A DNA stretch of 64,000 nucleotides, taken from Panorpa germanica (taxonomy: Eukaryota; Arthropoda; Insecta; Mecoptera; Panorpidae). This document shows, in pieces, positions 1 to 64,000 of the stretch (its first letter is position 1; each line of letters starts with the position of its first letter). A program made the translations under genes and the position numbers. Under the pieces are notes generated by a model. The model made no database searches. It was given only the letters and a program-made list of their open reading frames with translations, and was not told where the DNA came from. The stretch is from the NCBI GenBank assembly GCA_963678705.1, contig OY783214.1:12896001-12960000 (forward strand), in the 5' to 3' direction.

Positions 1-149
1 ATTATTTTGACCAACTTCAATTCATAAATAATAAATGTAAAATAAATACATTCTTTGTACAAATATACATTCGAAAATTGGAATCTTCCATCACTTGAAG
101 AGTTATACAGATTATACACTATAGATACTGAGAAATTATACAGATTTAT

Positions 150-254
150 ACTTCTTTCGTTTCTTTCCAGTTGATCGTCTGTGTTTGTGTGTCTTTTTTT
201 TTATTTAGTTGATATCAGATTGAGCAACAGCGAAGCGTGGCCTCGTTTAACTAG
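150..254 (+). mobile_element. Helitron-like 3' end, family 2, copy 1
   Basis: The segment shares TTTCTTTCCAGTTGAT, CGTCTGT and a terminal block ending AAGCGTG...GTTTAACTAGT with positions 9510-9614. The CTAG just before T fits the CTRR terminus of Helitrons. No helicase or Rep coding is present and the 5' boundary is not defined, so it is a short non-autonomous copy at best. Confidence 0.3.
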
Positions 255-1400
255 TAGTAAAGCAAATTTTTAGATAGCACCAACCTTCAAACGATAAATG
301 ACCAAATTTCATCACAATCTGACCATTAGTTTACGTATTACGGTGGTTTTAGTGACTCTACTTTTGTCATTTTCAAAACAATGAAAAAATCTGAATTACG
401 TTTTTTGTAATGGCTTGATAAGTGTTATTCGCGTTTGGAAATTTGAGATACTGAATTTAGGATTTGATTTGTGAATGTTTGTATTTAACATACGCTATCT
501 ATTTGTTAAGAGGCCTTCGCCACAATCGTTAAAATGCCGCGAAACATCAAACACTGCAAGTACGCATACGTCGTCACACTAGGTGTTAATAAATGCTTAA
601 TAGCTTTTCAATAAATGTACGTACGGTTTTATCTTTAATTTCAACTTTAGAGTACTATGAGTATAATAGTTTATTATTATGCAACTAAAAGCCATGCCAT
701 CACTTAAAATACAAACATCAATTAGTATTGTATTTCACACTCTCTCTTTCTACCTCACACTCATACTCACACCTGTTAGTTAGTGCGCTCTCTCCCTCCT
801 CCTTGATACGTACTTTAACTGACTCCGACTTCGACCCCGAGTACGTCTCCAGCGTGAATGACTCGGACGTGTTCGTGTTACCGAACATTAATATTGTATT
901 ATTTGCAGATTAACATTTTATTATACAATGCAATAAATTATAAAACAAAAAATATAACTCATTTTTTTTTTGTTCGCACGGTTGTATTTTCTTATTATGA
1001 GTATTTCATTTATGGTTTAACACTTAGTATAATTTTTACGCGGCGTAAATTTGTGAATTATTGCTGTTTTGTATATAGGTCAAAGTACATAGTTTAATAG
1101 CCCCTTAAAGTGTTACTTTCCCTTTTTAAAATTAGTTTTGTTATTATGTGTAATTAAAGTAACACCTTCACTGCCGAAATGCATTTTATAAATCATTTAT
1201 TAATTGGTTTTTTATGGATTTTATCTCAAATCGAAAGAAGTGTATCTGTGAAATGATCGGAAAGCAAATCAGATTAGAGTTGGTGGAAAATTCAGTAAAG
1301 AAAAAAAGATTTGAAAAGAAATAGAATTGGTCTTGTTTTTTTTCTTTTCTTGGAAGCCGATTTTTAGATTAGAAGTGAGAAACTTTTGACTTCTATCACG

Positions 1401-1702
1401 CTAGGGGATTTTATTGTGTCGTATTTATATATATGTATGTATTTAAATACTTTTAAATAGTATTTGTGCACATCTCTGCTCATGATCACCATCAAAAGCA
1501 TGCAGCCAAGCTTGCCCTGCGACCGAGAAACAGAGTCGCTCAAAACGTGCTCAAAACCAGTTTAGTTACGTTCGTGCCGTGTGTTTCTCAAACTCGTATA
1601 TAAGTGCGTTCTCTCACTAATAACACAGTTGTATTCTCATTAGGTTCGGGCAGATTCGGGGCTAAGGTTTGCAATCAGTCGACTCATGTGCGGAGGGTCT
1701 TA
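1401..1702 (-). repeat. Dispersed repeat family, copy 1
   Basis: Read on the minus strand this matches 19226-19501 over its whole length, and the first ~130 bp matches 20542-20690. Shared blocks include CCGTCCGCAC-like start, GAATCTGCCCGAACC, GAGCGACTCTGTTTCT and the end CGACACAATAAAATCCCCTA. No open reading frame, terminal inverted repeat or convincing target duplication was found, so the class of element is unknown. Confidence 0.55.
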
Positions 1703-2889
1703 GAGTGAAATATCGCTAACACTAAACAAACTAAAATAAGGGTAAATTAGTAAGGATTTACATCAAGTATTCCCAATATTGTGTGTAGTACACCAAGGTA
1801 CAAATCATCCTCCTTTAATTTTTAATTTATTCGCATCAGAGCAAATAAAATAGTTCGTGCGTTGCAACCTTACAAAAAAATAAACAAACAGTAGTTTTCA
1901 ATAGTAATACAATAATAATTTATTTATTGTTCTGTATAGGGGGGTCCTTAAAACTTAATGCGGCTCTATATATAAGTAAGCATAATAAATAACCTAATTC
2001 GATAACGAAACTTACAATTTCTGTTTACTATTTTATAATATTCAATAATCTCTTTCAAAACACTGCTAAAAATAATGTCAAGAGAAAAGTTTAAAGTTCG
2101 ACAAATGTACGATAAGAATTTTTATTGTAAAACTTTTACTCTGTTTAAGATACAGTGTATGCGTGTGTGCAAGTAGTATGTATCTGATAAACTAGTTCGC
2201 TGAATAGGTCATGGTCATCACTGACAACAAACCATCGATAAGTAATAACCTAATACCATTATGTTAACCCAAAAAATATCCATAAAATCTTAAACCCACT
2301 CTTAACTATATCGGATATCTTGAACACCAGTATTGCAATCTGTAAACAAATACTGATAAGAAAAATCACTGATAATAATTTTATTATTTATATGTATACA
2401 ACATATAACTGTAAATATTTTTAAATATATCGCAGTAATAATATTGCAAATATTTTAGTTTTTTGTATATGAAAAAGAGCGCATGCGCAAGGTCGAAACA
2501 TCTGATGATTACACGAAGAAAGTCATATAATCTTATCATTGAAATTGTAAGTAAAACATTAGAATGTAAACAAAGTTTTTTTGTGTGCTCATTTACAATT
2601 CATGAACTCATGTTCCAATTTATAACTGAGTTTACATTATATGTTATTATCTGTGTTTTTAGCGATTTTTATTGAGATTGTAAATTACAGACCTATATTC
2701 AAATAAATGTTCAAATAAATTCTATAGAGATAAACAAAAAGTACATTATAAAACTGACAACATAGAATGACCTCATCAACAGTACGGCCTGTGCCAAAAC
2801 AATGGAAACAGTTTTTGGAAACTTATTAAAAATAATAATACTTCTTGACAATATAAAATTTTGAAAATTAGGCAATGAAAACTAGTATG

Positions 2890-3600
2890 TTTTTCGATAA
2901 TTTACAAGAAATTGAACAGTAGTTAAAGTATGACGTTATTAAAGTACTGCGTCATTTATATGGCATCAATTTGGCCAAAAACAATACAAAGGACAACACT
3001 TGTGTGTTTCTTTCAACCATCTACAGTAAATTTGAACAGTAGTGAATCTATGACGGTATTAAAAGAACTGTGTCACTCTTATGGCATCAACTTGCGCAAA
3101 TGCGATACAAAGCATAACACTTGTATGTTTCTTTAAACAATCTACAATAAATTTGAACAGTATTACAGTATTTGACGGCATTAAAACAACTGTGTCACTC
3201 TTGTGGCATATAATTGTGCAAATATGGCAGAAAAAACACAGTTGTGTGTTTCTTTTAATAATTTACAACAAATTTGAACAGTAGCAAAACTATGACGTCA
3301 TTGAAAGAACTGTGTCACTCTTATTGCATCAATTTGTGCTAATACGACATAAAGGACAACACTTGTGTGTTTCTTTCAATCATATACAGTTAATTTGAAC
3401 AGTAGTCAATCTATGACGTCATTAAAGTACTGTGTCACTTCTATGACATCTAATTGTGCAAATATGACAGAAAGAATAACAGTTGTCTGTTCCTCTGAAC
3501 AATTTACAACAAATTTGAACAGTAGTGAACTTATGACGTCATTAAAATATTACGTCGCTAATATTACATCAATTTGTACGGTTGTGACAAATGCGTCAAA
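2890..3600. repeat. Satellite-like tandem array, ~121-bp unit, about six copies
   Basis: The anchor TATGACG (or TTTGACG) recurs at 2929, 3049, 3171, 3291, 3412 and 3532, a period of 120-122 bp. Each unit also carries TTTGAACAGTA, ACTGTGTCAC, TGGCATC (or TGACATC) and TTGTGTGTTTCTTT in the same order. Copies differ by roughly 10-25%, so the array is not freshly expanded. Three units contain the full palindrome TGACGTCA. Short open frames run through the array but are by-products of the repeat and show no conserved protein. Confidence 0.85.
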
Positions 3601-4329
3601 TATAAGAAACATAAGATTGTCTTAGTTGTTACGGTCATATTATAACAACGGTAATTTTAGTATATTTTTGATAATAAAATACAGTTTGTTATGTTTCTAT
3701 TTGTGTGTTTTACTTAACTTAGAATTATGAATTTAGAATAAAAATATAATATTGAATTTAAAATAGATATTGTCTCTTCAAAGATCCAAATATGAATTAA
3801 TCTCTCTTAGAGAATAATTGTACATCAGTTAGAAAGAGAAAATAAAAATATGTACACTGAAATATTTTACAAAGTGTTTCCTCAAATCTCTTGCATCACA
3901 AGCGCTGATAACATGCTGTTAAACATTAAATTTATTTAATGGTTTTTGATATTAAGAATGTATTTGATAAAATCCGATAAATCAGCCTAAAATGTGCGAA
4001 AAGTTTAACTAATTTGTAAACAAGTTTTATATTGGCGATACAAAATAGAGCAACAGGTGATAAGATTGTTTTGATAACACGTGATATATTTAATCCATAA
4101 TCAATATCGTATTTATTTTTGTTATTCGGTATTTATTAGGGTGTTATTCTTATCTAAATTAAAACTTACATAATTAGCATATGAGTATGTAACCAATCTA
4201 GACTCTGGAAAACTAAAACGCTAAAACAATCTAAAAAATTGCTCCTCCAATTTTCAACCTAAAACCAAAAACACTTGTTCTAATAATTTAATGATATATT
4301 TATATATAATGATTATCTTAATCTTAATA
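3601..4329. other. AT-rich non-coding stretch
   Basis: Between the satellite array and the Helitron-like element I see only AT-rich sequence with no repeat, gene or RNA signature. Confidence 0.5.
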
Positions 4330-4657
4330 TATATAAATTACGTGTCACGTTGTCTCTCCGCGATGGACTCCTAAACTACTTAACCGATTTTAATCAAATT
4401 TGTACACCGTGTGCAGTTTGATCCAACTTGAAAGATAGGATAGCTTACATCTCAATTTATTTATCTTATTGCAAATTATTTGTCTATTAATTATCTGTAT
4501 ATGACATATGACATCTGGCGACGATGATGGCGACATCTGTTGACTAGATTGAGTAAATATTCTGTTGACTAGATTGAGTAAATATTCAATAGATGGCGCT
4601 ATGTAATGTAATATGACAAAAACCTTAGACACAGCAACGCGTGGCCGGGACAGCTAG
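4330..4657 (+). mobile_element. Non-autonomous Helitron-like element
   Basis: The block starts with TACGTGTCACG and CTCCGCGATGGACTCC, followed by CTTAACCGATTTTAATCAA. It ends CAACGCGTGGCCGGGACAG then CTAGT. From general knowledge, this end pattern is widespread in insect short non-autonomous Helitrons, which finish in CTRR before a T. No coding capacity is present. The 5' boundary is approximate and a strong 3' hairpin is not obvious, so the class call is moderate. Confidence 0.5.
4536..4585. repeat. Perfect 25-bp tandem duplication
   Basis: The 25-bp segment at 4536-4560, beginning TCTGTTGACTAGATTG, is repeated exactly at 4561-4585 inside the Helitron-like element. Exact identity suggests a recent slippage event. 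Confidence 0.9.
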
Positions 4658-4951
4658 TATATTTATAAATTTATATTAATGATTATATTTAATAATAATA
4701 AAATAATGGCGCGGAATTCTTTTATTTTAAAAATTCATAAAAGAAAAAGTATTGGAGATATCATTTTTATACTTTTTCGTTTTTCTAATGGTATATTTAA
4801 AGTTTCATCCTAATTACTTCTTGAATATGATATCTTGAAGGTCGACATCGGAAGTTTAGGTTCATTTTGTCTAGCATCTCTTTATCTATGTGGAGCAATA
4901 GTAGCACGAATCTTGTTCTTCAGCTCACCCAGCATCTTTGGACAATTGGTA

Positions 4952-5306
4952 CCCAGGTAGAAATGAATCTTGAAATTAGATATTGTAAAGCTATCTTTGC
5001 AAGGCATTGTTTAAGCTAATTTTAACCTTATTAATTTATGTTGGTGCAAAATTAAATGTAACAAACCTGAATAACCTTGCAAGATTAGCTAGTACCATTT
5101 TACTCTTTCAGCAAGTTTGCGCTACTCTTATAAAATAAGCATACCAAATTTCATGGAACGCTTGGAAAATAAGCTACTAGATGGCTAATTTTAATGCTTA
5201 ATTATTCGTTTAGAGTTGTGTTGTACGCTATTATAGTAGCAACCAAGCATAAATAACGCTACTTTCAAATTTAAAACCTGCACTCCAAGACAATTTTCTA
5301 TCTGGG
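4952..5306. mobile_element. MITE-like element, CCCAGGTAGAAA family, copy 1
   Basis: The left end CCCAGGTAGAAA is mirrored at the right end by TTTTCTATCTGGG. Both ends are flanked by TA (4950-4951 and 5307-5308), consistent with a Tc1/mariner-type TA target duplication. The same ends occur at 14921-15086, including CAAGACAATTTTCTA (GAAGACAATTTTCTA in the second copy) at the right side. No transposase frame is present. Confidence 0.55.
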
Positions 5307-5748
5307 TAGACACCAAGGATTTAAGATATCTCCATAAAATATAATCGCACTTTTCGAAGATTAATGGCTGCTGTGTGGCGCGCATTTTAATCAAGGAAGT
5401 TCTTGCGCCACATTTTGGATATGCCAAAAGTATTTATCGTTTACTAGAAAAATGGTGTACACTTTAAAAGAAAGTTCAATGAAAACATTCTCAATCTCTC
5501 AACAACAAACTTATTAAGATACAGAAGTATATATTTTATCCAACTAAATTAATTAATTAATATTATATGCATTTTAAACGTATCCTGTTCGACCGATCCA
5601 TATAATCAGATATAGTCCTTTCTATGTATTAGAATCTAGAACAGTGTATATGTGAAGATTGTTACCTACTCGTGTATTCCAATAGACATTTATTGAATTA
5701 ATCAATAGTATGTTGTACTAGAACACCATATTACTTTCTAACTTGAAT

Positions 5749-5772
5749 GGGGTGGGGAGGGGAGGTGTAGGG
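5749..5772 (+). other. Candidate G-quadruplex motif
   Basis: Three runs of four G separated by single bases (GGGGTGGGGAGGGG) are followed within eight bases by a further GGG. This fits the usual G-quadruplex pattern and stands out in an AT-rich setting. No promoter or gene is recognisable beside it. Confidence 0.5.
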
Positions 5773-7286
5773 TTGTGTTTGTATTTGTGTATAGTTCGAT
5801 TTGGTTGAATGACAACCGTAAGCGTGAGATATGACTGTATATAGTTGTTCCATTCCACACCTCTCACTCTTTTGATTCCCCACTCTTCTTGTTTTATTTT
5901 GATCTATTTCCCCTTCCCAACATTCAATTTGTTTTGTTTGTTACTTCTAACCTGCAGGGCTATACTGGAATGTACTGAAAACTAGTACGTCTTACCTATC
6001 ATTTACCAGTACGGACGTACAACTTATGGGTTTTTTATTCTATTTGTATACATATGTACACAATCTATCCATTAATGTCACACAGAAAACTTTTAACTTA
6101 ATATATGTCATACAGAGGCGTACTTAATTAATAATAGAAATTAATATGGATTATTAAGAGGTAATTTATGAGTTTCATGTATTATAACGAAACAAAAATT
6201 TTATGTCACGCAAAATTCCTTCTTTTACAATTAAAATATACGCATTATCAACCTAGGTAGAAAATTGCGTAACAGTGCGAGGTTACTACTAGCTAATTCC
6301 AGGGTACTTCTCATATAGAAATTGTCTTGTATTGCAACGTTTATTTATTTGAATTCATTCGTACATTTTCTATCCGCGCAATTGTTTTTCACTTAGAAAG
6401 AGCCACACTCAAATATCCAAAAATCTGCGTGCTGTGGACGACTGCTACAGTGGTTAAATATCGAAATCATTCCGTTTGTTGATTTATAAAAGCGGTAACC
6501 AGAACTAAGGTAGTTCTCGACCTACGACCTACAGACAGTCATATCTCAGAAACAGATTTTTCGAAAAAAGAAACCAGCATTCAGTGATAGCTCAATGGTT
6601 AAATTCGAGGACAAGGAGGTAGATTAAGCTCGATTAAACTCGACTTACGACCAAGATAGATACATCGGTATATACATATAACTGCTACCATGTATTTTTT
6701 TCTTTTTTTAAATTTAGTTTAAGGATATTTTAATTGCATAGATCATTTATCCTATGTATTATATCTATATTTCATTAATTAATTTTGTGTCTCGTAAATA
6801 TTGTAATAATTGAGTAATGATGTCGTCTAGGGGTAAATTTTGTCTAATATGGTGAAATTTATGGCACTAATTGTAGTAGTAGGTGTTCAATTGTAAATTC
6901 CTTATTACAAGTGTCGCAAATAGGTTTTCGTTACCTCTTGAGGATGTATTCATGTGTAATTTTTGTGTGTCCTATTCTGAGCCTCATCAATGCTTTCTCT
7001 TACTTTCTGTTTTTTTTTTGGTAACTAGTGTTGAAAATTTTGATTCGATACAGTTTTTGTTCTTGTACTTCAGTTCATTGTAGGTTGCATATTTTCACTA
7101 TCTCTTCACGAAAATGGCATATAAGATCATAGTGAGGTTACCTGTATTGTTTTCGGTAAAGTGAAAGAAAAATTTCGTGTTAAAATTTCGCTAAATAACG
7201 TTATTCGAACATTATCATTCCCTAATTCATATTAATAACAAATTACATCATTTATTGCAACTTTATGTATACTACAATCTAAATCA

Positions 7287-7310
7287 CTCTCTCTCTCTCT
7301 CTCTCTCTCT
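7287..7310. repeat. (CT)12 microsatellite
   Basis: An uninterrupted CT dinucleotide run ends just before CCTAGGACTA. Confidence 0.95.
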
Positions 7311-9509
7311 CCTAGGACTAACACTCAGGGATGATCACCCTAAAATGAAAAATTAATATCAATACATTGTACACAGTGTGATTTTCCTAAATTATATATA
7401 TTAGGGTGTAGTTTCCCATGTGTCCATGTTTCATCGATTGAAATCAATAAAGATTAGAAGGACTTGAATTGTAAGCAGCTTACAAAAAATGATATGCAAC
7501 TTAGAATTAATTGAATAATTGGAGCCAGACTTCTAAAATAAAGAAATAGAACAAGGTCGGACATGCTTAATAACGCAGATCAATAGATTTTACTGAAACT
7601 AGTCTTAGGAATTAAACATGAATTAGGAAAAAAACTAAATAAAATCGATAAAGCCGCTTATGTCTATATTATGCTAAATATTAATACATACAGAACTGAT
7701 CACCAATTAATAACTCTTGTAAATGATTTTAGCTTAAGATAATCACACTTATTCGATTAACTGTAGAGTACACACACCGTAGTTTTATATACCTTTAGAC
7801 ACTCCACACACTCTCAGACACAACTGTCTTAAAACAATTTTTCCTTTGTCTTTGAATTTAAAGAACGGGACTAAATGATTTCAGTTATTGAACCAATATA
7901 TAAATAAAACCAATTCAAATTTGTTATGTTTAAGTCAATATCTTAAATATAAATGGTTTTTAAAAATTATTTGACATTTATTGACATAGTATCCATAAAT
8001 ATGTTTCAATGTATTCAAGTGTTATAAAAGCACAATATATAAGATGATTTGTGCAGTGACGTAGTTTTATAAGACTTTAATTATAGAAAACACTCTACTA
8101 ATTATACAAAATTTAAACGCAATTTTAAGTGACAATACATTTTTCATTTAAACGAGAACAGTTCTTTTTTCCCATTCTCCAGATTTTGCTCATTGTGACT
8201 AATTTTTGTTTTCAAATAATTGGTAAAGAATGTCATCAAATCGAACAACTCAATCGTGGTTACTATTTTCAAATTTTACGTACTGTATGAAAAAGAACCC
8301 GCAAACTGGATGAAACAATTTGGCGGGCCGAATTTTACCCCAATTTTTTACTTTGAGAACCTCTTAATTAAATTGAAAAGAGCATGTTATGTACTTTATA
8401 TATATATAAAAGTAATAGAAAATTATGCAAGTTCTAAAGAATCAATATAATTACTTAGAAAGACTCGTACTAGCTGCTGCACACCAGTATTCAAATAATT
8501 AAGTAAGTGATATTCATTTTCCGGTACAGCCAACCACATAGTAATCAATAAAAAGTACGGTGCATCGATAATGACTGCCACACAGATAGAGTTGTAAAAT
8601 ATACGAGTAAAGTACAGGCTGATAATAAAATTACTGATATTTGGAATAAATATTTTGAATGTAAATGTACTACATTTATTTCATTTTTAATTGAATGCTA
8701 CTGCATCTTATCATTGAAATGATAGGAAAAAAGAGAGCGCAAATATTTCACCAATTCAAAGATGTTATCGATTGTAAAAGCGGAAAAGAAATTGGATTCT
8801 AAATAAAAATATATTTCTCAGCATATTTCGTAGAAACAAATTTTCAAATGAGACTTCTAAGAATAATAAAACGGTAAAATATTTTCCTCATTTTATTACA
8901 TATAGTTAAATTCAATTTAGTAATAAGGTCATTAGGATAGCCGTTGCATGTTGGAGACAACTTGTTTTAGCGTTATTCGCCACTGTGACTTCAAATAGAT
9001 CGCTATGACTTCAAGCTAGGCCTAGCAACGACATCTTCCAAAGGTATAAAGGTCTTATAGACCAGGATACTTGTCTGAGGTACTTACATATTTCGGGCAA
9101 GTGTAGGATACCGGGAATATGGAAATTTAAGTTGAGAATTCAGCACAGGACATTGAAAGTATAATTATTGACTTTTAATTGAAAGAACTCGAACACTTAT
9201 GAGAAATGTCTCAAGATAAAATTGTTAGCATTCTCTCTGTTTGTTCAATATGGTGTTGCATTTATAGCTCGATCTTATTACGATAAAGGTACAATTTTGT
9301 GTCTTCATTGGCTGATCGCGCTACCATGACTTCACTTTTGTTTACTTAGGCGTCAAAAATGTGCGTGTTATGACATTTTTTATTAGGGAAACGTTGCCAT
9401 CTTTTACACAAACATAAGTGCACTATACAAAAGTAGTCGGCCGATTGATTGACTTGAAAATCTGACACATCGTTGCATTCAAATACGCGCGTATTTTCGA
9501 AAATCAAAT

Positions 9510-9614
9510 TTATTTCTTTCCAGTTGATTGTCGTCTGTATTTAAATCTGTGTGTGTCTTTTATTTACTTTCCCATATATTTCGAGCCACAGACAAGCGTG
9601 ACTGGTTTAACTAG
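9510..9614 (+). mobile_element. Helitron-like 3' end, family 2, copy 2
   Basis: It matches 150-254 in TTTCTTTCCAGTTGAT, the GTCTGTATTT/GTGTGTCTTTT run and the terminus AAGCGTGACTGGTTTAACTAGT. The upstream extent could reach ~9430 but is not defined. Confidence 0.3.
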
Positions 9615-12600
9615 TAGTTTATGAAACTGTACACATCTTAAAATTAAAATAACGTAAATTAAAAATAATGTTACTACAGCATCCTTTCCACTCACTGTTT
9701 TGATATTTAATTTACTGTTTTTATTTAATATTGTATTCTAGATTTCAGGTTTTCGTTTAAGCATTCCTTTTCACAATTGTGTTTTAATTTAAGTTTAGTT
9801 AATTTCATTGGTGCGTATGCATCGTTAGTAATATAAATTTTGACAGTTCGACAAAATTGTATGTGAAATAAATAAAATTACTATTTTTAATAACAATTAG
9901 TAATAGAAATTGTTTTCACTTCTACTGCATTTTGCTGATTGTCACATTTTGGAGGTTATAATAAAATATAGTTTTTCTTAATTTAATATTTTTAATTTAA
10001 AACATTGGACCTTGTAATGTTCTAAAAAAACTAAGAAAACTTAAAAAATAAATTAAATTAAAAATGGTGATGCCTACTCGTATTGCCATATGCTAAACTG
10101 TTTAAATTAGATAAAAAAATACAAAATTAAATTGTTAAATTTAGTAAGTGGGAATGATACTTAATTCTAAAATTTTGGTTAAATATTTTTCTGAAATCTG
10201 CTGGAATTTTATTTCTATTATTTTATCATATGCAATTGATTAAGTTTTCTGAAAAATTGTCTTGTTATCTATTATTTGCCAAGAGTGGAATATTTCAAAT
10301 TTATAGCTGCATGGAATACTTGCCACATTGCAATTACAGTATCAGTGTTTGTTTATTTTTGTGTCTCGATAAAAATGTAAACAAAATATTTGAAAAATAC
10401 TGAAAGCAATTCTTAATGGTTATTAGTTCAGGGAGCTGTTTTTGATCACTTTTACTCTATCTCTCTCCCTAACTTCCCAGTTCTCACAGATAAAATATAA
10501 ATCCAACAAACTGAGTGTACGTTACACCGCAAAGCAATGAATAAACGAAAGTTTCCTTTTTCTCACAACTTAAACATATACAGGCGCAGACTCTTTTCAC
10601 CGCGTTCTGCTGTGGCTTACGGTTTTAAACGGATACGGAATTGTACATAGAAAACACCGCGAGTACAGACGTATATGAATTTAAATTCCTTGGTTTGATT
10701 CTTCACAACTTTTCTTTCAAAAAATGAGGGAATCATCTCATCAACGTCTGTTGAAGCTTTTAAGCTTTGAAAGCTTTCATACGTGTTTCACAATACCACC
10801 GACTGGGTGGAGTGGACTGTATTTGCTTATGATTTTTAAGGTGGATGTAAATTGCGTTTAGAAGTACAAGTATACTTTGTCCTAAATTCTATGTAATTGT
10901 GCTTTATATTGGTAAAGCTTTATACACTGTTAAAAAAAACATAGTACCATTTCTTAAACTTTTTCTTAATCAATGTATTAGAATAAAAATTCAGATTCGT
11001 ATATTAATTTTTATAAGATATTAGGGAGTTAATGAGTTAAATTGATTATGTACATATATAATCATAAACGTCATTGCCGAACTATCATAATTTGAAATAT
11101 TTCTATCCCAAAAACATTTTGGAGTCACTTTGACATTATATTAAATATGCGTATAATTTTGTGGATATAAAACAATTCAATTTGATTTCACTCGTTCAGG
11201 GGAAATGTCAGTTATATGAACTATAACGTCAAAATCACTTCACCTGGCCTCACTACCGTACCAGTATTGAATGACGTTGCAAATAAACCAGTAAAGTGTA
11301 ACAGAGACAGACATATCTTGTTTCTTTTTCTATGATATTTTATGAGGTGAAATATATATGTATATATTATGTATTATTTTATCTCTACTAAAATAATTAT
11401 TTTTAAATGTAAAAGAAGCTACAAATATATTTCCATTTGAATGTATAATGCTGGAAAGAATATTCTTATGAAAAGATTCTGACAACTTTTTTTCATATGT
11501 AACATCTATCTGAAATCTTAGTGAAAAATATTTGATTTCTTGACAAGAACTTCACCAAAATGTTTACTGGGATATTTTTATTAATAAAGTTTTAAAACTA
11601 TGAATTAAAAAAATGAGTGTATAAAACTTATTTGCGTTTAGTTATTTCAATACTGCAACATATTCGAAAGCCATTTATAAGTATACTTGTACAATATTTA
11701 GTGTTTTATGAATAAGGTTTCTAGGTGCACAAATCAATGTCACCGTTTTCTTTGAATCAATTTATATGTACATACTTACATATACGATATCAGTTACACA
11801 TACATACATTCATAAATAGAATTCAATACATACAAACTTGAAAAACTCATACAAATAATTTAATAACATTCAACGGGCACTTGTTTCACTCGATAATAGA
11901 AGCTCCGTCTTACCCGTACACTTGCACGGTATACACCACACGGTGTGACGTCATTGTAGACCAGGAAAATTACAGTAATAAATTCAAAATGATTTCCGCG
12001 AATTTCTACACCTTTGCAAAAACTTTTCCTTTTATGGGACAAAAAATAATTATTGAATTGCTTTAATTCGGATCACGAAGTCTTGGCTTTAATTTAGTAG
12101 GAGAATTCTTAAATACTATAAGCAAATTGAATGGTAAGCAATAAAAGTGAAATGATTCTTGAAATGGGTGGAAAAACCACTGCATTTGGGCCGGCATCGG
12201 ACTCATATTAAAATCCCAAGAATATAAATCCAAGTACTGTTCTATTAAGACTTAACGTGGGAGTGAAGAGAAGCATGAGGGAAGCTGTACATACGATCGC
12301 TACTGTCTACTGAGGCAACAACTGATATAAGCTATCTGAAGCACAATTAGTCTTTGAAGAAACTTATTTTCAAAATGCCACATACAGATAACATTAAAAA
12401 ACCTAGTAATCAGTGCATACGCCTTTCCTCTCGCTTTCTTCTTTTCCACTTTTCATACGATATATGTAATTACTGTATGTAATGTAGTTACTGTATTTAA
12501 AATATATGTAATATACCAAATAAACAAAATTAATATACCAGTAAATCAATGCCAAAATGTGAGCACCATTACCCTGAACTTTATCTTACTTGTATTGTAA

Positions 12601-14920
12601 GAAATAGAATAATTTCTTAATACTTTTTTGTTGAGAAAGTCTCTTTAGATAAAAACCGTTGTCACCGCTCCAGTGTAACGTAACAGTAGCTTACACGTTT
12701 AAAAGAAATAAAGAAAGAACCCTTCAAATAAACAATTGATTAGTATCTCAAACCGGCTTCAGACGATGCCTCCAACGTGTGAGTGAAATATTGTAAGATG
12801 GCAAGTTTCCCGTTACACGGTGGAACGAATGTTTCTTTCGAATGATTTATTTATTTTATTAATTTGTTGATATAGTTGACACTGACACTGTTTAAGAAAA
12901 ACTTTCAAGTAAATAAAGAAACCTTCTAGTATAAAACCTTTCTATGCTGGACGATTCGTGCAGCAGTGCATGACATGTGAATCAAGTGTGTGGTGGGGAT
13001 AGAAAATCCATTTTGACGCGGGTCAAAAGACCGACAACACCCTGAACTTCTTCCAACATGAACGTTGGACACATTTAGTTCTAGCATCGGCCACACGATA
13101 CGTCCAAGGTGTTCGTAGCATCGATTCGAGCCGACTTAAACCAAATAATTTTGTCTTTAACGTAACGTGACTTTTTTACAGTTATGAATATATATATAAC
13201 AATTATATCATATTGAGTGATCTGGCAATTTAAATAAATGTTATAAGCGCATAGTTTGACTGGACTACTAGCGTTACAACGAAAGTTGAGTATCGAACAT
13301 GTTGACAAATCACACAAGAAGTGTACCACACAGTTGACGACTGATGGACGATTTACTTCATTATTTATAACCAATTGTCTCGCGATATAAATTTCCTTGT
13401 ATTTGTATTAATATCAATTCTTAGACTTTTTAACATAAAACTAATACGTAGTCTTAATGAAATTTATTTCTTTTATTTGTATTAGTATTTTGTGTATATA
13501 ATACTCCATCTAAAATACAAGCCTACTTTTTATATATATAAAAAAAATCAATATTTCAAAAATATATGCTTTTATATTAAAAAGATATAAAAATTACTTT
13601 TATGTATATGTATAAGAGTATGTATATACTGACAGGATATGTGCTACGTCACACAAAGCGAAACTCGCAGTATCCTTTATTTGAAACAAGTTAGAGTTTA
13701 ACAGGGAGGTCATTGTGTGTGTACACTCCTACTTCCTAATATTATTTAATAAACGGTAATGGTAAAGATATGGCCTCTGCATATGGTTATATACAAAGCA
13801 GAGATTTGGGTAAGAAAATGTCAGACAAAACCTGACAAAAGAGAAAAATGAGTCAGTTTTTCTTTATAACATTTGCAATCTAGTCTTAACCAACAATTAA
13901 CCTTATTAACTATGTATAGTTTGAATTTTGAATGTTCCAGAGACGTTTCTTCCAATTTCTTGCAACTTATAATCGCGCGCAAATTTTTTTTATACGAAGC
14001 ACTTAATCCATTAATTTTATGACGTACATTTCATTTTAATACAAATTTAATAGACAAAAAAGTAAGATCGATAACGATTATTAATTTTTTTAGGATGAAT
14101 TTTTGTCTAATGTTATGAAAATTAATATACCTACTTGATTCTGAATTTTTTTAATACCTGTTTCTGGAATATGCTTTAGACACGTTTTAAAGTATATAAA
14201 GTTTCCTTTAAGGGTGTAGGTTACACAAAGTGTATTTATCATCAAGTGCTTCTAAATTAATTTTACATAAGTTATCACAAGATGTCTTTACTTCCTTGAT
14301 CATTTGACGTATCATTCCAGGAACTTGTAATATATCTGTACGCAAGTACGTACTTGTTAAAGTCCTTATCTCTCCAGCACGTTTAGAGATACAATTCTAC
14401 ATCCGATTCTAGAATAATCAAACATTCTACACCTTGATACCAACGATGTTATTATCAGTACATTGTATACAGTAAAAGGTCAATTGATAAGACTCAAATC
14501 TTACTTCGCTTATCAATATATCATTTAACACAACGACGAATTGTGGAGCATCAGCATACATCGAGTATTTAGTTATATTCAAAGAAACAATACGATTATC
14601 AGATATTTTTAGAAATATGTAAATTGTATGACTGAATATTATCTATGATTTTTTTTATGGATATTTCAACAAGAGCAGTCATTTTAAATGAATAGACACA
14701 TGCAATTTTTCTGTGACATTTCGCAGATTTCGTGTTTTATTACTAACCTTTGTACTTTAGATTAAAATTAAAATATCACCACTTTTCATCGAAATATTGC
14801 GTTCTTCTATTGAATTAAAATGCAATGAATTGAATTGAAATGAATGATAAATAAGGCCAATTATCAGTTAACTCCTGGTAAAATTTGGTATGTTTTCGGA
14901 ATAGTGCGTCGAAATTTCAT

Positions 14921-15086
14921 CCCAGGTAGAAAAAGTAACTCTTTACTTAACTTAAAGTAATAGTTAGCAAGTGTGAAACAGTACTGCAAGACAAATTCAA
15001 TATGAGTAGTAGAAAATGAAACTGTGAATTATTTAGTAGCAAGCCAACAAGTACAAAACAAATTTGAAGACAATTTTCTACCTGGG
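14921..15086. mobile_element. MITE-like element, CCCAGGTAGAAA family, copy 2
   Basis: The terminal inverted repeats CCCAGGTAGAAAA and TTTTCTACCTGGG match perfectly over 13 bp at the two ends of a 166-bp segment. It is less than half the length of copy 1 (355 bp) and its interior differs, apart from the right-end GAAGACAATTTTCTA. The target duplication is not clear in this copy. Confidence 0.6.
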
Positions 15087-18078
15087 ACGTAACAATTTAA
15101 TTACTATGAATTCCAATATAATTCTTTTCATTAAAAATGTTATCTATTTTAAAATACGTCACTCCTCAGGTAACTGTGATGGCTGATAAGGTTAAATATC
15201 TAACAACATATAGTAACAATCTATAAATATCTGGGCGCCAACATTTGCAAATATATTTCAGTAGAACATAATTATCAACATAGTCCTGACAATCCTGGCA
15301 AGTCATTAGCATACAACAAAATACTACCGAATGCAAATTAGGTTGTAAAATGACACGTGGATGAACGTAAAGTGTTGTGCATTTTTCATGTTTACCAGTT
15401 TTGTTTGACTTGACGTACCTGCTGCAATCAATGGTCGTCCGTCAGTAGTTGGTGCCTAGTGCATAGTGTTATTAAATTTATAAAATACGTAATATTTCAA
15501 GGTTATTTTATTAAACACAATCAAGTTATGCAATGACTGTTGTACTGTTCGTTAATAAACATATAATTTAATACCTGTTGATAATTGACGTGTTATCACA
15601 TAACGGTTGCATAATTGAGCCGTTTTTATAATTTCCTTACATACTAGTATATTTATATGCATGCAAACCAAAATTGGTAAATTTTCCAAAAACTAAAAGG
15701 TAAATAAAGTTAAATTTAATCATGTGACTTGAAACAATTTTTGATTGAACACAGAATATAACGTGTAATAAAATAAATACAATGGAATATTATTATGTAG
15801 TTATAATATAGAATTATAAAATAAAGAACTTCTTATTTTATAAGTCGCAACGAAGTATAAACAGCATCGTTTTCGTATTGTTTAGTGTAAGATGCAGTTC
15901 TGTTTCCTATAAATATCACTGTAAAGTATTTTAAACATCAAACAAAAATTCTGAAAACACAGATAGTTAATAAAATATTTTGATATAGTTACTAGTGTCT
16001 TCAAATACCAAGTGCGTTATTCTCATAATATTGTTGTTAATTTTATTGTTATTTTATAATATTTACAAATTTTCGATAATTCCACCATCCTATATTATAA
16101 TGTTCCAAGTGTATATTTATGATCTTATATTCTTATATGTTTGGTACTGAATTTTGTATGGTAGCTCGAAAACGGATCCAGGAAGTTTTTGGAAATTTCC
16201 TATTTCGTAGAGAGAAAAATTCTAAGACTTTTGGCGTCCTTCGATTTTTCCCTAAATTTTCTGGGAACCCGTAATTAGAAAATAACCCGTATACAAAAAC
16301 TGGAAAAATAGTGGGCTTTTTTTCTGTATAACTTTGTATTCGAAAAAGATAGAAAGGTAAAAGTTTGCATGTGTATTACGCTATTGAATGCGAACATACT
16401 TCAAAATTTAGAAATTCAAAATTTTATAAAAGGGGCGCCGAGAAAATTAGGGGGTTCGGTAGGAAACTTTGAAGAAAGCTCAAATTTTGGATTTTGTAAT
16501 AATTAAATATTATATTAAAAAAAAAAAAATTCGAAATTTCAAAATTTTATTTGGGGGCACGAGGGCAGTTAATACCGAAAGTAAAAAATGTGCCAGAAAG
16601 TTGAAATTTTGTATATAGGCTAACTTTTGCATAAGGTGTACTTTAGATTTTTTTTATAGTTACGAGATTTTTTTATCGTGACGAGATTTTTATACCGCGA
16701 CGAGATTTTTAAAAGAATTGTTTAAAAAATTATTCTTTAAAAAAATTATTACTGGGTTTTTAATTTTAATACCATTAAATTTGTATTAAAATTAACTACA
16801 TTTTTAGCAGTGACAGTGTAAAAAACAATTTTTTTTTTGATCATTGAAAGCTCTAATTATTTATTTTACTATCTAAATATATATTTTCTAAAAGCTTTCA
16901 ATAAATTTGAATACACAAAAAAATTCTACTTATTTATATGTGTCTGCCCCTCCACTTTAGCGGGCCCTGAATACATCTTACATAATTTACAAACAACCAA
17001 AAACTATTCCCAATCAAATATTATTAATAATTTAACTTCTTCTAATTTTACAACATCTTTTCTTTTATGTAAGTAAACCTATTTGTTATATCACTCCAGA
17101 CTTGGATTTAAATATGGATTATTTTGACACAAATATGTTTTTGTCTGACGTAAGAAGAGTGGAAGTTTTCTTTAACCTACCCTAATGTTGACCGGGTTCT
17201 TTTGTAGGTCAGCCCTCTCACCTCCCCTATCCCTTCATCACCATGATATGCGCGTACCTAGGACGCGGCTTGCTGCGACCTACAGGTGAAGGCAATTACA
17301 TGGCTTACGCATTGACATACTATAAACGCGTATATAAACATATTGTATAATAATACGATTTTATTATTTACTATATTACTAGAATAAGAAAATCGACAGT
17401 GCGCTATTTTCACCTACACATTTTTCAGCTTGTAAATCATAAAGAAAGAAAAATAATTATATTAAATATAATAACTAGTATTAAGTGAAGCATATTCTAG
17501 GAATTTTATTATATGAAGCACATAGGTACGTCACATGCACACTTTACACCACCATTGTGAGGCCCTTTAAACTTGTATTTGCTTTCATTTTGCATTTAAT
17601 TATATCTAGTCAAAAATTAAATTCTCTATAAGTTTAGTGTTAATGCGGCTCATGTAATACATATAAAATAATGCAGTATTAATTTGACTGTTTGTGTATA
17701 TATACAACACATACGCGTTTATGCATATACTTTATATAATTAACAACTGCAGTGACGAATTCCATCTAAGCAGCCGACAGTGTGATATCGTAAATTTCTT
17801 TCAAGCTGATAAGTAAATTCATGAACAAACTTACACTTTACACCGAGAACGATGCAAGCAATAAGGCTGACTGTCTGGCTTTGTTTACCAGAGACCATAT
17901 CGCTCAGTTTGACATTGTACTTTGATTTTAGTCAAAAAATCGATTAGGATAGCAAAATATCGTCTGCGCCAACAATCATTTGTGTTATAATCATGTAATA
18001 ATAATTCCTGTATTCAGAGCCGTTTTTTTTGTTATGCACAAAATTGTATGAAATTTTTAAAGCAAGGAAATTATTTTT
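15087..18078. other. AT-rich non-coding stretch
   Basis: No gene is seen. Near 16659-16715 a CGACGAGATTTTT-type motif occurs three times about 21 bp apart. Around 16761-16800 there is a short inverted repeat (TTAATTTTAATAC / GTATTAAAATTAA). Neither could be tied to a known element. Confidence 0.45.
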
Positions 18079-18199
18079 AGTGGCTCTACTTTTGTAATTT
18101 TCCAAATAAAACTTGTCAAATCATTGCTTTGCTTAAACGTTATTACACCCAAAATTGAAATTTGTCCACTGTTTAAATTTTACAAAAGTAGCGTCGCTA
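18079..18199. mobile_element. Short MITE-like element with ~20-bp terminal inverted repeats
   Basis: The left end TAGTGGCTCTACTTTTGTAA pairs with the right end TTACAAAAGTAGCGTCGCTA, with a few mismatches over 20 bp. The element is 121 bp with no coding. A related single end lies near 350-374. No target duplication could be fixed. Confidence 0.5.
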
Positions 18200-18799
18200 A
18201 TGGTTGTTCTTTTCAAGGTTACTATCTAAAAATCATATGGAGTTGTCAATAGTGGCATCTATATGTCATCTTACGAACTAGTTCAGTAATATATAATAGT
18301 AATAGATTTTAAGGAATTGTATACGTTGAATTTAGACCATAGTATAAGTTTATTAATGTCGCATGTTGGAGTCCCACTAGTCTAAACGATAAATGTTTAA
18401 CAAATACAGTACACTCATTTCTAAATACGGTCAATTTATGAATAAAAATAAATAAATGTTTTGCCATTTATATTTTGTGAAAATTAATATTAAATTTCTC
18501 TTTCCTAGCTAAAGCTGTTATCGCTGTTTAAAGTAAACTGTTTTCTCTATATCGACAGATTTTAGTATCCTTAGCAATCTTTACAGATTACCTAGTGCAT
18601 AATACTTGTTTCAACTAAAACAGCACCCTCTATTTAAGATACTTCTCAAGTGACGCCAGACAATTTTTTAAATTAATCGAAATGAGAACAAATATATTAA
18701 GTAAAATACTATACGAACATGACATATTAATATTAGTAATTGTTTCTACCGCTAGAGTGTATATCGGTACATTTAATAAATGCATGATTTAATAAATAA

Positions 18800-19060
18800 A
18801 CGTAGGTGCCCCCTTGCTCCGCTGCGCTGTGTCGATCTCTCCGTGTTGCGTTCAGTGTCCACGGTTCGCAATCATAAGCATCAGATCCGCCGATGTGCGG
18901 CTGTCAAGTTAAACGCATGCCAATGTTTGTATAAAATTAGCCTTGGCCTGGGCAAAATCATGTACAAGTCGAACCGTCAGAAACGAGTCGACTCACCAGA
19001 CCAGTGTCGTGGAAAGAAAACTGTTCGCCGATAGAACTTTATCAAGTTCACTCTGTTCTT
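18800..19060. other. Isolated GC-rich island, function unknown
   Basis: About 260 bp of clearly higher GC with many CpGs, sharply bounded by AT-rich sequence. On the minus strand it contains a consensus-like splice donor (CTG then GTGAGT, near 18990). It could be an untranslated exon, a promoter or part of a repeat. I recognise no protein in any frame. Confidence 0.3.
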
Positions 19061-19225
19061 TTCCAGTTCTGCCACTGCTGTGTCATCTGTTATATTTCCA
19101 ACTCAGCTTTTATTATGAATTGGAATTTATTATTATTGTAAATGTTTTAAATATAACCTAAAAATAGTTCCTTATGCAATTTATTGTGGTATATATACAT
19201 TCAATCACCGAAGTTAAACACCATT

Positions 19226-19501
19226 GAGGCCGTCCGCACTTGGCTCGACTAATTGCAAACGCGAGCCCGAATCTGCCCGAACCAAATGAGAATGCAACTG
19301 TGTTGTTGTGAAAGAACGCACAAGCTCGAATGAAAAAACAATGATTTGAAATTGATTTTGAGCGACTGTGTTTCTAGGTCGCAGGGCAATTACGTTGCAT
19401 GCTTTTGAAGGTGAACATCATGAGCAGAGATGTGTACAAATACTTTTCAAAAGTATTTTAATATACATATACCTCAGAATACGACACAATAAAATCCCCT
19501 A
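19226..19501 (+). repeat. Dispersed repeat family, copy 2
   Basis: Full-length plus-strand match to the minus-strand copy at 1401-1702. It begins GAGGCCGTCCGCAC and ends CGACACAATAAAATCCCCTA. A GC-rich first half and AT-rich tail are shared by both copies. No coding frame is conserved. Confidence 0.55.
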
Positions 19502-20541
19502 TTGTGCTATTGTTAAAAATTCTATAGAGTCAAGAAACACGGCTCGTTTTCGTTGGAAAATTCGTTGCACGGCTAGTTTGCAGTGTTGTTAGATTTAGAT
19601 GAATATTTGCCTAAAACACAGCAAACGTTGAAATAGGCTGTGCAGTTCCTACAAATAAAGCTTAGATTTTATAAGCTGCCCAAATACAGTAGTATAAAAG
19701 AGTTGTGTGAATTTAGAAAGTGAATTAAACAATTTAGAACAGGAATCACGTGAGTGAAGACACAACTATCTATTATTCAACCCCTGCCAGTATTCTACGG
19801 CACTGCAATGGCCATCTACACTACCTTGGTTTCGCTGTGCTTTGCAATAAGTGTCTAATTTTAATATGATGTGTACGTGAGCCAATATTCAGTCAGATAT
19901 TGAAATCTATTACTGTTTTACAAACACAAAATTATAATAATCCAATTTATCGATTAGTAGATTAGCAGATTGAAGATCGGTTTATAGAATACTGCTCATC
20001 TATACGCACACATACATAAATATGTATTGTATACATACATAAGTTAGATATTGACATCGCTACATCAGCTCGTGTTACTATTTTCAATGTATTAGTATCT
20101 TTAGTGTGTAATAATAGATGATAAAGTGTTTGGAATGCTCAACTGATAATTATAAACAAGGGAGAGTGGGAAAGCAAGGAGCAATAGAGTAACAACACTG
20201 TAAAGTGAATAATTGTTAAAGCTTAGCATACTGCATATGATATATATGTATATAATGAGTGTGAAAGAGAAAGGTATATTTATTCGTAATCGAAGTAAAT
20301 CCTTCGTGTCTGATCGTATTTATTCGTTTGATGAATTCAATGACATTCAACCAGCATAAGGTGTTGTACTGCGCTTATATTTAAAATATAAACACAGAAT
20401 AAAAACTGATGTTTTTGAATAGTCCAGTGAAACTATAATTAAATGTTATGTCTTCAATTAATTGGACTTGTGCTTGTTTTATTTTTATATTAATAACCGC
20501 GTTCAGATGTAGTTATAAGAAATAATTTTCCTATGTATTTT

Positions 20542-20690
20542 AAGGCCCTCCGCACATGAGGCGATTGATTACAAACCTTAGCCTCGAATCTGGCCGAACC
20601 GAATGAGAATGGAACTGTGTTGTTAGGGAGAGAACGAACGTGTTTATGATGCTCAACGGGTTGAGAGGGGAATGAACCATACAGCCCCAC
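20542..20690 (+). repeat. Dispersed repeat family, copy 3 (partial)
   Basis: Matches the first ~130 bp of copy 2 (AAGGCCCTCCGCAC, GAATCTGGCCGAACCGAATG, AACTGTGTTGTTAGGG, GAGAACGAACG). The similarity then fades, so the 3' half is missing or diverged. Confidence 0.5.
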
Positions 20691-21491
20691 TTAAGATTGT
20701 TAGCTTATCTTAGCTCTCGGTAATGCAGTGCAGTGCAGTATAAGGGTTCTAACAGGAAGTAAATTCTTGAATAATTAACAGTAATAATATTTATTCCATT
20801 GAAATTTACAAAAATCGGAAAATATAAAAATATTGCGCCTTGACTTTTGAGCAAATACTCCAGGTTTGTAATATTCCATTCCATTATTTTAATTATTGGG
20901 GTAGTTCCACTGGACTATACATATTATAACCTAAAATTCTTTTTAAATACCAACTAATAAAATATAAACAATAATCATAACATGACGTCAGAGTGTGCCT
21001 CTCACTCTTTGTAACTGACTATCGAGTTCTAGATAATAGTTATTTCAAAACCTCATGGGTCCGATGAGGTATTCGGTGGTCTGGTCTGTAGTCTCTTGTC
21101 AGACCGGTAAACAATTTAGAAAGCAGATAGCCGTAGCTTGCTTGTTGTCCACAGCCTATCTAACTGCTAGCGCCTAAGAGGTCGTCAACCAGCTGAGTAA
21201 AGTCTTTTTCATTCATGGTTCCAAACATAATTTACAATACCTCACCGATAGTTGTCCACAATGACCGCACGACTAGAGACCATGGTAGGCAGGGGAGTAA
21301 CATCAATGTTAAGTGATCGGCGATAGTTGAATAGTTGAATTATATTAGATTCCAGAGATGCAAAACCTTTTTAATGTATCACAGAATAAGTTTATAAAAT
21401 ATAGAGCATGAACCATCGCACAAATGGTATAGTTTTGTTTGTGAAAAAGACTGACATTTTAAAAACAATGTATCGTCAAAATTCAGGCTTC

Positions 21492-21734
21492 TGGGGCCCT
21501 ATTCCTGAGTCTTACGAACAACGATCGTGATCGAACAGATATGATTTATATGAGTAAAATATTTTACGAATAACTTTTAAAAGAGTATTTCTGAACTATA
21601 ATAATAATTAATAATAAAGTTCAGGAATAGTACAGAAATAATCTTTTAAAAGTGATTCGTAAAATGTTTCACTCATGTAAATCAGATCTGTTCGATCACG
21701 ATCATTGCTCGCAAGACTCAGGAATATTGGCCCA
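21492..21734. mobile_element. Palindromic foldback / MITE-like element
   Basis: The two halves are inverted copies of each other over roughly 100 bp per arm. The left arm reads GGGCCCTATTCCTGAG ... CGATCGTGATCGAACAGAT ... ACTTTTAAAAG ... CTGAACT. The right arm gives the complement in reverse order, ending CTCAGGAATATTGGCCCA. Only a short AT-rich loop separates them. Mismatches between arms show it is not brand new. A transcript would fold into a long hairpin. No coding is present. Confidence 0.75.
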
Positions 21735-21829
21735 GTTTACCTAATTTAGTTATTACTTGTATAAATTTACAACATTACATAAACTTATTAGACAACGATG
21801 AAATACATATAGTAAAAGAGTAACAGAAT

Positions 21830-21972
21830 CAGGGCCAGTTGCTGAACTTCTTATTATAAATCGAATCGTATTACAGCAAATCGTTTTGTTTTTAAACGAT
21901 TACTTTTATTTTTCTTCAACTAACCATGTTAACTAGTGGAAGCGATAACCATCAGTTCAGCAACTGACCTCA
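21830..21972. mobile_element. Short MITE-like element
   Basis: The left end CAGGGCCAGTTGCTGAACTT is mirrored by the right end AGTTCAGCAACTGACCTCAG over about 17 of 20 bp, enclosing ~100 bp of AT-rich sequence. It lies about 100 bp from the palindromic element. Confidence 0.5.
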
Positions 21973-22716
21973 GTATTGCAAATAGGCGACGCTAAGTTAA
22001 ATAAATTAAAAGAATTTTATATTAATTTTGTTCAAAATATATTTTAAAAGCTACCTTATTTGAGTTTTGTCTTGCAGTTATACATTTATGTCATTATTCT
22101 TCTTTTAATATTCGAAGAATAGAATAGAAGATAGATTTTATTTATTCATTATTCAACCCTGCAGGTTTTCCACCCCTGTTACAACTTTGGAGAGAGATGA
22201 CCCCGGTTTTGCTTTGGTAGTTTACAATACAAGCACAAATTCGTGCTAAATAGATACTATATTATCGAGATACTTTGAAACTATTATATACTATACTATA
22301 CATCATTGGCATTTGTTTAGGTACATATTTATCTGCAGTTATTTATAAAAGCTACCGAACTTTTGAACTTTTAAAGTTCAATTACCTTTTAGTAAATACT
22401 AAGAGATTCAAAATATTATGTAATTAATTTGAAATGCTCATACTGTGTTAAGTTATTAATAATACGTATACAGTAATATACTATAGTCGTACTTAACCTA
22501 ATAGACACAAACATAGCAAGATAAAATTCTGGTGTACAATTTACTCTATAGAATGAACCATAAAGCCTATTCACAGAAATGCGTTTTATGCTTTTTTTAT
22601 GAGCTTTTATAAATACAACATTTAACATACTAAAATAACATGTAGGTAATTTCAAGAAAAGTTTGTTTAAGAGTTTTGGTAATGTGTGTAATGCGTGGAT
22701 CAATATTTCATTTATA
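21973..22716. other. AT-rich flank left of the LTR element
   Basis: No gene or repeat was recognised. The last four bases before the LTR (ATAA, 22717-22720) are one copy of the target duplication of element A. Confidence 0.5.
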
Positions 22717-22720
22717 ATAA

Positions 22721-23470
22721 TGTTGTAAGTACGCATATGTCGCACTTACCTTTTATTTTTAATGATATTAAATGTTAATTATGTAATAGAATTATATTAT
22801 GTAAACAGTTTTTGTATTAGTATTAAGATTGTAAAGAATAATTATTTAAGTTTAGCGCTTATAAATATTGTCTCTGGTTTGTGGAGATTAATATTGATTT
22901 AATGCTGGTAATTCAGTATTGGCGTTCTGTGATGTGAAATAAATTATTATATATTAAATTGCACAAGACGCTGAAAGCCAGTCTTCTCCTGAGTCTCAAA
23001 GCAAGCATTACTATTCGCAACTTCGTACGTATTGAATAGTGAGCACATTTCAACTATTAATTAAATTATAACACTATAGAATTACATTTTGTTTTATATC
23101 TGTCATCTTCGTTAATCTAATAAAATACTATTGTAATTAAGTAAGCAGATATAATATTACAACGAATAAATGATATATTTTAATAAAAGTGTTTGTATTA
23201 ATAGTAATAAAAAGATACTAATTGTTCAACCGTCGCATGTCGCAACGAGGTTACTTTAGACCGCTCAAGTATTCTCTAATTGCAACAATACACCGTCTGA
23301 ACAAGAATCCTTATTAATCATCTTAAGAAAGATATTCGATTACTACTGTAATTGGTGTTGGAAGTCGTCAACTGAAGAATCTACTACCAGAAGCTAGCAT
23401 CCCTGCAGAATGTACTAGTAAGCTGAGTAATCTCCTCCAGAACGACAATACGACACACCATTTTACAACA
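22721..23470 (+). repeat. 5' LTR of element A
   Basis: Begins TGTTGTAA and ends TTACAACA, perfect inverted ends. By eye it matches the 3' LTR at every position. A TATA-like run near 22946-22957 is followed about 30 bp later by CAGTCTTCTCC (from 22979), a plausible start site shared with B. Two AATAAA signals lie at 23165 and 23182. The first bases form an imperfect palindrome (GTAAGTACGCATATGTCG then CACTTAC). Confidence 0.95.
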
Positions 23471-23471
23471 T

Positions 23472-23530
23472 TGGTGTCAGGTGTAACATCCGCCCTCGAA
23501 TCTTATTTACAACATTGGTGTCAGGTGGGG
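23472..23530 (+). promoter_or_regulatory. Duplicated primer-binding site of element A
   Basis: One base after the LTR comes TGGTGTCAGG (from 23472). The same TGGTGTCAGG recurs at 23516, this time followed by TGGGGTCTCG and preceded by another TTTACAACA like the LTR end. The repeat period is 44 bp. TGGTGTCAG is complementary to the 3' end expected for insect or animal tRNA-Leu (…CTGACACCA), so tRNA-Leu priming is inferred. The LTR boundary shows the first copy primed the copy that made this insertion. Confidence 0.7.
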
Positions 23531-23960
23531 TCTCGAAGAGATATTCCTACACATAAATATCCAAGAGGTACGCCCAAAATTTTTTTCTATATATTCTACA
23601 CCTGGATGCAGATCAATTATTCTGGATACCACTACGTCGATCGATTATTTCCAAGATTGCCGAAGAGTACGAGATAGAACGTCAATTCATCTGTATTTCA
23701 CATAATTTTTTCTACAAGTCCGGTGGATGTAAAACAACAGCCCGCTGAACCAGAAAAAAAAAGAAATCTTTTGCCCCCAGCGAATGGATGGATGCTTCTA
23801 GAACAAATGGAATAATCTAAACTGATGTTAATCGTTTCCAGAACCCTGCACACAGCTGTACATAGATCAAAATCGAAAGTTTTTTTGTTAAGTATAATAA
23901 GACAGTATCTTTTTATCTTGTATACAATTATTATCATAAATTGATAATTGTATTTTTTTC

Positions 23961-24290
23961 TATTAGTAGCATCCTTGTAGTTCATTGAAGCTATTATTTT
24001 TTTAGTATTATATTCAATACTTTTGAATATTTGCTATAACCTATCTATTAGTAGCATCCTTGTAATTCATTGAAGCTATTATTTTTTTAGTATTATATTC
24101 AATACTTTTGAATATTTGCTATAACCTATCTATTAGTAGCATCCTTGTAATTCATTGAAGCTATTATTTTTTAGTATTATATTCAATACTTTTGAATATT
24201 TGTTATAAAATAACAATTTTGTAGCATCATTGTTCAATATTTTTAGTATTATATCCAATACTTTTGAATATCTACTATAATATTTCCTAT
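23961..24290 (+). repeat. Leader tandem repeat of element A, 85-bp unit
   Basis: Units beginning TATTAGTAGCATCCTTGTA start at 23961, 24046 and 24131, followed by a fourth, diverged unit to about 24290. Each unit contains ATTCAATACTTTTGAAT (ATCCAATACTTTTGAAT in the last), able to form a small stem-loop. The array sits in the untranslated leader upstream of gag. Element B has an equivalent diverged array. Confidence 0.85.
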
Positions 24291-24585
24291 AATTGTTTCT
24301 ACAATTATATTAATTCATGTTTAATATTTTTAGAACATCTTTATGAACGAGAAAGAATTTTGAAAAGGAGAAGTAAAGAGCTGAAGCAGTTAGATAGCAG
24401 TCTGTTCAATCAGAGAGACTACCTTCCTGTTACAACTGCGGTGTCTGAGCCCCATCGGAAATTTCCAGTGAGTTACTGTTTTCGCTAACAATTTTTCCTT
24501 GTCAGAATCCTATTTTTCGGAGAGTCGTTTATTGGTACAAAATAATCTTTAGTCTGTATATTATATATAACTTTAATTAAGTACT

Positions 24586-27500
24586 ATGGCACCGAACGTT
24601 CATTCACTCACACTAGTTGAGAATACAATCAATCTAATTAATGAGTTTTCAAAAAATCTAGAAGTCCAATCAACATCCTTAACAATAGTTGAATTAAAAA
24701 TCAAAAACTTAGACAAAGCTTGGGTTAAATATAGTAGTATCGTAGAAGCATTGCTTCCAACTCTAAAAAATGAAGAAGCTTCGGCTATCGTTAGTAAGTC
24801 TATGGAAGTTGAAAGTATTTATGACGACACTCTTATTTACTTGTTGAATTATAAGCAAACATTTGAGAATGATACACATATTGTAGACGACTCAAAAAGT
24901 ATAGATTCAATAAAAAATCTGAACTTAAGTCCAATGCAACTAACCGTTTTTGATGGAGAATATATTAATTGGCAAAGTTTTATGGAATTATTTACAAATT
25001 TAATTCGTAATAATAGTAAACTATCAAGCATTGAAAAAATGCATTATTTAAAGTTAAATTTGTCAGGAGAACCACTCAAACTCATAAAGAATTATCCTTT
25101 AACAAATGATAATTACGAAATTGTTTGGAACATCCTTTGTAAACGTTATGATAACAAGGTAGCACTTATTGAAACCTGTTTAAACAATTTAATAAACTAC
25201 AATGTTATACGTTTAGAGTCCGAAATCAATATCAAAAAACTACTAGATGAAATTAATGAATCGATTAGAGCATTAACCGAATTGGGGATATATTCTAATC
25301 ATTCAGATTTTATGTTAATACATATTTTAAAGACCAAATTAGATTTTAATTCGTCAAAGGAATGGGAAAACAGAAATAATTCTGAATTACCAACCTTAAA
25401 TGAATTTACAGAGTTTCTGGAGAGACGGTGGCGCAATCTAGAAAGAAGAAGGCATATTAAAGTCAAAACATATCCAAGCGTTCCTAATTCTAATAGTAAA
25501 CCAGTTTCAAGCAAGCAAATTCCTAATAAGGTCGAAACAAAAACTAAAAATTTGTTCTGTAACCATTGTAAGAAAAGTGGTCATACAGAAAAGTATTGTT
25601 TTATTAAGAAGGAAAATCTAGATACGGGTAACCCTATTGCTCAAGTTAATACTTGTAGGGAGGCCACAATTTTATCAGAACCTTCTACTTGTTGTGAAAG
25701 ATCGAAACATCTTATATCTGATGGTTCTCAAGTATCTTTTACTAACAAGACACAACACAATTCAAATAATGAATTATGTTTTTTTTATGATTTTGATGAG
25801 ATCAATACGGGTAATTTACAAAATAATAATGATATTCTAAGTTTTGACAGTAAAAATAAAAATGTTAAGGCTAAGCAAACAGTTGACACTATCCAATTCA
25901 AGATGGTCGCAGCCAAAGCTAAAACCGTATCATTTTTATTAGATACTGGTTCTCAAATCTCCTTGATTAAACAAAATATTTTAAATAACAATGTCAGAAT
26001 TAATAATAAATCTAAAATTCTATTGAAGGGTATTTCTGAAGGCACGCCTTATACCTTAGGTTCACTGAAAACTTCTATAATTTTAGATAGTAATAAGTCG
26101 AAACAAACTTTACAGGTTGTGTCAGAAAATTTCCCCATTAAACACGATGGAATTATAGGGTTAGATATTTTACGGAAACTAAATGCAGTAATTAATCTAA
26201 AAATGAACAGTGTACAATTCTCAGAATGTGGCAAAGTAATTGAGCTCCCACTTATAAATATAAACAATATCGTTTTACCAGCACGTACGAGGAAGATAAT
26301 TCCTATGTCAGGTTCTACAGTAGGAGTTTGTGTAGCCAGGGAATTGTTACCTGAAGTTTTTTTAGCTAATGCATTAATCAAGCCCGTCAAAAATATTTTC
26401 TATATTTCAATAATAAATTCTTCAATAAAAAATATAATACTTAGTAATTTCAAACCGAATATCATACCGATAGATCAATTTAGTATTTACCATTTTTCAA
26501 AATCAAGTCCTAACAACCGTAAGGAACTTTTATTAAACAATTTAAATCTTTCACATGTCAATTCAGAATTAGTAACAGAATTAATAGAAATCTGTGACAG
26601 CTTTAATGACATATTTTTTTTACCGGGAGACAAGTTATCTTGTACGAGCGCATTAAGTCATAAGATAAAGATTAATTCTTCTAAACCCGTTAACGTTAAA
26701 CCGTATCGATTGCCCCATGCGCAAAAAGAGATTGTGGAAAAGCATATTCAGGAACTGTTGGTCAACAACATAATTGAAGAAAGCGACTCACCCTATAACG
26801 CACCTTTATTAGTAGTACCAAAAAAACCAGATGCGTTAGGTAATAAACAATTCCGCGTAGTAGTCGATTTCCGTAAACTTAACGAGCAGACAACAAGTGA
26901 CGCCTATCCTTTGCCTCTTATACATGATATACTGGACCAACTTAGTGGTGCAAAATTTTTCTCTACCCTTGACTTAGCAAGCGGTTTTCACCAGGTCCCT
27001 ATGCTTCCCGAAGATAAAGAGAAAACAGCATTTAGTGCGAACTTTAAACACTATCAATTTGTAAGAATGCCATTCGGACTTAAAGGAGCCCCCCCCATGT
27101 TTCAGAGACTTATGTCTCACGTTCTCACAGGTTTGCAAGGAATAGATTGCTTAATCTATCTGGACGATGTAGTCATTTTTGGAAAAAACATTTCTGAGCA
27201 CAACCAAAGATTAAAAAACGTTTTTTCTAAATTACGGGAACATAATTTGAAGCTCCAACCATCCAAATGTAACTTTCTACATAAAGATTTGATTTATTTA
27301 GGTCACGTTATTAATGAAACAGGTATTCTACCAGATCCTTCTAAAGTAGAAGCAATAAAGAATTTCCCCATTCCAAACAGTCCTAAACAAATTAAAACAT
27401 TTTTGGGTATGTCTGGTTATTATCGCCGACATATACCGCATTACGCAGAGATAGCCAAACCACTATATAATGCAGCAAACAGTAATGTTAAAGTATTAGA

Positions 27501-28642
27501 ATGGTCAGACCAATGCGACGAATCATTTAAAACTTTAAAAAATAAATTAACCATATCACCTGTTTTGCAATACCCGGACTTTAGTAAAAATTTCGTTGTA
27601 ACCACGGATGCAAGTAAATATGCTATAGGTGCAGTCCTTTCACAAGGTACTATTAAGGAAAGCCACCCAATAGCATATGCTTCAAGAACTCTAAATAAGG
27701 CACAACAAAATTACACAACTACTGAACGTGAGTTATTAGCAGTAGTATGGGCTGTGGCTCATTTTAGACCCTATCTCTATGGAAAGTTTTTTAGTATCGT
27801 AACAGACCATCAAGCCTTGACTTGGTTAATGAGTATTAAGGACCCGAGTTCTAGACTTATGCGTTGGCGGATAAAACTAGAGGAATATAATTACGAAGTA
27901 ATATATAGACCAGGTAGTTCGATTCCACACGTAGATGCCCTAAGTCGCGTATACTCACTTCAGGTTGAAACAATGGATGTCACATACGAAAATTATTTAG
28001 AAATAATTAAAAATAAAATTATCATAAACAATAAAGTAATTGAACATGATAAAAGTTTATATGACGCACCGACGTCATTTTCATTAGTAGATTTTGTATC
28101 AAAAGATTTTAAAAATTCAATTGGAAATTCTCCTGAATTAATCAATAAATTTAGTAGTATCAATGCATTTCTAATACAAGAAAAAGAAGTATCAGAAATT
28201 GCATATGTTGAAATTGATACTAGATTTATTATCTGTTTAATAATTAAGGAATTTCATTTTAATCTACCAAATTATAAAGAAATATTTTTGGCATTAGTGA
28301 ATCTGAAAAACTTTTGTACTTTACACAAAATTACTAACATAGCTATGAACAGGTTCGAGTCTGAACTAAGTAAATTAGATTTTGCCCAGTTACGAACTAT
28401 GATCAGACATATCTTTGATAAAACAAATATAATAGTACACATTTATAATGACAATATACTTAAAATTAGTGACCCTGAGTTAATAAACAATGTAATTTCG
28501 GAATTTCATGTTAATCCCACAGCAGGCCACTTAGGAGTTTCTAAAACAATTAAACGATTAAAATCACACTTTAAATTTCCAAGTATGATTAGAAAAGTTA
28601 AAAATTTTATTAGACAATGTGTATCATGTCAAAAGAATAAAG
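24586..28642 (+). CDS. Element A Gag-Pol polyprotein, 5' part (Gag, protease, RT, RNase H, integrase zinc finger)
   Basis: A single frame opens at ATG 24586 and runs ~1352 codons until element B interrupts it. The N-terminal Gag contains a DUF1759-like region (about residues 112-260: LTVFDGEYINWQSF, MHYLKLNLSGEPLKLI). It is followed by a CX2CX4HX4C zinc knuckle (C325-C338), an aspartic protease with LLDTGSQ (D453), and a reverse transcriptase starting near residue 705 with YLDD at 858-861. RNase H has TDAS (D1008), ERELLAVV near 1047-1053 and TDHQAL (D1074). The integrase HHCC finger is at H1308, H1315, C1345, C1348. RT motifs are of Ty3/gypsy type. Gag and Pol share one frame with no frameshift. 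The three codons plus stop after 28642 come from the B LTR. Confidence 0.93.
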
Positions 28643-29462
28643 TGTTGTAAGTACGCATAAGTCGTACTTATCCTTCCTATTTTTAATATAAATGTTATTT
28701 ATTTTATAAGAATTATATTATGTTATCTTTAATTTTAGTATTAATATTGTAATAAATAATTATTTGTATTTAGCGCTTGTAAACATTGACTCTGGTCTGT
28801 GGAGATTTTATATTGTTTTAATGCTGGTAACTCAGTATTGGCACATTGTGATGTGAAATAAATCATTATATATTAATCTGCACGCTAGTCAGAAAGTCAG
28901 TCTTCTCCTGAGTCTCAACCAAGTGTTTACTAATTGTACTTCGTTCGTACAATACTCCAATTGTAACATCTAAGTATTCAATAGTGAGCACATTTTAACT
29001 ATTAATCAAATTATAACACTAGAATTACATTTTGTTTTATATCTGGCATCTTTATTAATCCAATAAAATACTATTGTAATTAAGTACGTAGATATAATAT
29101 TACAACGAATAAATGATATATTTTAATAAAAGTGTTTGTATTAATAGTATTTAAAAGATACTAATTGTTCAACCGTCGTATGTCGCAACGAGGTTACTTT
29201 AGACCGCTCAAGTATTCTCTAATTGCAACAATACACCGTCCTAACAATAATCCTGTTATTCATCTTAAAGAAACTTAATTCTTATCAACGTGAGTAATTC
29301 AAGAAGGTGGATGATCGTCAACTGAAGAGTCTACTTCCAGAAACTAGCATCCCTGCGGAATGTATTAGCAAGCTGAGTAATCTCCTAATAGAACGAGCAT
29401 CAGACCTCTTTTTACAACATTGATGTCAGGTGTAACATCCGCCTTCGAATATACTTACAACA
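28643..29462 (+). repeat. 5' LTR of element B
   Basis: About 820 bp, TGTTGTAA...TTACAACA. It is homologous to the A LTR through position 29419, then continues 43 bp through a former primer-site copy (here TTGATGTCAGG, with A where A-element has G) to a second TTACAACA end. The TATATATTAA block, CAGTCTTCTCC and AATAAA signals of A are all conserved. Confidence 0.88.
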
Positions 29463-29464
29463 AA

Positions 29465-29484
29465 TGGTGTCAGGTGGGGTCTCG
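29465..29484 (+). promoter_or_regulatory. Primer-binding site of element B
   Basis: TGGTGTCAGGTGGGGTCTCG begins two bases after the LTR end and equals the second primer-site copy of element A. tRNA-Leu is the inferred primer. Confidence 0.7.
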
Positions 29485-29919
29485 AAGAGATATTCCTACA
29501 CATAAATATCCAAGAGGTACGCCCAAAAAAATTTTTTTTCTATATATTCTACACCTGGATGCGAATCAATTAAATCTGGATACCACTACGCCGATCGATT
29601 ATTTCCAAAATTGCTGAAAAGTACGAGCTAGAACGTCATTTCATCTGTATTTCACATAATTTTCTACAAGTCCGGCGGATGCAAAATTACAGCCCGCTGA
29701 ACCTGGAAAAAGAAATCTTTTGCCGCCACGGGAATGGATGGATGCTTCTAGAACACTTGGAATAATCTAAATCGATGTTGGTCGCGTCCAGAGCCCTGCA
29801 CACAGCTGTTTATAGATCATAATCACTGATAAGAAAATCTTTAAGTATAATAGAACGGTATCTTTTTTTTTTTGTATATAATTATTACTATAAATTGATA
29901 ATTGTATTTTTTTTATATA

Positions 29920-30235
29920 GCAACGTTATTAATGAAGCTATCATTTTTTTTAGTATTATATTCAGTACTTTTGAATATTTGCTATAATCCAAGTATTTTT
30001 TATTAGCATCATTATTAACGTGGTTATAATTTTTTTTAGTATTATATTCAGTACTTTTGAATATTTGCTATAACCTAACTTTTTTTTGTAGCATCATTGT
30101 TTGTCATTGAAGCTATTAATTTTTTTAGTATTATATTCCAATACTTTTGAATATTTACTATAATATTTTTTTTTATAATTGTTTCCACAATTATACTAAT
30201 TGATGTTTAATATTTTTTTTAGAACAACATTTTTT
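29920..30235 (+). repeat. Leader repeat of element B (diverged, ~80-bp unit)
   Basis: The motif TAGTATTATATTC(A/C)(A/G)TACTTTTGAATATTT-like recurs three times (near 29952, 30034 and 30126), each followed by (G/A)CTATAA and a GTAGCATC- or AGCATC-type block. It corresponds in position and content to the 85-bp array of element A but with more divergence between units. Confidence 0.75.
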
Positions 30236-30477
30236 TGAACGAGAGGGAATTTTGAAAAGGAGAAGTAAAGAGCTGAAGCAGTTAGATAGCAGTCTGTTCA
30301 ATCAGAGAGACTACCTTCCTGTTACAACTGCGGTGTCTGAGCCCCATCGGAAATTTCCTGTGAGTTACTGTTTTCGCTAACAATTTTTCCTTGTCAGAAT
30401 CCTATTTTTCGGAGAGTCGTTTATTGGTACAAAATAATCTTTAGTCTGTATATTATATATAACTTTAATTAAGTACT

Positions 30478-32556
30478 ATGGCACCGAACGTTCATTCACT
30501 CACACTAGTTGAGAATACAATCAATCTAATTAATGAGTTTTCAAAAAATCTAGAAGTCCAATCAACATCCTTAACAATAGTTGAATTAAAAATCAAAAAC
30601 TTAGACAAAGCTTGGGTTAAATATAGTAGTATCGTAGAAGCACTGCTTCCAATTCTAAAAAATGAAGAAGCTACGGCTATCGTTAGTAAGTCTATGGAAG
30701 TTGAAAGTATTTATGACGACACTCTTATTTACTTGTTGAATTATAAGCAAACAATTGAGAATGATACACATATTGTAGACGACTCAAAAAGCATAGATTC
30801 AATAAAAAATCTGAACTTAAGTCCAATGCAACTAACCGTTTTTGATGGAGAATATACTAATTGGCAAAGTTTCATGGAATTATTTACAAATTTAATTCGT
30901 AATAATAGCAAACTATCAAACATTGAAAAAATGCATTATTTAAAATTAAATTTGACAGGAGAACCACTCAAACTCATAAAGAATTATCCTTTAACAAACG
31001 ATAATTATGAAATTGTTTGGAACATCCTTTGTAAACGTTATGATAACAAGGTAGCACTTATTGAAACCTATTTAAACAATTTGATAAACTACAATGTTAT
31101 ACGTTTAGAATCAGAAACTAATATCAAAAATTTTTTAGACGAAATTAATGAATCGATTAGAGCATTAACCGAGTTGGGAATATATTCTAATCATTCAGAT
31201 TTTATTTTTATACATTTTTTAAAGACCAAGTTAGATTTTAACACATTAAAGGAATGGGAAAACAGAAATACTTCTGAATTACCAACCCTAAATGATTTTA
31301 CGAATTTTCTTGAAACACGGTGGCGCACTCTAGAAAGAAGAAGGCATGTTGAATTTAAAACAGATTCAAGTCATTCTATTTCTAGTAGTGAACCAGTTTC
31401 AAGTGAACAATTTGCTAACGAAGTCGAAACAAAATTTAAAACTTTTTTTTGTAACTATTGTAAAAAAAATGGTCATTTAGAGAAATATTGTTTTATCAAG
31501 AAGGAAAATGCGGATACGGTATATCCTGTCGCGCAAATTAATATTTGTAGGAGAGATACGGTATTTTCAAAACCTTCTGTTTATTGTAAAAGATCGAGAC
31601 ATCTTGAATCTGATGGTCCTCAAGTATCTTTTACTAAAAATACAAAACAAAATTCACGTTCTTTTTATAATCACCATTTACGTAAATTTAATAGTTTAAA
31701 TAAAAATATTGAGATTAAAGAAATACAAAATACCAATGATATAACAAATTTTAACTGTAACAATGAAAATGTTATTGACAAGCAAACAGCTGACACTGTT
31801 CAATTCAGAATAGTCGCAGCCAAAGCAAAGACTGTATCATTTTTATTGGACACTGGTTCTCAAATTTCTTTAATTAAACAAAATATTTTAAAAAATAATA
31901 TCAAAATAGATAGTACATCTAAAGTGTTATTAAAGGGAATCTCTGAAGGCACGCCTTATACTTTAGGTTCACTAAAAACTTCTATAATTTTAGATAGTTC
32001 TAGGTCGAAACATACTTTTCAGGTTGTGTCAAAGGATTTCCCCATTAAACACGATGGAATTATAGGATTAGATATTTTACGTACATTTAAAGCAGTAATT
32101 AATTTGGAAACAAACAGCGTACAATTCTCACAACATGGCAAAATATTTGAATTCCCATTATTGAACATAAACAGTATTATCATAGTTCCAGCACGTACTA
32201 GGAAATTAATTCCTATGTCGGGTTCTACGGTAGGAGTTTGTGTAGCCAAGGAATTGCTACCTGAAGTTTTTTTAGCCAACGCATTAATTAATCCTGTTAA
32301 TAATACTTTTTATATATCAATAACTAATTCCTCAGCAAAAGATGTAATACTTGACAATTTTAAACCAGATATTATTCCAATAAATAAATTTAATTTTTAC
32401 CATTTTTTGAAAAGAAATCCTAACGATCCTAAAAGATCCTTACGACATCTTTTATTTAATAATATAGATTTTTCAAATGTTAATTCAAAATACTTAACAG
32501 ATTTAATGGAAATCTGTAATAATTTTAATAACATATTTTTTTTTCCCGGTAGATAA
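30478..32556 (+). CDS. Element B Gag-protease frame (692 codons)
   Basis: The start codon and surroundings match element A exactly (MAPNVHSLTL). Residues 1-210 differ from A at fewer than ten positions. Divergence then rises sharply through the rest. The frame retains the DUF1759-like Gag, the zinc knuckle (CNYCKKNGHLEKYC) and the protease motif LLDTGSQ. It stops at TAA 32554-32556 because of a one-base shift relative to A just after the FFFP codons, so the protein ends before RT. A Gag-PR protein could still be made. Confidence 0.85.
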   Translation: MAPNVHSLTLVENTINLINEFSKNLEVQSTSLTIVELKIKNLDKAWVKYSSIVEALLPILKNEEATAIVSKSMEVESIYDDTLIYLLNYKQTIENDTHIVDDSKSIDSIKNLNLSPMQLTVFDGEYTNWQSFMELFTNLIRNNSKLSNIEKMHYLKLNLTGEPLKLIKNYPLTNDNYEIVWNILCKRYDNKVALIETYLNNLINYNVIRLESETNIKNFLDEINESIRALTELGIYSNHSDFIFIHFLKTKLDFNTLKEWENRNTSELPTLNDFTNFLETRWRTLERRRHVEFKTDSSHSISSSEPVSSEQFANEVETKFKTFFCNYCKKNGHLEKYCFIKKENADTVYPVAQINICRRDTVFSKPSVYCKRSRHLESDGPQVSFTKNTKQNSRSFYNHHLRKFNSLNKNIEIKEIQNTNDITNFNCNNENVIDKQTADTVQFRIVAAKAKTVSFLLDTGSQISLIKQNILKNNIKIDSTSKVLLKGISEGTPYTLGSLKTSIILDSSRSKHTFQVVSKDFPIKHDGIIGLDILRTFKAVINLETNSVQFSQHGKIFEFPLLNINSIIIVPARTRKLIPMSGSTVGVCVAKELLPEVFLANALINPVNNTFYISITNSSAKDVILDNFKPDIIPINKFNFYHFLKRNPNDPKRSLRHLLFNNIDFSNVNSKYLTDLMEICNNFNNIFFFPGR

Positions 32557-32993
32557 GTTATCTTGTGCGAGTGCACTGAGTAACTCACCTAACCCTGTAA
32601 ACATTAAGCCGCATAGATTATCTCATGCGCATAAAGAAATTGTTGAGAAGCATATTCAAGAACTGTTGGCTAACAACATTATTGAAAAATGCGACTCACA
32701 GTTTAACGCACCTCTGTTAATGGTACCTAAAAAAGCAGATGTGTCGGGGAACAAACAATTTTGCGTTGTAATCGACTATCGTAAACTTAATGAACAGACG
32801 ACAAGTGATGTTTATACTTTGCCTCTCGTACATGACATACTAGACCAATTTAGTGGTGCAGAATATTCTTCTACGATTGATTTAGTTACAAATAAATTTA
32901 CTAGTAATAAACCAAAATTTAAATTAAATTTTGATAGAAGGGTCAATTCTTTTTTTCACCTAGAAAGTATACGGTAGTTAATAGGAATAGATT
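32557..32993 (+). pseudogene. Element B pol remnant (RT N-terminus joined to integrase C-terminal tail)
   Basis: After the frameshift, sequence homologous to the RT N-terminal region continues (KEIVEKHIQELL, APLLMVPKK, VVIDYRKLNEQTTSD). At about 32885 it jumps to sequence homologous to the integrase C-terminal region. A second gap removes most of that tail before CGGTAGTTAATAGG. The RT catalytic YLDD, all of RNase H and the integrase catalytic core are gone. A further ~21 bp is missing near 32585. Clearly non-functional. Confidence 0.85.
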
Positions 32994-33293
32994 GAAGAGA
33001 TTTTGTACCAATGAACAAAACCTTGACGTGTTAGATGGATTTTGTCAGGGATGATTGTTTTGTGGAGCAGTGTTAACTCTATACGATGGGATCAGAATCG
33101 TTGTCGACACTTTGCTTCTCTTTTTGTTTTTTTTCCAGAATTGTAACTCGTATATTTTGTTTTTATACGTGTCCCTTTTTTTTTGGAAGGGGGTGTTGCG
33201 ATAGTACGACATCGTCCTATCTTCCTTTTTCTTTTTCTTGGAAAGAAACGCATATGTTTGTTTAATATGCGTTCCTTTTTTAGGGTTGAAGGG
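32994..33293 (+). other. Element B 3' non-coding region with hairpin and purine tract
   Basis: Nearly identical to A's 3' region between GGATTTTGTCAGGGATGATTG and the pyrimidine runs. AACGCATAT (33247-33255) and ATATGCGTT (33265-33273) form a 9-bp stem. The tract AGGGTTGAAGGG (33282-33293) directly before the LTR is the likely plus-strand primer. Confidence 0.7.
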
Positions 33294-34115
33294 TGTTGTA
33301 AGTACGCATAAGTCGTACTTATCCTTCCTATTTTTAATATAAATGTTATTTATTTTATAAGAATTATATTATGTTATCTTTAATTTTAGTATTAATATTG
33401 TAATAAATAATTATTTGTATTTAGCGCTTGTAAACATTGACTCTGGTCTGTGGAGATTTTATATTGTTTTAATGCTGGTAACTCAGTATTGGCACATTGT
33501 GATGTGAAATAAATCATTATATATTAATCTGCACGCTAGTCAGAAAGTCAGTCTTCTCCTGAGTCTCAACCAAGTGTTTACTAATTGTACTTCGTTCGTA
33601 CAATACTCCAATTGTAACATCTAAGTATTCAATAGTGAGCACATTTTAACTATTAATCAAATTATAACACTAGAATTACATTTTGTTTTATATCTGGCAT
33701 CTTTATTAATCCAATAAAATACTATTGTAATTAAGTACGTAGATATAATATTACAACGAATAAATGATATATTTTAATAAAAGTGTTTGTATTAATAGTA
33801 TTTAAAAGATACTAATTGTTCAACCGTCGTATGTCGCAACGAGGTTACTTTAGACCGCTCAAGTATTCTCTAATTGCAACAATACACCGTCCTAACAATA
33901 ATCCTGTTATTCATCTTAAAGAAACTTAATTCTTATCAACGTGAGTAATTCAAGAAGGTGGATGATCGTCAAACTGAAGAATCTACTTCCAGAAACTAGC
34001 AACACTGCGTGATGTATTAGCAAGCTGAGTAATCTCCTTTTAGAACGACAATCCGACCTCTTTTTACAACATTGATGTCAGGTGTAACATCCGCCCTCGA
34101 ATCTTACTCACAACA
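33294..34115 (+). repeat. 3' LTR of element B
   Basis: About 822 bp. The first ~670 bp match the 5' LTR of B without a difference that I can see. The last ~150 bp differ from it at about a dozen to fifteen sites (for example GCATCCCTGCGG versus GCAACACTGCGT). It contains the mutated first primer-site copy and ends CACAACA. Confidence 0.88.
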
Positions 34116-35012
34116 AAAGTGTGCAAATTAAATAAATGCCCATTAACAATTACATCGACTTCGAAACATAGTTTCGAAAGGTTGGCTTTGGACATAGTAT
34201 ATCTTCCCAAGAAAGACGACAACGACAAATACAAATACTTACTAACAATACAGGATGACCTTACTAAATTTACGGAAGCTATTCCTATTATAAACCAGGA
34301 GGCAAATACTGTCGCGAAAGCATTAGTAACTAACGTTATTTGTAGGTACGGAGTTCCTAATATGATCTTAACAGACCAAGGAACAAACTTCATGTCAAAA
34401 ATTTTTAAAGATATATGCAAATTGTTAAAAATTAAACAATTAAAAACAACAGCATTTAGACCAGCAACCAACGGTGCCTTAGAAAGAGTTCATAGAACCC
34501 TTGCCGAGTATCTAAGGAATTTTTGTAAAAAGCAGGATGATTGGATAAATTGGATTCCCTATGCAATGTTCGTGTATAACACAACTCCGCATACAGCGAC
34601 CGGTTTTACTCCTTTCGAACTAATTTATGGACATAAGGCAAATCTGCCTTCAATTTTTTATAAAGAACCAATTGAGGTAAATACTTATAATAATTTTATA
34701 GTAGAACTCAAACACAGGTTACAAGTAGCGAGGGAACTTGCTATAAATAACTTGGTTAAAAGCAAAGAAAAAACAAAATTATATTTTGATAAAAGGGTCA
34801 ATTCTCTTTTCACACCTGAAGTAAACGAACTAGTTTTATTAAGAAATGAACAGTTACCAACTAAAGGACAGTCAAAAAAACTTTTACCCTTATACGTAGG
34901 ACCGTATAAAGTTACTAAAATTATATCCCCTGTTAATACAGAAATACTAATTGGTAAAAAACATACGGTAGTTCATAATAATAGGTTGAAGAGATTTTGT
35001 ACCAATGAATAA
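34116..35012 (+). CDS. Element A Pol, 3' part (integrase core and C-terminus)
   Basis: Continuation of the A polyprotein after the B insertion. It starts in the same frame at the second AAAG copy and ends at TAA 35010-35012. The integrase catalytic triad is visible as D in LALDIV (34191), D in LTDQGTNF (34374) and E in ALERVH (34482). The second D and the E are 35 residues apart, the DD35E spacing of retroviral-type integrases. Toward the C-terminus LPLYVGPYKV is a GPY/F-type motif. No chromodomain or env follows. By itself this piece has no proper start. Confidence 0.92.
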   Translation, partial: KVCKLNKCPLTITSTSKHSFERLALDIVYLPKKDDNDKYKYLLTIQDDLTKFTEAIPIINQEANTVAKALVTNVICRYGVPNMILTDQGTNFMSKIFKDICKLLKIKQLKTTAFRPATNGALERVHRTLAEYLRNFCKKQDDWINWIPYAMFVYNTTPHTATGFTPFELIYGHKANLPSIFYKEPIEVNTYNNFIVELKHRLQVARELAINNLVKSKEKTKLYFDKRVNSLFTPEVNELVLLRNEQLPTKGQSKKLLPLYVGPYKVTKIISPVNTEILIGKKHTVVHNNRLKRFCTNE

Positions 35013-35297
35013 AAACTTGACGAATGAAATGGATTTTGTCAGGGATGATTGTTTTGTGGAGCAGTGTTAACTCTATACGATGGGATCAGAATCGTTGTCG
35101 ACACTTTGCTTCTCTTTTTGTTTTTTTCTAGAATTGTAACTCGTATATTTTGTTTTTATACGTGTCCCTTTTTTTTTGAAAGGGGGTGTTGTGATATGTA
35201 CGACATCTCCCCTATCACAATTTTTCCTTTTTCTTTTCCTTAGAGCAGAAACGCATATGTTTTGTTTTATATGCGTTCCTTTTCTTTGGTTGAGGAG
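35013..35297 (+). other. Element A 3' non-coding region with hairpins and purine tract
   Basis: Contains TTGTGATA...TATCACAA (about 35185-35220), and the stem AACGCATAT (35250-35258) / ATATGCGTT (35269-35277) also found in B. GGTTGAGGAG directly before the 3' LTR is the likely polypurine tract. The 64-codon open frame here is not conserved in B as a protein and is not called. Confidence 0.65.
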
Positions 35298-36047
35298 TGT
35301 TGTAAGTACGCATATGTCGCACTTACCTTTTATTTTTAATGATATTAAATGTTAATTATGTAATAGAATTATATTATGTAAACAGTTTTTGTATTAGTAT
35401 TAAGATTGTAAAGAATAATTATTTAAGTTTAGCGCTTATAAATATTGTCTCTGGTTTGTGGAGATTAATATTGATTTAATGCTGGTAATTCAGTATTGGC
35501 GTTCTGTGATGTGAAATAAATTATTATATATTAAATTGCACAAGACGCTGAAAGCCAGTCTTCTCCTGAGTCTCAAAGCAAGCATTACTATTCGCAACTT
35601 CGTACGTATTGAATAGTGAGCACATTTCAACTATTAATTAAATTATAACACTATAGAATTACATTTTGTTTTATATCTGTCATCTTCGTTAATCTAATAA
35701 AATACTATTGTAATTAAGTAAGCAGATATAATATTACAACGAATAAATGATATATTTTAATAAAAGTGTTTGTATTAATAGTAATAAAAAGATACTAATT
35801 GTTCAACCGTCGCATGTCGCAACGAGGTTACTTTAGACCGCTCAAGTATTCTCTAATTGCAACAATACACCGTCTGAACAAGAATCCTTATTAATCATCT
35901 TAAGAAAGATATTCGATTACTACTGTAATTGGTGTTGGAAGTCGTCAACTGAAGAATCTACTACCAGAAGCTAGCATCCCTGCAGAATGTACTAGTAAGC
36001 TGAGTAATCTCCTCCAGAACGACAATACGACACACCATTTTACAACA
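35298..36047 (+). repeat. 3' LTR of element A
   Basis: 750 bp, from TGTTGTAA to TTACAACA. I found no mismatch with 22721-23470. It ends at the point where the first primer-site copy begins in the 5' copy, which fixes the boundary. The following ATAA (36048-36051) is the target duplication. Confidence 0.95.
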
Positions 36048-36288
36048 ATAATTACAAATCTACAATTGCTGGTTTGTTCGAATTGTTCGTGATTCTGAAT
36101 TTGCGCTATGGTTTTTATAGAGTTACAAATTATTTACTGTTCAATATCTATCAATACCCAAAGCTCATTGTTTGGTGTGGAATTTCTAATATAGATATTC
36201 TCGGAAAGAAAGTTGTCGCACTAAAATTTCAATAGTTCAAACGACTTCAGTTTTATTCATTTATGACATTACTATCACAAAGCTTGTT

Positions 36289-36450
36289 TTTTTTTACATA
36301 TAGTTTCTCGAGATTCCTAGGCACGTAGCCTTTTATCGCCCCTAATATTGTTCTGCTTCTTATTATACTTTATATTCAGACAACAAGAATGATCTATTTA
36401 TGGCTACTGCTGTTATAGATTTCGGTTTCTCAATCAAAAAGGCGGTGTTA
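36289..36450 (-). mobile_element. Retroposon (SINE or LINE tail), copy 1
   Basis: On the minus strand a 162-bp body ends in a poly-A tail (plus-strand T run). It is flanked by the perfect 13-bp duplication CACAAAGCTTGTT (36276-36288 and 36451-36463). The 3' body contains GGCTACGTGCCTAGGAATC and GAGAAACTATATG. No tRNA-type promoter boxes are obvious. Confidence 0.85.
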
Positions 36451-37476
36451 CACAAAGCTTGTTGCTTTTGTAGTGTTGAATCCTTTTTTATTATTATCTA
36501 TCTATATTATTCTTATTTTAGTTTTACTTTTCGAAAGTTATTTTATATTTATACTACTTTACAGTAATGTCATAAATACTATTTTAAAATACTTACAAAG
36601 TAGTTGACCAGTAAAGTCAAATTTATACCTGCTTTGCACATATTTTAATTGATTTGGGACCATCAAGTTTAGGGCATATTTATCAGTTTGAAACCAGTAC
36701 CTTCAGAAGTTTAAGTAAACAATATTAGCAGGGTATGATTACGGTTATTTAAAAATACCTGGGAATTTTTATTATTAGACTGGTGTGTTTATAAAACATG
36801 AACTGTAAATTGTCTTTATCTACAACGTGATATTTCGTTGTTGAGCAGAGTGAAGAGAAGAGTGGTATTCATATACTACCATATGTTTAAATGTATTGGT
36901 GGTTGGCTCATCGGCTCATGGCTTAGTAGGAGGTGGTTGGTTCACGTTCTCCATCAGCATAGCAGCATAGCAGCATAGGAGCAGAAGCTCGGCGCTATTG
37001 TGACAGCTCGGTCGACAAATCACTACATTCTAGATGTAGAGTCTACACACTGTAGAAAACTCGACTGCCATCGTTATTCAATGAAATAGAGGGCGCTGAG
37101 TGTGGACCCATTCTTTAGTTGACAATACAAAAAAGAGTATGAGCACATAGAGAGATGGAATAGGGGATTCTCTGTTCGAAGAAAAATGCGTGAGATTGAG
37201 ACTTTTTTTTATAAAAACATTTCTTGAAAGCGCAATGATTCTAAATCCTTTAAGTAGAGTACTTAATTAAAGAAAGATGTATTTCTAAAGTTGAGGAGGT
37301 TTTTGATAAGGTCAAAGGTTAATTAAAGGTATAGGAAGTAATAAACCGTGTGTGTTAAATATGTAATTAATGTCGGTCACTGAAAGAGTTGCCACCTTTT
37401 TAAAATCAGTCAGATTGACAAAAAAAATATTTGTGTTTTTATTTCTTTAAATTTACGAAATGTTATTTCCAATTCT

Positions 37477-37655
37477 TTTTTTTTATATATAGTTTCTCGG
37501 GCTTCCTAGGCACGTAGCCTTTTATCGCTCCTAATATTGTTCTGCTTCTTCTTATACTTTATATCCAGACAACAAGAACGATCTACTCATGGCTACTGCT
37601 GTTAAAAATTTCGGTTTTTCAATCAAAAAGGCGGTGTTAACAGGAAGCGTCTGCG
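37477..37655 (-). mobile_element. Retroposon (SINE or LINE tail), copy 2
   Basis: Same family as copy 1 with a slightly longer 5' end (adds CGCAGACGCTTCCTG on the minus strand). It is flanked by the perfect 13-bp duplication TATTTCCAATTCT (37464-37476 and 37656-37668), with an A-rich tail on the minus strand. Confidence 0.85.
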
Positions 37656-38199
37656 TATTTCCAATTCTGAAAACAGGTAGTTTTTAGTTTTGATTAAAGT
37701 TATTCTGAAACATTCCAGACAATTATGAGCGTCCGCAAAAGGGGCAAACCAGATATCTGCCTTTCGGAAGAATGTAAATTTAAACTAAATAGAATAGCCT
37801 TTCAAAATTTTATGTGGATGCCCATACAACCTAAACCAGTCGTAAACGGCTCCAAATTCCATGGTATTATTTTATAAATTTGCAAAATCTCTCAGTCAAA
37901 ATACTTTTTTTCGTTCTCACCTAGATTTAATTCTATTGGTGTAAAATTTAAAAAGAGCAGGAGCTATGTTCGCTTTTCTTTCATAGAATTTCCTTCTTGG
38001 TGAAATAGTATCATCAATAATATCTAAAGCTTAGAAAAAAATATATAAATCGTAATATTTTATTGCAGATATTTTTTTAAATTTATAAACATTGTAAAAT
38101 TTCGTCCTGGTGGACATTTTCATTTAAAGGAAAAGCTTTGTTTAATGTGGATTGTTGGCAAGCCTAGTCTTTGAAGTGATCCCTATTACGGTTGATTTC

Positions 38200-40030
38200 C
38201 ATAGACGATTAGAGAAGGCTTTAGCGACGTACGAAGCGAAGGTCATAGCCTGTAGCCTGTAGCCTACCCAGTGTACGCGGGGTACTTACGCAACCGGCAA
38301 GGCAGCAGCTATGATGACCACGATGGCAAGATATTAAGGAGAGAGGTTTTACGGTCCTATGTTGTGACCATGCACGCTACTTGACCTGTAAACATGGCAT
38401 TATCGATCACTTGGCGTGTCGAGCACTTGGCGCTATATGCTTGTGCCCCGCAGGCAGAGGGCATCATGCTCCACCCACGCCGTTCATCGTTTCACCCGTT
38501 TCGTTTTCCATTCTCCATACTTCGTACTCCGTACTCCACTCCGGAGACTGTAAACCGGCGACAGTCACAGTATGAACGTGCAGGACACGGCTGAACACAG
38601 CATACAACCCAACATTGCTACAAGTATTGGGTAATAGTCAGGCTGTGCCGCTATGCTTTCTATATACCATATACCGATGCGATATGATGCCGCAGCATAG
38701 TGGTACTGCCTGTCTCCCGGACCCGCGCCCTCAACCTCACTGAATATATTCCTGTCTCCGCACTGCTCTTCATGAAGTATTGTCATCTCATTTTACTAGT
38801 GCATGTAAGAGCAGTACAGCATGATCCTTGACGGTAGACCTCTCCGATCTCTGTTCAATTTTCACAGTTCACTCCGACTCCGCACTAACCCTCTTTACGC
38901 GAGAGCGGTGCGACCGTCGTGTCAGGCTAGTTCTATGCGACTATGGCTGTCGCTGTGGCTATGGAATGCCTGATCGTCTACAGTCGGTAACTCTCGGATT
39001 CAGATCGGTTATGTGATGGGTGATGCGATGAGTTCGAAGGATGGGAATATGCGAAGCATCTGGCCCGTCAGATGCTTGTTGGTTTATAAGCCTTTGTTGA
39101 AACATTGCTTATTGATCTGTTTGATCGGTATATAACTAAAATATTGATTAAATTTTTAAATAAAAAGATGCAATAAATATTGATTTTTATGAAAATCAAT
39201 GATATTTAATCTAGTAATTATATTATATTAAGATAATAATTGCGTGAAATGATTGGTTGCATTATCAGGGTCATGGACTCCCGCGCGGAGTCAAACGGCA
39301 CAGTACGACGGTAGACTATTGTCTGTAGTGTGGCCTCAGTGAGTAGAAGACTCGTTACACGCATCGGACCACTTATCAGCGGTTACCCGGTGGCGGAGAA
39401 GCGTACGACGCATAGTCACTTTGTGCAAGTTCTCAATCCGAATCCCAATCCCAATCCACAATCCACTGTACGAGTAAATACTTTGTATACAGAATGAATG
39501 CTTCTCGGACGTCAGCATTACGACAATCTGGCAACACTGGCTCGCTATAACCGATATTGTGGCCGCGGTTGGTATGAAACGTAGGGGAAATAGAGCTGTG
39601 TTCGGGTCATGCCGTCACCCCTCCAAGTCAGAGACTTTATTCAACTCAAAAACAACAATATTGTATTAATACAAACGGTTGTTTAACAGTAGTTGCAGGT
39701 GTGTTGTTAAGAAAGGTCCCGACAGATTGTCCCGCCCCTGATTCTTCTACCCTCCGCATCATACCATCAACGGCAGCGGCAACGGCAGCGGCAACGACAG
39801 CGACTACAGGCAACGAGTAACGAAACGTTTCAGTACTGAACACTGAACAACCAGCAAACCTCTCACCAGACAGTATTACCTTCAACCGTTTACCGTACGC
39901 ACGCGGCAAAGCTAGTGTGAGTCGAAGCCGAAGTCCGAGGACAAATCCGAATCGGTCCGAAGTTCCGAATACCATTTCAGTTAGTTTTAACAGCTTGTGA
40001 ATGCAAGACGTAAACAGTACGACCATAGTC
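38200..40030 (+). promoter_or_regulatory. GC-richer region, candidate promoter / 5' UTR of tonalli/ZMIZ1
   Basis: GC and CpG content are visibly higher than in the surrounding sequence, for example the CGGCAACGGCAGCGGC run near 39770. The region lies upstream of the first recognised exon on the same strand. No protein family is recognisable in any frame, including the long minus-strand open frame at 39646-40026. A donor-like CAG/GTATAA occurs at about 40240. The role is inferred from position and composition only. Confidence 0.3.
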
Positions 40031-41856
40031 GTGTTTCGACAAGCGTATAGTTAACGACGAACTGTCAAGGGTAGCGGTATACCACGCTATATTTTACGCT
40101 ATCTAAATGACAGTACGTTATCACGCAGATTATCGGTAATTACTACAAATATTCGGATTTTTATAAATTGATTAAGTGTGAACTATATTTTGTGATTATA
40201 TTCTTTATGTTTATGTGCAAATGCTGGGATATACTTCCTACAGGTATAATTATTTAAAAAAATAAATAAAAACGTAATTGTTATACCCTTCGCGAATACA
40301 GTTGAAGTTCAGGTGACACCGTGTGGGATTAAGGTGATTTCAAGTGATAATTGCTCTGAGCGGATAATGTGTAGTGTCATGTTAATATTTAATTGCTCTA
40401 ATTATTTGCACCAATAACAGCGAGACTGTGATGATTTATTATTTTTAATTAAGTGCATCATTTTAAGATTGGATTATTTTTGTGCCGTTTAACAGGGAAT
40501 GGATTACGGGATTAAATTTATTTTTGAGTGAAATTTAAATTTAATTTTCAAAATATTTTATTAAAATTATTGTGTGGTTTATGATCTTCTATAACACTTG
40601 GATTAAGTGACAAGTAAATTTTTTAAAATTATTTCGATGTCGTAAATTATAACTGACTTAATATTTGATTATTCGATCAATTCGTTAATTCGTTAACTTT
40701 AATAAACTTTTTGTGTTATTTTGATGTTATGATATTACTCAAGTTTGATGCAAGCGATACAAGTGACTTGTTGTATTGCATTCACATAGTAAATCCACAA
40801 CAGTACTGCCAAATCATTCTAGAATGAGGTATTTACGATGTGCATTTTGGATTCATTGATTTTGTTACGCTCTCTTGCCTTATCAGTTCAATTAACGACC
40901 AAAATATCAATCATTTAAAAAAAAATTATTATTAAAATATTTTGTGAAATTAAATTTTTTAATTTGACCGTTTATATTTAGTTTTTCACTGATCATATTT
41001 AAGTTGTCAAACGCTGTGGGGATCCCCCCAGTTGTTTAACAAATACGTTCATCAGCTCTAAGCTAACGCTCTAGGAGCACGTGTTGTTGACAACAGATTA
41101 ACTAACGGCTAACGTCAAAAAGCTTCATTTTACTGTCGCTGGCCAAAACTGCGACTTACACAGATCTAGAGCCGTTGTTTTCAAATTTCTTTAACTTTTA
41201 CAAATATTAGAATACTATAAAATAATAACTAGTGTGTCAAAGTGTCGGTTACAGATTTCTTGAATAAATTCAATTTATTAAAAATTTATTTGCAATGCCT
41301 TTGCATGTTTTTTCTTAAATTATATGTTGTAAATTTATTATGAAAAATAATAGCGCAAAAGTGGATTAGTTCGTATATAATTTCTGTTGTTATAAATTAA
41401 TGATGAAGCATTCATTAATTATTGTTTATTTTTGTTTATTAGGTGTTTTGTAGTGGTGTACTCGCATATATTTTTTAATTTATTTGAAAATTATTCGGTG
41501 ATGAATATTACAATATAAATGTGCGTGAAAATCAACGCATGTTCAAAGTCACGCACGTTGTTAGAAAATACAAACAGTGAAACAGCTTGGTGTCACAACT
41601 GAAGCTTAAGGCCACCGCAAGCATCCACCGATATGCGGTGTGTATAAATGTATTTAAAATCTATCTAAAATAAAAACAACAATCTACAAGGCAACTGAAG
41701 CCAAGTATTAGATAGAAGAGAATGAGTGTAAAGCGACTAAGAAAATATAAAACCGTATCGGTGGCGGCATGCGGTGTTCAATAGATTAACTAATATAAAC
41801 GTGACCCTGCTAAACAGTGCTCTCTGCTCTCTAACCACTAACGATCGGTGTTTCAG

Positions 41857-42048
41857 GGATTGGTCGCCAGCCGGCGCCACCCAACAGCAATTGTCTGTCG
41901 TGACAACAGTCTGGGGTGTTACTGGAAATTCACAAACGGGAACACAAAACCACTACACTAACGGCACAACGGGGCCCACACAGGGGTTCGGGCCCCAAAT
42001 CGTCGGAAAACAGAATTTTCCAAACGGATATCGACACACCGGTCCTGG
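41857..42048 (+). CDS. tna: tonalli/ZMIZ1 exon with [10 protein letters not shown] motif (first visible exon)
   Basis: Acceptor TTTCAG at 41851-41856 with CTAAC branch-like sequences just upstream, donor GTAAGT at 42049. It begins with the last base of a codon (phase 2), and the frame upstream has no ATG before a stop at 41738, so an earlier exon must exist. It encodes [20 protein letters not shown]..., matching the vertebrate ZMIZ1 segment that follows the N-terminal domain. Confidence 0.85.
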
Positions 42049-45000
42049 GTAAGTAGAAAGTTTTGTGAGCTTTTTACTACTTAAACTTTAAAAAGAGAAA
42101 ACATTATTTTGATTTCTTTGCGATGACAGTAATTTTTACATTTACTAATAATTTACGTTGACAACCTGCCAAATATAATAATACCTCAATGATGTGCTGA
42201 AATTGTTCAAAACGACCGACGATGTCAAAAAGTGATAGATTAGTTAGATAAATAACTGTTATCATTTGTAGTTAACAATATATATATCAATTCCACAAAA
42301 CCTGTGTACCGCCTTGCCTCACAACCAAAATTACCAAACAATCAATTTAAAATTCCCGCCAATTATATTATTTGAAAACGTTTTAAAAAACCATTTGTCA
42401 AATAAAATTTATTTTGAACATACAGAACAGTAAACAGATTTTTTGGAACTGATTTTTTACCTGTTAAAAGATCAAAAAATCACCAACATGATTGTCATAT
42501 GGTATCGGTATTGTGATTATGTGATTGATTTGAGATTTAACCGTTTTTACCTAACTAAGAGTTATGTAAAATCTGTGATATTTTAACCCTTCTGTTACTT
42601 TAATACTCTCCGTTATTATTAAAATTAAACTTATCTTTAAAACTAAAAAATACCAACAATATTTTTCACCTTTTAAAATATGTGGTCTTTAGAACTTTCT
42701 GGAAATGATAATAACATTATATAAAATGAACATGAAGCAAACAAACCATAAGGGCGATTTTTAAGGGTAGTTGTTGTACATATGCTATGATATTGGATCT
42801 AAACTGTACACGGGGTCTTTTAACACCAGTTCTATTGATTTTTGTGGGAACCCTAAAATTGTTAGACACAAATATTATTGGTTAAAGAAGGACAACAAAT
42901 AAAACATAAAATCTAATACAAAAAAAGTGGTTGTATTTCTCTATTACACTGGCGTGACGGATACATAGTTTCTTTATTTTATTTTGTGTATGTTTTAAAA
43001 GAAACTTTATATTCCAAGTATTTAAGTCAGGTATATTTAGACTGAAACGTATCTTGGGAATTTTTTTTTTACAATTTCCGTTTTTTTTAAATATTGAAAA
43101 TATTTCCAAATTAATTTTGGGTTTTATGGTCTATTTCTATTTAAAGTGTAGTAAAATAATATATTTAACAAAAATATACACCGTTGTCAAAATATTCCAA
43201 TATTATACAAATATTTTTCATTTTAATATTTTTTACCATTTATTAGAATCAAAAAATCTGGAAAAAATCGGTTTTAAATATTTACAAAATATTTGTAGTT
43301 TTCAGAATACTTAAAATTAAAGAACTATGCCGGTTTCAAATACCTGTTAAACGCAAATCCATTTATTGAAATTTGTTATAATCCTATTCAGGCAATGCTT
43401 AAGTTAATATATATTTATCAGTACCTTTCTGCTACCTTCTAATCTTCAAATATCTTGTTTAGCAAATAGTGTGGCTATTTTTAGCAAATTATACCTGCTC
43501 TAGTAAAATATTTTGAGTGCGACAATATTATTCTGTTATTATTGAAAACTGGTTGCCGAAAATAATAAATAATATTGAAAAAGTGCAACCTCTTTTCTAG
43601 ATAACGTGGTAAAATAGTAAAGTGTCTCATATTTGCAGGTATATTTTAAATTTCACTGCCCCTTTTTTGCTAACTGTAGAATCAACTTCAAAAATATTTG
43701 ATTTGAATATACCAAACTATTTGCATACAACGGCAATCTTACATGTTCAGTAATAGTGTCATTACATCAGCTAACGTCATTATTATTGACAATAATATTG
43801 ATATTCTAATATTATTCTAGCATATTATTTATTAACATTATTCATTTAATTGTTAAAAAGTATTGACAGTATTAATACTGTTATTACCACACTCGCAATT
43901 ATTAATCACATTATGTCAGTTTTATTGAACCATATAACTAATTTTTCGCTTTATATTAGCGAAATTTTTATGGCGCGTTATTTAAATTTCTTCAAAGTTA
44001 AATAATTGTGATCTAAAAATAAATACAAACATAGTACATATTTTAAACACATTTCTAATAATAACACAAGTAGTGGATCAATTTGAAGCCTAAATACAGG
44101 GGAGGGGGCGTAGTCAAGCTTAACAAAATCTTCACAAGGGTGTTTAATTCACATATAGTGAGATTTTAGATTCTCCAGTGAACTTATAGCTCGGTTTGTG
44201 AGAAATATCCGAGTGTAAAACGGATTTACAAAAGTGATCAAAGCGAATATACAAATAAAAGGGCTGGGATCTGTTGGGTATAGAGATGGTGAGGAGGGAG
44301 GAGTGTTGGATATTGGATGGTGATGTCACAGGGTGCAGATAGGGTAGTAAAAACATTAGAGATATATCAGAAATAGGGTGGCAGGAAATATTCTATAGAA
44401 TGGAAGTAGGGACTAGATGGTAGAGGTGTAGGAAATGAGAATGAGTGAGTGAGTGGTTGAGTTGTTAAGAGGGGCAGGAGGAGGGAGGTTGTATGCGGAA
44501 CTTTGGCATTATACGATTCAAACCCTTATGTAAATAGACTTGTACACATTATGCTATAAATATACATTGATTGATTCACTAAACTGACTATGCGAAGGGG
44601 GGGGGGGGGGAGAGGGTAATCATTGCAGACGATCATTTTTAATAATTTGCTTTATAACTTTGTAACATATTTCGCTTTGAGTTTAATTTTGCTGTTTAGC
44701 TAATTTAAATATACATATATATAGTTTTTACAATTACATTGTTAATGATTCATAGTATCAAATTCTAATAATTCTTTAACGAGAACTACATATTTCAAAA
44801 GCTGATAAAACTAATAAATTTTGTTCCCCTACCCGCATATTATTAAATAGATATAAATTTTAACTAACTTAACTTAATCAACTATCAAAGACACAATTAT
44901 GAAATTAAACCAGTTTAAATGATGACAATTAAATACAAAATTAATTACAGTTAATTTGATTAAGTAGAAAGCTGTTGAATGTATTGTATGTGTTTACTAT

Positions 45001-48000
45001 AAATAAACCATTAATTGTTTTTTGTGGCCGATGATATTTCCAAAATATCTCAAGACTAATTCCATTCATAAATTAAGAGACCTTATTATCTAAATTTAAA
45101 AGTTAAATACTAAATTTTAACAATTTTTATTTAAAGTAATTTTCAAGTGGTGGAAACGCCGGATATTTTTTTTCATTTTTTTTTTTTCAATACTTAATAA
45201 GCTTTATTCAATAAAATTTGGATATAATACGATTCAAGTATTCCGTATAAAGCATTTTACGCTCAAAATTAAAATTATCAGATAAATAATTAAATATAAT
45301 ATGTTGATAATAATAATTAATGCAAAAAACGTCCGCATGTGTCACCACTTGTTTCGATAACTAACTTTATATTATCTACAAAAGCTAAATACATAAATTT
45401 GTTATTTTAGTCTGTTAATTAATTTACATATCTTAAACGTGATTCTCGCCATTTACAGAAAAAATAATATAGATTTTAATTATTAAAAATACTAATTAAG
45501 TTATAAATAAAACCTACTTCATTCTGATTAATCTAGTGTGGCCAATTAATAGTAATTAGTATCTCGTAAGCTTCTTAGATGTCTCTTTTTAACTAACGAT
45601 TTCCTAATGCTCCGCATTTCGAGAAATTGTTCTAAATTTGTTAATTAATTAAGATTTAGCAATAATCTTAAATTTGCTTTTGATATATCCATTTACATAT
45701 AAATGGAAGTTAAGTTGTTCTATATATATATATATATATATATATGTAGGATTCTTTATCGGTAATATTTTTTATATATATTTGAATAATAGTTTTATAC
45801 TGATAAGGTGATTGTTATAAATGTATAGGGTGTTCAATAATATTTCGATATCATTACGATTCAAAAGTTATTGCAAATTAAATATTAAATTAATAATTTT
45901 ATATGAATTTATATTCAAAGTCTTACACAGCTATTATTTAAACCATAGTTTTGTACATTGTGTATTTGTATAATGCCCCCTTTTATTCAATATACTTACT
46001 GTACATTCAATGAAAAATTAATACCATCTGTTCTAATTGTTAAATATATTTATTATTGAAATAATTAGCAATACGTATATTGAAAGTCTGAAGTACGCAC
46101 GTACAAACGTTTGTATCTTGTGACGTAGTTTGCATATATTACTCAAGTTAATTCTTGTTTCATACAATGTACAATAATTAAGAATATGCAAAGTATGTTT
46201 TTATTGAAACATCGGTTTTTAAATATGTGTTTGTTATATTGCGTAACTGTGACGTTTTGCTGCAAGATGTCATTAACAATTTGAGGTGGTCAAAATCTTA
46301 GATTCTATTCTTTCTACAGCAACATCTCACTTTTATCCAGTCTGAACACTCGCCTCCTAGACGCCCCTTGACTGCAAGTCAGGTTGGGGTGACCTTGAGT
46401 ACTCCACGCTATTTATTTTCAAGTATCCACAACTCTAATTCTATTAACGTAAAATTATGCATTAGCGTTGGATAATAGAGGTATTCATGTATAAATTATT
46501 GCGTTAGAGATGTTAGCACGTTATATGGATAACACTATTGTTACGAATGGATGATATTTAATAAAAAAAAGTACTGATAATATGTTTACGTAGGATATAT
46601 CAGCATATTGCGTAGAAAAGCGATATTTCCATGAACTTTACCCCAAACTCCCGCCTACGTAGTAGATAATAAAATTATATAAACGTAATATCATACAGTG
46701 TGTTATGTAAACGTCAGTGCACGCACGTAGTCACTTTTTATACCCTCATAATTGATTTTCATTACAATTATATAATACTATTTCACTCACACTTTGTTCA
46801 TTTATATATGAAAGAAAGGGACGGTTATATTTAGAGTTAGTAGTTGTGACTTAAATACCCTAGATGTCGTCGTTACCTACTGTAAGTGGTATTTAACAAC
46901 ACTGACAGTATATCAAACCGATTTTTAACCTTGTAAATCAGGTTTTTAACACAAAATCGGTTCAAATCTGTCATCGAGTATTTTTTTCTGATATGCTTAC
47001 TAAAAGTATTTGTAAATTTGTGGAATGTTTTTACTTTTGTTATTATATATTATGTACACTACCTGTATTCTAAAAATAACCAAATGTATAAATATTGGAT
47101 GCTTACGGACTTGAGGACCGCATAATTTATGACAAATACCGTTTATTGCTTTTGCAGTTAGTGTCCTTTAAATACCATAAAAAAATGCGTTGTAAAATAT
47201 TTATTAGAAGGGCTACCTGAGTGGTTAGAAAATAAGAAATTATTCATACAATGTTCAGGTATTTGACGTTGAACGAAAAATGAACATGAACATTCTTGTC
47301 TCAATTTTTATTACACACAGGTGGGTCTTGTTAAATTACGGGTCTAATGCAATACACCTCTGCTTTCTCACAACTTACAAACTTATATAGAGAGGCCTGG
47401 TGACGTTTTCTGAAACTTAACAAATCATTTTGCAAATGTTTATTTGTTTGAAAAAACGTTACCAACGATCAAACTCAATAATATACCTATTATAAATAAA
47501 ATGAAGCAAATATAACCCTTAAAGCCTAATGATATATATTAAAAAAGAATAAAAATCAAATAAATTCAACATTTTTTTTTGTGTTAACCTAAAAATATTT
47601 GTTCTCAAGAATTCAGAACAAAATATTATTTAACAGGAAACAGAATTTCTATTGTGTTTTCAATCAGTGTTATATTAATACATAAATGAAACCGGTTTGA
47701 GGTACTATTATAGTATATTAGTCTTATATAACTATACAATGTGTTTATATGTGTATAAAGTTATGATGGCAGTAATTCAGTTCAACCCCATAGAATCACA
47801 GAACTTGTGCGGTGAAATATTTGTAGTTACTAAAAAAAGATTACGAGAGTATTTATTTTTAAAAATGAAAATATTTTACGAATTGTCTAATATTCTCCCT
47901 AGTAAATAATTTGGTGAATAGTCTTGTTTTGTGAAGTTTCTATTACTATTGCATTTCAATTACAGTTCGCATCAACTTTATAAAATAGACATTTCATATG

Positions 48001-51000
48001 AACGACTGCGAGAAACTAAAATGTAAATAAACTCTTTCATGACAAAAAAAAAACATACGCATATTTAATAAGATGAGAAAATGACTTCAAAATGTTTACT
48101 GGGTTGTTATAAGAGGAGGGTTAAAACAATTTTTAATAAATAGACACTTTTTTATTGATAATGCTGAACGAAATTGTAATGGAAATTAATATTGTATTCA
48201 ATTGCTATTCTTGTTTTTCTTGACCTTAGTAGAAGAGTGAATCAAGTGCTATAAAATAAGAATTGAATATATATTACAACCATATTGTTGATAAACTTAG
48301 CATAATAAATAACACACCGTCTGCATGATAAAAATGTTATGCTTAAAACACGTTAAAAAATTTAATACAGCAGATTTTACATGTTGTGTAATACTTCAAT
48401 ATTACTGTTTTCAAAAAATGTAATTTTTTTGAATTCGTGATTGCTCTTTAGATATAAAAATATATTATATAGTAAAACTTAACACCGGAAACTACGATGC
48501 TACTTCCACATAATACTCTCCCCTTCAAATGCATGTTTATTTATTTTATAGTTTCATTAATATTAAACACCACTTACAACTTCATTGATAATGGTTAAAT
48601 ATAATTTTTAAAAAGGGAATTTTTTGATGAGGGGACAAACTTGTCGATAATAGCGTAAATTTAGGGGTGTTTGTATATATTCCCTCACCACCGTACTCCA
48701 CAGTCTCTCACTCATTCTATAAGGGAGTCAGTAACTAACTTACACTCATCGGATATAAGTACATTCACCCTATTCAAAATATAATATATAATACTTTCGT
48801 TTATACTATATATAAAAGTAAAGGGTGTAATATATTTATATTATATATGTTATGTATTATACTCGTATAATAAATTTTATAAAGGGTGAATTGTGGAGTC
48901 ACAATGCAGAAAACGATTATGTTCGTATTATACATACACACATACAATCCGTGATATTGATTTTATATTTTTTACTTGTTGTAAGTCAGTCTCGACGAGG
49001 TTGGGTTTCGAATTTGATGGATATATGGCGATAGCCTTGTTACGTAATGTGGCGGTATTGCATATGACACAATAACAAGCAGTAACTCGTTTCGAGATCT
49101 TTTACCGTATAAATATTTTGTGCAATACTCACGGACTATTTTGTAATATTTGATTAAAATTGAGTTCAGTAGAACTTACTTGAGTTTGTAAACATAACTA
49201 ATAATCCAATGGGGTTCCAATTCTAATTTCGTAATGAGTTTCTTAAACTTTTAAATACCATACTTTCGTAAATGAAATCCATCCCACATTTTGAGAGCCA
49301 CTGATATAGTTATTTTAAATATTTATAGAAAGAAATCATGTTCCTATTTGTTATCTTGTAGTAAAGTTCCAGATTTTGTAAAAGGAAAAAAACCTCTTTT
49401 AAGAAACAGAAAATCTTTGTTAGAGGATAGACCAGATATTGTATAAAAGAAAAAAAAAATGTTACCCAAAAATTCTTATCTTTAATTTTTCATATGGGAA
49501 CAAACTAATACCATGAAATACATGGACCATCTTTTTAAATAGATGATATAGTCCATGGGCAACTCTACATTATTGAGTTTATAAAAAATAGATTTGTTTG
49601 TGGTAAATACATGTTAATTTTATCTAAGAAAACTTTACTAATATGTGTCAACTTTATATCTCGTAAACTTATTCTAATGATTTCTATTTTGTTAGATAGA
49701 GAATTTGTGTCTATATTTCAAATAATGGTTAGCAAATGAGCAGAGGCAATTGCGTAAACGTAAAGCATTGAAATTGGTGCACACTTGCAGATAAATAAGA
49801 TCTACATATTCAGTAATACTCACTTGTATGAATTTAACCTTTAGAAGATACAGATTTTAAAAGATATGTTGTGTTTACATTCTTTGAAAATGTTTAAATG
49901 TGATTTGTGAGTCGAATTGCCCTTGGACTAATCCAGCATCTTTTTAAATAGATGTTACTGATCTTTCATTATGAGAAAATAAATTTTTAAAAAGAGAAAC
50001 CGAAACAAATAAATGTGGTATACATACTACCACATTTACTCTTATATATTTATAAACATTTTTTCTTGAGACCCACAAAAGTGCTTAGTTGCCAAACTTC
50101 TATTATAGATATCTATATGTATATATATATAACTAAGAATATTATGTTATATACACGTTTAATCCCTAAAATTCAACATTTCTAAGAAAAGGTTCAGGAT
50201 ATTTAAAAGGGGGTTCTCAAATCATCAAATATTTCTTTTTCACAAATTTCAAGTTCAAGTATGCCATTTAGTATTTGGTGAGTGTCACGTGCACATCGAG
50301 TAAGAACGTGTTAAGCGCATGATTTAGTGCCATATATACAAATAAATAAGTATATATCAACATTAAGTGATATAAGTGGTGTAGTTCATTAAAGGATAAT
50401 AAACAATTAAACAATACAGGTGATTTGCAAAATATACTTACAACATAATTTGAAATAAAAATATTTAAAATTTTATTAAAAATTTTATGTGACGTCATAT
50501 TTGTCTATTTAATTTTTTAATTTTGTCACATACGATTCTGCTATACAATGTGGAAATAGTTTTATAGAAATTAAGACATGATTCACAACCCCATTTTCTT
50601 TAAATTATTTCATGTGTTCAATTATATTTTCTAGAAAATTGTTTTTCATCTTTTCCATATCTTTTGACTTATGAGACCAATGTTGCAAGGTTATCAATTA
50701 AAATAAGATTATGTTATGTCTTCAACAACAATGAGTAAGTAGATTAAAGAAATCTCGTATAAAGATAATCTGAATTCAATTAATGGAGAATCCGATTTAT
50801 ACGAGTTCTCTCAGGTCGTGAAATTATATACAATTAATTTAATCGTAATATTTTCTTTTATTGAAATATTAAATGAACTGAACTAACTGTACAGGTAATG
50901 ATTTTGTATTATTTATGATTTTTTAATCTGTTCATTCTGATCGCTTGATCTAATTTACGTATATAATTTAATCTATCATTTGTACTATAATAAAGCCAGC

Positions 51001-54000
51001 TCCGAGTTTAAGCCTGGCTTCAATACATTGTAGTACTTGTTGCAATGTGTAATCTTTTCTAACTTGCCGTTCGCCGTTGTACCGTTGTTAGTAAGTTTAC
51101 CTGTAATCACCAAGTAAAATTGTGCATTCATCTGTATAGATCCAACAGTTGATTAACAGTTTATGAAATTGATAACTACTTACAATGTATATCAGTGCTT
51201 CTGAAACATTTATTTATCGTTTATATTGAGTATAAAATATAAAGAAATTTAAATAATTCATGTATTATATAATGTAACATTTTTAACATATTATCAAATT
51301 TAATATAATTCTATTACATTTTCTGTAATTAAATGCAAAAGACATTTAAAGTTTTTCACTAATATATAAATTTAATATGTTACAATAGAAAATCTTGCAT
51401 AAATTAATGTGGAAAGATTGTTTTGTTTCGTAAATGGTATACGTAATACGTAACTGTATATAGCGGATACTCTTACTTGAACGGTATTTTTCCAATTAAA
51501 ATGCAATGCATTATTACCACACAAAATTCAGATTTTTCCATTGTTTTGAAAATTATCACACATTTGTTAATAATGGCGCCATCTATATGTCACTCTGCAA
51601 TTACGACTGCAATTTAATTTTGACTAAATTGTTAAGATAGCAGTCTTAAGCAAGTGAATTGCTTTTTATTATAAAAGGAAATAACCCGCTATCAACATTA
51701 AAAGATGTACAAAGTACATATGTATAAATTTAAAAAAATTTAAAAACTGTCTCTTTTTTTTTTTTTTGTTTAGCACACTGCATATATAGTTACTAATTTC
51801 TTAGATAATATTGTGACTAATAAAAAAGTAATTACACAGCTAAGTTCCTAATAGACAATTGTATCACTATAGAATACTATTTTATAGAAATTTTCACTAA
51901 CTGCAGAAAGCCAATGGTTTATCCGATTAACATTGCTTCGCGCGCAACAGTTTTATAGTCATAGTAACTGTACGTATTACATGCATGCGGTAGTGCTGCA
52001 GTTCAAACTAAAACCGTTCGGTTATGTTATTTATTTCAAAGGTAAGAAACTCTTTATTAACGGATTTAACTGTATGAATATATAGACATATTTATAGTAC
52101 ACAAATATATACATATAAAAGTACACGTCGTGATATAATTATAAAAGATATCTTTAGAATATAGTCACGCCTTTGAAAGATACGAAATATTTCATATCAA
52201 TAACTTCTAATCGTGTTACATGATCTTATATAAGATACTAATCAATGTAGGTTTCTATACTCTAAGGTTTGATTCTATGCTAATAAATTTTACATAACTT
52301 TATATTTTATTTTTTAAAGAATTTTTGCACATTCCCATCTCAATCCCACCAAATGTATTTCCCGAAGGTTAATGTAACTTGAAAGACACCGGTTTGTATC
52401 CTCGAAAAGATTCAAAAATATTGATTTTCAAGTATAATCATTTATTTAACGGATAAAAAATAAAAGTCAACGGTTTAGAAATTTGTATAATATTAAGAAA
52501 AGAAATATGTATGTGTGTCTATGTATAAAGTTCGAAAGGAATGTTATACTACGTTTGAGAATTAAAAAGTACAGTTCTATATGAAGTCAGTCTAGCTCTA
52601 GATTAATGGTGTGAGCAATAAAATAATTATAATAAGCAATATATCATATAATAATATGTACAAGTACATTTAAGTAAACATAACACACATTTTATATGGA
52701 TGCATGTGTTTGTATGTGTGTGTGTGTCGGTAAATGTCATGCCTGGTCGACGAATAGCGGTGCTTATGAACTGGAAGAATGTTACAGTCAGTCTTTGAAA
52801 GAGAGCCATCAAGAAAACGGATAATTTATTATAATATACCCGTACTTCATAGCGTAGTCTATCTAGGAGTAGAGTACATTTCAAATATATACCGCCGGTG
52901 TGTTCTTTCTTAACAAAACAAAGATCTAAGCTCTCACCAGATAGGATAGGATCGCCAGCTAGATGTACAGTCACTCACCTCAAACTTATAACAATCTCAT
53001 TGTTTTTAAAAGTCATTTTGTCTTTGTTAACAGTCAAGGTTTTGATCTAAAATTAAAATATAAGTTGAACTATAGCTATTAAAACATAATACTATTCTAA
53101 ACTATATCTAATTAGGAATAATGTGTCCAAGAAACTCAACAATGTTTCTTTTTTTTATATAATTTCTCGGGCTTCCTAGGCACGTAGCCTTTTATCGCCC
53201 CTAAAAATGTTCTGCTTTTTCTTATTCTTTATATCCCGACAACAAGAATGATCTATTGATGGCTACTGCTGTTATAAATCACAATGCTTCTTATGCCAGT
53301 TTCACACCAGAGAGACAGTTCAATAAAACACGAACAAAAACTTGTTTTCCTGAACAAAAACATCAATGTTTACACCAAAGAGACAGTTCTTAAAAAGTTT
53401 GTTTTTTGTTGCTGTTCTAGTAAACAAAACACATTCCCATCTAGACTCGGTAAGATCAAAGCTAAACACGTTTGTTGTTGGTTTTTAGTCTGCTCGGTTT
53501 GAACACGCAGTTTTGTTTTTTGTGAACATTTGCGCTTATCAGTTGTTATTTATCATGTTTATAATTTTTATGGGACACACAGAAAAACACTAAAAACAAA
53601 ACCAGTGTGAACAGTCTGTTTTCGAAAAACAGAACTGTTTTAAAATAAAATAAAACATGATTTTGTTTTGTTTTTTGACAACAAAACTGTCTCTCTGGTG
53701 TGAACAGTGAGATTTTTATAAATTTTTCTATTAATATTTCTGATTCAGTTCATAGTAGCAATAATTCATCATTGTTCACTGTCCCAACAATTAGGCTTCC
53801 CATAACCTGTTCAACTGTTTCCTGTCATTCTCTTCGTGATGTATTTTGATAAGCCATCGTAAAGCCACACGATTGATACCCACAAAATTGATTATAAGAC
53901 CTTATCAACGAAGCAATTGACATCCTGAATATAAATTAAATGTCTAAATTTATTTTTTACGTATTGTATAACAAAAGTAGTATTATATTAACAAAAAAGA

Positions 54001-57000
54001 AACATAAATATATTGAATATTATTGAATTTAAAAAGTATATCTTTTGTTAAATAATAGACTCATACCAAATAACAAATTCCAACTAAGTTCATAACATCA
54101 TCTTAACATCAATGGCACTTGTTAAGTAGAAAATGATTACATTCAGAGCCAGTGTAGCTGCGGTTGCAGCCACAGAAAAATTATTTAAATATCAACAAAA
54201 ATATAATTAAAATAAACCGTTATTATATATTATGATATTATAATTGAAAATGATAATCATTTAATGTCATTGTATTTTGAAGCTGTAGAAAGAAACATGT
54301 ACAGTTATATAGCATTTATACATATTTTGAGTTGATTTAATGCAGAGCGAATATGTCAATCTTTTCTTTACACAATCATTTTTAAGCGTGGAATCAGATA
54401 TAGATTTAGTAATGCTGTTTTTATGTTGACGATTAATTTTACACCAGAAATAGACCATTTCTTAATAGAACACACTATACACATGGTTTTTGTATTAATA
54501 CAATATTAAACTAATTTAACCTAATTAATTTCTTATTAAATGTTTCACTTGAAATATTTGCAACGTAGGTATGTTCTTTTTATTAAGGTTATACTCTATT
54601 AAATTAATTCTAGATCATTTTTAATAATAAAACTTTAACAAGAACTAGGTCTTCTTTTAGCTATTATGTTAAATTGCTACTAGAATACCGCTTGACCAAT
54701 TCCAAGCGTTTCATTTAATAAAACAACTCTCATGAGGTAAAGATTACTGCGTTTCAGCAATTTTGAGGTGTTAACTATTTTTTAGTTTATAATTCTAATA
54801 AAATCTATTTCCTTATCTACTTAATATAGTTATCTACAATTATCTGTTTCATTGCAGGAAGTTTATACATATTAATCTAACGACATATGTCATTTAGGTG
54901 TCAATCAGTTCATTCTAACCTAAAAATAATGCCTTGCTGCTAACTTCAGACAGATTGTTACAAATCGTCTGTCAGTGTAGTTAATATATCTGTTTATAAT
55001 ATACGTTTGTTATTTATCCTTCTCTGTTTAATTTATTGTAATTTGACTAAACGGGATAGAGCTATAAATTTTTATAATTACATTTGGATTAATTGTGTAA
55101 TTAATTTGTTTGTATATACGAACAGGAAGTGTTATTTTGTTGATTGTCAACAATTAACATTATTTATTTATACAAGAGGTTGCATAACATTTTATATTTC
55201 ATTAAATATGGCTTGATAAGCATTTTTCTGCGCTCAAGTTTCCTTATTTTTTTAAACAATTTTTAGGTTATGTACTAAAATTCAGAATGATAATTGTGAA
55301 AGAATTGTTTATAACTTGTTATAAGATGTTAAAACGGAAGTTGCATTTTTGTTAATTAAAAATATTGACAACATTAATTGATGAGAAATTAATTTTTAAA
55401 GTTTTTAAAAATCTTTCAAAAATTTCCAAAATCTTTTTGACAACGGACAACGCCGGGTATAATTTTTAATATATGCATATATTTAATATTCTTGTATATT
55501 CGATTTTATATAATGAGTAAAAATGAAGAAATAGTTAAAAAGAGAAAGATTAGTTCGTGATCTGCTTTGAGAAATAACCGCGTCGCGCCACGCCGCTCCG
55601 CGCACAAACAAATACATTCACGGACCGAAAATTATAGTTCAACGAGGTATTTACCTTTTGTTTGTCTTGCCTTGCTCGTATAGACGAGTACGAGTATTTT
55701 AGAGCCACGGTTTATAGAGATACATAGTTGTAGTAAAATTCACAAATACATTAATATGTCAGTCGGCGTTTGGCGAATGGCGATGGCGCATGCATCTCAC
55801 ATCGGCTAAATGCGATGAAAGTTTTATGCCAGATTGATGTTTTCTAAAATGTTTCAATTCGCTAACAAATATTGATCGCTATACATTCATTACGTGGAGA
55901 AACAAAATATCATTGTAAAACAATTGCAAATAAATTTGTATGTTTATAAATATAGGAAATGAAAGAAATTGATAAAGGTTATGTATTTACCTTTTTGTTT
56001 AATATTTCGCCATATGCAATTTTAAACGGGAATTAAATCACTGATTAAATTTTATTCACTTTTTTTTTTGAAAATATGTCGAACATTGTTAAGCACTTTT
56101 ATATGATGGTTTAAACGGAATGGGAATGTATTACTTTCTTATTTATTTGGCATGGAGATTTATCGGTAACCAAATAACAAACAAAATGCTAATTAGTTTG
56201 GACTAATGATTTAATTATCGGTCAAATATAAAAGCAATTTTTGGAAATAAATAAATCACCTACAATTAATTACTTTTTAAGTATCAGCGTCATATGTAAA
56301 GTTGCTAATTTCACACTAGTTCATTTTCATAATTCATACATTCATAGATGATGTCACTAGTTTAGCTTTGTTTTTGGATTATCATCATGGACAACCTTTC
56401 CCAATGTCCACAAGCTTTTCAAGAAGGGTAATGGGAATAATTCACCAATATGTGAATGTCTCTAAAGTTGAAAAAGTTGGCAATTTCTTTGAATTTAAAT
56501 AAACAATTTTTCTCTCGCTTTTAACTTAACAACATCGGTCAAAAATGATGGTAAATAAGAAGAGAATGTTCTGTTCCTTTCTGAATGAATGCCTTTTAAC
56601 CAGCCTGTTTACCAGCTATGTATAATATGCATACTAATTATTAATAAATTGAGTATTTTTAAAAAGACTAAATAGCAAACAATTTGTACTTTCAAAACTA
56701 ACATATAATTTTACGTGATTATTTCAATAAAAGTGGTAAATGGCGACCAAAACTTTCTTTTGTTTTAAATCATTTTATGGTTAATTAATTTGATTCATTT
56801 TCTACACTATTATTTAATTGATGGACCGTGTATTTAATAAACAAATTCCTGAAAAATATCTGAAAAGAAAAAATTGGATTATTGGAAATAGTTTTGAGGT
56901 TATGTAATTCTTTTGTTGACATTACAAAGAACAGTTCATTAAAGTTAAAATATTAATCTTAAGATATGAATGAAATATGTTAGAAAATGTAAATACTTGT

Positions 57001-60000
57001 GACAAAATTTAGAAACAAAATAATAATATGTAGTTATGTTTTATGTATTTCTAAAAAGTAACTTTTAAATTGTCATCTATATGCGACAGTAGCGCTTCTG
57101 TTGATGAACTATTATTGATAATAACTTAACTTATTTCATATTTTAAAAAACTACAAGCAGAAAATTATTAATAGTTATAGAAATGTTTATATGCAGTGTT
57201 ATATACATAAGATTATATACTCCTGGTATAATCGTGCGCCTACGTTAATTACCGCTAATAAGACGTATATAAAAACCTTATAGTTGCAACGCTACATAAG
57301 AAAGCCGCTGCTTGAGTTATTCGCGAAGATAGCGCGTGATCATCACTGAACTGGTTCATTTCAGAGGGAATGGATCATTCATTAACTTATGCATAGATCT
57401 AGTGATAGAAAAAGTAACTTTTCCTCGCTCAATTATTGGTGAAATTCCATATATTTGTTTTCTCTTTCTTGTACTAGTGATTGGGCAAAAGTATTTGTGA
57501 CTTTATGTCATGCATTGTTATAAAATTGTTAGTTTTATCCCGAAATAATCTTTATCAGAAGTGTGTGCAAACTTACAAAGGTTTTTCTAAAGATGGTTTC
57601 TACTAGGATTAAAATATCGGTCCCGTGCTTGCTTAGTTTTAGTTTTTTTAATTATTTATATTGATTTTTACGGAGAGGTGATCGCGATTGATCGCCTTCA
57701 CTGATAATTAGATATTACTCTTGATATCTCAATCACGTTTCACCAGGCTATGCTTTGCAATTATTATGAGCGTATAACATGAAATGTATTTAATATGATA
57801 TTTATAAATATTTATTTAATAAGATACTTGGCTTTTATAGATGGATTAGTGTATTGAAATAGAGCGGTTCATAATTTCTATTTGACGTTTTTGTGTATTC
57901 ACGTTAAGAGAATTGCGGAAATTGAGAGGAGGCACACGTGTTTTGTACGTTAAAAATTATTGTTAAAACTTGCTTTTACAAAAGTATCACTTTCTACTCT
58001 ACTTTGTGACGTAATAACAAAGTATTATGATTCTAATGTTTGTTACGTTAAATATTTCATTTGAAATCAAAATAATTTCAATTTATTAGTACCTTGTATA
58101 TAGTGCTGCCTCCTACGGTGAATAGTGTAAAATAAAAATTAAATATTACTCCTAAATCTAGGAATTAAGTAAAATACTGCAGTGTAACAGGATATGATAA
58201 AATTAATTGCATGTACAGAATAGAATTTGTGTAACTCAGTGCCACCTATTGATACAAATCATAACTAAATATAAAATATGAGTTATATTTGGAGGTTATG
58301 TAATGTTTCCCACAAAATACTCTAAAACACAGTGGGTGATTTGTTTAATATAAAATATAAGACTTTTGCAATTGCTTTACAATGCGAGTTCATATACTGG
58401 TACAGGGTGGGCAATTGCAAAAGTAGTTTTATGAGCCATCCACTATGCCATATCGCAGGGGAGTATACTTATGCCACATTGGTTATGAAGTACGGGATCC
58501 AGTCAAATATAGTCTCCCCTATTTTCAATTTTTTTTTTCATATGCTGCACTGCAGTATATAGATTCGACCCTATGTGTTTTTCATATTATTTCCGTATAT
58601 GTTCTCGTATGTATGGTAATAGTGTATTGCATTATTTCATTGATTCTTTGTCATAAAAATATTAGAGATGCGGGGTTGACATATATACATATTTAATATG
58701 AGTAAAAAGTAGCCCCTGCAGCTATGAGATTTTATTTCTTCTCGTTTAGTTCTCTGTTCTAACTACCCCCACTCTCGAGACAAAGTAATACTATGATTCT
58801 ATTGTTCCAACACCCTAAAAAATCATAACAGACGAGACCCAATCTGATTTCTAGTTCACATGGATAAAAAGAATAAAAATATTTATGAATTTTGTAATCT
58901 TGTACAATACCATGTAAAAGTGATGCTTACACTTGGTTCTATGTAGGTATAAATATAGAAACCCTTAAGAAAATGCGTTTTGGGTTAAATTTATAAATTC
59001 CCATAACACTTTTATCTGAAGATACGATTATCTTATAAAGAATTCCAAACAAATTTGTTATGAATAATTATTATTTTATAACGGTGATTTTTCATCTAAA
59101 ATAAAATATTCCTAGTTGTTTACTTAATTACTTTTAATTATGACAGTTCTCTAAAGGCCAATGCCATCTACAATTTGTATTGTGTACTAGTAAAACCGTC
59201 TAAATATAAATCTCATACCATTTGTATACAAAAAATAATGAACGTGTAATATATATTATACGGTAACTGGATTTTGTGTTTGACGCATTTTATTATATAA
59301 TGCGAATAGCGTGTTTATTTAATAGCCTTGATAATTTTATTATTTATACATGAAAATATAAAAACTTGTCCATCAGTTAAATTTCTGAAACCTGTCCAAA
59401 AAATAACCGCAGTTATTTATTAGTAAACATTTATAAATAACAATGTTTTAATTTAATTAAAATGAATCGTAAATATGATGATAAAGCAAGCTTATTTATA
59501 AGTAATAACATTATTAATATGTAATTTAAATACATATTACTTTCATATTGTATTAGAGAACATTGAAACTATATAACCTAAAAATTTTGTAGGTTATAAA
59601 AATAGAACTAGATTGTTTTGAGGTTATAACAATATTTGTATGTAGTGATTTTATTAGATTTAAATGCTTGCAGATTGATTTTTATCTAGCTGTGTGTTGA
59701 AAACAATATATCAATGTCTTTTATAGCGAACAACGAAGCGTAAAGGCATTTAACCGTAACAACAAAACAGAAACCTAAAACTTATTTCTGATAACATCAA
59801 TATCATACACACAAAGTGTTGTATTACTTTTAGTTCAATTCACATGACTCTATTTAATAATTTCATAATTATTTTATGTTAAAAAATATATTTGAGTAGC
59901 AAAGTAGTACCGTTTGACGTTTCCAGTCATTGAACTCATAAACAAAGTTATGTGGATAGAAAATAACCTAGCGACTTCTTTCGGAACTATTCAGAAAGTG

Positions 60001-63000
60001 TAAACTAATATGTAAATTGTTAAAACTATTTGCTACTAATATTTCTTTTTCTTATTTTATCTTAGATTATGATTACTTTACTGAGATATAGTGAATAATA
60101 CATAATATACTGTTTTATTTTACACTACACTATTTATTGGTTTTATGTACCGCTTGTCGTATTTTATGGATGCAGCGGTTTTTGAATACTCGATTGTTGA
60201 CTTCCGGAACTATTCTTATTTAATTCTTCTTCTCATGTATTGTTGTACTTAAACAACACGCCTTCTAATTACTGCATTTGTTTCGAATGTTTCATGATTC
60301 ACTATCATTCCTGTTATATGTATTTTCAGAATAATAAAATGATTTGGTTGGTAGACAGCGTTTTTGTGTCGAATAATTGATAAAATGCAAATATTGTATT
60401 AAATATATTAGGCTTCATCATCTAGAAAGTCATTCAAAGCATTATATAAAAGAAATATTGCGCATTTAATAATAAAATTTCTTTTTTTCTTTGCAGCAAT
60501 AATTATGGCTCTTTACCGGGCACGGGTGTCGGAATGAATGGTAGTGTTGGCCAGACCGGGGCAGATTCGGGGCCCATTACCCAGTCAAACGCCGGAGTAG
60601 GCAGTGTTGGTCAACAATACGGTAATCACGGTAATCACGGAAATCACGGGAATCACGGGGGCCACGGTGGTTCCGCATTAAACACAGCGGCAATGGTAGC
60701 TGCAGCAACTGCAACAGCCACAGCGACGGCTAGTGTGGTCGCTATGCAAGAGAACAACCAATTCAATCAAGTAAGTCAATTTTACGATTCTTGTGACAAT
60801 CTTGACAAAATGCCACTATCGTTACCCCAACTGAAATGAAATTAATGAAACTAAAGGAAGGGGAAACATTTAACACAAGTAATTAAAGTGACGGTAATTC
60901 ATTTAAGCTCTTTTTAATTTTAGATGCAAGCCATGGGAATGCAGAATCAACAGTACAACAATATGAATGGATACAGTCAATCACAGAATCAAAGTCAGTC
61001 ACAGAGAAGTCATTCGGCGATGGGAATGGGAGGTAATCCCAACATGGCAGCCATGTCCAACATGGCGAACATGAATCCCATGGCCCAAATGGCAAATATG
61101 GGAATGGGAGGTAGTATGCATGGTAACATGATGGGCAATCAAATGGCGAATATGAACATGAAACAAATGGCTATGCAAGGACCAGGCAACTACCCCCGAC
61201 GATTAGCTCCCTACCCTTCCCCTGCAATGCACATGTCACAAAAGCGTCAGCAACAAGGTTATCCCAATGCCGCCATGTCAACAAACGGACCAACAATGCA
61301 ACCAGGATTCAATCCAAACAGTCAATACCAACAAGGATACGGAAACTCAAGACCAGGGTTTCCACAACAGTATCCTCCACAACAAGCTTTAGGACCAAGT
61401 ACAAATTTCGGCGCTGGTGTTCGAGGTGGTATGAGACAAAACACGCCGCCTTATTCCGGTCAAAATCAATATTTTAATGGAACAATACCGGGTCAATTCT
61501 CAAGTCATCATCAAGGGAATGGAGCTGGACAATATGGAGGCACTCCACAAAATGCGCAGTATCCGTCAAGTAACCAATTTCAACAAGATATTGGCACAAT
61601 GAGAAATAATATGAATTATCAACACAGTCCTATACCTGGTAATCCTACGCCTCCATTAACGCCTGCAAGCAGCATGCCACCTTACGTCAGTCCAAACTCT
61701 TCTGATGTAAAACCAAATTTCAACGAATTAAAACCACCGCTTCCTATTCAAAGTAAGTACATTATTGCAACTAGTAAGGATCTGTTTCAAAGTAGAATTA
61801 TATTTGAATATTATATTATTTGTTTATAGAAGATGATGAACTTCGGTTGACATTCCCTGTTAGAGACGGAATCATTCTACCGCCATTTCGACTCGAGCAC
61901 AACTTAGCCGTTAGTAATCATGTATTTCAATTAAAACCTACAGTTCATCAAACATTAATGTGGAGGTAATGTATTTTGCGTAATATTTGAAGTTTATTTT
62001 TGGAAAGCACATTTGTTTGAGCAACTTATTTTCCTATTCAAGGTCGGACCTAGAACTGCAACTGAAATGTTTCCATCACGAAGACCGACTGATGAATACA
62101 AATTGGCCGGCAAGTGTCCAAGTTTCTGTCAATGCCACACCGTTGATCATTGATCGTGGTGAAAACAAGACATCACATAAGCCACTTTATTTGAAGGATG
62201 TCTGTCAGCCCGGGAGAAACACAATACAAATAACAGTGTCCGCATGTTGCTGTGTAAGCATACGATCTATGATTAATAAATGTTCTAATGTAATAATTAT
62301 TGTTTTATAATTTCATTAACTCTATGCATGGTGTCATATGATAATTACTTAATTAGTAATTAACCTAATTAAATAAATTGGTGGAAATTAATGTTGTACA
62401 TTATTTATTTACAGTCACATTTATTCGTTCTGCAACTGGTTCATCGACCAAGCGTTCGGAGTGTGCTCCAAGGATTACTCCGCAAGAGGCTGTTAACAGC
62501 GGATCATTGTATTGTTAAAATAAAACGGAATTTCAGCAACACCGCATCGAGTTCAAATGGTTCCAATTTACCAAACGATAGAGATAGGGACGCTGTGGAA
62601 CAAACGGCATTAAAAGTAGGGTTAAAATGTCCGATCACATTCAAACGAATAACACTACCTGCGCGGGGGCACGACTGCAAACATATTCAGTGTTTTGATC
62701 TGGAGTCTTATTTACAATTAAATTGTGAAAGGGGATCATGGCGCTGTCCTGTTTGCAAGTAAGTCTCGATTTACAAAGCACCAATTTGTTTTATAGGCCA
62801 TGGTAAATAAGTCTAACCATGTTTTATCTCCATTACAGTAAACCGGCCCAACTGGAAGGACTAGAGGTAGATCAGTACATGTGGGGCATACTAAACACTA
62901 CTCTAAACACGTCATCAGATATAGATGAAGTTACAATAGATTCAAGTGCAAATTGGAAGTCATCTCGAAACCTTCCATCTGGAATAAAAGTAATGATAAT

Positions 63001-63994
63001 AAATATTTATTAATTGAATGTATTATGTATATGTAGCGTACTAAATTATAAATTTTTCTTAACCAGACCGAAGACGACACAGACTCTTGTGGAGCGAAGA
63101 GGCTAAACAAAGCAATGTCTCCCGGTTCCATGACCCTCCCTACTATGAACAATTGGGATATGTCACAAGCTATGTCACCATATATTCCTCCTGATATGAA
63201 TTCCATTGCAAGCGGGTCAATGATGAACAACGGCCCGCCTTCTTACAACGCAAGCACGATGAACAGAAATGGAATGAGCTCAGGATCATTCGAATACGGT
63301 TCTAATAATGGTCCAGGAAGTAACGAATATTCAGGAGGCGGAGGACCGCTTTCACATTTAAGTGATTCAGTCAACTCATTAGATCCCTTGAATGCGATGG
63401 AAAAATCTTTAAATGACCAGGTACATATAACTCCATAATTATGAAGTTGAAATTTTTATTACTTTTAGTTGTATTGTTTATTCGCTAACTTTGTGTATTA
63501 CGTTTTTTATAGCTACATCTTGACTTTCAGATGCCCCACACCCCCCACACGCCTCATACGCCACACACACCACACACTCCAGGTGGTACTCCAGGGTCCG
63601 CACATACACCTGGAGGTGGCAATTCAGGGCCTCCTAGTGTTCCTCCACCTACCAATGACTCTTTAATGAATAGTAGTGGAGGACCAGGAAGTAACCATAA
63701 CACGTTATCCGATGAAATTCCATCAGATCTGAATTTTGATCCTGCGGCTGTGATTGACGGAGAAGGGAATGAAGGATTAAATGTAATTAGAAATAATTTT
63801 AATGAAACTAGTTGGGTAATATTCTTTATGTAACTCATTTTATTTTCTTACAGTTATTACCTGATAACGTAGTAGATCCCATGGACCTACTGTCATACTT
63901 GGACCCCCCAGATCTTAACACTCCTCCATCCAGCGGGGCCAGCAGCAATGGCAACAACACCAACAACGACGACATATTGGCGCTGTTCGAGTGA
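41857..63994 (+). CDS. tna: tonalli / ZMIZ1 orthologue (SP-RING zinc finger transcriptional co-regulator), 5' incomplete
   Basis: Ten exons: 41857-42048, 60497-60770, 60924-61752, 61830-61965, 62043-62253, 62415-62758, 62839-62989, 63067-63420, 63531-63782, 63854-63994. All introns are GT-AG and phases agree, giving 960 codons to TGA. Order: [12 protein letters not shown] motif; GNH repeats; alanine-threonine stretch; Met/Asn/Gln-rich region; [10 protein letters not shown] motif; conserved domain from [12 protein letters not shown] through [20 protein letters not shown] (CPITF...[12 protein letters not shown]...WRCPVC); [14 protein letters not shown]; acidic C-terminus ending [14 protein letters not shown]. 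These match ZMIZ1/2 and Drosophila Tonalli in order. Known family role: nuclear co-regulators of the PIAS-like class, linked to SWI/SNF (BAP) function and SUMO pathways. The start codon and N-terminal TPR-like domain are not found. Confidence 0.95.
44085..44575 (+). repeat. G-rich block, possible retroposon 3' end
   Basis: Unusually G- and purine-rich on the plus strand compared with its surroundings (GATGGTGAGGAGGGAGGAG, GGGGCAGGAGGAGGGAGG). It ends in CATTATGCTATAAATATACATTGATTGATT, which resembles LINE 3' tails. No second copy exists in the window and no target duplication was found. Confidence 0.25.
44597..44610 (+). repeat. G14 homopolymer
   Basis: Fourteen G in a row, followed by AGAGGG. 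It may be length-variable or a sequencing weak spot. Confidence 0.85.
45721..45745. repeat. TA microsatellite
   Basis: Uninterrupted TA dinucleotides for about 25 bp inside the large intron. Confidence 0.95.
53151..53280 (-). mobile_element. Retroposon (SINE or LINE tail), copy 3, 5' truncated
   Basis: Shares GGCTACGTGCCTAGGAAGCC, GAGAAA and the poly-A tail with copies 1 and 2 but lacks the last ~30 bp of their 5' end. It is flanked by ACAATG(T/C)TTCTT (53139-53150 and 53281-53292), one mismatch. It lies antisense in the large intron of tonalli/ZMIZ1. Confidence 0.8.
53301..53704. mobile_element. MITE with 20-bp terminal inverted repeats
   Basis: The left end TTCACACCAGAGAGACAGTT is perfectly complementary to the right end AACTGTCTCTCTGGTGTGAA. 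CAGT flanks both ends (53297-53300, 53705-53708), a possible 4-bp target duplication. A degenerate internal copy of the terminal repeat (TTTACACCAAAGAGACAGTT) begins near 53369, and CCAGTGTGAACAG near 53610. The interior is rich in TTTTGTTTTGT / ACAAAAC runs with no transposase frame. Confidence 0.8.
60497..60770 (+). CDS. tna: tonalli/ZMIZ1 exon with GNH repeat and alanine-threonine stretch
   Basis: Acceptor TTTGCAG, donor CAA/GTAAGT. Completes a Gly codon from the previous exon. Encodes four GNH triplets then GGHGG from a 9-bp DNA repeat (60621-60656), followed by [20 protein letters not shown]. The latter corresponds to the [22 protein letters not shown] segment of vertebrate ZMIZ1. Ends in phase 0. 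Confidence 0.9.
60924..61752 (+). CDS. tna: tonalli/ZMIZ1 exon with Met/Asn/Gln-rich low-complexity region
   Basis: Acceptor TTTTAG, donor AAA/GTAAGT. The first half is dominated by Met, Asn, Gln and Gly ([18 protein letters not shown]). [20 protein letters not shown] in the middle corresponds to a conserved patch of ZMIZ proteins, and the end is proline-rich ([18 protein letters not shown]). Family knowledge places such regions outside the SP-RING as disordered activation or interaction segments. Confidence 0.9.
61830..61965 (+). CDS. tna: tonalli/ZMIZ1 exon, start of conserved domain
   Basis: Acceptor TTTATAG, donor GAG/GTAATG. Encodes [20 protein letters not shown]...[22 protein letters not shown], near-identical to ZMIZ1. 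The domain precedes the SP-RING and together they form the extended XSPRING described for Tonalli. Confidence 0.93.
62043..62253 (+). CDS. tna: tonalli/ZMIZ1 exon, conserved domain ([11 protein letters not shown])
   Basis: Acceptor TATTCAAG, donor TGT/GTAAGC. Encodes [50 protein letters not shown] and ITVSACCC. The NWP...VSVN core resembles the PINIT-like fold preceding the SP-RING in PIAS proteins. Confidence 0.93.
62415..62758 (+). CDS. tna: tonalli/ZMIZ1 exon with SP-RING (MIZ) zinc finger
   Basis: Acceptor TTTACAG, donor CAA/GTAAGT. Encodes [20 protein letters not shown], the linker KIKRNFS, then the [47 protein letters not shown]. The Cys/His ligands (H of RGH, then C, C, C) are all present. 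SP-RING domains of this family act as SUMO E3-type or SUMO-pathway adaptors. Confidence 0.95.
62839..62989 (+). CDS. tna: tonalli/ZMIZ1 exon after SP-RING ([14 protein letters not shown])
   Basis: Acceptor ATTACAG, donor AAA/GTAATG. The first base completes the Asn codon after the last SP-RING Cys. [15 protein letters not shown] and EVTID are conserved with ZMIZ1. Ends in phase 0. Confidence 0.93.
63067..63420 (+). CDS. tna: tonalli/ZMIZ1 exon, Ser/Pro/Met-rich
   Basis: Acceptor AACCAG, donor CAG/GTACAT. Begins [20 protein letters not shown], matching the SKRFKTMSPS area of ZMIZ1. The rest is low-complexity Ser, Gly, Asn, Met and Pro. Phase 0 at both ends. Confidence 0.9.
63531..63782 (+). 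CDS. tna: tonalli/ZMIZ1 exon with His-Thr-Pro repeat
   Basis: Acceptor ACTTTCAG at 63530. A second in-frame acceptor TTTATAG ends 18 bp upstream at 63512 and would add six residues. Encodes five PHTP-type repeats from a ~9-bp DNA repeat and a Pro/Gly/Ser-rich stretch, ending [19 protein letters not shown]. The SDLNFDPA segment corresponds to SDLTFNPS of ZMIZ1. Donor AAT/GTAATT. Confidence 0.88.
63854..63994 (+). CDS. tna: tonalli/ZMIZ1 terminal exon, acidic C-terminus
   Basis: Acceptor TTACAG, stop TGA at 63992-63994. Encodes [21 protein letters not shown], an Asn/Ser spacer and DDILALFE at the very end, matching the [20 protein letters not shown]...DDLLSLFE end of ZMIZ1. Acidic-hydrophobic patches of this kind form the transactivation domain in ZMIZ1. 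The window ends six bases after the stop, so the 3' UTR is not included. Confidence 0.95.
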   Translation, partial: LLPDNVVDPMDLLSYLDPPDLNTPPSSGASSNGNNTNNDDILALFE

Positions 63995-64000
63995 CTGAGC

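Follow-up and report, generated by a model that had tools for sequence, protein, structure and literature searches.

Tandem candidate primer sites for tRNA-Leu(UAA) and two alternative LTR edges in a Ty3/Gypsy family of Panorpa germanica

The window analysed here is a stretch of 64,000 nucleotides from the genome of Panorpa germanica (contig OY783214.1, positions 12,896,001 to 12,960,000, forward strand). It holds two nested LTR retrotransposons: element A occupies positions 22721-36047 (without its target duplication ATAA), and element B (28643-34115) has been inserted within A's integrase (Table 1). A Pfam search with A in two pieces gave the order DUF1759, protease, RT, RNase H and integrase, where RVT_1, RT_RNaseH and Integrase_H2C2 lie upstream of the B insertion and rve lies downstream. 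This is the domain order of Ty3/Gypsy elements (Metaviridae), with RT and RNase H ahead of integrase in pol. Also as in Metaviridae, the LTRs are of the TG...CA type with a target duplication in the range of 4-6 bp (ATAA for A, AAAG for B, and a duplication in 28/28 readable two-site pairs from the genome), and a primer site complementary to a tRNA 3' end, here tRNA-Leu(UAA), follows the 5' LTR directly. In A's family this primer site behind the 5' LTR is accompanied by a purine tract ahead of the 3' LTR. The nearest proteins share 41-60% identity with the family over the matched part, the named ones being mostly from insects; a viral contig search gave no relatives beyond this genome.

Table 1. 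Features of elements A and B in the window
Element	Feature	Position	Strand	Source
A	Target duplication ATAA, left	22717..22720	+	
A	5' LTR, 750 bp, TGTTGTAA...TTACAACA, ends at site 1	22721..23470	+	
A	Site 1: TTACAACA, T, then 13 bases of tRNA-Leu(UAA) complement (TGGTGTCAGGTGT from 23472)	23463..23484	+	
A	44-bp unit separating the two sites; leader in A, U5 in long copies	23472..23515	+	
A	Site 2: TTACAACA, T, 12 tRNA-complement bases from 23516, more pairing past a 2-nt gap	23507..23527	+	
A	85-bp tandem repeats in the leader	23959..24208	+	
A	Gag-protease-RT-RNase H-integrase frame, start, interrupted by B (DUF1759, RVP, RVT_1, RT_RNaseH, Integrase_H2C2)	24577..28650	+	Pfam
B	Target duplication AAAG, left	28639..28642	+	
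B	5' LTR, 820 bp, ends at site 2	28643..29462	+	
B	Site 1, within the LTR, TGG changed to TGA	29412..29430	+	
B	Site 2, primer site at the LTR edge	29465..29476	+	
B	Gag-protease frame (DUF1759, RVP)	30469..32556	+	Pfam
B	3' LTR, 822 bp, ends at site 2; last ~145 bases a U5 haplotype unlike that of the 5' LTR	33294..34115	+	
B	Target duplication AAAG, right	34116..34119	+	
A	Integrase remainder downstream of B (rve core)	34116..35012	+	Pfam
A	3' LTR, same sequence as the 5' LTR, ends at the site-1 boundary	35298..36047	+	
A	Target duplication ATAA, right	36048..36051	+	

Elsewhere in the window, an inverted repeat lies at 21491-21735 (arms of 109 nt, 88% complementary, 27 nt between them), a 121-bp tandem repeat of 5.4 copies at 2892-3547, and a short dispersed repeat of ~90% identity at 36284-36454, 37473-37642 and 53146-53279. 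An open frame of 301 codons (60924-61829) has no Pfam match.

The two LTRs of A are identical at 750/750 bases. Both stop at the first of two copies of a primer-site sequence (site 1), with ATAA on both flanks. As noted in a preliminary description of this DNA, the sequence TGGTGTCAGG is doubled in A, where it occurs exactly at 23472 and 44 bp further at 23516; it is also found at 29465. Both LTRs of B cross site 1 and the spacer and stop at site 2, flanked by AAAG on both sides, and the first site of B is indeed mutated (TGATGTCAGG at 29421 and 34073). With at most one mismatch, six matches to the site sequence are present in the window, one of which (38917) is unrelated to A or B; in 100 shuffles the mean was 1.25 matches and six were never reached. 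The sequence TTACAACA precedes both site copies in A (at 23463 and 23507). At the second site of B, two bases (AA) and not one intervene between CA and TGG. The LTR termini TGTTGTAA...TTACAACA form an inverted pair, and the repeated unit thus carries an LTR end plus the start of a primer site.

No Pfam match to an RT or integrase domain was obtained in the frames of B, and the homology between A and B breaks off in pol and picks up again near the 3' end. B was therefore probably mobilised by proteins from other copies. The leader of B contains tandem repeats of 85-86 bp (29908-30164), as does that of A (23959-24208). The spacing of ~86 bp between the length classes of two-site copies suggests a change in copy number of the leader repeats. 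The LTRs of B are identical over their first 679 bases, and their 15 differences are confined to the final 145 of 822 aligned columns; such clustering after position 678 has a chance of 5e-12 under uniform placement. The two ends (29320-29462 and 33973-34115) are distinct natural U5 haplotypes. That of the 3' LTR was seen again in three loci (L117, L122, L128), that of the 5' LTR in no fetched locus. These mosaic LTRs are a sign of template exchange during the round that made B.

The tRNA-Leu 5' pattern has 19 matches in the 464 Mb genome, and five of the eight fetched tRNA-Leu loci were called tRNA-Leu(UAA) by ARAGORN. With CCA added, the complement of the 3' end of this tRNA starts with TGGTGTCAGGTGTGGGGT. 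It is fitted contiguously over 13 bases at site 1 of A and over 12 bases at site 2. The common site 2 is without two of the 18 bases, and pairing continues past this two-base gap. Some copies show a fit of 18/18 (L008; L040 at site 1), and only nine bases fit the tRNA-Leu genes L107 and L108. The calculated duplex energies are -24.0 kcal/mol for site 1, -33.4 for site 2, -42.5 for the 18-base site, -17.3 for site 1 of B and -4.5 for the matching stretch of a related lineage, C. Going by this pairing, tRNA-Leu(UAA) fits as the primer of both sites. The idea that site 2 is the sole strong site by virtue of a long tRNA match was dropped, as the tRNA gene shows the common site 2 to be missing two of the 18 bases. 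Separately, four copies with a long U5 (L004, L087, L099, L101) read ...TTATCAGAAGTAACG where site 1 would be. The stretch TCAGAAGT in these four also agrees with the complement of a different tRNA-Leu gene (TGGTGTCAGAAGTGGG; L107, L108). We give it as a lead that this stretch could be left over from a site for another tRNA-Leu.

A DNA search of the genome with the junction of A scored 40 of 1386 candidates, 30 of them as 5' loci (one being A itself). The expected 3' regions were taken for the other 29 loci and for 10 unfetched places; the latter (L072-L081) gave no usable pair and were left out. Of the 29 pairs of 5' and 3' ends, 28 were readable (the exception is L042/L071). The same four bases stand on both sides in 28/28, 18 pairs have the site-1 edge and 10 the site-2 edge, and the two LTRs differ nowhere in 25 pairs, at one base in two and at 48 in L035.

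Genome-wide, 40 places match the exact form in which site 1 is intact and the spacer is present. These are 19 matches in nine long full copies, 17 short full copies (A included), three long 3' LTRs with a purine tract ahead (L113-L115) and one match in another lineage (L112); one of the nine long copies has an internal duplicate of the site match. In the long copy L034 (C4:8399221 and 8399519) the U5 end with both sites is repeated 298 bp further into the leader. The 26 full copies of the intact form thus end at site 1 in 17 cases and at site 2 in nine, and both sites are observed as LTR edges with target duplications. Short LTRs measure 748-750 bp and long ones 44 bp more. The collection of family copies by boundary, which the preliminary description had called for and which was run in part, therefore gave both boundary classes; the boundary was not tied to loss of site 1.

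For comparison of haplotypes, 33 LTRs were tabulated (A, 17 short, nine long and six single-site; the mosaic LTR of L035 and the divergent LTR of L039 were left out). Only two columns are informative among them, and each of the resulting haplotypes CA, TA and TT is found with both edges. The spacer occurs as TTATTT or TTACTT, and three combinations of LTR and spacer have both edges: TA with TTATTT (two short, four long), CA with TTACTT (one, one) and TT with TTACTT (two, three). The presence of both edges on shared haplotypes means that the edge was flipped repeatedly, or was chosen afresh. As far as these sequences tell, the LTR edge is not a lineage trait in A's family. Two further copies have a changed site 1: L037 combines an A-type LTR and TGA at site 1 with a long end, and L041, with TGA and a second change there, is short.

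The reading that we favour, and consider likely, is that this is a young Ty3/Gypsy family, some of whose copies have two tRNA-Leu(UAA) primer sites 44 bp apart, both usable, so that the choice of boundary would be facultative and recurrent. The site at which strong-stop cDNA starts would set the end of U5. Because TTACAACA, the end sequence that integrase needs, stands ahead of each site, both products could integrate, giving short or long LTRs. In the B lineage, site 1 is changed at the third primer base, and site 2 seems to have become the settled boundary. The spacer is probably lost at the second strand transfer, when the short plus-strand strong-stop DNA anneals to site 2 rather than site 1. 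In two accounts of retroviral reverse transcription (PMC3185550, PMC3187697), the primer site fits the last 18 bases of the tRNA, the plus-strand DNA takes over part of the tRNA sequence and anneals to the minus-strand primer site, and template switching can delete direct repeats.

An imprint of this kind is found at site 1. In the usual two-site copies, site 1 reads TGGTGTCAGGTGTAACAT followed by CCGCC. At four places genome-wide it reads TGGTGTCAGGTGTGGGGT followed by CCGCC, that is, the exact 18-base tRNA complement with the spacer resuming unchanged at the next base. The one that was read (L040) has a short 3' LTR, and no partner match lies near any of the four. The exact 18-nt imprint is what copying of primer bases into plus-strand DNA at site 1 would leave. 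Read in this way, it shows that site 1 was used at the second transfer; as evidence of tRNA priming at site 1 of that RNA it is indirect and no proof. Three findings speak against priming at both sites. L041 ends at site 1 despite two changes there relative to the tRNA. The energies favour site 2, yet short ends are commoner (17 to 9, or 17 to 12 with the three additional 3' LTRs). The third is a hybrid copy (C7:8340513 to ~8348350, ATAT on both sides), whose 5' end is single-site, carries marker T and has a primer site of 18 bases, and whose 3' LTR is long and carries marker A.

A does not represent the state ancestral to B: in A's own lineage the commonest form is single-site and lacks the spacer (137 exact matches), and lineages C and E share a related U5 tail. 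Spacer-like tails stand behind site 1 in A, B and E; they occur in C too, where the stretch corresponding to site 1 is eroded. Single-site copies are known with A-, B- and E-like U5 (L002, L086, L088). We read the two-site form as the old one, with single-site copies generated repeatedly by strand transfer to the wrong site; the reverse order is possible. The marker T (LTR position 738) was tried as a test of site-1 priming and gave no separation, since it is present in single-site copies too. With L035 and L039 left out, it is carried by six single-site copies, 2/17 short and 3/9 long two-site copies (Fisher, short against single-site p 0.20, long against single-site p 0.01, the copies being non-independent).

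The alternative against which that marker was set is donation of ends. Two-site RNAs would be primed at site 2 alone. A single-site RNA packaged with them would supply the strong-stop DNA for the short ends, and this DNA would anneal to site 1 of the two-site template at the second transfer. Donors would be at hand, as single-site copies of A's lineage are more numerous (137 + 6 exact junctions against 26 full two-site copies), and L041 is easily accounted for. Ends are also exchanged. The C7 hybrid implies that a 3' boundary need not derive from the RNA that supplied the leader, and in the two-site copy L035 (C3:40882; 3' part L064) the 5' LTR is B-like in columns 270-382, the 3' LTR is of A type and the target duplication CTAC is intact. 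Together with the mosaic LTRs of B, these copies indicate that templates were exchanged near the ends, which keeps donation alive. On the other hand, each of the 17 short copies would require a mixed particle. The LTR allele of A (CACACC) occurs genome-wide only in A's own two LTRs (two matches) and thus has no known single-site donor, though an error in that very round could have produced it. Site 1 would, moreover, still serve as primer site at the second transfer. We regard donation as possible, if somewhat doubtful.

The preliminary description had proposed instead that a mutation of site 1 in the ancestor of B forced priming at site 2 and so shifted the boundary. The form with TGA at site 1 and the spacer (AACATCC) is numerous, with 579 matches. 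Among the 100 of these that were listed, there are 39 same-strand pairs 3.9-7.0 kb apart, in which both LTRs pass site 1; a pair can be recognised only when site 1 is present in both LTRs, so that pairs are long by definition and the sample is biased. The same 100 matches include 22 singles: 16 were fetched and 16/16 end at site 2, two are leaders (L089, L090) for which 3' ends were sought and none found, and four lay outside the check. At least 29 matches of the B-form site 1 stand on one strand at C2:8974768-9205631, many ~4.71 kb apart. They form an array of B-like elements, perhaps amplified in tandem, within which the pairing is arbitrary.

The description had named copies of the B type ending at the first site as evidence against its proposal. 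One such case lies outside the B lineage: in L041, site 1 is damaged (TGATGTCAGATG) and the 3' LTR nevertheless stops there. Within the B lineage, the U5 is followed by a non-T base at 15 places, all of which were read; seven have a primer-site-like sequence next and eight resemble LTR ends at site 1. A leader was seen for one of these eight, a single-site one 4.6 kb away on the same strand. In the copies resolved, the TGA form goes with the long edge, with possible exceptions, and site 2 appears to be where the boundary of the B lineage has settled. Comparison of the intact with the TGA form of site 1 (short/long) by Fisher tests gave p 1.7e-9 for 17/9 against 0/39 and p 1e-5 for 17/12 against 8/55, which is not proof, as the B pairs are long by ascertainment and the copies are related.

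The TGA copies that pass site 1 would fit a forced move, as would lineage C, with its long U5 and eroded stretch. What holds of the boundary-shift reading is that there are two real boundaries, each with a target duplication and each adjoining sequence that matches tRNA-Leu(UAA). However, in nine full copies site 1 is intact and the LTR already stops at site 2, and these copies share LTR and spacer haplotypes with short ones, so loss of site 1 is unnecessary for a boundary move and is refuted as its necessary cause. As the boundary flips on shared haplotypes, a mutation can fix a boundary already in use and need not cause the move; we therefore think a forced move unlikely. Gene conversion or unequal exchange between LTRs after insertion, which the conversion-tract-like confinement of B's LTR differences to the last 145 columns might recall, is highly improbable as the source of short and long 3' ends, because 28/28 pairs have matching 4-bp target duplications right at the short or long end, 25/28 are without any LTR difference, and conversion does not set a new LTR end against a target duplication.

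If both sites are used, as we favour, the reading may be extended, more tentatively, to a natural toggle. Each round would set the edge at either site and could drop the 44-bp U5 module, so that single-site, short and long two-site copies would be phases of one cycle. The B lineage, with its point mutation in site 1, and lineage C, in which the corresponding stretch is eroded, would then show how a moved boundary becomes fixed. Were this true, sister copies in one genome would record steps in the evolution of an LTR boundary.

LTR edges are treated as fixed family marks when elements are found, dated and classified. Here the 3' edge differs between copies with nearly identical LTRs, and the cause appears legible: two sites, one tRNA and an integrase-ready end at each. 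Short and long LTR variants are thus not necessarily separate subfamilies. The natural copies make primer choice, template exchange at the ends and the lengthening or shortening of U5 testable. Searches of the open-licence literature listed no paper on a natural element that combines two primer sites with two LTR edges, a weak negative, as most subscription journals lie outside it and 'PBS' is ambiguous.

In laboratory retroviral constructs with two primer sites, both sites on one RNA compete for the tRNA. The present family differs from these constructs in being natural, in its many copies and in having an LTR end ahead of each site. It resembles other insect Ty3/Gypsy elements (Metaviridae) in the order of gag (DUF1759), protease, RT, RNase H and integrase, in its TG...CA LTRs and in its 4-bp target duplication, and is unlike them in that part of its copies have tandem primer sites and two alternative LTR ends. 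Standard retroviruses, as portrayed in PMC3185550 and PMC3187697, have a single primer site and a fixed U5 edge, whereas in the present family the edge varies among sister copies.
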